From: Lyophyllum atratum | Taxonomy: Eukaryota > Basidiomycota > Agaricomycetes > Agaricales > Lyophyllaceae | Assembly: GCA_014905825.1 (NCBI GenBank) | Contig: JACGCN010000003.1 | Location: forward strand, 248,001-312,000 | Length of the DNA stretch: 64,000 nucleotides | Direction of reading: 5' to 3' | Shown here: piece by piece, positions 1 to 64,000 of the stretch | How the letters are laid out: each line of letters begins with the position of its first letter | Position numbering within the stretch: position 1 is the first letter of the stretch | Program-made: the position numbers and the translations under genes | Notes under the pieces: model-generated | Told to the model about the DNA's origin: nothing | Seen by the model: only the letters and a program-made list of their open reading frames with translations | Database searches by the model: none

Positions 1-358
1 TATTCGACCACCTTCACCTTCATCAGAGCAAACCCCACAACGAGCATCAGGTAAAGTTGCGTCGCTGCTTACCACCCCCAGAACCATAGTTGCCTCGTCT
101 GAGTGAAAGAGAATCAAGGGCGCCCTGCTCACATACTACACAGCTTGCCCCATCAGTCGGATGTTATAGCATATCGCTGGCCCCGACGCTCCCCCTTGCC
201 CATCACATATATCATGTATAATGTGGAGTCACATTGCCTTCCGCAAGTTCTGAGGGAGGAGAGGCACCCCGAAGAACGAGGTTCCCGCATCGACCGGCCC
301 CGCAACCTCTAGCCACAAACCCACGAGCCTTCATAATAATCTACCCCGACTCCACATG
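1..358. other. Intergenic sequence at left edge
   Basis: No gene is convincing here. Short open frames exist on both strands but show no recognisable motif and no intron logic. The stretch ends at the stop codon of the minus-strand F-box gene, so it is probably that gene's 3' flank. Confidence 0.5.
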
Positions 359-2180
359 CTAATCAAACGTCCCCGCCATCGCATCAAACAAGTCCCTACA
401 AACACCAAAAGCGTCAACACCACTCCTCCCCAAAAAGTCAAGCAAAAGCGAAAAACCACCCACCTCGCACGCGGCTTCCCCACTTCATACCACACCCTCT
501 CCCCATCCCCACCACCCGCGCCCTCCCGATATATCCGCACAACCTTCACCCCCCTCCTCTTCTCATACACCTGCCAATGGTCCAGCCTCCTCAACCGTGG
601 GCACCTTGCCACGAGCTCCAGGATCGCACCGTGCATCCTGTCGTTGGCCCCGGGGCTCCCGCCGCCGCCGACGGACTCCCAGATCCCGGGGCCGCGGAAT
701 ACCTCGAGGAGGGGGAAGCGCGGGAGGAGGTCGAGCCAGTCTGCCTTTTTTTGGGGGGGAGGGTTGAGGGATGTGAGTAGGCACCGGACACACGAACGGA
801 GAGAAGCCACTCACTAGCCTAATCAACGCCGGATACATGTCCCCCAGCGTAAGGTGGTGCGCGGGCATCGAAAGCCACGTTATACCCGTGAAGCGCGCCG
901 CGAGCGCGTATATCGATTCGAGAGGGCCCACGTGTTCGAGGCGTAGGGAGCGCAGGGCGGAGGGGTCGAGGGTGCGGGAGGTGGCGAGGCGCGAGGCGGC
1001 GAGGCCCCAGATGTCTAGGGCTTCGATCGGGCGGCGCATAGACCCGCCTTCGGATTCGGGTTCGTCTCTGGGTTGGCTTGGTGGAGGCGATGCAGGGACT
1101 GAAGAGGACGCGGGGTCTTCGAGGGCGTGCATGATCTGACGCGGGCCTTTAAGGCGCTTGAGGGCGGGCAGCGCGCCAGGGGCGAGGGTGAGTGCACCGA
1201 GGGGGGACCAGTTGAGCTCTTCGATGGTGGGGTGGGCTTCGAGGAAGGCGGTGAGGGGCGAGTCTGTTGGCTGGCTGGAGGTGAGGGTGTTGGGAGCGGT
1301 GGTGGTTGTTGGGGTGACGGCGCCGGAGACCATGGAGAGTTTGAGGCGCTTCAGGCGGGGGAAGCGGCAAGTTGAGAAGCCGCGGAGTTCTGTTGGTACT
1401 TCGAGGAACTGCGAAAGGTTAGAAATGGCGAGAGAGTGGTGGTGTGAGGACGGACCTCGATATCGGGTGAACGTTGGAGCATGCGTATTATGTGCTGCGC
1501 GTTCGATTTGTCGACCCATGCTGCGCCAAGAAGCGACAACGACTCCAGGCCAGACACCTCCCACAACTACAAGCATCCCCAAATTAGTTCAGCTTCACCT
1601 ACGACGGAACCCAACAACTCACAGGGTACATCCCACGATACACGCCCCTCCCATCCCTTACATGCGCCGCACACTCCCCTCCCAGCGCCAAGCGCCTCAG
1701 CCCCCGCGCCCTTCGCACCACACTCCCCACCACAGCCTCCTCAAACGCCCTATTAAGCCTCAAGCCCGCCTTCACGTCCGGCTCGTACTCCCACACGAAC
1801 GTCTCCAAATCGCGCATATACCCAATAGCAACGCACACGTTCCTCATGCGCATCTGCTCGTCCCCCTCCGCCTCCGGGCGTAATGGCTCCACGAGCGTCG
1901 ATGGACCCCGATCCGGGGCGGTGTAGTCGCCCCTCGCGCAGAATCTGAGCTCTCTTATGTTTCGTGTGAGGTCCTTGCGCCGCGCGAGGTGCGCCCACAT
2001 GGCGGGCATTGGGGTGCGGATGCGGATGGTGCGGTACTCGATGTGCTGGGGGATGACGAGGCGGGCGCAGGAGCGGGAGGCGAGGGCGAGGGCGAGGAGG
2101 TCGTGTGGCTCGGCGAGCGATGAGAGGATCTCGTCGAGGATCTCGGTGGGGAGGCGCAGGAGTGGGGATGACGTAGACAT
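359..2180 (-). CDS. F-box domain protein
   Basis: F-box proteins are substrate adaptors of SCF ubiquitin ligases; the F-box binds Skp1. The chosen Met (2180) precedes RLPTEILDEILSSL, the classic start of an F-box, at residues about 9-22; an earlier in-frame Met is possible but lies outside the conserved part. The C-terminal part has leucine-rich segments such as FPRLKRLKLSMVS and RCPRLRRLDHW, as in the large agaricomycete F-box/LRR-like families. Introns: 1567-1622 (GT-AG, 56 nt), about 1409-1455 (GTCCGT donor), one near 741-812 with an uncertain donor, and a last one (about 420-466) that is needed to reach an ending of the type FDAMAGTFD. No target can be inferred. The gene appears intact. 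A decayed homologous fragment lies at 39096-39490, on the far side of the disrupted kinase gene. Confidence 0.75.
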
Positions 2181-2579
2181 GCTGGTGGAAGCTGCGATGG
2201 CGAGGCCATGATCGGGAGCCACTAAGTATATCAGATGCTGTGCTGCATGTTTGCCCTTGTTGAAATCTAGTTTCAAATGCCCCCTTCTTTCCCATTTCAT
2301 ATCTTCCATTCCGAGTATCTCGATATCTCTTCGTGCTCTCGAGATCGCGTTCAATACTGAAGGGTCAAGGCTTTAGTGATATTTCAAGGAAAGTCTGTGC
2401 TAGTATCATATCAGTTCGCAGATTGATATGGATGAATAGTAACATCAGTGAGATATAAGTAATGAAGGGTATTCAAAAGATAAGTACTTGAGGACGGGCG
2501 TGATATACGTAGTCCGAGTCCACGACAAGGACCAAAAACACTAGCGGAATCGCATGCGAGCGGACGCAAATCGTTAAAG
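2181..2579. other. Intergenic, between F-box gene and kinase relic
   Basis: About 400 bp with no coding signal. It should contain the F-box gene promoter (that gene reads leftwards from 2180) and the 3' end of the kinase relic. No clear TATA box or repeat was seen. Confidence 0.4.
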
Positions 2580-3507
2580 TCAGTTGCGCGAGCCTATTGG
2601 TGGGCCGACCTCCTCGTAGATAGATTTCAATTCCGCGACGACCGTACGGATGCTAGGCCGTTCTGTCGGTTCAAACTTCGTTCAGCAACGAAGCATAAGC
2701 CTCCACATTCTGCAATTCTCGCTGGGCAACTCCCGGAACTGTTCGGTCGGGAAGCTAGGGATTTCACCTTTGATGATTCTCGTACGTATCCAATGGACAC
2801 CCAGGCGATGCATGTATTCGAGGGGCGGAGTGTCGGTGATCAGCTGCAAATCAAAGATTAGCGCATGGATATCGAGATTTTGTTTTCCAGATTCACCTCG
2901 TATGCAACGCTTGCGAACGAGTAGATGTCGGATGCAGTTGTCGCCTCAACACCAACGCACTCTTCAGGAGATGACCAGGCGCATCTTAAGGATCTGTGTG
3001 CAGGAACCCAGGTTCAATGGAAAAGGAAAGTTTCAAGTGAAGGTTATACCTTTCGGCGATGCAAGGGCGTGCGTTGGTCAGAAGATGAGATATGCCGAAA
3101 TCACTCAGCCTGGCGTTGAGATCGTCGTCGAGCAGAATGTGGCTCTAAGGTTGTAATCAATCATAATCACAAGGGTCAATAAGAGGCATGCTTACCCCTC
3201 TAAGACTTCCATGTACAACTGGTGCAGGCTCCAATGTATGAAGATACTCCAAGCCGCTCGCAACGCCCATACTAAGAATACAGAATCAGCGACGTGTCCT
3301 GAATAAGCTCAACTGACGTACAGCTGCACAAAATTTATGTAAGAACATTAGACGAACCATTTTCAATATATCAGCCTCGGGGTGTGCGCGCCGGTAGTCG
3401 CGAGCATCGCCATTCTCCATCCATGGCGATACCAAGAACGGGTATTTTCCCGGGCGAGGATAATAACCAAGGAACGGCATGATGTTCATGTGCTTCATAT
3501 AATGGCA
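2580..3507 (-). pseudogene. Protein-kinase-like gene, C-terminal lobe fragment
   Basis: This is the 3' part of a kinase-like gene whose 5' parts lie at 22674-22818, 32094-32866 and 38081-38341. Exons read MNIMPFLGYY, then GVASGLEYLHTLEPAP, VVHGSLRG, ILLDDDLNARLSDFG, WSSPEECVG, ASDIYSFASVAYE and ERPSIRTVVAEL, a tyrosine-kinase-like C-lobe of a type common in agaricomycetes. Short introns separate the exons. Several key positions are lost: the catalytic loop reads HGS where HRD/HGD is expected, and an in-frame TGA at 2682-2684 replaces the Trp expected in the motif before KFEPTERPS. DFG is kept. The natural stop is at 2580-2582. The 5' edge is the 8-bp duplication (3500-3507) of the giant element. 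Either a pseudokinase before disruption or a decaying kinase; it cannot be functional now. Confidence 0.8.
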
Positions 3508-3671
3508 TTTTTCACAAAAAATTGATGGTTTTGTCCATTTCCGTGGTTTCGCTTGATGGATCCATGTCGATGCGTGGTTTTGATCGGTGAGTTCGTGCTG
3601 ATGCCATGGTCGCACTGTGTGGTTTGTGTCGCAATCAAGATCTCTGGTCCTAGTCTCCCACTCAAGCTCTC
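3508..3671 (+). repeat. Left terminal and subterminal region of giant element
   Basis: Terminal inverted repeat at 3508-3521, followed by inward-facing motifs of the form CGTGGTTT/TGTGGTTT near 3544, 3571 and 3620. The series continues beyond the nested copia element at about 8952-9045. Such motif arrays are typical transposase binding regions. The inner edge here is the copia target duplication CTCTC (3667-3671). Confidence 0.6.
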
Positions 3672-4064
3672 TGTTGATGATGGACTTAGCATAACCCTAT
3701 AAGATACGTCATACTTATTTCTATTTTTATTAACATGGTCACTATACTTAGATCTCGCTTATTTGTTTCGCCCTCGATGCCGTGCATCGAGACCCATCCC
3801 ATTCATTCCATGCCGCGCCTTGTTTACCAGTCTTTGCTAGTCGATATTTTTCTGTGTAGATATCCGGTATACCTACTCAAGCCACCCTTAGTCGTCTTAC
3901 ACTTCGTGTCTGGACTCTAAGGGTGAGCAGATCTTTACTTACTTCCAACTTCGTACCTTACTGACTGACCTCGTAGTTTACTTATTGTGATATTCTACAG
4001 GTCAATACAGTCGTCTTACACTTCGTGTCTGGACTCTAAGGTTTACTTATTGTGATATTCTACA
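3672..4064 (+). repeat. 5' LTR of copia element 1
   Basis: 393 bp, direct repeat of 8490-8882. It has an internal duplication: a block around TCTTACACTTCGTGTCTGG (3894-3920, again 4013-4039) and the block GTTTACTTATTGTGATATTC (about 3977, again about 4041) each occur twice. Confidence 0.95.
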
Positions 4065-4160
4065 GGTTATCGGGCCACGTTAGCTTCTGTGATTTCACAC
4101 CAGACATATCCCTAGACGGTCTCAAACATTACACTGCGCACACATCCCACATACACTAAA

Positions 4161-7100
4161 ATGTCTGCAAAACCGGTATCTACCCCGATTTTCCCAACGG
4201 CCGAGCAGTTCGACGGCCAAAACTTTGTGGCGTTCAAAAGACGCATTTTACTAGCGGCGCGCGCTGCAGGCGCCCGAGGATACCTCGATAAAATACCTTC
4301 CCCCATTCCAAAACCATCCCCACCCGCACCCGGCGCTTTACCTCCCGAGCCAACGGACTGGACCTCGACCACCCCATCAGTCAACGAATGGGAAACCCGA
4401 GACGCATGGGTGCTCGCGCTCATCTCGTTCAACACCACGAACCCTGTGGGACTGGGCGTTAAACAGGACGGTACCGCCGCTGAGGCCTGGGAAGGACTCA
4501 CCGAGCTCTACGGCAGCACATGCGAGCTCGCCGCTGCCGCAGCAGAGAAAAACCTCCGTACAACCACGTACTCGGACGGTGCGGATTTCCCGGCGCACGT
4601 CGCAGACCTCCGCACCAAGTGGAACACCGCCGTCGAGCAAGGTGCAGTGATAGACGATAAGGGCTTCCGAGCGATCGTGATAGGTTCCCTCCCGAAGTCG
4701 TGGAACATCGTCATATCTACCCTCCACACCACCAAAACGTCCGCCGCCGCTATTGCAGCGTTACACCTCCACTGGCAGATCGAAACGAAAGACAACCCAC
4801 CGGCAGGTCCGGCTACCACTGCCCTACATGCCAAAGCTTCGTCGAACACGCAGAAGCCGAAGCTGGTGTGCGTTAACACCAATTGTGGGCGGACTGGTCA
4901 CACGATCGACAACTGCTACTGGAAGGGAGGCGGAAAAGAGGGTCAATTCCCCTCCAACTTTAGGAGTCGTGCACGTACCAATTCCCAAGAGACCACATCC
5001 ACTAATAGCACCACAACTACTACGCCCGTAGCGGCTGTCGCCAATACCACCCCCAAAAACACATCCCGCGTTACCTACGCCCTGTCTGCACTCGCCGAGT
5101 CTCCCGCATCCGCTCAGTACACACCTGCTGCTTTCTTCGAGCTTGCCGACGCGTACCTATCCAAAGACGCCGCCGCCACGGCTATGGTTATGTCGTCGGG
5201 GGAGATCATGACTTACGCGGACTCCGGTGCAAGCGATCACTGCTTCGTCGAGCGATCTGACTTCACCGAGTACGAGAGGTTTGTCGTGCCGCGACAGGGT
5301 CAGCCAGCCGACAAAGATGGTTCCTTCTTCATTATGGGACGGGGAACTGTAAAGAAAACCGTGGTTATTAATGGGGCCGAGTCCGACTTGCTGTTCAAAT
5401 CAGCCCTACACACACCTGACTTGGCGGCGAACTTGATATCCATTGGGAAGTTCGACGCCGCAGGCTTCACGGTTACTTTCTCGTCGGGGAAGGCGTCCTT
5501 CGCGGATCCAGCTGGGAGAGTGTTCATGGTGGGAGAGGGCAAGGATGGGATGTATCGACTCCAGTTCGCTCCCAGGAAGGCCAGAGCTATGGTCGCACGA
5601 TCTCTTGATGTGCCTGTCGACCTAGACGTATGGCACCGCCGTTTTGGGCACGCCGGTGTCACTGGGTTGCGGAACCTGGTAAAGAAGGGTCTCGTTGATG
5701 GGTTACACATCAAGGGGAATCTAGATGTGGAGGGGCTGTGCGAGGACTGCGTGTATGGGAAACATGCTGCACGCCCATACGATGGTGTAGTCGTCCCCGA
5801 GACCGACCCGAATGATCGATGCCATATAGATCTTTGGGGACCCGCCACAGTTGCCTCGCTCGGGGGAGCTTGGTACATGATGTTGGTGGTCGACGGTGGA
5901 ACGTCTCGGATGCAGAGCTTCTACCTGTCGAAAAAGGACGCTGTTACGACATTATCAGCGTTCAAGAATTACCATACCGAGTCGGAGCGTCAGACCGGCC
6001 GGAAACTCCGTCGTTGCAGGATTGATGCGGGGAGAGAATGGGTCAACGCGCTGTGGTTCGAGTATTGTGGATCGCATGGCATTATCCTGGAGATTAGCAC
6101 CCCCTACGCCCACCCACAAAATGGACTAGCCGAGCGCTCGATACGCACCATAATCGAAGCCGTCTGCTGCATGCTCGTGGATAGCGGCCTCCCCAAACCT
6201 CTCTGGGCAGAAGCGGGGTCTACTGCCGTCACCGTGCGGAACCTGGTCCCATCGTCTCGTCACCCCGACGCTGTGCCCGAGGAGGCCTGGACGAAGAAGC
6301 GCCAAGCCGTCGCCCACTTACGTCCGTTTGGCTGTACTGCGTTCGCCAAAGTCCCCGAGGAACTCGTGGTTTCCAAATTGGATCCACGATCGATCAGATA
6401 CGTCATGGTCGGCTATTCCGACAGCGGATACAAATTGTACGATCAGGGGTCTCGGTCTATTATTACCAGCCGTGACGTTATCTTCGAAGAAGGTCTTGGA
6501 CACCGCGCTCTTACCTTACACAGCGACGACGACCTTCTCTCGGACACCCCACCTGCACCCGACCCCAACGCTCCGGGTGTTATCACTGCTAAACAACCCA
6601 TCGCACCCCGGATTCGTGCAACCGACGGTCCGCTTCACGCCGCCACGAAGGACCCTATCCATAACCCACCACCTAATTCCCGCACCGACGACCTCGACCT
6701 TCCTCTTGCCGTCCGCCGCCCACGTCGACATGCAGCTCCCACTCCGGCCATCATCGCCACCCGTGAATTCGAGGCCACGGAGGATGCTGCGGCCCGCGCA
6801 GGTGAACACTGGGCTGTAGACACCCCTCTTCCCCGCGCATTCATGGCCGAGGACTTCCCCGCTTTCCTCGCATCCCTCGACAGCGCCTCTTCTCCACTCT
6901 CCGATACATACCTCCCGAAACACTATGGGGAGGCCATGAGGCGCCCTGATCTGTGGCAGGCACCTATGGACACGGAGCTGTCAATCCTGAAGGAGCGGGA
7001 AGTTTTCCGCCTGGTACCAGCGTCGTCTGTGCCTGCGGGGAAAAAGGTTATAGGGTGTATGTGGGTGTATGCTCACAAGTTCGATGCCGACGGGAACATT

Positions 7101-8468
7101 GTTAAGCGGAAGGCACGTCTGGTAGCGAAGGGTTTCTCTCAGGTACCGGGGGAGGACTTCGACGAGACGTACGCGTCTGTGGTCAGGCTCGAGTCCATGC
7201 GGATGACCGCCGCGATCGCGGCGCAGCTGCGGTTGGAGATATGGCAGGTGGATTTTGTGTCGGCATACCTGAACAGCGTGTTGGACCACGTCGTCTATAT
7301 GCGGGTGCCGCCCGGGTTTCCAGGGGGGGAGGATAAGGTGTGTTTGTTACAGAAAACCCTCTACGGCATGATGCAGGGGGGTTACGACTGGTGGCATAAC
7401 CTTGATCGGAAGTACACCGAGATCGGCTACACGGCGTCGCGCGCAGACAGCTGCGTCCGGTGGAAGAAGGTGGACCAGGAACGCACCATCACTTGTACAT
7501 TCACCGACGACATATTTGGCATATCGTCGACCACTGAGGGGAAGGTACGGGCGAAGGAGGAGTTGGCGAAGTGTTATGAGATCAAGGACTTGGGGGAGCC
7601 CAAGTACATTCTGGGCATGCGCGTTGAACGCGATGCCGGCACCGGTGCGATCTCATTATCTCAGCGCGCGTACCTCGAACGAGTCCTAGAGCGTTTCGGT
7701 ATGGCCGACGCGAACCCACACCCCACTCCATTACCTACCGGCATCATCCTCGACGCGTCCCACTGTCCTCGTACCGACTCCGACCGCCACTATATGAAGG
7801 ACAAACCCTACCGCGAAGTACTGGGATCGCTCATGTGGGCTCAAGTCGCAACTCGCCCAGACATCTCCTTTGCGGTGGGCTTACTCGCACGCTTCCAATC
7901 AAACCCTGGACCTGCGCACTGGCGTGCGATGATCCACGTACTCGGATACGTCAAGGGTACGCTTGACTACCGTATCACTTACAGGAGCGTCGATGGCGGA
8001 CTTAAGCCTATGGGCTTCGTCGACGCCGACTATGCTGGGGACACGGACACGCGACGCTCGACGAGCGGATACGTGTTCATGATGGCCGGCGGACCCGTAT
8101 CCTGGAGCTCCCATCGCCAGCCCACAGTCGCGCTCTCCACTACAGAGGCCGAATATATGGCCTTGACGCGTAGTGCCCAAAATGCCCTATGGATGCACAA
8201 CTCCCTGGTGGAGATCGACCTACCCCAGCCACTCCCTGCTACCATCCGATGCGACAACACCTCCGCCATCGCCCTCACTCAGTCGACGAAGGGTCACACG
8301 CGCGCAAAACACATCGATATACGGTACCATTACATTCGTGAACGGGTAGCGGAAGGCGACATCCATATCACCCATATCCCCTCTGCTGAGAACGTCGCCG
8401 ACATCTTCACCAAGCCCCTCCCGCGCGTCGTCCACGAGCACATGGTCGACCTTCTCCACCTCAAGTAG
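4161..8468 (+). CDS. Copia gag-pol polyprotein (element 1)
   Basis: 1435 residues in one intact frame, translated as a Gag-Pol polyprotein that is cut by its own protease. Domains in order: copia-type Gag (about 1-230); zinc knuckle C-x4-C-x4-H-x4-C (CVNTNCGRTGHTIDNC, about 236-252); aspartic protease YADSGASDH (about 350); GAG-pre-integrase HHCC segment (WHRRFGH to CEDC, about 490-535); integrase core D/D/E (HIDLWGP about 555, DAGREW about 621, NGLAERS about 653); reverse transcriptase from about 960, with FTDD as catalytic motif (about 1113) where YxDD is usual; RNase H (VDADY about 1287, TEAEYMAL, DNTSAI). The stop lies 21 bp before the 3' LTR. No frameshift or stop is seen, so it may be active. 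The Phe in FTDD is unusual but conservative. Confidence 0.95.
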   Translation: MSAKPVSTPIFPTAEQFDGQNFVAFKRRILLAARAAGARGYLDKIPSPIPKPSPPAPGALPPEPTDWTSTTPSVNEWETRDAWVLALISFNTTNPVGLGVKQDGTAAEAWEGLTELYGSTCELAAAAAEKNLRTTTYSDGADFPAHVADLRTKWNTAVEQGAVIDDKGFRAIVIGSLPKSWNIVISTLHTTKTSAAAIAALHLHWQIETKDNPPAGPATTALHAKASSNTQKPKLVCVNTNCGRTGHTIDNCYWKGGGKEGQFPSNFRSRARTNSQETTSTNSTTTTTPVAAVANTTPKNTSRVTYALSALAESPASAQYTPAAFFELADAYLSKDAAATAMVMSSGEIMTYADSGASDHCFVERSDFTEYERFVVPRQGQPADKDGSFFIMGRGTVKKTVVINGAESDLLFKSALHTPDLAANLISIGKFDAAGFTVTFSSGKASFADPAGRVFMVGEGKDGMYRLQFAPRKARAMVARSLDVPVDLDVWHRRFGHAGVTGLRNLVKKGLVDGLHIKGNLDVEGLCEDCVYGKHAARPYDGVVVPETDPNDRCHIDLWGPATVASLGGAWYMMLVVDGGTSRMQSFYLSKKDAVTTLSAFKNYHTESERQTGRKLRRCRIDAGREWVNALWFEYCGSHGIILEISTPYAHPQNGLAERSIRTIIEAVCCMLVDSGLPKPLWAEAGSTAVTVRNLVPSSRHPDAVPEEAWTKKRQAVAHLRPFGCTAFAKVPEELVVSKLDPRSIRYVMVGYSDSGYKLYDQGSRSIITSRDVIFEEGLGHRALTLHSDDDLLSDTPPAPDPNAPGVITAKQPIAPRIRATDGPLHAATKDPIHNPPPNSRTDDLDLPLAVRRPRRHAAPTPAIIATREFEATEDAAARAGEHWAVDTPLPRAFMAEDFPAFLASLDSASSPLSDTYLPKHYGEAMRRPDLWQAPMDTELSILKEREVFRLVPASSVPAGKKVIGCMWVYAHKFDADGNIVKRKARLVAKGFSQVPGEDFDETYASVVRLESMRMTAAIAAQLRLEIWQVDFVSAYLNSVLDHVVYMRVPPGFPGGEDKVCLLQKTLYGMMQGGYDWWHNLDRKYTEIGYTASRADSCVRWKKVDQERTITCTFTDDIFGISSTTEGKVRAKEELAKCYEIKDLGEPKYILGMRVERDAGTGAISLSQRAYLERVLERFGMADANPHPTPLPTGIILDASHCPRTDSDRHYMKDKPYREVLGSLMWAQVATRPDISFAVGLLARFQSNPGPAHWRAMIHVLGYVKGTLDYRITYRSVDGGLKPMGFVDADYAGDTDTRRSTSGYVFMMAGGPVSWSSHRQPTVALSTTEAEYMALTRSAQNALWMHNSLVEIDLPQPLPATIRCDNTSAIALTQSTKGHTRAKHIDIRYHYIRERVAEGDIHITHIPSAENVADIFTKPLPRVVHEHMVDLLHLK

Positions 8469-8489
8469 GGTTATGAACGTCCGGGGGAG

Positions 8490-8882
8490 TGTTGATGATG
8501 GACTTAGCATAACCCTATAAGATATGTCATACTTATTTCTATTTTTATTAACATGGTCACTATACTTAGATCTCACTTATTTGTTTCGCCCTCGATGCCG
8601 TGCATCGAGACCCATCCCATTCATTCCATGCCGCGCCTTGTTTACCAGTCTTTGCTAGTCGATATTTTTCTGTGTAGATATCCGGTATACCTACTCAAGC
8701 CACCCTTAGTCGTCTTACACTTCGTGTCTGGACTCTAAGGGTGAGCAGATCTTTACTTACTTCCAACTTCGTACCTTACTGACTGACCTCGTAGTTTACT
8801 TATTGTGATATTCTACAGGTCAATACAGTCGTCTTACACTTCGTGTCTGGACTCTAAGGTTTACTTATTGTGATATTCTACA
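8490..8882 (+). repeat. 3' LTR of copia element 1
   Basis: Identical to the 5' LTR except two transitions, CpG to TpG (GATACGTC to GATATGTC) and CpG to CpA (ATCTCGCTT to ATCTCACTT). Ends at TTCTACA and is followed by the CTCTC duplication (8883-8887). Confidence 0.95.
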
Positions 8883-8887
8883 CTCTC

Positions 8888-9690
8888 AGGTGAGTTATTT
8901 GAAACTGCATCAACATATGTCCTGCTAACAGATATCCCATTGAGGTTTACTTTCGTGTGGTTTTTGAGTCGATCGCGATGTGGTATTGGTGGAATCTGGT
9001 CACGTGTCGTGGTTTGTGGACCGTGGTTTGTGGTTTGTGGTTTTTGATTTTTGATTTCTGATTTCTACTTCAAGCATTCGACAACTCGATTGCATTCCGT
9101 GCATTCCGCTCGAGGAACTGCAGGGAACTGCCGCCAACAGCCTAGAATTGTGCCCCGTCGCGTCCGGCAAAACCTCGGCCGAGCGTCACGTCACATGACG
9201 TCATCTTCGTACCGTCGTCGGTCGACCTCAACCACCATCGTCACGACGCCCTGCCCGCCTGGATGCCTCTTTGACCCTCGCCCCGCAATCCACGGCATAC
9301 ACGTCGCTTTGAGCGACGTACACTACGGCCTGTAGGCCCTCCGATTTCGCGGGATCGACCATAGACGGCCGAGGGCGAGTGAGGCCTGTGTGCCTCAGGG
9401 ACGGGTTTTGGCGTGCTTTTGAGCACACTGGCGAGGTTTTCGAAGGTGCGTATACCTTGCCGTATGTCCGGGATTAGTCTACTGACCATGTTAACAGCTG
9501 GGGAGCGACTTTTTAGGTTTCATGGCCAAGTTTGCCCCCTCCGCACGTCCAAGCCGTGCTTCTCCACGATGGGCGCGGCCTTGACCCCCCATTTTCACTT
9601 CCTTGCCATCCACCCTTGTGTGGATGGACTCCGACGTTCTTTCTGAGCCCACCATGAGCTCTACCGCTCCTGCATGACGCGTGAACACGC
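8888..9690. other. Non-coding left arm of giant element
   Basis: Continues the subterminal array: TGTGGTTT-type motifs at about 8952, 8978, 9008, 9023, 9030 and 9037, then a T-rich run. A TGACGTCA palindrome (CRE/ATF-like) lies at 9196-9203. Short open frames on both strands show no recognisable domain and are not called as genes. Confidence 0.45.
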
Positions 9691-9699
9691 CATGCACCG

Positions 9700-10690
9700 T
9701 CCCATTCCCCTTCCTCGACATCCTCGCGATCCAGGGCCCAGCCCTGCCCAACTTTTTGAACCGACCCCAGAAAGGCCTCGCCAGGTCCCTCCTCCACCCG
9801 TTCCTACTGCGACTCGCCCTCCAGTAGCTTCGGGTCGTCGTCGACGAGCGCGACGATGGCGACGACCACCCTATTCCCCCTACTTCGGTGTCCTCGCGAT
9901 CCATGGCCCATCTCTACCCGCCGTTTTCGAACCGATGCCAGAAAGGCCTCGCCAAATCCTTCCTGCACCCGTCTCTACTGCGATTCCCCTCCCAGCAGGT
10001 TCAGCACATCAGCGACGACGACAACGACGGCCCCATCCCCCTAGCTCGACTTCCTCGCCCTCCACCAGTTACCCCCGCAGGCCGTTTTCGAAGCAACAGC
10101 AGAAAGCCGTCACCAGGGCCCTCCTGTACCCGCCTCCACTGCCATCCGCCTTTTGGCGGCTTTGGCTCGTCGTCGACGACGGCGGCGACGACTCCAGCCC
10201 CCTACCCCGTCTTCCTCGGCCTCCACCAGCCACCTCTGCCCGCCGTTTTCGACCGGACACGAGGAAGGCCTTGCCAGGGCCTTCCTGAACACTTTCCCAC
10301 TGCCATCCGTCATCGGACGGCTTCGGCTCGTCGTCGCCGTCGGCGACGACCGCCCCATTCCCCGACCCCGACTTCCTCGCGATCCTCAAGCCCACCTCTG
10401 CCCGCCGTTTTCGACCGGACACGAGGAAGGCCTTGCCAGGGCCTTCCTGAACACTTTCCCACTGCCATCCGTCATCGGACGGCTTCGGCTCGTCGTCGCC
10501 GTCGGCGACGACCGCCCCATTCCCCGACCCCGACTTCCTCGCGATCCTCAAGCCCACCTCTGCCCCCTGTTTTTGAACCGATGCGAGAAAGGTCTCGTCA
10601 GGGCCCTCCCGCACCCCTTTCCACTGCCATCCGTCATCGGACGGCTTCGGCTCGTCGTCGCTGACGGCGACGACCTCCTCATTCCCCTAC
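9700..10690. repeat. About 161-bp tandem repeats, roughly six copies
   Basis: A unit containing CCGTTTTCGA...GAAAGGCC recurs at about 9750, 9921, 10082, 10243, 10405 and 10566 (spacing about 171, 161, 161, 162, 161). The units starting at 10243 and 10405 look identical; others have diverged. Long open frames run through it on both strands, but 161 is not a multiple of three, so the frame shifts from unit to unit, which argues against coding. GC-rich minisatellite in the giant element, upstream of the dioxygenase gene. Confidence 0.8.
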
Positions 10691-10861
10691 CTCGACTCCT
10701 ATGTACCGGTAGCTCACTGTCTCCCTGTAGAATAGTTTATTTGGAATTACATCGAGCATAGGCCTGTGATACATCTATGCAGCCCTTGACGAAACTACAA
10801 TAATCCACTGACAACCGACCACCAACCAACGACCATCGACCACAGACGGCGTCATCTCGCG

Positions 10862-10874
10862 GTCACGTGACGTC
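10862..10874. promoter_or_regulatory. GTCACGTGAC palindrome upstream of dioxygenase gene
   Basis: The palindrome GTCACGTGAC (10862-10871), overlapping a GACGTC half, contains the E-box CACGTG. It lies about 85 bp upstream of the dioxygenase start codon. Such a site could bind bHLH or bZIP factors, but function is inferred from position only. Confidence 0.3.
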
Positions 10875-10955
10875 GGAACGGAGCAATCTTCGGACTCGCG
10901 AGCATCGTTGAACTCGAACATTTTGTCTCTCACTCGTTGACTACCACTTTTCACA

Positions 10956-12766
10956 ATGGCTAAGCGTAAATCTAAAGCTATGGCCGAAGCCTTCAAAGCT
11001 GGTAAGTATGTAACAGCTCTAATCACTGCAGATAATCACATCCTTGCAGTTCAGGAACTCTTATCAGATCCCAGCACCATGACAGAATTGGATCGCATCT
11101 GCCAGTCTGGAGAGAGCATTTCGGAATCCTCTGCTATTCTAGAGCTCCTGGAAGAGGTCAGGAAGACCTTGAACAAACCTGATTACACTGTATGTCATCT
11201 TTTGGTGCTCACTGCTGAGGTCCAATGTTGACCATCTGTAGGTCGAAAACCTGATCACTGAGGGGCTGAGCCGGGCAAAGGGAGTTCAAAACCGCCGGGA
11301 GACCTTTCTCAAAGTGAAACACCACTATGATGCATCCCAACTCGATGGTCATCCGGCACAGGCATCCCACTGGGCAAAGCGCCACATTGTACGTGATATC
11401 TATTTAGATTTTTGACATTAGTGCTGACCTTTCATGCCGCCAGAAACGTGCTCTAGGATTATCTGCTGAGCCTTTTTCGGTCAAGTCGATGCTTGAGGCT
11501 GGAAAGACGCTGGACTCCGTCAAGATTATCTTTCGTAACCGCGCGGCCAAGACCCCGAAACTTCATCGGTTCATGGTGGAAGTCGCAGGCGATGATGAGG
11601 ACCAACTCGTCGTCAATGAAGACACTGGCTTCTATGTCGTTCCTCCTGACGAATCCGTTGTTTTTGTCTCTCGAACTGCAGATGGAGGTGAGTTTTTTGT
11701 TCTTACTATTGCGAGTAAACCGTTGATCAAAGTGTAGGTATTGAGATCGAGCTTGCCGTTATCCGAGGTGTTGCAACTCGAGCAGCATTTTCTGGAGACC
11801 TGTACAGCTGGCTCGTTCAGGTAGTCGATAACGCCTGTAGTGAGCGGAGAGATGTTCGGGTAAGCTTGCCTCTCATATGCACTGGTTTGGACTGACAGAC
11901 ACCTCTAGCCAGATCATGAGGGCTGTATGGTACAGGCTGGGCTCAATCTCGGTCCACGTCATGCTAGAGTCCTTGGCTGGGCAAAGAGCTATACCAAAAA
12001 GCTCGATGCCAAAACCAAGACTGAACATGACGAGGATGTCATAGGGGCTGTGAGTCTTTTATGGAGTTTGGTACAGACTGCGATGCCTCAGGAGGTCGCA
12101 GAACATGTTCAAAAACAGCTTGACGCCAGCCAGCTGCCCACGGTCGCCACCAGGAATGTACCCAAAGGTGAGCCTCATTTGAATTACATCCTGATACTGC
12201 TCATCTCATTAATCTCAAGGGAATGGGTTCCATCTCCGTATGGGGGATAAAGTGTACACATTTAACATGGCTAAACGTGCACCACCGGAAGTGTATATGT
12301 CCCGTGGCTACATTGCGTACGAATTACTGATTTCATTACCGCATAACTCTGATGTATCATTGGCAGGTGGACTCACGTCGACCCTGCGTTTTGCAAATAT
12401 GCATTCTCTTTCTGCGTCGGCAGACAGATCTTAGAACCCACAGGTAGAAAACGTAAAGCCACCCAGCCCTTGTCAGATGGGCCAGCTGACGGTGGTGCAA
12501 ACTTTGTCGATGCAAGTTTGGGCGTTGTTGTCAAGCAAGCAAAGGGCACAATCTTTGGATTCAAACCTGAGTACCTCCATGGTACGACCAAGAGCTATGG
12601 TGTGCTCAATCATGCGGTTACGATTACTTTTTCTCGACGTGTCGCTGATGCCTGGTTGGAGCTTGAGGCCGCTGACAGGATCAAAATCGAATCCTCTGCA
12701 GGAGCCGGGGAAGGGAATGTAGAGTTTGAGGCAGCCAAGAAGTTGAAAGGCAAATCACGTAAATGA
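10956..12766 (+). CDS. TET/JBP-like 2-oxoglutarate/Fe(II) dioxygenase
   Basis: Predicted 484 residues from eight exons: 10956-11001, 11050-11189, 11242-11388, 11444-11687, 11738-11859, 11909-12167, 12220-12316, 12367-12766; exon lengths sum to a whole number of codons. TET/JBP enzymes oxidise 5-methylpyrimidines in DNA using Fe(II) and 2-oxoglutarate. The C-terminal third carries the oxygenase signature: H355-x-D357 in WTHVDPAF, distal H423 in EYLHGTT, and R442/R443 in ITFSRR for the 2-oxoglutarate carboxylate. NFVDASLGVVVKQAKGT forms the expected strands between. The N-terminal region starts with basic MAKRKSKAM and is otherwise unrecognised. All introns are GT-AG, 48-55 nt. The gene looks intact and sits in the giant element. 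Assignment to 2OG-Fe(II) oxygenases is fairly firm; TET/JBP rather than a sister family is inferred from motif style and context. Confidence 0.65.
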
Positions 12767-12871
12767 TTCCACGTTTTGTAACCGGTAGTTGAAACAAGGT
12801 TGTGTTTCTCGCCTGATCCATTTGAGGACTTTTGCAGTGGGTACAGCCATATCTGGACAGCCTAACCACAG

Positions 12872-13270
12872 CCTCAGCCAGATAGGGTACGTCACGGGTA
12901 TTCCCGCGGGTTGACCTCGGGCTTATTTCGAAGCGCGTGGATATCCAAACGCGTACCCGTGCGGGTAAGGGTACAAAACCTGCATGGGTAACCCACGTCC
13001 TCAGCCAGATAGGGTACGTCACGGGCATTCCCGCGGATTGATCGGGGCTTATTTCGAAGCGCGCAGGTATCCAAACGCGTACCCGTATCCGTACCTGTAT
13101 CCATGCGGATAAGGATACGAAACCCACACGGGTAAGCCACGACCTCAGCCAGATAGGGTACGTCACGGGTATTCCCACGGATTGATCCCAGGCTTATTTC
13201 GAAGCACGCGGGTATCCAAACGCATACGCATACCCCCCGTGCAGGTAAGGGTACAAAACCCACACAAGTA
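12872..13270. repeat. Tandem repeat, three copies of about 127-144 bp
   Basis: CCTCAGCCAGATAGGGTACG begins units at 12872, 12999 and 13143. Each unit contains GCTTATTTCGAAGC and several TACCCG/CGGGTA palindromic words; the second unit is longer by an internal duplication of such words. It lies between the dioxygenase gene and the convergent unknown gene. Non-coding; possibly an internal remnant of another mobile element. Confidence 0.8.
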
Positions 13271-13587
13271 TTTTTGATTTTTCATTGATTTTTTTTTTGA
13301 AAATACCTGTATGATCCATGGGTTCACCCACAACCTGTGCGTAACCTGTCTACCCCCACGTACCTGCTAGTGAACCCCGACCCAGGCGCTGGGGTATAGG
13401 TGAACTGAGATCAGGGTGCGGGTAAGAAAATATTACCCAATGACCCATCGCCTCGAAACTTGTGGCTGCCGTATGCTGCATGTGTGATGAACAATAAAAC
13501 CCTTGAAATTGGGTAACATGTTAAGATATTAAAGTCTTTGTAACAAATTATAGGACATGAAAATAGAATAGGAAGCAGAAGAGAAAC

Positions 13588-13670
13588 ATATGGCTGGTAT
13601 TAAATATTAAGAGAGCAGGTAAAGGGAACATACTGCTGGTATTAAAGATTAAGAGAGTGAATAAAGGGTA
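13588..13670. repeat. Short tandem duplication, two copies of about 41 bp
   Basis: The word CTGGTATTAAA followed by ATTAAGAGAG and TAAAGGG occurs twice with about 41-bp spacing, just downstream of the minus-strand gene. The rest of 13271-13676 shows no gene. Confidence 0.5.
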
Positions 13671-13676
13671 AAAAGG

Positions 13677-15085
13677 TCAGATATCCAAGTATGAAGCAAT
13701 ACGCCTCCGTTCAGGTGAGAAGACTGATTTTTGAACAAGCTTCGATGCAAGAACCTCGTCTGAATTGTTGGATGTAGCAGATGGTGCGCGCTCTTGATCA
13801 ACCCCACCAGAAGGCCTGAACATCCAGCAGATTGCTCGCCAAGTGCGGTACAGCATGTACTGTTCACCACATTCTATTCCTGTTAAATATGAAAATGGTG
13901 AGATAAATGAGGAGTGTAATTCGCTGTCTATCCACCCACCTGGTATGTCACCTTTCCACGAAGCCTGTGCAGCCCTCTCAGCCCAGAAATACCCAATACT
14001 TTTTTTGGAGTATGAAGCTTCAGCCCATCCGAGTGCGTCTAAAACCGCAGACGACTTGAGATTGAATCCGCGGTATGTGATTTTAGCAGCGGCCTTGGGA
14101 TCGCAGCGAAAATCAGGCAGTCCGAGTCTGACTAGAAGAGTGGATACAGCACGGTGCTGAACGACCAATGAAGTGAGAGAGGCATGGTTATTGGATGCAT
14201 ACCGGGCAGCAGCAATATCTGCAGCAGAAACCTGTTCGGCTTCAAAAACCCCCTGAACAGATGTAATGTTGGGACCTTCAAAGCTCGGGACAGGGCCTGC
14301 AGCTCCTGGAAGAGCCCCTGAAAATGCGAGTGCAGCGGGTGTGGTGTTTTCGGATGAGAGAAAGAGTTCGGTGATGTTAGGGCCAGGTGTTCCCAACATG
14401 TTGTGAAACACTGTAGGAGGATCGTCAAACAGGAGTGGATGCGAGAGAGCTGGGGATGGGAGGGGTAGTGTGGTAGGCAGGATAAAGATGAGAACAAAGT
14501 GAGTCCCAGGCTGTACATTCAAGGGTGCCCAAGTGTGGGTAAATTGAACAGTTTTGGGATGGCTAGCATCGAGTGCAAATAGCCTTTGCTGAAAAGGTGT
14601 GGCTGCTTCGATGATAGAAAAGTCTACAGAGATGGTAGAGAGATGGTCAAGTAACCGAAATCCATGTGCTGGATTTTGAAGCTCAGCACCAAAATCTGGC
14701 ACTCGTGTAGTCGCCAGGAAGGTAGAGAGAGTCGCCAAAGTAAGAATGTCATGAAGCCATTGGGGAAGTCTTCTAAACTGGTTTCGAAGAGCTGCAATCA
14801 GAGTGGATATGTGGATGGAAGCTATCCCCTCATGATATGTAATTAAGCCAGATATGACTGAGACTGTGACGAATTCACTGCTGGTCAGAACACCATTGCT
14901 CAGCAGAACAGCAGAACATGTGAGAGTCTGTAAGTCGGGGTCAAGGACACTGAACACATCTGTAACTGCAGCATAGATAAATACAGAACTTCATGCTATT
15001 AAGTCATCAACTGACACACCTGCTGATGGATCCATACACCTGCTTTTCTTTCCGAGGGCTTACGACAGATGACAAAAAGTGTGCC
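13677..15085 (-). CDS. Unrecognised protein of giant element
   Basis: A 426-codon open frame (13677-14957) with clear coding character continues upstream through an exon at about 15000-15085 reading TLFVICRKPSERKAGVW, joined by an intron whose acceptor is near 14967. The start codon is not resolved. A 60-nt piece (about 13874-13933) has GT-AG borders and may be a further intron, in frame either way. Segments include GLPDFRCDPKAAAKITYRG and SIGYFWAERAAQASWKGD. I do not recognise the family and see no catalytic motif or membrane segment. It is divergent from the integrase gene (about 100 bp between them), so the two may share a promoter. It may assist transposition, but that is only inferred from its place. 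Confidence 0.55.
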
Positions 15086-15185
15086 AGCAGTGCGAGTTAC
15101 ATCTCGTCACAGTCACAGAGATGTGATATTCGAGATAATCTGATCCTCAGACGAGCATGATTGTGTGATAAACTCACCAGCCCCC

Positions 15186-17219
15186 ATGTCGACTGAGCCA
15201 GCCAACCCACATCTTGATGTCCTTAATGCTTTTCGGATCCATTACTATCGCTACTGCCAAGCAGTTCACAATGCTGCAGGCTCAGGAACTGACTCTACTG
15301 TCCTTGAAAGGCTGGGCGACGACCTTGATGTGTTTGCGAATCTGATCAATGAGGTATTTAGTCAAAATTCATCTTGAAATGAACCATTTTTCAGAAGCTG
15401 AAATTAATCTAAATCTCAGCATGCGAACATTTTTGAACCAGAAGAGCTGAATCTTTTTCAAAATAATGTCCGAGCTATGCAGAATGATGTTCGGCAGCAG
15501 TATGAGCACACTCTCAACCATTCGCACTATGGCCACCCAGTTGTTGTCCAAACAGTCCGAACAGGCAGACAGGGCAGGCCTGCAGTCCAGATTGATCCCG
15601 ACTTTCTTCGATGGGCATACTCGGTTCGCTCAACATCTGCAATTAGCAGGTTTTTGAATGTTAGCAGGCAGACTGTTCGGAATGCTTTGCTCGAGCATGG
15701 GATAGTGCAGCCACAGGCAGATCCCTTTCTCCTTTCACCAGAAACTGCTGAGGAAAGTGAGCTAATCTATTCCAAATCTGTCATGACCATTTTTTCTCAT
15801 GCCTGCTTCCACCGACCTGTTAATATCTTAGCTGGTTCTGATACCCTGGCCAGACCAGAAAATCTGGAAGCTGATGACATTCTTGACCCACATCTTCCAA
15901 TTCCTAGTCAAGTTCTCCCCAGCTCCGGGTCCAACTCTCCTGCTCCTGTAGCTGAACTGGCTACTTTGGGTAGTAGGCCTATCTTATCCTTTACTGGATC
16001 TCTTTCAACTCTTACAGATCAAGAACTTGATGAGATTATTCTAAATCTCAGGCAGCGTTACCGCCGTGCAGGTGTAACCATGCTCCATGGTATGCTCCTC
16101 CAGCTCGGGCACCGGGTTCCCCGTGAACGCATCAGGCTCTCTCTATTACGTATTGATCCGGTCCAGCGCATTTTCGAGAGGATAAGGATTCGGCGCAGAG
16201 TATACTCTGTTCCAGGACCCAACTCGCTATGGCATCATGATGGACAGCATGGTACGCAGCTTTGAGGTTTTCTTTTATCTGTTTCTAATCAAATATCCAG
16301 GACTTATACGGTGGGGCATTGTGATCCACGGCTTCATTGATGGCTACTCCCGCCTAATCACTGCGCTTCAAGCAAGTAACAATAATCTAGGGCAGACTGT
16401 CCTTGAGCTCTTTTTATCTGCCTGTGGCCTGTACGGTGTACCATCACGCCTACGTGGAGATCATGGTGTCGAAAATCTACGTGTTGCAGCATGGATGGAA
16501 CAGTACTGGGGCCAAAGACGTGGATCATATATATGGGGGCGGTCTGTTCTCCCGACTTCTGCTATAGAATGGCGGGATGTTAATGCCTACTTTTTTATAG
16601 AAGTGTACACAATGTCCGGATTGAGCGGCTATGGGTTGACGTCACAGCTCAGCTGGGTTCAGCTTGGGCAGACCGCTTTGTACAACTTGAGCTCCACCAT
16701 GGCCTAAACATCAACAATACTGCCCAAATCTGGCTTCTCCACCATCTATTCCTTCCCACTATCAACCAGGAACTTACGTTCTTTGCGCAGTCATGGAATA
16801 ACCACACTATCCAGATACGCAGTGGACCTAACCGGTCGCCGGTGGATATGTTTGGATTTGATATGCTTGTCCATGGTGTGCGTGGGGGAAATCTGCATGA
16901 AGAGGACTTGACGGAAGAGGAGCTTGAGGTTTTTGGAGTTGATTGGGAGGCCTTGCGGGATGAAACTGTGCTGGATTCAGTACGCGGAAACGCACCACAA
17001 CGTGAGGAGTCTACGTCATGGATTGGAAGGGCTGGCCCCCCGGAGCACTTGAATGAGGTTCCATTGAATCCACCTGACCTATCTATACCCCAGGACAGCA
17101 TACCGAATTTCGACCAGCTGCTCGACGGTATCTTGAGCCATGCTGAAGAGGTGGATTCTGCAACCATCTGGGTTCATGGGCTCGCACTGGCAAGAAGGAT
17201 GTATGGTGATGTGTTTTAA
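15186..17219 (+). CDS. DDE integrase-fold protein, probable transposase of giant element
   Basis: Predicted 619 residues from four exons (15186-15353, 15420-16251, 16301-16541, 16601-17219; sum divisible by three). A helix-turn-helix-like stretch, ISRFLNVSRQTVRNALLEHG, lies at about residues 130-150. An rve-type catalytic core follows: D330 in LWHHDGQH, then IHGFIDGYSR, D387 in RGDHGVEN and E422 in VRIERLW, with 34 residues between the last two, as in retroviral-type integrases and related transposases. The core style (LIRWGIVIHGFIDGYSRLI) is that of the integrase-core family found in many eukaryotic cut-and-paste elements. All catalytic residues are present and the exons join cleanly. An acidic tail follows. 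By elimination it is the transposase of the 13.9-kb element. Its superfamily (Ginger-, IS3EU-like or other) needs phylogeny. Confidence 0.75.
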
Positions 17220-17315
17220 TAGGTACATAGGGCTTTGCCTGTATTGTTACACTTGTAAAAAAAATCGTAAAAAAATTGATACTCATTGCTGATGGCATGT
17301 TTCGAGAAGTGACCT

Positions 17316-18089
17316 TAGTGATTCGAGGTCCAGTTGTACCAACCGCAAAAAACCGGCAACCCAACCGGACCACGACCGATCCCAACCGGACCTGCGGTTG
17401 CGGTTGTTCAGAATTTTAGGCGGACAACCGCGGTCCGGTCGCGTGGTTCAGTGCTTGAGGAACCGGCAAAAACCGGTTGTGATCAGTCACAACCCCAGCA
17501 GGGAGAGCCAGCAGGTGCGTCATCAGCACACACTCCTCCCACCGTCTACTGACCACCACCCACCCAATAGGTGATCGAATTCCCTCCCACGTCAACGCGC
17601 CGCCGCCTACAACAGCCGCCCTGCACCCACCATGTCAGCAGCCCACGCCAGCCGCCCCCATGTAGCTTGCTCGCCAGCCGTCCTCCATGTCGCCCACTCG
17701 CAGCAGCTTCCCATGTCACTCGCTCGCCAGCTGCCCCCCATGCCGCTCGCACGCCAGCAGCCTTCTGCGTCGCTCGCATGCCAGCCCCTCCACGTCTCCA
17801 GCTCCTGTACACAGAGGAGCCCGCAGTCGTGGGTCTTCTTTTTGCAGGAGCTATGTCTGAGGTGTGGAGCTGCTGGTGCGACCGGTCGCGACCGGGCTAC
17901 GACTGGTTGCAGCTGGGTTCAGTTGCAACCGGTTTTGACCGGGTTGAAACCGTAGCACGACCGACACTGACCGGTTGGTCGAGGTCCAGTCGTCGGTCGT
18001 TCCCTTTCTGTTGTGCAAGCGACCGGTCTCGGTCGCGGCCGGGCCCAACAATGGCCGACAACCGGACCCGACCGGACCTCGAAACACTA
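17316..18089. mobile_element. hAT-type non-autonomous element (774 bp)
   Basis: Left end TAGTGATTCGAGGTCCAGT, right end read inward TAGTGTTTCGAGGTCCGGT (two mismatches in 19). Flanked by a perfect 8-bp duplication AGTGACCT (17308-17315 and 18090-18097). An 8-bp duplication and TAG-type ends point to hAT. The interior has no transposase but many AACCGG/CCGGTT words near both ends, probable transposase binding sites. GC-rich open frames inside are not genes. Inserted between the integrase and HECT-like genes. Confidence 0.85.
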
Positions 18090-18243
18090 AGTGACCTATG
18101 GTTATACTTATCGGTGGCCTGCTAGTCACTGAATAACTGCTTCAAGTGTTCTCAACTCAACAAAAAAAATCAGTCATTTTGTACAGTGAGGCAGGTCGGT
18201 GAAGTTAGTAGAATCTGCCCACATTAAAGGTGGTGAAAACTTT

Positions 18244-18343
18244 TGCATTGGTGGGGAATTGAACCAGCACCCTTGGGTTCGTAAGCTCAACCTTCCAACG
18301 TTAATTCACAGTCTTAGGATTGTAACCACTCTACCATAGCACC
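18244..18343 (-). other. tRNA-like sequence (possible tRNA pseudogene or SINE head)
   Basis: On the minus strand, GGTAGAGTGGTTA resembles a Pol III A box and GGTTCAATTCC a B box, 60-70 nt apart in a 100-nt block. The acceptor ends pair only partly and the T stem is mismatched, so a functional tRNA is unlikely. No anticodon can be assigned. Confidence 0.3.
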
Positions 18344-18607
18344 AGTTATTAACGACATGAGTATGAACAAATATAACACAGTCACAATGGTACTAACCAA
18401 GATTCAACAGCTGCTAATGCATATCAAGGCCCGAGGTGACTTCAAAATAGTGTGAAAACAATGACATTAACGAGCTAGGCCTGTAATATGTGCCAGCCAA
18501 TCGAGCAGATAAATGTAGGGGTAGAAATAGGTAGGGCAGTATACTAAATAAGTAAAGACAGCTATAGAGAAAAATTATGGGTATAGGTAGCATGCCATGC
18601 CAGGTAT
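18344..18607. other. Intergenic within giant element
   Basis: About 260 bp between the tRNA-like block and the stop of the HECT-like gene. Nothing recognisable. Confidence 0.4.
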
Positions 18608-21600
18608 CTAGGCAAAACTGTGACGACCAATAACATTGAGAATCTCACAAAGGAACCAGTGGTCGAATGCCTTCTGGAAGGTTTCAATTTCTGGGTTCTC
18701 TGGGTCGGGATAATCAGCTCGGACCAGTTTCAAAATATGGCTGCCTGGAAGGCGAGCTGTTCGAAGACAGGTTCGGAATGAGATCTTTCCCTGTGACACC
18801 ATCATAGCCCTTAGGGGTGCAGTGCCAGCATACATAGGGTCGTCATCCCTGCAGCATATTATCTATGACAGCATTGAGTGCTCACATCAACAGCGAGGGA
18901 ACGAAAACACATACTGATATCATATCTGAGGCAGGATCAAGTGAAGGAGACCCAGTAGCTGCCCAAGCAAACATACGAGGGCGAAAGCCTGGGGTGTCGA
19001 GTTTGGTTAAATCAATGGCAGGGCTAAAGCTTTCTTTGATTTCTGCAAAGCGAGTCGGAGAAGGCAACCCTGAGCCCTGGAAGAAGGCCCCGATGATGGA
19101 TTGAAGGGACAAGTTGTCGTCTGTAACCAGGGCCAAAGCTGATGTGAACTCGGAGGGGGTTCGACCCCAGGATAGGTGGGGAGACAGTGAAGCAAAATCA
19201 CTGATGTGAGAAGTCCACACCACACTAAAGAAGGCCTCTGAGCCTCCTTCAAACTGCCTCGGTACCTGGATGATATGAAAATGACTATGAGAATAATTAT
19301 GAACCGAGAAAATGCACTTCTACTCGCCTGAAAAAAGTCAAACCCATTTCTGCATGGCAGTTTGCAGCCAGAGATAAAGGCCTGCCACTCAGGATGGCGA
19401 TAGTCTTCAGGACCCATGATCGCTCGGTAAAGCATTGCTGCAGCCATAGAATTGTGCGAGGCATCAGTCCGACGAGACAGTGATGAGACCTTGAAAATAG
19501 CTGTCAGTATAGGAAGGAGTAGGGCAGATCGTACTCGCCTGGAGGTCATGGTAAGTAGCCAGATGACCTTGAAAGGGCTGAATATTCCCTGTAGGACCTG
19601 TCTGTTTCCAGTCGAGGATGAGCTGGTGGAGATTAGGGTGCCACTCCCCTATGAAGGCAGGGTGGAGGGAGTGCAGGTCGCAGCCATGGACAATAAATTG
19701 AAATATGGAAGGATCAAGTGGGGATGGGCTGAGACCCATGATCATCATGATCGAGCAGAGGGCCCCAAGCTGCTTGAGAGCAGCCAGCCTTTCAGCAGGA
19801 ATATGTCGTGCGACCATGGCTGAGTAGGCTGTCTGAAGAGTCGCAAAGCTATCTTCCCGATGGTTGAACCACTCGGCATGGGTGGTAGTAAATGTTTGAA
19901 AAGCTGTGAAAACAGTTTCTCGCTCAATGCCCTGGCCAAATGACAGGGTCGATCCTGATGAGGTGGTCCTGCAATACCAGAAATTAGAGTGGGTTGCGAT
20001 TTTGAAGCCGACTGGACTTACACAGTAAAGGACCGATCAGGTGAAAGTACATCAGTATAATCATTCTGCTCGCCTGCAGCTGCAATCATAGCAAGGAAAG
20101 CAGTCGCAAGGGCCGACACATTTGGGCCTCGGAGTTTAAGCTTTTGTAAGCTACTGTTCGCAGCTTCAAAGACTGCTGATGCTAAATTGCTGACAGAGTA
20201 AAGACCCTGGCGATCAGCAAAGGCAGACACCCATTCTTCCGAGGGGCTCCAGATAGCCATAGGCAAGAACGAGTTGGCCGACGAAAATGACACCTCACGA
20301 GGTGGAGGTGGATTGGTGTCGGTGCTGTTGTCAACTGGAACCGACTGTAAAAAAATGGATCAGCCAGGGAATAATGGATTCTGTTTGAAGATTCATACTG
20401 AGTTCAGTCGGCTAGACCTTCGCTGGGTCGGAGCATTGGAAAGGTCCCAGGGACGATCCTCATCATCTGTCATCTCGACATCAAAGTCCGAAGAAGAGTC
20501 AGAAAGAATAGGCTCGCAGTCGCAGGTAGGTTCGGAAGAGGAGCTGTTGGAAAGGCTACCAGCATTGTCATGAGGAAACAATCGGGCCATGTGCTGATCA
20601 AGACATGTGTGTCGCATATGATTGAGTACCAGCGACACTGGATGGTGAGCAATTCCTAGAAGTTGTGTTATGAGCAAATTTATTGGATGAAATAAACCAA
20701 ATCTTACCAAAATAGATGACGAGTCTATTGGCCTCAATACAGACAGGTTGATTGAACCGATGCTTGTCACTTGCCAGAGAAGAGAGCTTCAGCTCGGGAT
20801 CATGGAGAGGGATGGCTTTGAGCCGAATTTGTCCATCTTTCCGAGCAGTTCCTTTGTTGACAAGGGCAAGGAGCTGAAGAGGAAGTACCTCATGTGCGAG
20901 AAGGGAGGATTGGCCCGACTGCTGAAACTGGAACTTATATTCCGACTCTTGCATCAGCTCAACAATAGTGTTGATGAGAGAGACGACTTTGACTTCAGCA
21001 GGTACTTCAAAGTTGTAAAGAAGGCCATGGCTCGCCAGAAACATTGTAAACGAGTCACGATAGAATCGGAACAAAAATCTCTCGTCCTGCATGCCCTCCT
21101 GTTTATCAATCGTTTGAGCAACTTGGATCACAGCATATGACGATATGGGACTTACAGTCGGAGGATACACTTTTATAGTGAGTCGCAGAGTAGGTACCTC
21201 AGAACCTTCCACATAGCAAAGGCTTACATCAGGACGAGGAGGAGTCGGCAAAGAAGGGGGATGAACCGATGGTCCCCGAACAGACCGACTTGTTGTGCGA
21301 GATGCTCGGCGAGGAAGCTGGGGTTGCTGCCGACTGCTAGATGAGGCTGAAGAGGCAAGTCTTGCTTGATTGACCTGTCCAGTGTTCAGGTTGCCTCCTA
21401 GACGAGCAAAAGACATGGGAAGGAATGGCTGCTGAGAGGAGGATGTTGTTGCTGGGGCAGGCTGTGAAGGTCGAACAAGAGCCTGGATGGACTGGTAGGG
21501 TTGAAGGACTGGAGGTGCTGAGGGCACAGGCACCGAAAACGAGGGAACCAAGGGTTGCACTGGAGGCTGTGTAGGAAGCTGGAGAGAGGCCGAGTGATGG

Positions 21601-21749
21601 CTTGAAGATAGTGAGGAATTGGCAGGATTAGAGAATGCTGATGGAGATGGAAAGCCTGGAAGAGAGGGAGACGAGGACCCTCCTGCTGGTATGTGTTGGC
21701 TGATGAGAGCCTCAATCTGCTGCCGAAGATCGGGAGGGAGATGATCCAT
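18608..21749 (-). CDS. Large protein with HECT-like C-terminus
   Basis: Predicted 944 residues from seven exons: 20708-21749, 20399-20655, 20022-20344, 19539-19968, 19328-19489, 18886-19265, 18608-18848; lengths sum exactly to whole codons. The first 150 residues are Ser/Pro/Gln-rich and disordered. The central part is helical and unrecognised, with an acidic patch (SDSSSDFDVEMTDDED). The last 250 residues contain FFQGSGLPSPTRF, FRPRMFAWAATGSP and SFRTCLRTARLP, then a short tail, resembling the end of HECT ubiquitin ligases, where a Thr-Cys pair in a strand carries the catalytic cysteine. HECT assignment is tentative. Two introns use GC donors (GCGAGT) after CAG, and one intron is only 37 nt. 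Convergent with the integrase gene, apart from the nested hAT element. Ubiquitin-ligase cargo would be unusual; a structural comparison would decide. Confidence 0.5.
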
Positions 21750-21842
21750 TGAGTTAAAATAAAATCTAAAGACGAGTCGGCGAATTGGGAATTAGTCGGA
21801 TTTACTTGTCCTAGATATGTTCAGACTCACATTAGAAGGAGA

Positions 21843-21897
21843 GTCGGTAATCAGGCGAGTGACAGATAAGTCGGTAATCAGGCGAGCGACAGATAAT
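21843..21897. repeat. 27-bp tandem duplication
   Basis: GTCGGTAATCAGGCGAG followed by GACAGATAA occurs twice in tandem, just outside the 5' end of the HECT-like gene and next to the MITE. Confidence 0.6.
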
Positions 21898-21902
21898 GCA
21901 GA

Positions 21903-22058
21903 CACCGGAGGCATTGTATATGGCATGTGAATTCGACATGCCTTCAGTTCATGTTGAAATGAACATGAAGTATCCGCCTGCAATTTCAGACTTCATGTTG
22001 AGAAGAACATGAACTCGAGGCATGTTGATGTTACATGCCTCGGCAAATGCCTCCGGTG
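21903..22058. mobile_element. CACTA-like MITE (156 bp)
   Basis: Begins CACCGGAGGCATT and ends with its complement ATGCCTCCGGTG. The inverted similarity continues inward (GGCATGT, ACATGCCT, AGTTCATGTT), so nearly the whole element can fold. Flanked by a 3-bp duplication AGA (21900-21902 and 22059-22061). CAC ends and a 3-bp duplication indicate CACTA. The inner motif TGCCGAGGC is shared with the ends of the 9.3-kb CACTA element at 22819-32093. Confidence 0.75.
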
Positions 22059-22061
22059 AGA

Positions 22062-22665
22062 CAAGAAATAAATAACGAGTGAACGACAGTTAAGCTGGAG
22101 GGCAGTGATCAGTTTATATATCAACTGATTCCCTGCGAGACTTACCTTTGCGAGGAGAAATCCAGAGTGACAAAAAGGGAGAAGCAGTAGAAATTTCATT
22201 CGAGAGGCAGAGACAGAACTCATTTATACCACCTCAGGTGGGCCCTGGATGTCAGCAAAAAAACATATAGCCTGCTAGGTGGCAAGCCAGACGACACACC
22301 AGGAGGTTTTTGGTCGGGAGGAGAGACCATACGACTGGCAAGTGAGACAAACCACACAGGCTACCAAGGGAGACCATTGAACCCGACTGGACGAGCAATA
22401 ACCATATGGCTTCGTAGCCAAAACGACTCGATTTGACTAGATTCAGGGATAGTACAAGCATAGGCTCTAATCAGACCACATAATCGCCGAAAACCACACG
22501 AGAGCTGCAGAGAAACCACACGACAGCCAAAAATGCCCATAATACATACCTGTTCTCACAACTAACAGAGCTAAAGCACGTCAAACCAAATGAGACCATG
22601 AACCTCACGGAACTACCATCAAAATCTCGACCACATTTCACCGAGCATTCTTTTTTTGTGAAGAA
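22062..22665 (-). repeat. Right terminal and subterminal region of giant element
   Basis: No gene. Read inward (minus strand) it carries TGTGGTTT-type motifs (complements at about 22289, 22349, 22480, 22493 and 22514) mirroring the left arm, and ends with the terminal repeat TTCTTCACAAAAAA (22652-22665). Some copies vary (TATGGTCT, TGTGGTCT). This mirrored array is a main reason for placing the element border here. Confidence 0.6.
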
Positions 22666-22673
22666 TAATGTCA

Positions 22674-22818
22674 TAGCTTCAGCTTGCCCCAAATCTTCCC
22701 TCGACGTTCAATCAGCTAAAGGGTGAATGAGATAACAGAAGGTAACACAGGAGGTGAAGGGAACATACATCAAGAAAGAAAACAAGGTATTTGTCATTAG
22801 AGGGTCCATATTCCCTCA
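22674..22818 (-). pseudogene. Kinase-like gene, fragment between giant element and CACTA element
   Basis: 145 bp of host coding DNA. On the minus strand it reads REYGPSNDKYLVFFLD, a 53-nt GT-AG intron (22716-22768), then IERRGKIWGKLKL. This fits the stretch after the beta-3 strand and the alpha-C helix of the kinase whose neighbours are VAIELL at 32097 (upstream) and MNIMPFLGYY at 3480 (downstream). Frames join on both sides once the insertions and one copy of each target duplication are ignored. Its right edge is the TCA duplication (22816-22818) of the CACTA element. Confidence 0.75.
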
Positions 22819-22916
22819 CACAAGGGGCAAATGCCGAGGCGGTTGAATTTCAACTGCCCTTCAGTCGATTGGACGGCACCTGGCCCGTAGTTGAACGGTG
22901 GTTGGCTGGTGGTTGG
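22819..22916 (+). repeat. Left terminal inverted repeat of CACTA element
   Basis: Pairs with 32018-32093. It has about 20 extra bases in the inner half compared with the right copy, and ends inward at GGTTGGCTGGTGGTTGG. It contains the near-palindrome GGCGGTTGAA-TTTCAACTGCC, which is perfect in the right copy. Confidence 0.85.
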
Positions 22917-23051
22917 GTTTCCATCAATTATGTAATAGCACGTTGCCATCTTTGATCAATGATCTTCAGCTGGTGTTAGCGCAACATCGCGACCTTTATC
23001 TGATACGAGATTTGAAGTATCTTTCCTCCAAGTTCTCCTCTTCACTCTGGG

Positions 23052-26000
23052 ATGCCTTCAGTCGTATGCACCTGTACAGTCTGCTGCACAAAAACGACCA
23101 CTATCCACGGCATTGAACAGCCAGGACAGCGAGTTGATGCATCGACCCGCTCAGCACATGAAAAACGCGATAAACGGCCAGCATCACCGAAACGGAAACC
23201 ACCAGCATCCGTGAGCACAGCGCCGAAACGAGCACGAGATTCTAATACTCCGAAACGTGAGTATTGAATTTGTCCCTCAATGCTAACTGACAGTTGTAAA
23301 GAGATCAACTTTCCTGTTGCAACTGTTGTGAAGATGATCTCCATCCTTGCAATCTGGCTCCACACCACAGCTGGCGTGAGCCGATCTGTTACTAATAGGA
23401 TTCTACAGGCAGTCCAACTTATCCTATCTACAACTCTCTACCTTATCGGGGTTGCACTTTCTTCATCTGGGGTGAACATTGAGCTTTCGAGTGTCAGGCT
23501 TCCTCGAGACGTCCGTACGGCATATCGGCTCCACTGCACAGAGCCAGAAATTATCCGGACAGCTTGCTGTCCTGGGTGCTTTTCCCTCATTCCTCGGCCT
23601 ATTCCCTGGAAATGTCAGTGGAGAGCCTCTCCAAAGTCGCGCCCTTGTGATACGGAGCTATGGAAGGTCCAGAACACTCAGAATGGACCTAAATGGGTCC
23701 CACGTTGCCTATACTCGACCCAGTCTTTTGACTCATGGCTTCAGTTCTTCTTATCCGCCGATCTATCGAAGACAGCCTTGAGGCGACATTTCACCGCCAT
23801 GTAAACCAACCTCTAGCTGCTTTCGGTGCCAAAATGAGCGACATCCAGGATAGTCCCGCTTGGATTGACCTGCAGGGTTTTTTGCGATCACCGTATCATC
23901 TAGTATTTGGCATCTATATTGATTGGTTCAATCCTTTCACAAACAAGATTGCTGGTGAGTTATACAGCATTGATATATATCCAGGGCTCACTGTATAAAT
24001 AGGCAAAAAAGCGTCCTGTGGTGCAATTGTGTTATATTGCTTGAATCTACCCCCGCATCTCCGCTATCGACCGGAGAATACCTTTATTATCGGGCTCATG
24101 CCTCCTCCTCGTGCTCCTGATAGCACGACTATCTGCCATCTTCTTGATCCTGTTATTACAGCTGTTGCCAAGTATGGTACTGCACCAGGCCTACAGGTGC
24201 CAACATGCCGGCATCCTAATGGTGTCCATACACAAGTGAAAACTGCCCCTCTGATTGCGGATCTTGAGGGGAGTCGCAAGGCTTCTGGATTTCTAGGGCA
24301 TAGTGCCACAATGTTCTGCTCTTTTTGTCTCTGTACGTCGGATCGGTTGGAGGATCTCGATTTTCAGTTCTGGCAAGCACGTACTGGTGCACAAGTACGC
24401 GCTGAGGCAGACACATGGCGGAATCTTACAACAAAAGTTGCTCGATCTGCTCAGGAGAAAGCGACTGGTGTGTGCTGGACTCCATTGCATCGTCTGCCAT
24501 ACTGGGACCCAGTCAAACATGTTGTGCTAGGCTTTATGCATAACTGGCTGGAGGGTATTCTGCAGCACCATCTTCGTGTACTCTGGGGCATTGGGAGGGA
24601 CGAGGAGGACACTGAGAAAGCGGTAGAGATTGAAAAGGATGAGCAGTGGACAGAGGTGGATGAATCAGATTCTGCTGATGAGCTAGGTGATCTTTTTCTA
24701 GAAGCTGCTGAAACTGGAGCTGCCATGGCCACACCACCACTCATGTCTCCCTCACCATCATCCTCATCTTTTACTGGATCATCGTCCTCAACGCCTACCC
24801 CTACAGGCACACACCTTCCATACAACTTCAATGATGACGACGATGACGACGACCTTGACTACATTCCTCTTGACGCTTCCTCGTCTTTCAGCTTCACGGA
24901 TGCTGAGCTACAAGCTATCAGAGATTGCATCCGGGATATCACTCTTCCGACATGGGTACAGCGACCACCCATTAATCTTGGTGAACCAGGCCACGGCAAG
25001 CTGAAAGCTCGGGAATACCTCACACTGTTCACTTGTATTTTTCCCCTCATCATTCCTGAATTCTGGTACACCACTGCGGCAGATGAATCTCACAACCAAC
25101 ACTTTAACTGCTTTTATGATCTGGTTTCTGCGACAAACATCATTTCTGCATTCAAGACCTCCAATGCGGACGCAGATGCTTATACCCACCATTACATCCG
25201 ATATCGAACTTCTATCCAAGATCTCTTCCCCCATCGGCCATCAAAGCCAAACCATCATTACGCCATGCATAATGCTGCTCTGCTAAAGTATTGGGGGCCT
25301 CTCGCTTCTTTCAGCGAGTTTCCAGGGGAGCGAATGAATGGCATGTTGCAGAGTATCAATACCAATCACAAGCTACGTATGTTACTTTTTTCTATCATGA
25401 CTGTCAACACATAGCTGATGCAGAGACTAGGGGACTTGGATCTCACAATGCTCCGTCAGATGAGCCGTCGAGCCCGTATAAATGCTGCGCTGCATGATGG
25501 CGATGACTTAAAGGAGCTGGCTAATATCCTGGGGAACCCCGACCTGGACAGAGATAAGTGGCTCACGTGATTATCGGAAACCGCCGTAGACACATTGTAC
25601 GTTGTCCTGGTCCTCAGTGAGGGATCTCTGTTAATATAAGTCTGTGCTATAAATCTGTTCGGTGCTCATCTTCTGTTTGTGGGTGAGAGTTTTAGCAGGA
25701 AACCTTTTGGAGGTTGAACATCTGGGACGGTGTATATGTTGGTTATATGGTTGACCTGTGCTATTGCGGCGGCGGCCGCGACGCCTCGGGCGTTCCCCCC
25801 GAGACCCCCCTTGTGCCTGGCGGGGCCTTTTGCCTGCTCGCGCATCTATTGTACTTATATATTGATCTCGATGTCTGATACACATGAAGTCCGAAGTGCC
25901 CGCCCAGTTGAAATTCCAAACTTTTGAACATATTGTTCATGACACACATAGCAGATATTCTTGAGGCACAGAGATAGTATACAGAGCACTTGATTGGGGC

Positions 26001-26748
26001 ACAAGGATACTAGACAGAGATAATGAAGGACAGGGAACCTGCATGCGGCACCGTGAAAATCGAGATTCGACACGACGCGACGCGACGGGGTCCCGTGACC
26101 AATTTGGACTCCGCTATCTCTGTGTGAGTCCCAATTCCATATCCTGGAGCCTGCGGATAGGTCTGTGGACGGCGCCTTCATACCTCTGAAGCCTACAGAA
26201 GTATCAGAAGTCCTAGCAAAAGCACCTGGCCTCATAGGGGAAGAGTATGATGCTCTTCTCCACTACCTACAGCTCATGGGAAGACCATACCGAGCCTTTA
26301 ACAACTTTCCACATCCTCCCAATGCTCTCATCCTTCCTCCGCATGCTCAGCGACCACTACAAGTGCACCGAGACGAGTGCACATTTAGCTGCGAAAGGTC
26401 ACACAAAGGGAACAGTGCCATACAGTTCTACAACCCGTTTACTCAAGATCATGACACAGGGTTTATCCAAACAATTTGGAGGCTTCCACTAGAAGGTTCG
26501 ATGCACACCTTCATAGTGATCCGCCCACATCGACGACTGTCCACTGTGGATGAGGAACGAGCCCCGTTCTGTCACTTCCCGGGGTTCCTGACAAAAGTTG
26601 TTGATGTGCTGCCCTCCGACGACCTAGTCATCATCGAGCTAACCCACATCATCACTCACCTCACGACTTTTCGAAGACAAGCCACGGCTTATGGTATTGA
26701 CAGAGAGGTACTGATCATATGTTGGGCACTGAATAGAGGGCGCCGATA
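23052..26748 (+). pseudogene. CACTA (Tnp2-like) transposase, frameshifted
   Basis: The protein would cut and join CACTA ends. The first exon starts MPSVVCTCTVCC (Cys-rich) with a basic stretch (SPKRKPP). Then follow ILAIWLHTTAGVSR, IIRTACCPGCFSL (CxxC), STQSFDSWLQFFLS, YIDWFNPFTNKIAG, SCGAIVLYCLNLPP, HNWLEGILQHH, an acidic insert DDDDDDDLDY, EFWYTTAADESHNQHFNCFYD and FPGERMNGMLQSINTNHKL; a last block (26165-26748)ends CWALNRGRR. Small introns occur at about 23237-23282, 23955-24003 and 25378-25412. Defects: between FFLS and RRSIEDSLE one base is missing (about 23753-23758), shifting the frame; after WLT (stop 25567-25569) about 0.6 kb of unrelated sequence precedes the last block. The family assignment rests on motif recognition. 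Confidence 0.75.
25570..26164. other. Unexplained insertion between two parts of the CACTA transposase
   Basis: The transposase family normally continues directly from the KELANIL region to the IPLKPTEV region. Here about 595 bp intervene, with a GC-rich core (CGGCGGCGGCCGCGACGCC near 25766) and AT-rich flanks. It may be a solo LTR or another small element, or a very long intron. I could not find convincing ends or a target duplication. Confidence 0.4.
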
Positions 26749-26859
26749 GTGCTACTGTACTCATTCAGACCTTTAATAGAACCTTGGTAAATAATATATT
26801 TATCATTGAAGGAACATGCAAACACGACAGCAGTCATGGTGTATAACAGTGGTCATAGA

Positions 26860-27760
26860 GGGAGGCAGGGTTGATGCGGTTGATGCGGTATCGTAGACGG
26901 TGGTGAAAGGGCGGCCAACAGCAGTCGTGAAGGGAGGAGGAGTCGACGGGGTCGATACAGTCATGGTGGGCATCTGGTATGGGAGACGACAGCGCCGGGA
27001 GAGGGCGGTCGGCAGTGTTCGCGGAGGGAGGGGGGGGGTCGATATGGTCACGGTGGGTGTGATGCATCTGCTACTGGAAACGGCAGTGCTGGGAAAGGGC
27101 GGGGCGGCCAACAGCGGTTGTAGATGGAGGAGGGCCGGTGTCGACCGATTTAGATCGCCGACGGTGTAGTGTTGGGGATTGCGGGACGTGGGAGGTTGTA
27201 GGCCATCGTCGTCGGTGGTCGGTCGGAGGCTTTTCGTTTGACAGCTGGAGGTGGAAGGTGCTGGGTAACAAAGACATCGACGAGGGTGCGAGTGGGGGTT
27301 TCATCGGGGAAGGCGAGTTGGTGTGGCTGACACAGAGGATGGGTGGAAGGTGCGGGGCGACGAGGGCGCGAACGACGAGGGAACGGCGAACGGCAGCAGA
27401 CGATGAGGGCACGGTTGACGGGGGGCGCGGGGTGACGAGGGCGCGGGGCCGCGAGCGTGAGGTTCGTCTGGGAAGGCGGATCGAGTGCGGTTGAGGACGA
27501 GGTTCGGATGGAAGGCGCGGGCGAGCCACACGGGGTCACAGAAGAGGGTTGGGGTTTGGATGAGATGGTAGCCGTGGTCTGCTATCGGGGCAACCACAGC
27601 AGACGAGAGCGGAAACCGCGGGCGTGAGGTTCGTCGGGGAAAGCGGATTGGGTCCGACTGAGGAAGCGGTTGGGATGGAAGGCGCCCGCGAGCCACGCGG
27701 GGTTGTGAGGAAGGGTTGGGGTTGGGTAGAGGTGGTAGCTGTGGTCTGCTATGTTATCTA
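26860..27760. repeat. GC-rich repetitive block inside CACTA element
   Basis: G-rich on the plus strand with recurring GGTCGATA, GACGAGGGCGCG and GGGAAGGCGG words. A clear 167-bp direct duplication places GCGAGCCAC at 27521 and 27688, with GAGGTTCGTC and GTGGTCTGCTAT at matching offsets. Open frames on both strands are by-products of composition. Confidence 0.6.
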
Positions 27761-28550
27761 TGGGTTGTACAGTTAAAAATACATGTCTTCAGAGATGTAG
27801 ACAACGCACCAGGCAGCTCTCCCCCAACTGGGGTCTGCTCTTGTAACTATTCCCCCCTGTGTTGCTCCAGAGCGTGTCCTGTGCCAGACGCTAGGCATTG
27901 CGGGCCTTGACGATCGTCGAGTTCAGCGTCATGACAGGGGTGGTGCACGTTCCTAGGATAGATGTAACGAAGTTAGATACGAAAGAAACTACTTGAGTAC
28001 TATGAATATGGTAAACTTGCCTTATCTCTGTAGCTGGAGTCCTAGATCGACGGTGTGGAGGTGATACGATGGAGCGACGTCCATCAAAACACCTGAGACT
28101 TATGTTGTTGTGTACAAAGTCGGATAAAGGCCATTCGCGATATGGTGGACACCCGTTTTCACGCCTCGCGCGTTTCCTGTACCAACATCACCAAACAGGT
28201 CAGGCTACCAATACTATAGGAGCGTCAAGTGACATCGTTTACTGACTACTATCTAAGCCGACTGTAAGTCTTTCAGCAGATATTACTAGTCACTCTTCAC
28301 TAACAGAATTTTAGATCAGTACATACACGCCGTGGTAAGGAATGCGAGTTGATCAATTCTATCATGTACCTTACCTTTAGAACCCTTAAGGATGCAAGAT
28401 GGTCCGTATTGATATAGTCGGTCGCATATCTCAAGTGGCTTGCAATACATAAATAAAACCAATAGTGATTACTGACGCGCACCAGTGCGCGACTCGAGAA
28501 AAGTAAAGATAGGTTATGACTCCAGCAATAACTTGTGTTCTAATCCCAAT
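27761..28550. other. Non-coding spacer inside CACTA element
   Basis: About 0.8 kb at the 3' side of the minus-strand gene. No domain, repeat or mobile-element end was recognised. Confidence 0.4.
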
Positions 28551-30296
28551 CTAATCCTCTCCCCCATCATTGTCGCCGTTGTCGCCATCGCCGCCGTCGT
28601 AACCGTCATCGCCGTTGTGATCATCATCACCGTAGTAACCGTCGTCGCGGTCCCCATCGTTCTCAGCGTCCTCCCCATAGCGCTCAAGCTGTTCCAGCTC
28701 TTCGTCGGTAGGCATGTTATATTGCTGCAAGACTGCAACACCGTACGTCCGCATGAATTGTTCCTCTGGCAGGTTTTTCCATTTAGCGCACTGTTCCCAG
28801 GTCGTACAGAATTCCTCGAGAGGCAACGCGATACGAATGCCATCCGCGATGTAGTCGGCGCGCTCGCGGACTGTTAAATAGTTATTCCAATGGAATGGAT
28901 CGAACCAATCTATGGGAACTTGTTTTGGACGTGTTGTGAATGCTGAGACTTGCAGCGTCGGGGAGTCTTCACGGCGACGTTCTGACCTATAAAGAAATAT
29001 TGATCAATCACCGATTACAACTTGTTGAGGAAGCCTATTACTAACCTCTGTCGTTTTCTCCTTGCTCTAGCTATCCTTAGACGTAAATCGTCGGCCATCC
29101 TGAAAAACTTCTTGACTTTGGCTGACCGACCGTCCTTGTCTTTGATGTGGTAGACTGGCCCGGGATGAGAGGCTGCAGCATTAGCGCTACTAGTAGCACC
29201 AGCGCCGACCTGAGGTTCCGCTAACTCATCGTCGGAATGGGCCTCGGTTTCTTGAGCCAAAGCAATGACCCGCCTGTTGAAACCTTGGGCCTTGAAAATG
29301 TCAACTCGACTAGTCATAAGCTAGTAGAAAATTATCAGTAATTCGTTGATGAGGGCGCAAGCTAGATACGCACCTCCTGGCGGCGTTTATAGACATTCCC
29401 TATTCTCTTGCTCTCGGCAACACCTCCCGGACTCTTAGCTTCTAACTTGGCAATGTCGTGCATGTAGGAAAATACAAAGCTGCGGTAAATTTTCCGCATG
29501 AGAGGAAAGTCGCGAACAAAGGCCAAATTAATGCCTGTGAATGAATAGCCGTACGAAGCGGAGACCTGCTCGAAAGTCGTGAGGGCAGTGTGTTCGTGAA
29601 GTAAATTGTATAGTGAATCAGGATCACCACCCCGGACATCAGGTGCCCATTTCTGAAGTCCTGGAGATGCTACAGTTCGGAACATGAGAAGTAGATATGA
29701 TTCCTGGATGCGTTTGATGTTGTTCGATATCGAACTGTCGTCTTGGAGTAACGCGTACAACTCGCGCGTGGTGGCGTGAGACTGGATGTAGGCCTCGTTG
29801 CTGTCCAGGGCAGCTGTGACTGTGCTCTTCACTTGCGCTTCAGAGGAGAAATGCCTAGTAAGAATTGCTTTGTCGATGTCGGTGACTACGGGTGGGACTG
29901 CATTCTGAGTTGGTAGGCGCCAAAGGGTACGGATATGGAGCTCCAGTGCCAACTGAAAAGGTACTGAGGCCGGAAGAGCAATTGAGCATGCAGAATATAT
30001 ACCTTTGTCTTTGTTGCCTCATTTGGTACCTCTCCCCGCTTCAAGTGCCAGTCATTGGGTTTCTTCGGCTTCTTCGGTCGGCGAACAAATCTAGTACGAG
30101 GTTTCTTTGCATTTCTTGGGTCTGGGGATCGAGGTCGCGAAGACTCAGGCTCTGGCGATCCTGGGTTTGGGTTTGACTTGTCGAGCGACCGCTTGCGCTT
30201 TCGTCCTGATGAGGACTCAGCTTCTTGATTTCGAGTGGTGGAGGCTGGGTCGGCAGGGGGAGTTGAAGCACTACTGATTGACATATCGGAGGACAT
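28551..30296 (-). CDS. CACTA element second protein (nuclear, acidic tail)
   Basis: Minus-strand gene starting MSSDMSISSAS (30296). The N-terminus is very basic and Ser/Pro-rich (GRKRKRSLDK, NAKKPRTRFVRRPKKPKK), a likely nuclear localisation and DNA-binding region. The middle is helical (RTLWRLPTQNAVPP, IQESYLLLMFRTVASPGLQKW, SFVFSYMHDIAKLEAK); then VDIFKAQGFNRRVIALA, VPIDWFDPFHWNN and an Asp/Gly-rich acidic tail ending DNDGGED (stop 28551-28553). Three short introns lie at about 29953-30001, 29316-29372 and 28989-29047, all GT-AG. CACTA elements often encode a second, DNA-binding protein besides the transposase; by position this is a candidate for that role. I do not recognise the family itself. 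No break is seen. Confidence 0.7.
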
Positions 30297-32017
30297 GGTG
30301 GTGATGATAGCCAAAAGGAAAGGAAAGGATTGATATATTGTGTAAATATCCAACATGTGTGCGGCGCATGGCAGAACGCGTACAAGAACAAAGACATTTG
30401 CGACGCCAATGACATCAGGGAATTGCCGCCTTTATCGTATACCGTAGCGGAGTTTGCAATCAATCTAAGATAATTTCGCTTGATCACAGCACCTTCCTAT
30501 GGATTACTAGGCCTTCAATATTATTCTCCAACCATTGCTTTCGTCCGCCTGGCTTGTACTCCTCCCGACAATCCACCAACGGTCGCGTCTCCCGCATGGA
30601 GTCTGTTCAAACTCAGAACTTCAACGTCCACCAAACAAACAAGTTCGAAATTTTGCCTTCGCTCTTGCCACCCCCCATCATCATCATCGTTATCACCTTC
30701 CCCCCTGCTGAGAGCGGTGTGCTCAGACCAATACCTGTATCAGAGAGACCCTTGTTATCCTCTGTCTCGTGTACTCCTCTGTGTCATTGTCAGACACACC
30801 TGTTTTTTTTTTTTGTATCTTCACTCTTCGAGGACGTAACGGCGCATGGACACACAGACCAACAGAATACACCTCAACCTTGTGTCCTCATCACCCAGGG
30901 GGACTTGATTACCTCTCTACCGTGGCCAGCAAGACCGAGAATGAATTAGATGCTCCGCTCGAGTCCACTCTGCTCGAGTGGATAGGCCGTTGACGCCATG
31001 GACAAGAAATATTATGTATGGTGTTCCGGACGTTTCCGGATTTTTGTATGGGCCGTTCCACTATTACTCGATGGAAGTGGTATGATAGGCCTTCGTGGAT
31101 TCGTAGCTCGTGACACGAAGATATGGGACGCGGGGCACCACGAGAACACCAGATCCATGGCCGCGAACGAATGTATTTGGCAACCGCTTACCACAAGCCA
31201 CGAGATTATCGTCCTGTCTTCCTATCTCTACACCATCCTGCCTCGGCCGCTTACCGCTTCTTCCCCGCTGGCACTACATGACCCAACCGCCTATGCGTCA
31301 TTCCATCAGTCGCCGCGCGACTCGCATACCATGTAGTATGCCGCACTCTAGGACACCATTGGGACTAAGTTGAATGTATCAGACGACGGCGGATTCACGA
31401 CGCATGAACGATACAGGCGGGGTTTGGTCCTGAACTCCGGAATTGGAAACTCGATACAGGTTCGAGGTGCCAATCAACGTGAGCAGATAATCCAAACACT
31501 TGGAGGACCCTCCGCCGTGCGTGATACCTCACGCCATACGAGTCGGACTGCTGCCGGAAACTGGTCTGGAGTCGGTCGTGCTTGGAAATGTCGGAACCCG
31601 TCCATGTCTTAGGTACCTATCAATGAAATTTGATTTACTTTTGTTCGTGACTCGTGAACATTGGTGGCAATAGTGGCAATGGAATGAAAAGAACGGCTGA
31701 CGCTCTCGGGCATATTTCACAAGAATAGTGGACATATTGCAATAGATATTCGGATTTAAATTTTTGACTTGAAGGAGAAATCCCTTGCAAGAGACCATAC
31801 AATAATTGTACACATTTTGAAAATTTTGTACGTTTGCAAGACAATACTATGACATCGCGATGGATTACTATAAGTGCGCCGATTCCCTGATGGAAGGACG
31901 TGATTTCGGCGTGATCGTACAATCCAGATAAGATTATTTCAATCAGTTGTGATGCGGCCCGCAGAACCGTTCTGGCTTATCAAATCTCAATTTTGTTTGA
32001 CTGATCACAACTGTCAG
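30297..32017. other. Right non-coding arm of CACTA element
   Basis: About 1.7 kb between the start of the second gene and the right terminal repeat. Short frames on both strands have no recognisable motif. Nothing else was identified. Confidence 0.4.
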
Positions 32018-32093
32018 CCAACCACCAGCCAACCGCCGTTCAATCGACTGAAGGGCGGTTGAAATTCAACCGCCTCGGCATTTGCCCCTTGTG
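32018..32093 (-). repeat. Right terminal inverted repeat of CACTA element
   Basis: Inverted partner of 22819-22916, ending CCCCTTGTG at 32093 and followed by the TCA duplication. It contains the palindrome GGCGGTTGAA-A-TTCAACCGCC, a candidate transposase site or hairpin. Confidence 0.85.
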
Positions 32094-32866
32094 TCAGCAG
32101 CTCGATTGCGACCAGACAGCCCTTCATAAGTCCTTTGCATACTTTCGAGTTCACGCCAAAGTGGACAGGCTTGCCAGTAAGCAGGGTGAGTTTGCCAGAG
32201 TCAATTCCACGTCGGAGGTATACGCCCTTGTATTCGCTCAGTGCTTTTAGAAGTTCTTCACGAGCTTCCGTCACGAGTGGATCCTCCTCCTGGACCCCTG
32301 GCTCGTCGGTTCGAAGCTGCTTGAAATTAGTTCTCGAGACCAGGCCGTATAACTCAAAACGCGCACCTTCTCCATGATTTGACCGGTCGAGGACTTGGAT
32401 ATGTTGCCCTCCTTCGATAAGGCTGGGATACTCTGAGCGGTATATAGCCTCAAAGTACCCGCTGCATCGTTCATCAAAATCGCATCTGCTTGAGCATCAT
32501 CGATTCGTGCCTGTCGGAAGACCGCTTCCAGAGCCTTTCTCTCTACGACGGCCGCTATGAATTGATGATAAATGTCATGCTTCTGAAACTACGTTGAGAA
32601 CGGCGCAGGACTTTGGATTGGTACATGCATGGAACTTACGTCATACGACGCCAATTGCTGCTTGATTTCCTGAACGAATGTATCAAGATCCGTCTGCATT
32701 TGCCGCTTACGGGTGAACCTTTCCCAGTAGTCAAACTCCGTATATTTCTTCAGGATAATTTCGATTGCTTTGAAAAGTCTGTGATTGGTTTTAGTTGACC
32801 ATCAACACGATGTATCACTGATAACGCCTACCCGATAAACTCCAATTGCAGTTTGAACATCCTGTG
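32094..32866 (-). pseudogene. Kinase-like gene, N-terminal exons between CACTA and copia element 2
   Basis: Minus-strand exons at 32832-32861, 32640-32778, 32367-32588 and 32097-32319 with GT-AG introns. They encode a helical region (LEFIG, IEIILKKYTEFDYWERF, RQMQTDLDTFVQEIKQQL, YHQFIAAVVERKALEAVF) of the kind that precedes many agaricomycete kinase domains, then the start of the N-lobe: KPVHFGVNSKVCKG (glycine-loop position) and LVAIELL. The beta-3 motif VAIK has Glu in place of the ATP-binding Lys. The frame continues at 22818 after the CACTA element and upstream at 38081 before copia element 2. Both borders coincide with target duplications (TCA and CTGTG). Confidence 0.75.
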
Positions 32867-33176
32867 TGTTAGAGTTTGTAGACTTCAGGCACGTTTGTAT
32901 GATAAACGAGTGGTTTATTGCTGCTATCTACAAGCTGCTTTTATAGTATTCTAAAAGTAAATTTTCAAGTAAAATTGTAAGTGGTTGGTAAGTGGTTGGT
33001 AAGTGGTTTAATAAGCAGTTCCGTTCTACTGAATAGAAAACAGTTTTCGACGGTCGGTGTCGAAAACGCGGAGCTCTATTATTAGTAACACGATCGCGCA
33101 TGCTTACCGAGCACGCGGGAAACCCATCCTCGGTACGTCATACTTTTGCCGGCCTTGTACAAGTCAATTCCTAACA
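32867..33176 (-). repeat. 3' LTR of copia element 2
   Basis: 310 bp. Contains GTAAGTGGTTG three times in tandem (near 32978-33010). It differs from 37720-38029 by one transition, CCCATCC here and CCCGTCC there, at a CpG. Confidence 0.95.
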
Positions 33177-36100
33177 CTCCCCCTGACGGTTAAGGCCCGG
33201 CTTGAGTTGAAGGATGTCCACCATATGTTCGTGTAGAACTCGAGGAAGGGATTTGGTGAATATATCAGCGGGGTTGTCGGTGGATGTGATGTGGATAACT
33301 TCGATATCTTTTTCTTGGACGCGTTCGCGCACGTAATGGTGGCGTATGTCAATGTGTTTTGCGCGGGAATGCCCTTTGGTAGATTTAGCGAGTGAAATAG
33401 CGGAGGTGTTGTCGACGTGGATAGTGGCTGGTAAGGGCTGCTCGAGGTCGACCTCCAGAAGGAAGTTATGCATCCATAACGCTTGTTGCGCACCTCGGGT
33501 AAGGGCCATATATTCGGCTTCCGTGGTGGATAACGCGACCGTATTTTGGCGTTTCGAACTCCATGAGACGGCGCCGTTTGACATCATGAAGACGTAACCG
33601 CTGGTTGATCGACGTGTGTCGAGGTCTCCCCCGTAGTCGGCATCTACGTATCCAACGGGTTTGAGACTACCTTCTTTAGTGTAGGTTAGTCGGTAGTCGA
33701 GTGTTCCCTTGATGTAACCGAGTACATGTATTAATGCGTTCCAATGAGTTGGTCCAGGGTTGGATTGAAACCGGGCGAGTAATCCTACTGCATAGGACAA
33801 GTCGGGGCGTGTTGCGACTTGGGCCCACATTACGGAGCCAAGGACTTCTCGGTACGGTTTATCTTTCATGAATAGTATGTCGGCTTCGGGTTGCGGGGAT
33901 GGTGACGCAGTGAGCTGGATACCGGTAGGGAGTGGGGTATGGTGAGTGTTGCCATCTTCCATTCCGAAACGTTTTAGGACTCTCTCGAGGTAATTTCGTT
34001 GAGAGAGGGAAATGGATCCTGTGTCGGGATCTCGGTCGACTCGCATTCCTGGAATGAATTTTAACTCCCCCATATCTTTTGTTTCGTATTCGCCCGCAAG
34101 TTCTCCCTTCGCTTGTTTGGAGCCTTTGGTTGTGGAGGACGCTCCGACGGTGTCGTCTGTATATGTATTCGTGATGGTTCTTTCATTTCCGATTAATCTA
34201 GACCGGACGCAGCTATCGGCTCGTGATTGGAGGTAACCGAGTTTGTCGTAACTGGCGTTGAGTGTATGCCACCAGTCATACCCGCCCTGCATCATTCCGT
34301 ATAGGGTTTTGAGGAGAAGGCATACCTTCCCCTCCCCCCCTCGAAACCCGGGCGGAACCTTCATGTAGACGATGTGGCGGTTGACGCTGTTTAAGTAGGC
34401 GGAGACAAAATCAATCTGCCACATGTGGAGACCGAGTCGAGCAGCGATGGCGACGGTGATGCGGATGGATTCCAGGCGGACAACCGCCGCGTACGTCTTG
34501 TCGTAATCTTCGCCGTGAATCTGGGTGTAGCCCTTCGCAACAAGGTGTGCCTTCCGTTTGACAATATTTCCGTCTGCGTCGTATTTGTTCGCGTAGACCC
34601 ACATACATCCTATTACTTTCTTCCCTTCGGGCACCTCGGATTCGTCGACCAGCCGGAAGACCTCCCGTTTCTGCAAGACTTCGAGTTCGGCCTCCATCGG
34701 CGGCACCCATAAGTCGGGCCGGTGCATGGCTTCCCCATAGTGCTTGGGAACGTGAGAATCGGAGTCGTCGGTGTCCAGGGAAGCCAGGTACGCGTGCGCG
34801 CTATCCGCGAGGAGTGCAGTGGGCCGCTTATAATTAGTCGCCCAGTCCTCCCCCGTAGCCTTGGCAGCCTCCTCAGTGGCAAGGGCTTCGCGTGATGCGA
34901 TGATGGCGGAGGATGGTTTGGAGGTAACAAGGCGGGTAGAACGGCGGGGTGGAGGTGGTTCGGTGGGTGCGGGTGCAGTATGGTGTGTCATGTCGTTCTC
35001 GATAGGGGGTGCCTCTAAAGGGGGGTGTAGCGGCCCATCACTGTCTCGGACGCGCGCCGCCACCGGTTGTTTGGCATGGATAATGGGAGGGATGGTGGGA
35101 TTGACCTCCGGTGCCGTGGTACCCAGTAGATCATCATCTTCATAGACGGTGAGAGTACGGTGTCCTACACCTTCTTCAAATATAACGTCGCGACTGGTAA
35201 TAATAGACCGCGTATTTCGATCGAAGAGTTTGTATCCGTTTTGGGAGTACCCGATCATGACGTACTTGATCGATCGAGGATCTAATTTTGATGAGACCAG
35301 TTCCTCCGGTACCTTAGCGAATGCGTCACATCCGAAAGGTCTGAGATGCGCGACACTCTGCCTCTTCTTCGACCACTTTTCTTCAGGGATAATGCCCGGG
35401 TGTCTGTGCGAGGGGAGTCGATTCCGGAGGTAGATGGCAGTTGCGGCGGCTTCGGCCCATAGGAATTTCGGAAGTCCGCTATCCGCGAGCATGCAACGTA
35501 CGGCTTCGATGATGGTGCGTATGCATCTTTCGACGAGTCCGTTCTGGCCGTGTGCATAAGGTGCGCTGAATTCTAGGATAATACCGTGCGTCTGACAGTA
35601 TTCTCGCCATTGCTCGTTAAACCATTCTCGCCCCGCGTCTATTCGCACGTATGTCAACTTCTTCCCCGTCTGTCTTTCTGATTCTTTGTGGTAGATTTCA
35701 AACACCGTTAGGGTCGTCGTCGCGTCCTTCCTCGATAGGAAGAAGCCCTGCATGCGGATTGTTCCCCCGTCGACACATAGCATCATGTATACCGCTCCCC
35801 CCAGCGACGCTATGCTCGCCGGTCCCCACAAATCGATGTGTACCTTTATGTTGGCATCAGCTTCAGAGGTCACAGTGCCATCATAAGGTCGCGCGGTATG
35901 CTTGCCATAAATGCAATCCTCGCAGACCCCTCTGATGTCCATATCTCCTTTGAATTGTAGTCCATCAACCAACTTCTTTTTAGCCAGCTCGCGAATGCCT
36001 GTTACGCCTGCGTGGCCGAAACGGCGGTGCCATACGTCGAGTGGGACAGGGATATTCAGGGATTTGGCGACCATAGCGGTCGTGGCTGGTCGTTGGATGT

Positions 36101-37583
36101 GGGAAGTAGGAGGGACGGGTGGCGCGGCGCTGCTCGTTTCCAGGAGGTAGAGTCCGCTAGTCCCGGTACCGATCATGAAGATGCGGCCGTCTGGTGCGGT
36201 GAATACTGCTCTCCCTCCAGAGAATTTGATGGAGAACCCAGCGGCATCGAATTTGGCGATGGAGATAAGGTTTGCGGAGAGGTCAGGGGTATGGAGTGCG
36301 TCTGAGAAGACAAGTGCGGTCTTCTCTCCATTTATGGTGACATATTTCTTGACGGTTCCCTTCCCAAGGATTCGGAATGTGCTTCCCGCGTTCGCCGGTT
36401 GGCCTGAGCGTGGTGGGTTGAACTCGACGTAGTCTGTGAAGTCACCCCGCTCGATAAAGCAATGATCACTAGCACCCGAGTCGGCATAGGTGAGTCGTCG
36501 TCGCGATGCTACCACAGACTTCGTTCCATTGGAGTCTGTCCAGTAGGCTTCGACTTGGTTCAAGTGTCCTTGAATTAAGGTGGCTGGGACAAACTCGGTC
36601 TCGGTAGGGGAGAGGTTATTCTCCTGTACCCGATGTAGAATATCCGGGTCGGTCATGGTAGCCATGAGGGCGTAGGTGACATGGGATGAGTTTGGCGAAG
36701 GTGTGGCGCTTGCCGTGGTGGCGTTGGCGACGTTTGCCGTGGGTGTGTTAGCCGGTGGTGTGGGTGTTTTGTTTTCCGTGGAGGTGCGTCCTCGGTTTCG
36801 GAAATGGGGAGGGAATTGACCTTCTTTTCCTCCCCCGGGCCAGTAGCAATCTTCGATGGTGTGCCCGGTGCGGCCACAGTTCGTGTTAATGCACTTGATT
36901 CCGCTTTTCTTGGAGGTTTTGACTTGGAGAGCGGTTGCGGAGGTCTGGGCAGGTGCGTTCTGCTCCTTGATCCGCTCCCAATGCAGTGTTAACGTGGCTA
37001 TGGCGTCAGCCGATGTCTTCGCGGTGTATAGGATGGATACTATAATGTTCCAGTCCTTGGGGAGCGATGCTAAGACTATGGCTTGGAACGCTTTATCGTC
37101 GATGTGTGCCCCCTTATCTACTGCCGTCGTCCATCTGGTGCGAAGTAGAGTGATGTGTTCGGTGAAGTCACCGTTGTCGAGGAGTTTAGTGTTACGGAGT
37201 GTACGTTCGGCGAGGGCGGCGGCATTTTCGTCGGTCTGACCGTAAATGGCGGTAAGCGATTTCCATGCATCAGCTCCCGTGCCGTCCATCTTGATGCCGT
37301 ACCCCATGGGGTTTTTGCAGTTGTAGGTGATAAGGGCGAGGACCCACGCATCCCGCTTGTTCCATTCGTCGAGGGATGGGGAGTTTGATTCCCATTCGGT
37401 AGGTTCAGGCGGGAGTGCGCTACTTGGGAGTGCGGTGGGTTTTGTGATCTTTCCCTCGAGGTATCCGAGGGCGCCGCGAAGTCTGGTGGTGACGAGGATG
37501 CGGCCTTTGAATCCTACGAAGTTGGTGCCGTCGAACTTGTATTCTTCAGCCCAGATGGGGGGGTTGTTGCCTGTAGTAGTCAT
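33171..37583 (-). CDS. Copia gag-pol polyprotein (element 2)
   Basis: About 1470 residues, one intact frame; start chosen at the first ATG (37583, MTTTGNNPP). Domains in order: copia-type Gag; zinc knuckle CINTNCGRTGHTIEDC (about 245); protease YADSGASDH (about 380); pre-integrase WHRRFGH and CEDC; integrase D/D/E (HIDLWGP, DAGREW, NGLVER); reverse transcriptase with the standard YTDD motif; RNase H (VDADY, TEAEYMAL). It is clearly related to element 1 but different enough to be another family, with unrelated LTRs. The frame does not stop after LQLK as in element 1; it runs through the purine tract and ends TAG inside the first 6 bp of the 3' LTR. No disabling change is seen. Confidence 0.95.
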   Translation of the reverse strand: MTTTGNNPPIWAEEYKFDGTNFVGFKGRILVTTRLRGALGYLEGKITKPTALPSSALPPEPTEWESNSPSLDEWNKRDAWVLALITYNCKNPMGYGIKMDGTGADAWKSLTAIYGQTDENAAALAERTLRNTKLLDNGDFTEHITLLRTRWTTAVDKGAHIDDKAFQAIVLASLPKDWNIIVSILYTAKTSADAIATLTLHWERIKEQNAPAQTSATALQVKTSKKSGIKCINTNCGRTGHTIEDCYWPGGGKEGQFPPHFRNRGRTSTENKTPTPPANTPTANVANATTASATPSPNSSHVTYALMATMTDPDILHRVQENNLSPTETEFVPATLIQGHLNQVEAYWTDSNGTKSVVASRRRLTYADSGASDHCFIERGDFTDYVEFNPPRSGQPANAGSTFRILGKGTVKKYVTINGEKTALVFSDALHTPDLSANLISIAKFDAAGFSIKFSGGRAVFTAPDGRIFMIGTGTSGLYLLETSSAAPPVPPTSHIQRPATTAMVAKSLNIPVPLDVWHRRFGHAGVTGIRELAKKKLVDGLQFKGDMDIRGVCEDCIYGKHTARPYDGTVTSEADANIKVHIDLWGPASIASLGGAVYMMLCVDGGTIRMQGFFLSRKDATTTLTVFEIYHKESERQTGKKLTYVRIDAGREWFNEQWREYCQTHGIILEFSAPYAHGQNGLVERCIRTIIEAVRCMLADSGLPKFLWAEAAATAIYLRNRLPSHRHPGIIPEEKWSKKRQSVAHLRPFGCDAFAKVPEELVSSKLDPRSIKYVMIGYSQNGYKLFDRNTRSIITSRDVIFEEGVGHRTLTVYEDDDLLGTTAPEVNPTIPPIIHAKQPVAARVRDSDGPLHPPLEAPPIENDMTHHTAPAPTEPPPPRRSTRLVTSKPSSAIIASREALATEEAAKATGEDWATNYKRPTALLADSAHAYLASLDTDDSDSHVPKHYGEAMHRPDLWVPPMEAELEVLQKREVFRLVDESEVPEGKKVIGCMWVYANKYDADGNIVKRKAHLVAKGYTQIHGEDYDKTYAAVVRLESIRITVAIAARLGLHMWQIDFVSAYLNSVNRHIVYMKVPPGFRGGEGKVCLLLKTLYGMMQGGYDWWHTLNASYDKLGYLQSRADSCVRSRLIGNERTITNTYTDDTVGASSTTKGSKQAKGELAGEYETKDMGELKFIPGMRVDRDPDTGSISLSQRNYLERVLKRFGMEDGNTHHTPLPTGIQLTASPSPQPEADILFMKDKPYREVLGSVMWAQVATRPDLSYAVGLLARFQSNPGPTHWNALIHVLGYIKGTLDYRLTYTKEGSLKPVGYVDADYGGDLDTRRSTSGYVFMMSNGAVSWSSKRQNTVALSTTEAEYMALTRGAQQALWMHNFLLEVDLEQPLPATIHVDNTSAISLAKSTKGHSRAKHIDIRHHYVRERVQEKDIEVIHITSTDNPADIFTKSLPRVLHEHMVDILQLKPGLNRQGEC

Positions 37584-37719
37584 AGTAGTAGTGGGGTTTG
37601 TGTCGAGCTGGTGTAGTGGGTAGTAGGGATGTAAATGTGATGTGTTGCTCAAATGTGAAGTGAGGTCGTTGTGGAGTGCCTGAGTTGTAAGCGCTAGCGC
37701 AAGCGGGAGCCCGATAACC

Positions 37720-38029
37720 TGTTAGAGTTTGTAGACTTCAGGCACGTTTGTATGATAAACGAGTGGTTTATTGCTGCTATCTACAAGCTGCTTTTATAGT
37801 ATTCTAAAAGTAAATTTTCAAGTAAAATTGTAAGTGGTTGGTAAGTGGTTGGTAAGTGGTTTAATAAGCAGTTCCGTTCTACTGAATAGAAAACAGTTTT
37901 CGACGGTCGGTGTCGAAAACGCGGAGCTCTATTATTAGTAACACGATCGCGCATGCTTACCGAGCACGCGGGAAACCCGTCCTCGGTACGTCATACTTTT
38001 GCCGGCCTTGTACAAGTCAATTCCTAACA
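37720..38029 (-). repeat. 5' LTR of copia element 2
   Basis: 310 bp, same as 32867-33176 except one CpG transition. It is followed on the plus strand by the duplication CTGTG and then kinase intron sequence. Confidence 0.95.
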
Positions 38030-38341
38030 CTGTGGGATCCAGGTAAGTAAGAAGATCGAGTCCTTCAGCCAACGACTGACCTCTCGAACGTCTGTTTATC
38101 GGCATGTTGCTCATTCCCAGGTACACTGTCAAAGTACTTCTGGAACCCGTCCCCGATGTCGCTGCAACTTTCGGCAATCGTGTCGACCTGTCGACTGTTT
38201 ATGCGTGTCTCCTAGTCAACGAAACCGAACAGCTTGAGAAAAGTCTTTGTAGCAGCACTTTTCACGCACTAAACTGTATTTGTGTAATGTTTTGGCGATA
38301 CGGGCCATCGCGGTGGAAGTAGCGATACCAGGATTTTCCAT
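38030..38341 (-). pseudogene. Kinase-like gene, first two exons
   Basis: Exon 1 (38270-38341) starts MENPGIATSTAMARIAK. An intron with GTGCGT donor and CTAG acceptor leads to exon 2 (38081-38211, RQVDTIAESCSDIGDG, then QKYFDSVPGNEQ). The next intron has donor GTCAGT, and its acceptor CACAG is where copia element 2 inserted. Summing the exons 38341-38270, 38211-38081, 32861-32832, 32778-32640, 32588-32367 and the split exon around the CACTA element gives a whole number of codons. The start codon is inferred from the position of exon 1 and from the duplicated copy upstream. Confidence 0.6.
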
Positions 38342-39095
38342 GCTCGAGAGTGATAATGGAAACTTAGAGTCGATAGTGAGAGGTAGTGTTAGTGTCGGTC
38401 ACCGTCGAGAGGGTACTTATGTACCAACGGAAGCATCCCAAACCACCTTGGAATTACCACCGCCAGTTATTGTCTTGAACCATCGTGGTTTAGACTTGTT
38501 GGTCCACGATTGGATATGTACGGTGCTACGTAGTTGTTATATCTGCATTTTTCATCAGAAAACAATCGCAAAACTCACGAGTGTGGGTCCACGGCAGGCT
38601 TTGTGGACCCGCCGTCGAGCAGCGGCACACTAGTGCGATGACCTGTTGTTGGTTCACGTGTATCTCCTAATCAACGAAACCCGAAGAGCTAAGTTGAGAA
38701 AGGTCCCCGTGGCAGCCCATTTCCACGCACATGAGCGTACACGTACAACGCTCTTGCGACACCAGCCACCACGGCAGAGGTAAAGACACCAAAATTCACT
38801 CATGCTCGAGGGTTACAATTGAAATCCGGAATGCTCAAGGACGACAATAGGAAGAGTCGAGAATCAATATTGAGAGGTGTTGGTGGTGGGCGTCGTCGAG
38901 AGGGTACCAAGAGAAGCATCTGGAACTACCGCCCCCAGTTACACCCACAAACCGACGTGATTTCGACTTGTGAGTCCACGATTCGATATGTACAGCACTG
39001 CGTAATTGTTACATCTGCATTTTTAATTGAGAAACGATTGCGAAACTCACGACAGTGGGTCCGCCGTAGGCTTTTTAGACCCGCCGCCGCCCGGC
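38236..39095 (-). repeat. Tandem duplication of kinase 5' region
   Basis: Two diverged direct copies of about 400-450 bp: one at about 38236-38630, containing exon 1 and its upstream flank, and one at about 38636-39095. Matching landmarks are TCCATGCTCGAG/TCATGCTCGAG, AGAGGGTACTTATG/AGAGGGTACCAAG and GTGGGTCC followed by CGGCAGGCTTT/CGTAGGCTTT. The outer copy keeps an exon-1-like reading (TSAVVAGVARALYVYAH) with the same GTGCGT donor and the start of exon 2, then breaks off. Confidence 0.65.
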
Positions 39096-39490
39096 TCGGC
39101 AGGAACGTATCCAGATCCCGCATATACCCAACGGTGACCCACACCTTCCTCGCACGCGTCTCCTCCGACTCCGAGTCGTCCTGCTCCGCCTCCGGACGTG
39201 AAGGCTCCACGAGCATTGATGGAAGCCGGTCCCAGGCGGTGTAGCTGCCCCTTGCGCAGAAACTTAGCTCCCTTACGCTCCGTGCGAGGTGCGCCCACAG
39301 GCGGCATCGGGGTGCGGATACAAGTGGTGCGGTACCCGATATGCTAGGGGATGACAAGGTGGGCGCAGGTACGGGAGGCTGAGGGAGGTGAGGGCGACGG
39401 CGCCGGCGAGGAGGTCGTGTGGTTCGGCGAGAGATGCCGAGGATCTCGCTGGGGATGCGTAGGGGTACCTTATCATGGCTGGACTTGCTT
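39096..39490 (-). pseudogene. F-box gene relic
   Basis: Minus-strand fragments RIPSEILG, WAHLAR, RELSFCARGSYTAWDR, LVEPSRPEAE and VTVGYMRDLDTF correspond in order to RLPTEILD, WAHLAR, RELRFCARGDYTAPDR, LVEPLRPEAE and VAIGYMRDLETF of the intact F-box gene at 359-2180. The reading frame changes several times and only the first exon's portion is present. It sits immediately upstream of the duplicated kinase end, so F-box plus kinase may once have been a duplicated pair. Confidence 0.75.
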
Positions 39491-40218
39491 CCCCTCTCGA
39501 GTCTCCAGTTCCATGGACTCAGCGTTGAGGCAGAGCTTAGCCACCAGTCCACCTTGAACGGGCCGGATAACTCAGGTACAAGACTCGTTAGGGTTAGGGT
39601 TGGTAGATTCTAGTGGGACATGCCAGTGTGGGCCTGGACATGTCCTTGTCTATGTAGGCGGACTTGGCTTATGGGCTCGAAGACAAGCACAACCGTGCTC
39701 AGGGTGACACGGTGAGATTGCAAGACGCAGCGGCTGTCTGCGAGTCCATGGAATCGCGTACCACGAAAGGAGACAGGCGTCATTGATTCGTCCAAGATTC
39801 GTCCATTACATAGGTATCGTGATGAAACGTCAACGGACTCTAATAGTAACGGACTCCTGCTTTTCATTACTTACACGTGTTGAGCTCGATCTTGGCCTGA
39901 AAATATCTTATTAGCTGTCGACGAGGTCATGTTCAGGTTTTTACAGTTCTCATTGTTTCGTGATGTCACTGAAGGCCTTTTGACTTACAGATATTACAAG
40001 CCCTTGTATTGTTGAAGGCGAGTTTAAGTCCCAGATTTCGAGCTCCAATCCAGCCAGGGTCATTCATGCAAGACTTGTACCTTGATCGTTATCTGATCGT
40101 TATGGCTTGGCTTTTGAGGCTATGGCCGCACTTTGACCTCATGTCCAGGGTCCCAGAGGTTACCTCGAAAGACACACGCCTCTGGAACTGGTGGCAACGT
40201 TCTCCCTCTCGATTTTCA
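39491..40218. other. Intergenic, with short telomere-like motif
   Basis: No gene is supported. A short TTAGGGTTAGGGTTGG stretch lies at 39588-39603; it is too short to mean more than chance or a repair scar. The right part is the probable promoter of the membrane protein gene; in-frame upstream Met codons occur from about 40066, so the start may be further left. Confidence 0.45.
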
Positions 40219-42282
40219 ATGCCTTCCCCAGTCCCGGATAATGCTGATAGCGCTACCTATCACGCGGTGCCGACCTCTCAGTCCACTCTCGACCGCCCTC
40301 CAGGTAGTGCGCGAAAGTCCATCATCGTCACTATCGTTCTTCCTGCCTTGTTCGCTTTCCTACTTACTGCTGGACTCGGTACAACTTTAATAGCCTGGTT
40401 GATAACGCACCAGGTTGAATTTGAACGCCAAAACGGAGTGTTTCTAGTGGACGAGGGGACAAAGAGTGATGATCCAACCGAAGCGAGCCTTAGAGGGCTT
40501 ACAATCTCATCAACAACAGTGAGCGGATTCCTCGGGACGTTTAGCTTTTCCAAACTTATTCCGCATAGTCTACTCTCGTTTCATTTGTGAACCCCCTCGT
40601 TATGGTCCTCCTCGCGTACCTCGTAGCTCTGAGGTGGCTCGCCATCCCGAGTCCAAGAAACAACGTTTCAGAGGGTAACTTGGACAATACAAGAACACTT
40701 CCAACACCCCAGCAGTACGTCCCCTTTTACTTGCCTATGGCGGCAATCATCGCTCAACCCACATGTGAAGGTATGGCTTAATGGTCCAACTGCTTAGCGG
40801 CGGGACCTTTGCCGCTCTGTACGACTCCATAGCATACCTCCTAAAAGGGCGACACGAAAGGGCCGGTGCCACCATCCTATTCAAGATCAGCCTCTTTGTC
40901 GCATTCGTTAGCTACATATTGGCGAATGCTGTTGGGTAAGTCTCGATTCTATTTCTCCTTTGCCTGAAGGTCAAATGCCAGCTGTCCTTCTCAGGGCTGC
41001 AGATCTGTGGCTACATCTGGCGACTTCTGCTACTGTATTAAACACGACGATACCATTCGACAATCCTCACTCTTATTCCCTGGTCTTCAATGACTCTCTT
41101 TGCAATGCATGGCCGGGTCCTCATGCTTGCCTTGTGCGCAATGACGGATGGGCTATGGACGAGCCGAGGGTCCTCTCTGCCGGACTTGAAATATCCTCGA
41201 ATACTTCTAAAGTCCTCGCTTTAACGACGCTTTCAGAGGCAAAGGATGCTACTATCCTCGTCCCACGCAACACCGACATGTCCGTTGAATTCCGCGCAAA
41301 AACCTTTGGTGCTCGAGCCCAATGCCGCTCCCTAAATCCCATCTGTACCAGAGGAGCCATCGTTGTCAGAAATTGCTCCAACGTTGGCATCCCCGAGCTA
41401 CCCTTCAATACGACGAACTTCTCCGTTCTCGGCCAACCCACCACCTCCCTGATTCTCGGCCGCGTCGATGATCAGGTAGTTGGAGACTTCTACGGTGTTT
41501 CTAGAGCCCAGGGGAAGGTTCCTGCCAACCCGTTTCCAACCTACCTCCAATTCGAATGGACTAGCTTCATCAGCGGGGAAATTGAGGCACCTTCTCCCGC
41601 AATCGACGTGAAGTACATACCGAAGATTACGATGTATGCTGACTGCAAGACATCATTTTTCGAAGCCATAGTGAAGCGACCATTGTCGCCTGGTGGAGAT
41701 GGGAAGCGATATGTCATCGAGGATGAACGCCCGACAGACGCTAGAATGACAGCTATCCTTATGGCACCCCTCCTTTACCAATACGTCACAGCAAAATTCG
41801 TCTCCAACATGCATTCAACGATTCTTTCGGAGACCAACTTGGCGAACGTCGAGGCTGCACTGAGCCAAGAGCTTTCCAGGATGGCTCTTGGTGTCGTGGG
41901 AGGCGTATTCCAAGCAGCGCCTACCATTAGCCAGTCTCATATCGGAACCAAGGTCGTCGGCAAATACCCAGCCGCCCCTGTGTTTACCTTCGTCATCGTC
42001 CTTTACACGTACGCACTCCTTGTCCTGGTCATCGTTGTCTGGGCATTCGTTAGGTTCAGCAGTAAAAACGACCACCTAGCTCATGAGGTCGCTCCCGCAC
42101 AGCTGTGGCTGACAAATTCGATGGCTATCGTGGCCTCACTGTTTCCCTCGTCGAAATTCCCGATACAGACGGACGACCCTATGGCTTTGTTTGAAGAGAG
42201 TGATCCTTCCAAAGAACCTCGGAGGCTGTACTTGAGTGGCTGCGGTGTCCATGAAGCTGGAAAGCCTTGGGAGCATACCTAA
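40219..42282 (+). CDS. Multi-pass membrane protein, agaricomycete family of unknown function
   Basis: Four exons: 40219-40518, 40569-40714, 40771-40935, 40995-42282, all GT-AG. The start is set at MPSPVPDNAD, but an in-frame Met further upstream cannot be excluded. Hydrophobic segments: IIVTIVLPALFAFLLTAGLG near the N-terminus, PLVMVLLAYLVALRWLAI, ILFKISLFVAFVSYILANAV, and TFVIVLYTYALLVLVIVVW near the C-terminus. Between the last two lies a long region with several Cys and N-glycosylation sequons (NTT, NDS, NCS), suggesting an extracellular or lumenal domain. The same arrangement (SGGTFAALYDS...DLWLH) is recurrent in agaricomycete genomes, but no function is known to me. Apparently intact. 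Confidence 0.7.
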
Positions 42283-42785
42283 AGCTGTCACCGGTGATGC
42301 TGGTAGGTTTGGCAGTTGCCACTGGTTGAGCAATTTCAATGTATTTGATAGGCTGCGGAGTTCGGGTTCCGCAGGAATGCCGTTTGTCACGTAGGGAGCT
42401 CTCCGTAATACCAAATAGACACGCTCTATAACACTATGAGAATGAGAAACGGGTTGTATTTACGGTCACAGAGTGTAGAGCCGAGGAATTTTAAAGAAAC
42501 ATAGAAGACTGAAGGCGTGAGAGAAGATAATCTGTATACCAATCCATTGCTCTTTAGGAAGAGACGGCGTCACATATGTTCTTCCTGCACGCAACGCCCA
42601 ACAGACCCAGTAAGGCCCACATAGAACCCATACCTGCCTCGAATCGAACAATATAGGCGTCATTGCGAAACGTCTGTATTCGTTCATGAAAGTTTCGTCT
42701 GACAACAAGCACTAAGAACCTCTAAGGAAGACTCAACATCCCGTACATTCGTCCTTCCTCCACCGCCGCAGTGCTGCCTGTAAGC
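42283..42785. other. Intergenic between two convergent genes
   Basis: About 500 bp; both neighbours end here. No further gene, repeat or clear terminator was seen. Confidence 0.4.
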
Positions 42786-45451
42786 CTAAAGAGCCTCGAT
42801 GGCGAGCCCAGCGAAGGACGTAGCCATCTCGTGCCTCAGCTGCCCTCCCACCTTAGCAGGCGACTCCCTATTCGTGTATACCCTCAACCCAAGGAAGATG
42901 ATATCGTCTTCACGGGGGTCGGACACGCGGGCTGGTCCAGACTCGTCTGATTCGGTCGACCCCTCCTCACCATCATCTCCGCCACCCTCACTGTCTTTAT
43001 AACTCGAATCGTTATCATCATCTTCCCAAACGCCCTCAGCTTCGGCGGCGTCGCCTTTGGCATGGCTGGCTTCGTCGTCCACCACTGCGCGCTCGTTCTC
43101 CTCGTCGCCTGTCGGAGGTGTAGCGGCAGACTCGGTCAGGGCTTCATTCTCCTTTTCCAAAGCTTCAGCAGCCGCGGCCGCCTTCGCCTCGAGTTCAGAG
43201 AGATCTTGGCCAGCGAGGGTGGTAAGAGGTATCGCGAGATTCTTAGCTTCCGCACTGTAAGAAACGTCTAAGCTGCTGATGACGAATGCAATAGGAGTGA
43301 GACTGACCTCCCGTCAAAGTCTGCGCGACGCCGAGGTGAGTGTCGGACACGAAACATCGGATAGCGTAGCACGTACTGGATGCGATCGATTGACTTTTTG
43401 TCTTCTCTGTCAGGACACGTGCGTATGTGCGCTCTTGCCAGTCCTCCAAGCCACTCTCCAGATAGTTCTGTTTGCAATGCTCGTAAGGAAGGAAGGACAG
43501 AAAGCGATGGAAGCTGTAACGCGTACCGGCGGGCGATAGACGATCCGATCAAGACGAACCTGGGCTTGGGATGAGATCATGTTGTAGATAAACTAAAAAT
43601 CTAGCTTACATGGACGACGTAATCTCCAGCCTCAAGATCGATCTCTGCGTTGACGCTACGAGAATAGCGCATTGAAGGCGAGGAAGTCGCGATTGGCTTT
43701 GTCTCTCCTTTGCGGAAAATAACGAAATCAAAGGACCACTTGCAACGGCCAGAGATCGGCTGGAAATAACGCTCGTCGAGCCTTGAAAGGACGATAACAG
43801 CAGCGGATGCCGTCGGAAGAGAAATCGTGACTGCTCCCGACATGAGCGGATATCCACAAAGCGATTGATCACGTACACGATACATCACCAAATCCCCAAG
43901 CTGATGGGAAGGGACGCGCGGCGACTTTCAACCATTGCGATGACATTGCCCATGTCGAATCAAAGAGCAAGGTCCGGTCGATCTGCTCCCAGTTCTCCAG
44001 GAAGTCCTTGTCTACGACAAAAGTCAGTACAAGCCATACTGCATCGTGATATCGACTAACACTCCATGATGAATTCACCATCGTCCCCAAAAGAATGACC
44101 TAGCTCCTGAAGAGCTGGCAGCCATTCTGGAGTCCACTCCTTCGACCCGTCCGACCACGGCCCAGTCCACTCAGTCTTCCCCCATGGATTGCGGATGACG
44201 ACGAAACGCTTCCCCCTGTACTCGACGGCACGAAGGACGGAGTATGCATGGCCGCCCATGAGTCCGTTCACGGTGGCGCATTCGTCGCCACTGCGTGTGC
44301 TGTCCAGATTGTCGTAGGCGCAGCCGAAGAGTCTGTCGTGGTTTGCTCGAAGGAGTTCGTCTTTCCAAAATCTATCAGGGTCCAGGATGTCCTACTGTAC
44401 ATTAGATAAACACGTGTGCAATAGGCACTGGAGCAAACCTTGGTAAAGATGAAGCTGGTGACACCCCTACACAGCAATGTCGATTAATGAACTTAAAAGG
44501 GCTGAGAAGAACCATCGTACCCAGTCAAGTCCTCGACCGCCTCCCCTGCTTCACCCCCGTTCAAAGCAGCGTAGTTGCCATGCAGCTTCGCGAACGCCTT
44601 TTCGATAAGCGGCACCCAGGTCTCTCCGTTGGTTCCCGATCTCGCGAAATATAAACTTTTACCGCCTTTCCGTGCCGACCTATTGTATATCTCCTTGTCA
44701 TGGTGGTACAGCTGCTTTTCAGCAGTGTTGAGTTCCTCGTATTTAGGGATCGATGTGAAAAGAAGGCTGCACTAAGAGGTGGGCGGATATCAACGTGGCA
44801 AATTATAATGAAACGTACTCGTCAATGATGACCACAACCCAGGCAGTATCACGGAAGAAGATGAAGCCATAGACCCCGACTTGTTCGTCTCGCTAGGACA
44901 AGACCATGTCATGTTATGGAGATTAGATGCGGAGAGATTGACTTACTGCAACACAAAACTTCTCTACGAGACCCTTGCCTGTGGACATTGTCGCCAAAGC
45001 GGATAAGAACCAGCAGTCACCCAATTCCCCTTGAACAATATCGTTCGAATCGGCGCCATCAATGAAAAAAGACGGATTATCAAAGATCTGCGTCGCCCGT
45101 TGAACATCGCTCGGTTGGAGTTTGTCGCCATCCGACGTAAGGCCTTGCAGGCATCGAGGTCGATCAGTCTCAAGGTCAAATTCGTTATCCCTGATTATGG
45201 AGATTGATCGTGAGGCCCAACGCAGAAGGAAGGACGACGGACCTGAATCTTCTGTTCCTTCGTCGACAATCTTCAGCAATCTGGGAAACACGCGATTTGC
45301 ACTCCGCAAGCGCTCTGTCGAGCTCGTCGGTAACTAGCAAGCCGCCCCGTTTCTGTTGCTGGAGGAAAGACGCCTGACCGGATTGTGGACGCTCCTCGGT
45401 GGCCTGCGCAAGACGCGCTTTGGGCGCTTTCTGGGGCTTTGACCTCGTCAT
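42786..45451 (-). CDS. Calpain-like cysteine protease
   Basis: Calpains are intracellular cysteine proteases that cut target proteins at limited sites. Minus-strand gene starting MTRSKPQKAPK (45451). The catalytic Cys is in GELGDCWFLSALATM (about residue 130), the His in GLMGGHAYSV and the Asn in VIRNPWGKTEWTGPW, so the triad is complete. DNPSFFIDG just before the Cys block is also typical. After the protease core comes a C2-like/domain III region (GRCKWSFDF, YVVHV) and a long acidic, disordered C-terminus (EDDDNDSSYKDSEGGGDD) ending in a short hydrophobic stretch (MATSFAGLAIEAL). There are at least eight short introns, some with tiny exons between, so exact borders in 43.3-44.9 kb are uncertain. 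No EF hands are visible, as usual for fungal calpains. No stop or frameshift was found in the conserved parts. Confidence 0.85.
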
Positions 45452-46621
45452 GGATGTCCTTTACGATGGTTGAATAGTGGGGAAAATTTAAGACGTGTTG
45501 GCAACTTGTTATATGAGGTCCGTTCTTCGCCGTTCCCCTGAGTATGCTGGTATCATCGCTAAATCAGGAATTGATTATCCCTTCAGCGCTGATGGGCACT
45601 CACCCATCGTACCAGAGTTCCTAGATAGTATGGCTCACATGGTCCATCCCTTGGACCCCTTGACAATCCCGTGCTGAGATGGGCGATTGTGAGACCGTGA
45701 AACACCGAAAAATTGGGGTGCTGGCAAGTCAGAAGCAGCGCTGAGAACTGCAATGTAGGGCCACCTATGATTGAGCTGTCAATAGAAGCCCAACCTCACG
45801 GTGATCAGTTTCAAGTTGGCCTGCATTTGTGCATCAGCTGCTAATCGCGTCTTGAAAATGATATCGATAGCCACTTACTGTTTTTGCTATGGTTTCGACA
45901 GCGTGAAGCGATATGGAATACTTAGGTAGTTACTCGAGGAAACATTCGGCAGCTTCCTCCGTCAACTCGAACATCGTTGATAATGATGGTTCAAGTCAAG
46001 AGTTGGTTGATGACATGGACAACAACCAAAATAATGGCTGTCGATTCCAAGGCACGTTACAATGGCTTACGTCACACTCATTTGACGGCGGTTTTCGTCT
46101 GCTATACCGTTGCAGATATTGGCTTCAAATTATACGCGATTTCTAAGAGCCATCCGGTTCCTTTAGATGGATGCGCGCCTATTGGAACTTCGAACCACCA
46201 TCAAGATTACGCTAACTTACTCCATCCATTTCACTCGTGCAACTTTCGAATCTGTTCTAGGACAGTTGCGCCCACCTCGAACTGGCCCTCCAGATGTCGC
46301 CATGTAAAACATTGATTTTTCAAGAAGAAATTATGGGACTTACTCTGATCAAATTGTACGACCATCCGGGGCCCTTGCTCTAGAAGCCATAACCCAATTT
46401 CACATCACGGAATATCGTTTACAACAGGCCATCTAGATTGACTTTAACGCAGCCTTTACTCCGGCTCGTGTCTTGCGCGCCTATGCATATATGGTCAACC
46501 AAATACCTCCCCGTTTACCACGAGGCGGACATGCGGCCGTCTTTTCAGCGTACTTCAAGCTGCGGAGGACTGGACCTCTTTCTTCAGTTCTCCCCCTTGT
46601 CCTGCCTTAATCTCGCTGGTT
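45452..46621. other. Intergenic, no gene recognised
   Basis: About 1.2 kb. Short open frames (for example 45913-46146) have no homology signal or intron logic that I can see. It should contain the calpain promoter (reading left) and the MYND gene promoter (reading right). Confidence 0.4.
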
Positions 46622-48727
46622 ATGGCGACTGAAACCAATCACAATATCGCACCTCGAGTGGGATCTGGTCCGGATGGACAAACTTTGTCTCGGCCTCCCT
46701 GCGGGAACACACTCAGCGCCGTCTCCCCTGCGGTTCCATGCAAGAATTCTGGGTCCCTTACTTGCTCAAAGGTTGTATCTATCCCTCAAGTATCCTGCAC
46801 CCGTTTCTCATCTTTGCCGATAGTGCCACCTGGCTCGGGTAATTGTCTTCTACATGAACCTTCCGCCCACCAATTCTCAATGGAATGACAGTATTGCTCA
46901 AGGGAATGTCAAGCACAGCACTGGAATCAGCATCGTATCCACTGCAAAGGGATACTCATGAGTGCATCCTGGCGGCCAGCATGGGAGACTCAAAACAGAA
47001 CCCCGGCCTTTATCGAGGCCGACAACGCACCGATCATGCATCACAGCTTCGGTTTGCCATATGCTTATCTTTGGGGAAACCTACCCGCCATAGACTGCCT
47101 TAACCTGTCGGAAAACGAGCATCTCTCAGCCTTACGACAAGATTTTAAGTTTTGTTTTGCAGGTATGTGCACTGTTCCATAAAATCCCAGCAATGACATA
47201 TGTTTACCGCGTTCGCAGCTTCTGGCGATATCCGCAACCTCGTTAGGACCGTCAACGGCCTCCCAGACGCTTATCAAGGCAAGTGTGACATACTCTTCAA
47301 CGACTGGAATCCCCTCGTCGTAGGCCACAACTTGGTCGTTCTCTGGGCCTTGCTCAACCCTCAACTTTCAATCGACGACGCTGCAGAACTCGCCCTCCAC
47401 ATCATGTACTCGTCATCGCTTACATATAACATGTCCGCCTTTCTTTCAAAGTTTATGGACGTCTTGGATGGCCTCCCCCTTTCTAGGGACACGACGCTCC
47501 CCATCAGAGGCAGAGGCAAGCTGCATGTTGAATTGGCCTCCGTTGACCTCCGAGTCACCAAGGAGATGTTACGCTCTAGATACGGCATACGTGCGGCCTC
47601 GCATGCATATTCGAAAATTATGTGCAACCGGAAACGAGAAGACTACACAGACCGACATCTTACTGGGTTGGAGCCGAGTCACCGCCTCGCCTTTTCGCAC
47701 TACCGATCCTCAGGCATTCTCGGGCCGTTCTCTTTGGACCTCAGCCACTTTGAAGAACCAAATCGGTGGGTTGTGCTTCTCTACGCCACCGGTCATAGAT
47801 TGCTCAGAAAGTCTCCTACAGTCTGTTGTATTCCCCGGATGGTGACTGGCTCATGCGCGATAGCGATAGCCCGCTCCATGGATGGGATTTATCACTCGCT
47901 TTTGAGTACGGTGCCAAACACGGGGTGGAGAGAGCAGACGTCTATGGATGCCTCTTTTTCTACGTTAAAGATGAGCTCGTGAGGTTCGCTACGCGACTGC
48001 GCGACTGCGATATCAGTCTCAGAATTACTATGCTCGACGCCAACGACCTCCCTCGGTTCATAGAGCGGGGCGCTAAGAAAGGCTTCTCTACCGGCTGCTT
48101 CGACAGAATCGAGACGTCCAACCTGGCGGACTATGCCTCTGCCCCGCGCATCCTGCGTGACTGGGGCCCGTGCTTGAATCGACGGAACAAGTACGCCGTG
48201 CTCCTCGTCAATTTCATGAACTGGCAGGCATCCAATCCTCCGCAATTGGACATTACACTGGCATCCTACAGTAAACAACGACTAGAGAAGTACGCTTCGA
48301 TCATGGTGTGCAGAGTCGTCGGCTTTCGCTGAGCAATACATGTTACTGACGTGTCGGTTTATATAAGGGCATAGACTTTCGGCAAGTGTACTCTGGAGAC
48401 CCAACTAGGCGAAAGACAGCCATACTCCGCTTTATGGCAGGCTCGGCAACATTCGCAGACGACTATGATGCATTCCAATCCTACCTTCAAGCGTACTACA
48501 GCGACAAGGTTGCGGCTCTCTGTGATCTGAGGATGAGGAAGATCCATCGCATTCATCCTATAGTATGTCTACTATTTGAGAGGTATCGTCTTGTTGACAG
48601 TCTCTCTTGGCGGGCAGGGGTGCCGTTGACCTCTTATCAGCGCAGTATTCCAGATATCTCGAAGTTGCAGTACTACAACACGTGTAAGTGGTACAAATCC
48701 TCGTATACGATCTGGCAATACCATTGA
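46622..48727 (+). CDS. MYND zinc finger / DUF4470-like protein, paralogue 1
   Basis: The start MATETNHNI opens a frame reaching a MYND zinc finger spread over three exons: PCKNSGSLTCSK, then CHLAR, then YCSRECQAQHWNQHRIHC; all zinc ligands are present. MYND fingers bind proline-rich partners. Next is the DUF4470-type block: LWGNLPAIDCLNL, FKFCFA, then ASGDIRNLVRTVNGLPDAYQGK, ILFNDWNPLVVGHNLVVLWALL. The rest is a helical region with PLHGWDLSLA, DVYGCLFFYVKDEL and CFDRIETSNLADY, to a stop at 48725-48727. Introns occur after SK, LAR, FCFA, EEPNR (56 nt) and ASIM. Function is unknown; proteins of this type are multigene in agaricomycetes. The paralogue next door (49220-51379) shows the same block order. 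This copy has no visible defect, though the last exon borders are approximate. Confidence 0.75.
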
Positions 48728-49219
48728 ATACCTTTCAATTAGTCACTATCGGAGGATCGGAACCTACAACCCGCTTTTTAGAATTTGAGGCTCGCAGCTA
48801 GATCTCGAGGTCATCCAGTCTTTCACCCAGCCTACCCAGTCCCCGCAACCTCTCACCATCGATAAGTATATGTTTAATGTCCTTGACAATGAGATTTTCA
48901 TGTTTAAGCCAATCGTGAGTTTGAAGAATAGCACGCTGCTCGTTCGGCCACAGGTTCTCTCATATCACTAGGCTACCTCAATAAGTAACGGTAACTTGCT
49001 GATTGTCATACCACAACTTGTCGGCCACGACAGAAGCAACTAGCCATGTCCAATGCCGCGGTCTAAGTCCTCGGCGGAAGCCTCGTTTTACTTTGAACAC
49101 GTAAAATGGGATCCTCCGGACCCCTTCTCGTCTTCTCAGAGCGCATCTCGACCACGACTCCCATCTTATAACGTGCGGCCACACAATGCGGTGCGACCCC
49201 TGACCCACTAACTGTGACC
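48728..49219. other. Intergenic between MYND paralogues
   Basis: About 490 bp; the left part may be 3' flank of paralogue 1. No gene, repeat or mobile-element end was recognised. Confidence 0.4.
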
Positions 49220-51379
49220 ATGGTCGTCGTTGATTACGCTCGATGCCGCGCTGTGCTTGCACGAATCAGGCGATCCAAACCGCTGGCGGAGGGTAAGCGC
49301 TACCCAGGAACTCTGGAGACGTACATGTCCCTCGGTTTGGGCTCCGGGGCGGAAGGAGCGACGATCTCGCAAGCTGTCTGTGCTAATCAACTGCCCGCGT
49401 ACGGGCAAGGTTTGGGACCGAAACCCTGGACACATGCTGGCCTGTTGGCCTGTTCAAAGGTAAGGTGTGACGTCTTTCGAACTCTTGACTCCATGCTCAC
49501 GGTATTCCTCGGGTAGTGCCTGTTGATCAAGGTAAGCATATGTCAGGCAATTCTACTTCAACTGACGGACTTACCTACCCGTTAGTACTGCTCCGGACAC
49601 TGTCAGAGGCAACATTGGCCCAAGCATCGCTTGGATTGCGAAAACCCCCTCTTGGACGAAGATTGGCAACCAGGTTGGATTCGAGAGGATCGGGAGCCTC
49701 GGTTCAATGTCGTGGAGGATAGTAATGCAGGACACCACCGCGTTCGCAGTGAGATACCAGCCTCCGATTGTCTGCAACTCTCGTACAATGAAACCGAAAA
49801 AGAGGCAGTCAACCGCAATTTCAAGTTGTGTTTCGCCTGTATGACTGCCCCATTTCCTGGATGCGAGCGCATACTGACATCATTTGCTTCAGCCTCCGGC
49901 GATATCCGCACCTTGGTCAAAGCCGTCAACGGTTTACCAAAGGGATACCAGGGAAGGTGCGAAGTCCTGTTGAACGACACAGACGCCATCGTCGTCAATC
50001 GAAACCTAGTGATTCTATACGCACTCCTGAGCGCGGGGCCATCGATAGATGAATCAGCAGAGCTTGCGACGCATTTGATGTACTCTGCCGCTCTGACTCC
50101 CGCCAGCGCCGCGTACCTCCGAGGATGCATCCGCATCGTGTATGGGGATGGCTCCAGCGACGGCGATATGTCTTTCCGAAGTTCCTTGAAGACGCGAGGG
50201 CGAGGAAAGGTCTTCTCGATGCAAAGTACGATGGCTATGAGGCGACCTGTGGAAATGTTTCTCTCGAGGTATGAGCTCCGGAAGGCTCTAAAGAGCATGA
50301 GGAGCGTTGTGTCGGACCCTTCGCGGCAAGATGACCAAGATCGAGATTTCGCAGGTTTGAAGCCTGCTCATCGTCTCGCGCTCGAGCGATTCCAAAAATC
50401 TGGTATTCTTGCTCCATTTGCGCTGGATACCCGTGGCTTTACCCAGCCAAACAGGTACGGGTTTCGCCTGGGCAGCCTTGACGTCGCTGATAAAAGCCAG
50501 GTTGATGTATACCGCGAATGGAGACTGGCTCGGCCACGCGGGCGCAAACCCTCTTCATGGCTGGCACGTCTCCGACATCAAAGCATCAGGAGAGAAACAT
50601 GAGATTAACTCTGCAGATATTATAGGGGTGCCTTTTCTTCCACGTCAAGCGAGAGCTCATGGAGTTCGCGCGCCGTATGAAAGAATTCCATGTCGATATC
50701 TACATCACACAGTTCGACCCACAGGTGCTATCCAAGGGGATCTCTATCGGTGTTCTCCCTGCGTTCAAGGAAGCATGCTTCGACCGCATAGAGACGGGCG
50801 ATCTCGGAGACCACAGCGGTATCCAGGAGACATTGGCCGATTGGGCCCCACTCCTAAACCCCAACAACGAACGGTCATGCATCTTGATGCATTCGAGCAA
50901 CTGGCATCGAACCCAGCCGAACGCGACTGCCCAATCGAACCCGCGCGCCGTGGAGATGCTGATTGAGCGATGCAATAATGTGCCTGCCCTGGTAAAGCGA
51001 CTTCACAATGGAGGTGTTCTTGGCCTGATAACGAGTATAGGAGTCACGACTTCGAGGCATTCTGGCACAGGGGGCTAAGTCACCTGCTTTGATACGCCTG
51101 CTGGCGTCATTAGATGCGTTCGTTGACCATGAGGATGCCTTTCAGGAGTACCTCCGCAGACAGCGGGCCGAGGCAGCTGCGAAGGAACTTGGACTTCGAA
51201 TTCGGAGGCGTAACCGTGTGCACCCAAAAGTCCGTTTATTTCGCCCAATGACGTTGTTTCGATATTTACAACTTCCATTGCAGAGGTTTGGTATATCGCT
51301 CGATGCACCGGAGCAGAGGCTGCCTAATCTTTCACGCGATGAGTTCTACGCTCTTTGTGAGTGCCTTCGCAGCTTTTGA
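49220..51379 (+). pseudogene. MYND zinc finger / DUF4470-like protein, paralogue 2, frameshifted
   Basis: Same architecture as paralogue 1. MYND finger: CANQLPAYGQG to LLACSK, CLLIK, YCSGHCQRQHWPKHRLDC, complete. The DUF4470-type part follows: IPASDCLQLSYNE, SGDIRTLVKAVNGLPKGYQG, VVNRNLVILYALL. Then TRGRGK, GLKPAHRLALERFQKSGIL, PLHGWHVSDI, ELMEFARRMKE, CFDRIETGDLGDHSG. Two breaks relative to paralogue 1: at 50625-50628 GGGG stands where GGG would keep the frame into CLFFHVKRE, and at about 51070-51074 another G run changes frame before KSPALIRLL. Both are in homopolymers, so they could be sequencing errors rather than true inactivation. The downstream flavin-reductase gene is convergent, and its longer alternative end would overlap this 3' end. 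Confidence 0.6.
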
Positions 51380-51607
51380 GAATGGAAAGAGGGCTGACTT
51401 CGAGGCGGCAGTCGTAATTGGTGGGATAGATTTGCGAACACGGTGTATCGAGTTCGAGATGGCACTGTAGAGCACAAATGCTTCAGCATAAAAAGATGAC
51501 GCGAAACCCCACGGGGTCAGAGCGCCGAAGCTGGGTGGAAGACAACTGCCGGCAAAGCGAGGTCGTGGGGTGTTCACGCAAAGGCTATGATATTGGGAAT
51601 GGACAAT

Positions 51608-52297
51608 TATTTCGATTTCGGAAAAGAAGTGGGATGACAACTTGTGTAGCCACGACGGTGGTATAATAACGGGCAACGTCCGCGGGTCTTGTATGTCTGC
51701 ATCCCTTGAATCCAATGTCTCCACACGCAATACTCGAGCAATGAAAAGCTCGGAGATCATCGCCTTCTCCGGCCCCAACAACTGCTCTCCCGCTGAGTAC
51801 CCTTCCCCTCCAGATAGTCCAAGTCGTGCAGCGGTATAGGCTTCGAAACCAGTTTGCAAGTAAGCGAGCCCAGAGACCCCTCTATGATCGGATGCCTTCT
51901 TCGCTGAGAGTATACGGAATGGATGCGAAGGTTCCGGATAGAGGTCTGCTCTAGAGAAATTGACAGCGACCGTCGCCTGCTCCGCCGACAGCAGATTGAC
52001 GACCATGTGCGACGGGTCTTCAGGCTGTGCGGCTTTGAGAATGTCGGCCATGCGAGAGGGGATGCGAAGCGCAAATGATATGAGGGGGTACGGGTGCATG
52101 GCGATGGACGTGAATGACGATAAAGTCGCGCCGTGGTATGGATGTGGGGTATTTTTTGAGAGCATTTTCGCTGTCACTACCGCAACAGGCTGAGCTGTGT
52201 GGCGCAAGAGCTCTCGCAGTCGATCTTGGGTGTGTTTGCCATGGCGAATATTGGTCGAAATGCCGCGAATAAATTTCGTGGTTGCGGTTCGTGACAT
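51608..52297 (-). CDS. Flavin-reductase-like (FMN-binding split-barrel) protein
   Basis: Minus-strand gene starting MSRTATTKFIRG. The core reads LRHTAQPVAVVTA, YHGATLSSFTSIAMHPYPLISFALR, SRMADILKA, HMVVNLLSAEQATVAVNFSR, then GLAYLQTGFEAY and SELFIARVLRVE, which matches the flavin reductase-like domain: a flavin-binding split barrel used by NAD(P)H-dependent flavin reductases. The first 30 residues are basic and Ser/Thr-rich, a possible mitochondrial presequence. The end is uncertain. The family usually closes with a short LLYHRRGYT-like strand, present here only after a one-base frame change near 51664-51668 (stop then 51608). Without the shift the frame runs to 51332 with no family match. 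One extra base, a sequencing error or a small unrecognised intron could explain this. Confidence 0.7.
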
Positions 52298-52742
52298 TCC
52301 CACTATTTATCATTGTTGTGTAACGCGACCTACCACAATTCTGCACAAACAACATGCCGGCCGAGGCACCAGCCTCTTCTTTATCCCGCCACTTGATGGC
52401 AACCTTCACATGCATCTACGAACTGGGATTCCAGCTAGTTTTATTTGACATGTGCCGACGGCGTCCCGAAACAATCTCCCAGAATACTCCAACATATTCA
52501 GAGCAGGTTGGATTGGAATATGACCACTGGGGGAGCCAGTATGTGTAGTGTGGCATCTTGACCTCCGATTTTCTGTAGCAGTCCAAATAACCCCGATCAC
52601 GAGATTTACGCGTGCGCTTCGCCCGGCAGATCTACGATCCGAAACTTGCAACTGTCATGGTTTATATATAATAATCTCGCGTGTAGGCAGTTTACTGACC
52701 CACCACGACCTTCAATCGTCCGGCCATTCGTTGTGTGGCGAG

Positions 52743-55114
52743 ATGTCCGCCGGCACGATAGTATCTGCGGAAGGTGTGGTCGAGAAGTCCCTGAACGACA
52801 TCCACGAGCCCATCGACGAAAGGCTCAGCTTTTCCCCTCGACCGAGCAATGACCAGTTGGACCAAAGTCTGGGTCGGCAGCTCAGCAATCTAGTGCACCC
52901 GCAAGAAAAGGAGGATGATCAAGAAAAGTCGACTCTAGATTCCAACGCCACAATCTACGTAAGTTCTCTCTACTTCAGTCAATCATCCGTCCTGACCAAA
53001 ATATCGAGATTGAATTCGAGGACGGCGACCAACGGAACCCAATCAATTTCAGTCTTCGCAAGAAATGGACAATCACCATCATGGCCTGTATTTGCACCCT
53101 GTTCTCATGTGGGTTTGAAGGTCCGGTCGTCATGAGTGTATCTTCTCACATTGGTCATAGCATCCGCCGCCTCTGCATACAACATGGGATTCCCAACTAT
53201 GACGCGAGATCTTAATTGCACGAAATTCGAGGCCACGATTGGCCTTAGTGTTTATGCCCTAGGATTCGGTATTGTGCCATCTGGTCACCGCGTCATTTAG
53301 CGAGGAGTTTGGACGACAGCCGCTTTACCTAGGCTCGTCCTTCGGATTCCTTCTCATGTACATGATGGTGGCTTTGTAGGTTCATTCTTCTATCTGACCT
53401 CGCGCTGATTCGAACAATCCTTCAAAGGTCTAAAAATATTCAGACTGTCATAATTGCACGATTTTTCCAAGGTCGCCTTTGGTTCAACAGGTGCTACGAT
53501 GGTCGGAGGAACTATCGCCGATATTTGGAGTTCTGCTGAGTGAGTCATCTTCTCAATATGTGGGTTAGTCTAATCACCTTATAGTCGGGGCTTGCCGATG
53601 TCAATGTTTGCGGTGGCCGCTCTTGGTGGTACCGGCCTCGGTCCAGTATTGGCTGGGTGGATCAATGAGAACCCCCGTTTAGAATGGCGTTGGATCCAGT
53701 GGATCCAGATGATGTATGTATGTCTTTCTGCTGGAAGTCATTTTACCGAGATTTCATTAGATTATGTGGAGCCTACTTTGTCCTACTACCAGTCTTGATG
53801 ACCGAGACCCGCACGGCAATCCTGCTAACACGTATCGCGAAAAAAATACGTAGGGAAACAGGAGATAATAGATACCGCGCCCGGATAGAAGGACGAACGC
53901 GCGAGCCTACGAAACTTGATACTCATTTCCTGCACTCGGCCAATTCGTGCGTGTGCTTTACGGTTTCAAACCACTTTGCACTGACTAACGTGCCTTAGAC
54001 CTAATGTTTACGGAACCTATCGTGTTGAGCTTCAGTGTAATGTTGCCCATCTTCCCCCTTTCAGCTGTTTTAATCATTTCGACCAAGACAGTTATGGATC
54101 GGCTTTGCTTGGGGTGTCACGTACTGTTTGATAGAGTACAACTACCTCCTCTCCTCACTAAATGATGTTCTCGCATTGACGACACCATTCTCACAACAGG
54201 TCTATTTCTGGAGTCTTCCGAAACCTACATGGATTCAATGTCGGCGAAATAGGAACTGTTTTCATCACCATGACGTCTGTCTATTTTGCGCGATCCGAAG
54301 GCTACTAGGAGGCTAAATTTTCTTATAGCATAGGCTCTCTTATCGGTTTCGCTTTTAATATGTACCAAGAGGTGCTCTATCGGTATGCCTCTTCGTTTGC
54401 GCGATTCCTAACGGCGCTCACGACGATCTTCCCAGAAAATCGGTCGCAAAACGCGGACCTGAAGCTCGGCTTCACATGGCCTGCTTCGCAGCAGTTCTAC
54501 TGCCAATCGGCATGTTCATTTATGCCTGGGCCTCATTCTCACACGTCCACTGGATTGCGCAAGCTATCGGAATAACTGTATGTACACGTCACCGTTCGCA
54601 TTGACACCCAGATGCTGACCTTACCCGCGGTAGGTGTACATCTGGGCGACGTTCACAATATACCTTGCTGTATTCTCATACCTTGCTGATTGGTATGACA
54701 CACCTTGAACGCGTTTTCAACGAAAGTGCTGAAGTAAACGACAGTTATGGCCCCTTCGCTTCCTCAGCACTCGCTGGCCAGAGTCTAGCTCGTGAGTGAA
54801 AATATCGTCATTTTCTTCCGTGTCTTATCATGAACCTCGTACTTCTTGTCTTAAGGAAACCTAATGGCGACTGCTTTCCCTCTCTTCACAGACCAGATGT
54901 TCGAAAACCTTGGCTACAACTGGGCCAACAGTCTTTTCGGATTTATCGCGGTCATCATGATACCCATTCCATTTGTGCGTCATTCGACACAGCACTCAAT
55001 GCTTATACTTACATTTCCCTAATCGACAAGGCGCTATTCTTTTATGGGCCCACCATCCGGCGGCACAGTAAGTTCTCGCGGATGGTGCTTGAGGCCGCGC
55101 AAGCGCAAAAATAA
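52743..55114 (+). pseudogene. MFS transporter, copy 1, frameshifted
   Basis: Major facilitator of the DHA1 drug/polyamine antiporter type. Order of segments: hydrophilic N-terminus, FEDGDQRNPINFSLRKKWTIT, YNMGFPTMTRDLNC, VYALGFGIVP, FGRQPLY, MVGGTIADIW (motif C region), AALGGTGLGPVLAGW, EWRWIQWIQMM, ETRTAILLTRIAKKIRRETGD, ISGVFRNLHGFNVGEIG, YLAVFSYLADW, ending FFYGPTIRRHSKFSRMV. Two one-base insertions relative to copy 2: at about 53280 (CCATCTGGTC against CCACTGGTC), giving an early stop, and at about 53470-53478 in QGxFGSTGATM. The intron positions match copy 2. It lies in tandem with copy 2, 0.5 kb upstream in the same direction. Probably a recently inactivated duplicate. Confidence 0.75.
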
Positions 55115-55645
55115 GTACAACAACGGAAAACTCGGAAACATAGACATATACCATGGATGTTACTCTGTACTCTATAAGCCTAATTCCTAGAAAAAATAAT
55201 GCGGATGGACGGATGACTTGGGCAAATGTGCCTGGATGCGGCGGTCGGAAGACCGGACCGATATGGTCCACAATCCCCTGAGCAAACGTAAATAATTCCG
55301 AAATTTCCGAGTCGACTCTGCTTCTGCCGGCCACATGGTCTCCCCTCTTCAAGGTCGCCGTCGATGGCAGTCAGAAGCGGTCAGAAAACAAGGAAGTGCT
55401 ACTCAGGGAAGCTGCGTCTGTCGGACGTCCCCCAGCGCTAGAGACGGACGCGACCACGTTCTGGCTACACATGCTAAGTAGAGAGAGATCATCCCGAAAC
55501 TCGTGGTATCCGGAATTCCGACAGTCCGCTTCTGCTGGGTAAGCATTGGGAATTTCCTTGATGGATCCGCGAAATAACGACTAATATATGACTCGTTTTC
55601 TTGGTACTTAGACCAGAAAAATGGTTGCCTGCTCGATAACTCACT
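55115..55645. other. Intergenic between tandem MFS genes
   Basis: About 530 bp, the promoter region of MFS copy 2. No clear TATA box or repeat was seen. Confidence 0.4.
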
Positions 55646-58062
55646 ATGGCTCTCCAAAATCTCGATGGCGAGACCTCCGCCACGACGACTATCTGCGAGC
55701 GTACTGCCGTTTTTTCCATGGACAGGGGTGCTCTTGACCCAGAGAAGAGTTCAAACCACAGTCTAGTGTCCTTGAAGGCGGACGGAACTCTAGGATGCCA
55801 CAATACTCAACGTCATAACGACTTGGCTCGTTATAGAGATGAAAAACTGAGCGCTTCTTGTGAGAAGGTCATCTATGTGAGTTTCCCTTATATGCCAACA
55901 ACTGCTAGTGTATACGCTGATAATATCTCGTTAACTCATGTTAGGTAGATTTTGACGAAGGTGACCATCGCAATCCCATAAACTTCAGCAATCGGAAAAA
56001 GTGGATAATCACGGCGATGGCATGTTTCTCCACCTTTTTGTCATGTAGGCCGATCACCACAGTTCACCGGCGGTTATCTCACTCACGAAACAGCAACGAC
56101 TGCGTCCTCGTATAACATGGGAATCTCTTCCATGGTGCAGGACCTCGATTGCTCGAGACTGCAAGCATTAGTCGCGCTGGGAGTCTACACTTTAGGCTTC
56201 GGTCTAGTACCCCTCGTGACAGCCTCATTCAGCGAAGACTTTGGGCGACAGCCACTATACATCGGATCCGGATTCGGCTTCCTTCTCATGTTTATCTTAA
56301 TGGCTTTGTAAGTGCTACGATTTATACTTGGGGATGGTAGCTGATTGCCTGCAACTTCCTAGGTCCAAAAACATCGAAACAGTAATTTTTGCGCGGCTAT
56401 TACAAGGGTCCTTTGGATCTACTGGCGCTACGATGGTCGGAGGAACAATCGCAGATATATGGTTACCACATGAGTGCGTCTACGAATAATATGGTCGCCC
56501 CATCGTCTAACAGTACTATACAGACGAGGTTTACCAATGTCGGTTTTTGTCTTGATAGCAATTGGGGGAACGGGCCTGGGGCCTGTGTATGCCGGATGGA
56601 TAGAGTTAAACCCCCATCTCGGGTGGAGATGGATCCAGTGGATCCAAATGATGTGAGTGCTCGTCTTCCGCTACGTTCTCCTCCTCACCAGATCTCAGAC
56701 TTTGCGCCATATACCTGGTGCTACTCCCGCTGGTCCTGAAAGAGACTCGATCCTCGGTGCTCCTCACAAGACTGGCCAAAAAGATGCGAAAAGAGACAGG
56801 GGATGATAGGTACCGTTCGCGAGCCGAGGACGAGATGCCAAGCCTCAGGCATATGGTTTATGTATCATGCACCCGGCCACTTCGTACGTAAATGACGTTG
56901 ATACTCGGTCTCGTTATTGATGCTGAAAGTCAGGTCTCCTGTGTACTGAACCTGTTGTGATTAGCATAAGCGTATGTCGTCTCGTTCTTCATCGGCGTCG
57001 TGCACACTGTACGACACCAATGTAGGCATGGATTGGATTTGCGTGGGGAGTGACATTCTGTATGGTGGCGTACGTCTTTTCTCTGCTATCGGTTTAGATG
57101 ACTTTAGAAGTCAATGCCTTTCTAGGTCTATCCCCGGCGTGTTCAAAGACCTTCATGGGTTTAACCTGGGCCAGACTGGGGCAATAAATGCGACGCTTAT
57201 GTGGATCTCTTCTCCTCACAACCTTTCATCGGCTGTCTAACAAGTCATTCAGCATAGGATCCATGATCGGTTTCATGACCAACTTCTACCAAGAAAGATT
57301 ATACCAGTCCGTCACATTCCTACCAAGCCCGCTTTGCGCCTATTGACGTGGCCGTAGCAAATATTTTGCCAAAAGAGGTCCCGAGGCACGGTTACACACA
57401 GCTTGCTTCGCTGCTATCCTTCTGCCAGTGGGGATGCTGATGTACGCGTGGTCATCGTATCCAAACGTCCACTGGATCGTCCAAGCAATCGGAATCACTG
57501 TAACTCTCCATCCCATCCACCGTCATCCCCACTCATCGAAATCTTATCATAGATATTCACCTGCGGGACTTTCATAATCTATCTCGCCGTATTTTCATAT
57601 GGCGCCGATTGGTATGATCCCATTCCCCTGCTTACTCGAGTACATATTTGGCTGAAAAGCGTGGCGTCACAGCTACGGGATCTACGCCTCGTCCGCTTTG
57701 GCCGGGCAAAGTCTTGCGCGTGAGTATCGAATGAACTCGGTCCAAGGGACGCAAATCTTACTCATTCTCCTCCTCCCGCGATAGGAAACCTCACCGCCAC
57801 AGTTTTCCCTCTATTCACGGATCAGATGTTCCATAATCTCGGTTACAAATGGGCCAATACGCTGTTCGCGCTGATCGCGGCTGTCATGATTCCTATCCCT
57901 TTTGTGAGTTGGCTCTGCCTCGTGGGCCAGATGGGGAATGCAAGCTGACGCTTCTGCCTTGCGTAGGCCCTTTACTTTTACGGTCCAGCTATTCGGAGGC
58001 GAAGCAAGTTCTCTAGGATAGTTGTCGAAGCTCAAGAGTTACAGAAGCTGAGCATGTCCTGA
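55646..58062 (+). CDS. MFS transporter, copy 2 (DHA1-type)
   Basis: Plasma-membrane proton antiporter of the drug/polyamine resistance type, 12 membrane segments expected. Starts MALQNLDGETSAT with a long hydrophilic N-terminus (VDFDEGDHRNPINF, then RKKWIITAMACFSTFLS). Recognised blocks: YNMGISSMVQDLDC, LGVYTLGFGLVPLVTASFSE, DFGRQPLYIGSGFGFLLMF, QGSFGSTGATMVGGTIADIW, IAIGGTGLGPVYAGW, GWRWIQWIQMM, AKKMRKETGDDRYRSR, WIGFAWGVTFCMV, VFKDLHGFNLGQTG, IGSMIGFMTNFYQERLY, LLPVGMLMYAWSSYPNVHWIVQAIG, FTCGTFIIYLAVFSYGADW, YASSALAGQSLAR, FTDQMFHNLGYKWANTL, ALYFYGPAIRRRSKFSRIVVEAQ. About twelve short introns interrupt it. All blocks join in frame in my reading, so it seems functional, unlike copy 1. The substrate cannot be deduced. 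Confidence 0.85.
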
Positions 58063-58484
58063 GACATGCGACGTGATTGCTCTTCCCATCCTAGCATTGA
58101 GTTGCTGCGCCACACGTCTGAGCTGGGCCAAGTTTTGTCCCTTATATAGAGGATCGGTATATTCACGTATAGAGGATCGGTATATTTTCACGTATCCATT
58201 AATGATTAGAATTCCTCTCCGCCGCTTACATACGGCAGAATCTTGATAGTGAGTCTGATATAGCTGACTGTAGTACCGATAATCGTACAGTTCCCTTTTC
58301 GTGCACCCTCCCCACGCATCCCTAGCGCTCCAAGACACTCGCCTGACCGTTGAACCATCTCGACAAAGGGAACCTAAACCCCGAATGAGGCGTAAAACTC
58401 TGCAAGACAAAGTGCCTCCGCTCTCGTACGGTCCTCCCACCCCGATCCTCCTCCTTCGAATCGTGGGTTCTGCCAATCGCTACA
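58063..58484. repeat. Tail-to-tail spacer with a 23-bp tandem duplication
   Basis: At 58145-58192, TATAGAGGATCGGTATATT followed by (TT)CACG occurs twice. The remainder, between the stops of the MFS and DUF6534-like genes, shows nothing else. Confidence 0.5.
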
Positions 58485-60533
58485 TCATGCATCAAGTAAG
58501 CCGTAATGGACATATAGATGATGTTCATTGGAGGACATACACTCAAACGACTCGGAGGGTCTGCGGTGGTGATGCCATATAGGCAGCCCATGCGCCTCCG
58601 AACTGATTGTGCTACTCCCGAAGTCGGTAGTACCCTCCTCACCCTCACTACGAGGCGTCTGTGTTCCAGAGAAATGCGGTCCGGGCTTTTGTAGCTTCCG
58701 CGGCCCGGGGACGTTCTCCCGGAATGGAGTGACTGTCGTGGGGTCGGTTGGATAATTGAATGGCTCGGAGACGCTTGTTCTATGGTTGAGCGTGGCGAGC
58801 AAGCTGTTCAGATAGACTGGGGGCGGATGAGAACTTAGCGTCGTGCGGGGGGAGGCGCGGACGGGGAATGCAGGACTTGGACGTACGTTTGCTCATGGAA
58901 AGGTAGATGGCGATGTATACGAAGTCTTCAGGCCAGATGGCGAACGTTATCAGGGAGGCGATGGAGCATAGGCTGGAGGCAGGGATTGAGACGAAGAGTG
59001 CGGGGATAAGGTAAGGGACCTACGTCGTCAAGAGCGCTGTTGTGAGGAGGGAAATGTTATTGATGTGCATCGTTGGTTAGGGTTGAATGAGTCCTTACTT
59101 GTGTTGATGGTGTATAGCATGAAGACACTCAGGATCGAATCAGTCCTGTAAACGCATATAAGTCGTATGCAGTCCATGCATGCCTTACTTGGCCTTACTT
59201 GTTCATGCTTGTCCGTCGTTGCCACAAAGACAGACATAGGTGTCCGGCGATAAGAATGTCGCTCACAACGCCTGCGGCGAGCGACAAGTAGAAGAGATAC
59301 TAGACGAGTAAAACGTCAACGAGTGTAGACATAACGCCGTCGGATCGATGTCACTGACTGAGATGCTGGTCATTGATTCGAAAATCCTTATTTCGAACCT
59401 AGCCAACGATATCGGTATCAGTAGGGCGTCCCACATCAGGGCAGTAAAGGAGCGTACGCGCGGCCAGCAGCGGCTTCAAGAGGGTTCCGTCTGTTCTGTA
59501 GCATCGACGAAAATAGATATATATGGCTCACCACATCCCGTTGCTAATACTTCATCTGAGCGAGAGTTCAGGATCGCGATAGCACAACCAAGTGCTCACC
59601 GAACGAAAGTAAACTTGGAAGTACCTTATAGCGCTATCGCGTCAGCTATTCGGAATGTAGAATAAAAAAAAAGAGGACTCGCAATGCACGCAAGGAAGTA
59701 TTTGTTGCGGTTCGTCACTTTGTGTCGGACGTGGATGTTGGAAATAGTTGGGGAGAATGGTGTACTAGCAACTCACGGAGCCAGACACGGCGCGCAAAGA
59801 GGCTGGAGGCTCGCGTGATCAGGATAATCATCAAGGTACTCGGAACCACCCACCATCTGATTACCAGATCGCTGGTACACTGCAGTAAGACCTGTTGATG
59901 GAGGGAAGCATTTTTGAAGTTAAGATTTCCACGTACAATTATGAAAACTTGCGACTGGAAGACCGTGGGGCTTTAGGTGAAGAAAGTCTATGGGTTCAAA
60001 GAGACGTACGATGATAGACCTATGGTTAACATGTCGTATTAGCGTAATGTGCGTTTCGAAAAAAAAAAAACATACCATACCGCCGATTCAGTAGTGGAGA
60101 TATCACCATAGCTCGAGATTAGATAGTAATATAATGCATGTGTTACCAAAGCGACTTGGGTGGTGTCGAGTGACCTAGGAGGAGGAGGATACCGATGAAT
60201 CAGGACCACAACCAGCAACAAGAAAGCGTTCGCGCAAACCAGAGGAAGAGAATCTTGGACCATTATCTGCCATATTAGCCTCTATCCTTTTCCAGAATAG
60301 AAAAGACATACCAGGGCTCGAAATGGCAGGGAATCATCGGCGTGCTTTTTCCGAAAGAATTTCAGTGCCTGTATGCAGGTGATTCCGTAGAGGCTGTTGA
60401 TGACCATGGACTTGTCGTGAGCAAGGCTCAGCTTTAGTCAGAAGAGATCATGGAAGACGAACATCGCAGCTACAAGATTCCCGAGAAACGCTGCTCCAAG
60501 TTTCCTATCGAGGTTGAGCGGCAGGGAATCCAT
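58485..60533 (-). CDS. DUF6534-like integral membrane protein
   Basis: Minus-strand gene with many small exons. It begins MDSLPLNLDRKLGAAFLGNL, continues LYGITCIQALKFFRK, ILFLWSLDTTQVALVTHALYYYL, ISSYGDI, a 10-nt exon, then FIIVLLQCTSDLVIRWWVV, SDILIAGHLCLSLWQRRTS, DSILSVFMLYTINT, VPYLIPALFVSIPASSLCSI, ITFAIWPEDFVYIAIY and VYLNSLLATLNHR, then a hydrophilic tail (stop 58485-58487). This is the seven-helix pattern of the DUF6534 family, very numerous in agaricomycetes and of unknown function; the LNSLLATLNxR ending is characteristic. The exon 1 donor is GTTCGT. The segment around 59.3-59.8 kb is poorly resolved, so intactness is not proven. It is tail-to-tail with the MFS gene. Confidence 0.75.
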
Positions 60534-61655
60534 GGGCACGATTATTTTTCGACAGCGGGGGCGTAGGCGCGCCGTTTGCTTTATGCAACTCGGACATCGC
60601 GATCTCGACACCAAGTTCGGAGATCGGCTGGAACCATGGATGTGTGCGGTACCCACTTTGGAACCGGAGTACCGTCGTGACATGTCGACATACTTACCCG
60701 TAGGTCTCATGACTCCACTGGATTATCAGTGCACCTGTTGCCCGAGCAGTCGACGTCGGCTTTGCTCGAACCAGCTGTTCACATATTGGTTCTTCTTGCA
60801 GGATGGTGGTGTGGTCGTGCTAGCGCACTCACCCAGGGCCAAGCCGTATTTTCGGGTTTCTATGATCATTTCTCTTCGAAGGGCGTATCTTGAGGCACGA
60901 TGGACGACTAGAGATGTACTTATAAGGGTGGCAGTCCCATCTTCTTAACGTTACTTATACTTACTCACTATGCACTGTCCCGGGGCAGTTGCAGGCTCGA
61001 TGCTGGACGCACACCCCAAGAGATTCCTGATTTCGACGACGGTTATAATTATGGAGGTCATGGATCCAGGATTACGTGCGTTTTCGTTGTTCCCAGTTAC
61101 ATTTAGAGTTTAAACATGCTGCATAACATCGTCGATACGTACCTATCAGTGGCATATTATCACTCGTCATCGCATCCTTTTGCATTTCCGATCCGACCAC
61201 CACTCTCCCATCCCGTTGCCCTTTAAAATAGACTCTCGAATTTTATAAAAGGCGCACATTTGCGTCTCAATCATTATTCTGCTCTTTCTTCCCAGGTCTC
61301 TCAACATCTCTTGTCGGAGTTCTCTTGACTCGGTGTGCAAACGTCACCATGTGCATCGTCTCGTCTCGTCCACTGTGTCGAGCTCGTCTCCAGTTTTTCG
61401 CGTTTCCATACCAAGTTCTGCAAGCTGCTTGAGTGTACACGCGTTATCTGCTTCAATAAAAGGGAAAGGTAGAGGGGGACTCTAGGAAAGAAGACAAAGG
61501 GATGTGAAATTGTCACGGTCACGGACTGATGGCACGCGGAAGTCTCGTGGTTGATGAGGTCCCGAGGACCACATTCCACAGCGTGTGTGGCTCCCTTTTC
61601 TTCTTCTTTATAACGAAGAACCGTCTACGACCCCCTCACGAACCTCCTTACGACC
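60534..61655. other. Intergenic; divergent promoter region
   Basis: Holds the upstream regions of the DUF6534-like gene (left) and the single-pass membrane protein gene (right). An open frame at 60514-60948 overlaps the start of the left gene and has no motif, so it is not called. A TATA-like TATAAAA at 61244-61250 lies about 410 bp before the right gene's ATG, implying a long leader that would include a short upstream frame starting MCIVSSRPLC near 61350. Confidence 0.4.
61244..61250 (+). promoter_or_regulatory. TATA-box-like TATAAAA
   Basis: TTTTATAAAAGGCGC is a strong TATA-box match on the plus strand, upstream of the gene at 61656. The distance to the ATG is about 400 bp. Its role is inferred only from sequence and orientation. 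Confidence 0.4.
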
Positions 61656-63410
61656 ATGCCCTTCCCCTTTACATTCTCCCTCTCCGTTCCCGGGCTCTCC
61701 AACCCATTTGCCATGGCCCCCCCGGCTCCGGATGTTGACATTGACAGGCCGAGGCAAGCTGCAGGGAAGCACGACCACAACAAGAAAAAGCTCCCCATCA
61801 CGCGGCGCCGTCCTTCTCCCGTCCCGTCCCCTTCTGTGCCCTTATCAAGGAAAAGGGGTTGGGAACCCACCTTTGCAGAGCCGAGTCGCTCTACCACCAC
61901 CCTTACCTTGACCAGTGGATATCTCGACACGCCGGCGAAGTACAGAGAGATGGCCTCGCAGCAAGCTGATAACTACCACGAGGTGGAGATGTTTGCATCA
62001 GTCTCAGATACAGGTGTGTACCGCGTTTCCGTGTTTGATCAATTCATTATGGGCTCCATCGCGCCTCGTGTTCTGGGCACCTCTCGAGCGTGCCGCAGTG
62101 AGGAAATCCGATTTAAATCGCAGCGATGTTGGGGTTGGACATCATTATTCTTTTCCTGTTCATTGTTCCGCTTCTTGCACCCACACGCTCTCTCCTCTCC
62201 TCCTCCCCTTTTTCGTTTTCGTCCTCCTTCGCCCATTCCAATTTCTTTTATCACCCCACCCTTCTCCTCCTCACCTTTTTCGTTTTCGTCCTCCTTCGCC
62301 CACCCCAATTTTTTTTATCACACCACCCTTACATTTCCCGACTACCATGTTCGACCGACTCATCTTAGTTCTCCATGTAGAGCTTCCACCTCCCGCGAAA
62401 CGTCGTCGCGGTCTCGCAGGCCAGATCGTCTCCACCGCCGTCAGCGCTGCGCTCATCGGCACAGCTGTCGGCCTCACGGTCTATCGCCTGTAAGCACCTC
62501 TTCCATCCCCTTCGACCCCTGACTAACCCACCTCCTAGCTGGAGAGACCGCGGGAAAGAATCAGCCCGCCTCGAAGGACAACACTACCAACAACCCCCAC
62601 CCCCACCCTACCAGCAAGGCGAATGGACGCCCTCCGCCGCCGCCGCCGCCGCCTCGCCCGCACCCCCCCTCCAAGTCACCCCCGCCACACCAAGAAGCCG
62701 CAGGACCCGCCATCCCGTATCCACTTCTGCCAGCAAACGCCCCACCCTCACCCACCGGCGCACTCTCCCCCGCACACGCCGCACACCCCCGCCGACGCAG
62801 CCGACCTTCTTCCCGCCCGCACAGCCTGAATTTAATTTCGCCCTGCAAGAGACGGGCGAGCCTGCCGAGGTCGAAGACCAGGTCCGTCAGCCGGCTTCTT
62901 ATTCGGTTCCTTGCTCACTCTTTTTTTGTTCTCTTTGTGTAGATGGACTGGATCGGGGATAAACTCTCCATGCTCATCGAAGAAGGCAAACGCGCATTGG
63001 GCCGGGAAGTCGTCGTCATGAGCGATGCCAAAGAAGACGAGGTCGACGACGGGAGCGGGGCCTGGGAGGAAGAATCGCGTCCCGCCCGCGCCTCCGCCTC
63101 TGTCTCCCGGTCCGGATCCATGCGCCGTTCCAAACGCCCGCGCAGCCTCGCGCCCTCTGCGCATGCATTCCACAGCCCCTCCGCCTCACCCCATGCCCCA
63201 GGTTTCGCGCTCACGTCCTCGTCGTCAGCCTCGATGGTCACGCCGCAGCGCACGCATAGTACTAGTAGGGGCGGCTCGGCGGATATTGGGGCTGGGCTTG
63301 GGTTCACGTCCAGTGTGAGTTTTCAGGAGGATGCGAGGGGGTGGGAGAGTCCGGAGATGAGGGAGAGTATGGAGAGGGCCAGAGCGAGGTTCTTGAGGAA
63401 TCGTGAGTGA
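61656..63410 (+). CDS. Single-pass membrane protein, conserved in agaricomycetes
   Basis: Four exons: 61656-62013, 62381-62489, 62539-62881, 62943-63410; frames join at each GT-AG intron. Starts MPFPFTFSLSVPGLSNPF. Conserved-looking blocks: KRGWEPTFAEPS, TLTSGYLDTPAKYREMA, ELPPPAKRRRGLAG, then one hydrophobic segment IVSTAVSAALIGTAVGLTVY (about residues 130-150), followed by WRDRGK, a Pro/Ala-rich stretch, MDWIGDKLSMLIEEGKRALG and a Ser-rich tail with ESPEMRESMERARARFL. The basic KRRR before the membrane segment suggests the N-terminus faces the cytosol. I recall similar proteins in related fungi but no function. The first intron is 367 nt, far longer than others here, and carries a repeat. 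Confidence 0.8.
62206..62335 (+). repeat. Two-copy pyrimidine-rich repeat in intron 1
   Basis: CCTTTTTCGTTTTCGTCCTC followed by CTTCGCCCA and an ATCAC-ending part occurs twice in tandem, period about 66 bp, inside the long first intron of the gene at 61656-63410. It accounts for much of the extra intron length. Confidence 0.7.
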
Positions 63411-64000
63411 GGCTGGCCTCTTTGTACTCATAGCCCCTTCCGCCCGGATCTGGTCGTTGGGTGTTCGCGGGTTCTTTGGTTCTCACTTTTCACGCCGCCA
63501 TCGCCAATGCCACTGCTGCTGATGCACCCATTGCGCGTCGGCAATCGATGTGTTGGGGTGTAGACGGCGATAGGATACGTGACGCGGCCAGAGACATGCG
63601 CGCATCGAGCGCTTGCCATTATATGACTACCACCGCCACCACTGCATCATCATCACACTCATCACCACCACCATCATCATCATCACCACCACCACACTCA
63701 CAGACGCCTCCCTTTCGCATCTCACACCAGCATACAATGTATCCACACACCCTTCCCGCGCCTTCCAATCGGCCTTCAGCCGAGCAACAACTTACCTCAC
63801 TGCACTTACCTCACCGCACTCGTCCTCACCTCACACCGCCTTACTCCTGCCTCGCCGCATACACCCGTACCTCATCGCCTACATTGACAGCCATACCTCA
63901 TCGCATACACCCGTCCCTTACCTCACCGCATACACTTGTCTCTAACCGCACTCACCCATACCTCACCGCCCTCACACATACCTCACAGCACCCACCTCTA
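63411..64000. repeat. Simple-sequence region at right edge
   Basis: After about 200 bp of plain 3' flank, ATCATC/ACCACC microsatellite runs fill 63630-63710 and an irregular array of CTCACCGCATACACCC-like words fills about 63790-64000. Open frames here reflect the repeats. The array runs off the window. Confidence 0.65.

What the first reader, a model, noticed from the sequence alone, without database searches (positions are those of the whole stretch)
3508..22665. A roughly 14-kb DNA transposon carrying TET/JBP-like dioxygenase, DDE integrase, HECT-like protein and an unknown gene
Ends match (13 of 14 bp), an 8-bp near-duplication flanks them, mirrored TGTGGTTT arrays lie inside both ends, and removing the element rejoins a kinase frame. 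TET/JBP genes in basidiomycetes are known to travel with KDZ transposons, but here no KDZ transposase is present; an rve-type integrase sits in the element instead. A mobile unit combining DNA-methyl oxidation, a possible ubiquitin ligase and an integrase-type transposase would be a new kind of cargo transposon. Left unproven: superfamily, HECT identity, and whether all four genes move together.
Basis: partly seen in the sequence, partly recalled or inferred. Interest (0 to 1): 0.9.

Follow-up and report, generated by a model that had tools for sequence, protein, structure and literature searches.

The report
Mushroom IS3EU-type transposon carrying TET-like oxygenase
This is a real, recently inserted "jumping gene" in a mushroom genome that carries its own mobility enzyme plus a TET-like DNA-modifying enzyme, a possible ubiquitin ligase and an unknown protein; such elements are known from rust fungi, and this looks like a new mushroom version with different passengers.

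The parts
3498..22675 (+). whole IS3EU-type element (19,178 bp with nested Copia; 13,962 bp without it and its 5-bp duplication)
   Evidence: shared ends with second copy C72:672777-688824 and empty alleles C100, C141
3492..3497 (.). left copy of 6-bp target duplication GCTTCA
   Evidence: single GCTCCA in empty allele C100
22676..22681 (.). right copy of 6-bp target duplication GCTTCA
3498..3521 (+). left terminal inverted repeat TATAATGGCATTTTTCACAAAAAA
   Evidence: 18 of 24 match right end; pattern with up to 3 mismatches found only at the 4 ends of the 2 copies; the reversed control pattern matched once
22652..22675 (-). right terminal inverted repeat TATGACATTATTCTTCACAAAAAA
3543..3625 (+). 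left subterminal GTGGTTT repeats (3543, 3574, 3619)
22349..22520 (-). right subterminal repeats AAACCACA (22349, 22491, 22513)
3672..8882 (+). nested Copia LTR retrotransposon, gag-pol ORF 4116-8468, LTRs 2 mismatches in 393 bp, 5-bp duplication CTCTC
   Evidence: absent from second copy
10956..12766 (+). TET/JBP-like dioxygenase, 8 exons, 484 aa, H355-x-D357...H423
   Evidence: model identical over 484 aa to annotated protein FPV67DRAFT_1574567; fold
13677..15035 (-). unknown gene, ~414 aa, 3 exons (start and second intron uncertain)
   Evidence: no internal stop in either copy
15186..17219 (+). DDE integrase/transposase, 4 exons, 619 aa, D330 D387 E422 (DD34E)
   Evidence: Pfam rva_4 E 3.7e-66; NCBIfam IS481 E 1.2e-11; spacing
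18608..21749 (-). HECT-like gene, 8 exons (two GC-AG introns), 920 aa, Cys868 in FRTC
9707..10715 (+). 162-bp tandem repeats between left end and TET gene
   Evidence: related array in second copy

Best explanation
A cut-and-paste DNA transposon of the IS3EU/GingerRoot type in Lyophyllum atratum. The rve-type DD34E integrase most likely binds the TATrA ends and the subterminal GTGGTTT repeats and inserts the element with staggered cuts 6 bp apart. The TET/JBP-like dioxygenase most likely oxidises 5-methylcytosine on the element's DNA, so that it can be expressed or excised despite host methylation. The HECT-like protein probably acts as a ubiquitin ligase on a host silencing factor or on the integrase. 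Shown: ends, 6-bp duplications, two empty alleles, a second copy, the integrase family, a TET-like predicted fold, and sequence constraint on the genes taken together. Inferred: demethylation, ubiquitin-ligase activity, who binds what.
Against: No phylogeny against Repbase IS3EU (not held). The rust TET+ IS3EU ends (TAYGG, repeats over 30 bp) and alpha-kinase gene are not matched. The TET type is undetectable by Pfam or PDB sequence searches; Foldseek TM-scores are low (query-normalised 0.29-0.40 for the TET rows) and the other four AlphaFold models have lower mean pLDDT (72.6-65.7). 0 of 13 TET homologues share a contig with a listed integrase. No Pfam HECT hit in 22 of 22 homologues, and none at the element in the genome-wide HECT search. 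Only 2 copies found (a lower bound), one of them with a broken HECT-like gene, so present activity is unknown.
Confidence: 0.82

Rival explanations
1. The TET-like gene is a relic of another transposon (KDZ, Plavaka) that happened to land inside or next to an IS3EU element, and is not a working part of it.
For: A Plavaka-like element (name from recall) lies just to the right, from about 22818. TET homologues elsewhere do not share contigs with the listed integrases, 0 of 13. Decayed TET relatives sit on C141 and C72 at places the integrase search does not list.
Against: The gene lies inside both copies between shared ends, its frame is intact with 5 synonymous and 2 nonsynonymous changes, and the second family carries another TET-like gene between its integrase and HECT-like gene.
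Confidence: 0.12
2. The 920-aa protein is not a ubiquitin ligase but a transposition accessory or DNA-binding protein whose resemblance to HECT (Cys near the C-terminus) is superficial.
For: No Pfam HECT match in any of 22 homologues; no PDB profile match; HECT family search of the genome misses it; hhalign probability only 1.5-2.3%.
Against: UniRef names at least 2 of 22 homologues HECT domain-containing (some names are cut in the listing); the Cys is invariant in 22 of 22; the profile alignment falls in the HECT N-lobe register and 2 of 100 column shuffles reach the score.
Confidence: 0.3
3. The dioxygenase is CMD1-like and attaches a vitamin-C-derived group to 5-methylcytosine, or works on 6mA, rather than doing TET-type stepwise oxidation.
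Against: TET2 is within 1 Z unit (tied) and ranks first in Foldseek; a shared fold shows no activity.
Confidence: 0.2

Closest known systems
TET+ IS3EU families of Pucciniales and Tuber indicum (Kojima 2025, PMC12730594)
   Same: IS3EU-type transposase, 6-bp duplications, TA ends, a TET/JBP gene inside the element
   Different: Host is an agaricomycete, from which the text lists only Kyakuja, Zisupton, EnSpm, Plavaka and Helitron2 as TET carriers; no alpha-kinase match; HECT-like and unknown genes instead; ends TATAA/TATGA rather than TAYGG, repeats 24 bp with mismatches rather than over 30 bp; TET has HxD, not the HxE of the PE type (to which the paper assigns the Tuber element)
IS3EU/GingerRoot superfamily (PMC10045372)
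   Same: TA..TA ends, 6-bp duplications, IS3/IS481-like integrase
   Different: large multi-gene cargo; placement by tree not done
KDZ and Plavaka elements carrying TET/JBP in mushrooms
   Same: TET/JBP cargo in a DNA transposon of Agaricomycetes
   Different: no KDZ or Plavaka transposase among the four gene models; 6-bp rather than 8-, 7- or 2-3-bp duplications
CMD1, TET2, NgTET1, CcTET
   Same: predicted fold, HxD...H metal triad
   Different: 10-14% identity over the aligned part

Membership tests
IS3EU/GingerRoot | TA..TA termini | tested here: met
   TATAATGG...TGTCATA in 2 copies; TATGAC...GTCATA in 2 copies of the second family
IS3EU/GingerRoot | 6-bp target duplication | tested here: met
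   4 of 4 insertions examined; 2 of 2 empty alleles examined
IS3EU/GingerRoot | DDE integrase related to IS3/IS481 | tested here: met
   NCBIfam IS481 E 1.2e-11 and IS3 E 0.0015, both below the models' own cut-offs; rva_4 E 3.7e-66
IS3EU/GingerRoot | groups with Repbase IS3EU in a transposase tree | not testable with these tools
   Repbase sequences not held
TET+ IS3EU as described in rusts | TET gene between transposase and alpha-kinase; TAYGG ends; inverted repeats over 30 bp | tested here: not met
   no alpha-kinase among Pfam hits of the four genes; ends TATAA/TATGA; 24-bp repeat; order here TET, unknown gene, integrase, HECT-like
TET/JBP dioxygenase | double-stranded beta-helix fold of the TET/JBP branch | tested here: met
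TET/JBP dioxygenase | HxD...H metal triad | tested here: met
   H355, D357, H423; conserved in the 12 of 14 aligned homologues that cover the region, 2 end before it
TET/JBP dioxygenase | oxidises 5-methylcytosine | not testable with these tools
   needs enzyme assay
PE-type TET (Tuber IS3EU) | HxE instead of HxD | tested here: not met
   HVD in the sequence; HxE hallmark from PMC12730594
AG- or PU-type TET | conserved residues of the type (figure 7 of PMC12730594) | not tested
   figure and alignment not held
HECT ubiquitin ligase | recognised by the HECT profile (PF00632) | tested here: not met
   0 of 22 homologues; absent at the element in genome-wide search
HECT ubiquitin ligase | HECT fold | not tested
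   structure job for A2 never accepted
HECT ubiquitin ligase | catalytic Cys in a C-terminal TC motif | tested here: met
   Cys invariant in 22 of 22; Cys868 in FRTC here; that it is catalytic is inferred
KDZ transposons | 8-bp (Zisupton, Dileera) or 7-bp (Kyakuja) duplication and KDZ transposase inside | tested here: not met
   6-bp duplication; no KDZ Pfam hit in the four gene models

The most novel reading that the evidence does not exclude
Mushroom IS3EU elements form a separate lineage that carries a two-part counter-silencing kit: a TET/JBP enzyme that strips DNA methylation and a HECT-type ligase that removes a host silencing protein, with the TET part exchanged between families (two TET-like genes that do not resemble each other in one genome) and, in one family, a Ulp1-like protease added.
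Probability: 0.3. Interest if true: 0.75.

Novelty: new variant of a known kind. Interest (0 to 1): 0.5.

Why it matters
It extends TET-carrying IS3EU elements to mushrooms with different passengers. It also offers a natural test of whether transposon-borne TET enzymes protect their own element: the genome holds full and empty alleles of the same sites, so methylation can be compared directly between the element and its surroundings. The recurring integrase plus HECT-like pair suggests that protein turnover may be part of the life cycle of these transposons.

Tried and rejected
Rejected: the 8-bp near-duplication and the ends 3508/22665. Rejected: KDZ or Plavaka origin of the whole element, because the Plavaka-like sequence begins outside it. 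Rejected as evidence: sequence comparison of the two TET-like families, since 67 of 100 column shuffles reach the observed hhalign score. The second family's gene is called TET-like only from its HxD and HGG motifs, recalled from the fungal TET literature; PDB searches with it found no TET and its Pfam scan found nothing. Led nowhere: PDB sequence searches for TET and HECT profiles, the integrase core and the 543-aa protein of the second family (two weak unrelated hits); Pfam for the unknown gene. No homologue search was left for the unknown gene; in this genome it was found only in the two copies. Papers: IS3EU with HECT, 0 papers; IS3EU with Agaricomycetes, 3 papers, of which I read only PMC12730594. 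Of, and of the other papers, I saw the listings only. Of PMC12730594 I read the outline, parts 1-4 of 7, the figure legends and search passages; its supplementary tables could not be opened. Of PMC10045372 I saw search passages only.

Full report
The element and its borders. The window is G000:C75:248001-312000 of a 64.8-Mb genome that a 100% identical annotated protein names as Lyophyllum atratum. A second copy lies on C72:672777-688824, minus strand. The main aligned blocks from window 10693 to 22675 are 98.3-98.9% identical, one 334-bp block is 96.4%, the left 175 columns are 94.3%, and the stretch 8883-10697 is lower (78-87%); window 21870-22058 has no counterpart in C72. Both copies begin TATAATGGCATTTTTCACAAAAAA and end ..TTTTTTTGTGAAGAATAATGTCATA. 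The flanking duplications are GCTTCA in the window and CAAGTG in C72, 6 bp and perfect. The element is therefore 3498-22675. A 24-bp pattern of the ends, with up to 3 mismatches, was found in the genome at these four places only; the reversed control pattern matched once.

Empty sites. The assembly holds two haplotypes: canonical HECT genes come in pairs of contigs. The window's left flank matches C100:272764-273596 and its right flank C100:273591-273733, overlapping by exactly 6 bp. The empty allele reads GCTCCA once where the window has GCTTCA twice, and a paralogous locus on C80 has GCTTCA once. The flanks of the C72 copy match C141:1271799-1273264 and C141:1271051-1271804, again overlapping by 6 bp. 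In the C100 allele a frame that looks like a protein kinase runs through the site; the kinase name is my reading, not a search result. Both insertions thus appear to be present in one haplotype only.

Nested and internal sequence. A Copia element at 3672-8882, with 2 mismatches in 393 bp of LTR and a CTCTC duplication, sits in the left part of the window copy and not in the C72 copy. Subtracting it and one 5-bp duplication leaves 13,962 bp. GTGGTTT occurs 3 times near each end in both copies; in the C72 copy 6 in 525 bp against a mean of 0.18 and a maximum of 3 in 2000 mononucleotide shuffles. Such repeats are commonly transposase binding sites; that role is inferred.

Integrase. The 619-aa protein (15186-17219) matches Pfam rva_4 (E 3.7e-66) and, below its cut-off, rve, and the NCBIfam models for IS481 (E 1.2e-11) and IS3 (E 0.0015), both below their curated cut-offs. 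Its catalytic triad is D330, D387, E422 with 34 residues between the last two. 493 homologues were found, 120 listed. According to PMC10045372 (search passages), complete IS3EU families have TA..TA ends and usually 6-bp duplications. I file the element under IS3EU/GingerRoot on these three features; a tree against Repbase was not possible.

HECT-like gene. The 920-aa model (21749-18608, minus) has 21 homologues outside this species among 22 hits. At least two of the 22 are called HECT domain-containing by UniRef. A C-terminal cysteine, mostly in an F-R-T-C or F-H-T-C context, is invariant. Against this, Pfam HECT matches 0 of 22 and the genome-wide HECT search does not list the element among its 28 matches. 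A profile of four canonical HECT genes of the same genome aligns to the expected N-lobe region with hhalign E 0.02-0.034 but probability 1.5-2.3%; 2 of 100 shuffles reach the score. One of the four canonical sequences has a tail not taken from the locus. The fold could not be run. I call it probable at about 0.7.

Do the genes move and work together? All four lie between the shared ends of both copies. Comparing the copies, synonymous/nonsynonymous changes are 5/2 (TET), 4/4 (integrase), 2/3 (unknown), 13/9 (HECT-like, 260 of 391 bp of one exon covered). Pooled, 24 per 1734 against 18 per 5448 sites, Fisher p 4.5e-6. The unknown gene alone has too few changes to judge. The C72 copy has a 1.25-kb insertion in the HECT-like gene and a 2-nt gap in the last exon of the integrase. 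Outside this genome, 7 of 21 non-self HECT-like homologues lie on a contig whose length equals that of a listed integrase homologue from the same species (Pholiota molesta 69 kb with consecutive locus tags; two each in Mycena polygramma and Favolaschia claudopus; one each in M. filopes and M. latifolia), while 0 of 13 TET homologues do.

A second family in the same genome. C69:416966-435475 and C88:368417-386281 are two copies, 97.6-98.2% identical in their two main aligned blocks, with no alignment outside the element within the 40 kb taken from each contig (pieces under 150 bp not shown), ends TATGACATTA.. and TATGACAGCA.., and duplications GTGTTC and GATTAG. They carry an integrase (56-81% identical to the window's, exon by exon), the HECT-like gene, a TET-like gene with HxD...H (602-aa model), an open frame of 560 aa without Pfam match, and a gene resembling Ulp1 proteases by the motifs HWVLAHVD...DCGVY (motif recalled, no profile match in the pieces scanned). 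No homologue of the unknown gene was found there. Relatives of this TET-like gene occur on C1, C130, C60, C70 and C64.

What is known. Kojima (PMC12730594; abstract, parts 1-4, legends and passages read) describes TET-carrying IS3EU families with 6-bp duplications from seven rust species and one family from a truffle, always with the TET gene between transposase and alpha-kinase. For Agaricomycotina it lists Kyakuja, Zisupton, EnSpm, Plavaka and Helitron2 only. HECT and ubiquitin do not occur in its text, and no paper in the held library has both IS3EU and HECT. Its supplementary tables were not readable. This element is therefore a new variant: same transposon superfamily and same type of cargo, new host class and different passengers.

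Mechanism. Shown: cut-and-paste structure, 6-bp staggered insertion, presence in one of two haplotypes, coding constraint on the genes taken together. Inferred, following Kojima's proposal for other TET carriers: oxidation of methylcytosine lets the element escape methylation-based silencing. Inferred with less support: the HECT-like protein ubiquitinates a host silencing factor or controls integrase level.

Noticed in passing
G000:C69:416966-435475 and C88:368417-386281: Second IS3EU-like family with integrase, HECT-like, TET-like, Ulp1-like genes and a 560-aa unknown frame; 6-bp duplications GTGTTC and GATTAG.
   Followed up: partly
window 22818-25700: Plavaka-like transposase sequence (name from recall) starts 143 bp right of the element; near-identical sequence on C102 and relatives on C35, C130, C46.
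   Followed up: no
window 21870-22058: 189-bp stretch with 69-bp inverted arms (21903-21971 / 21990-22058) upstream of the HECT-like gene, present in the window copy and missing from the C72 copy; perhaps a small foldback insertion.
   Followed up: no
window 9707-10715: 162-bp GC-rich tandem repeats inside the element, array differs between the two copies.
   Followed up: no
window 12815-13270: Three diverged direct repeats of about 100 bp downstream of the TET-like gene.
   Followed up: no
window 32977-33008 and 37830-37861: Perfect 11-bp tandem unit GTAAGTGGTTG, 2.9 copies, at two places about 4.9 kb apart.
   Followed up: no
L017 (C141:1103000-1112999) and L018 (C72:423000-432999): Decayed relatives of the TET-like gene next to Gypsy-like reverse transcriptase and another dioxygenase-looking frame (names by eye).
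   Followed up: partly
HECT-like gene 18608-21749 and the TET-like gene on C88: Three predicted introns with GC-AG rather than GT-AG borders: two in the HECT-like gene, one in the chosen C88 model.
   Followed up: no
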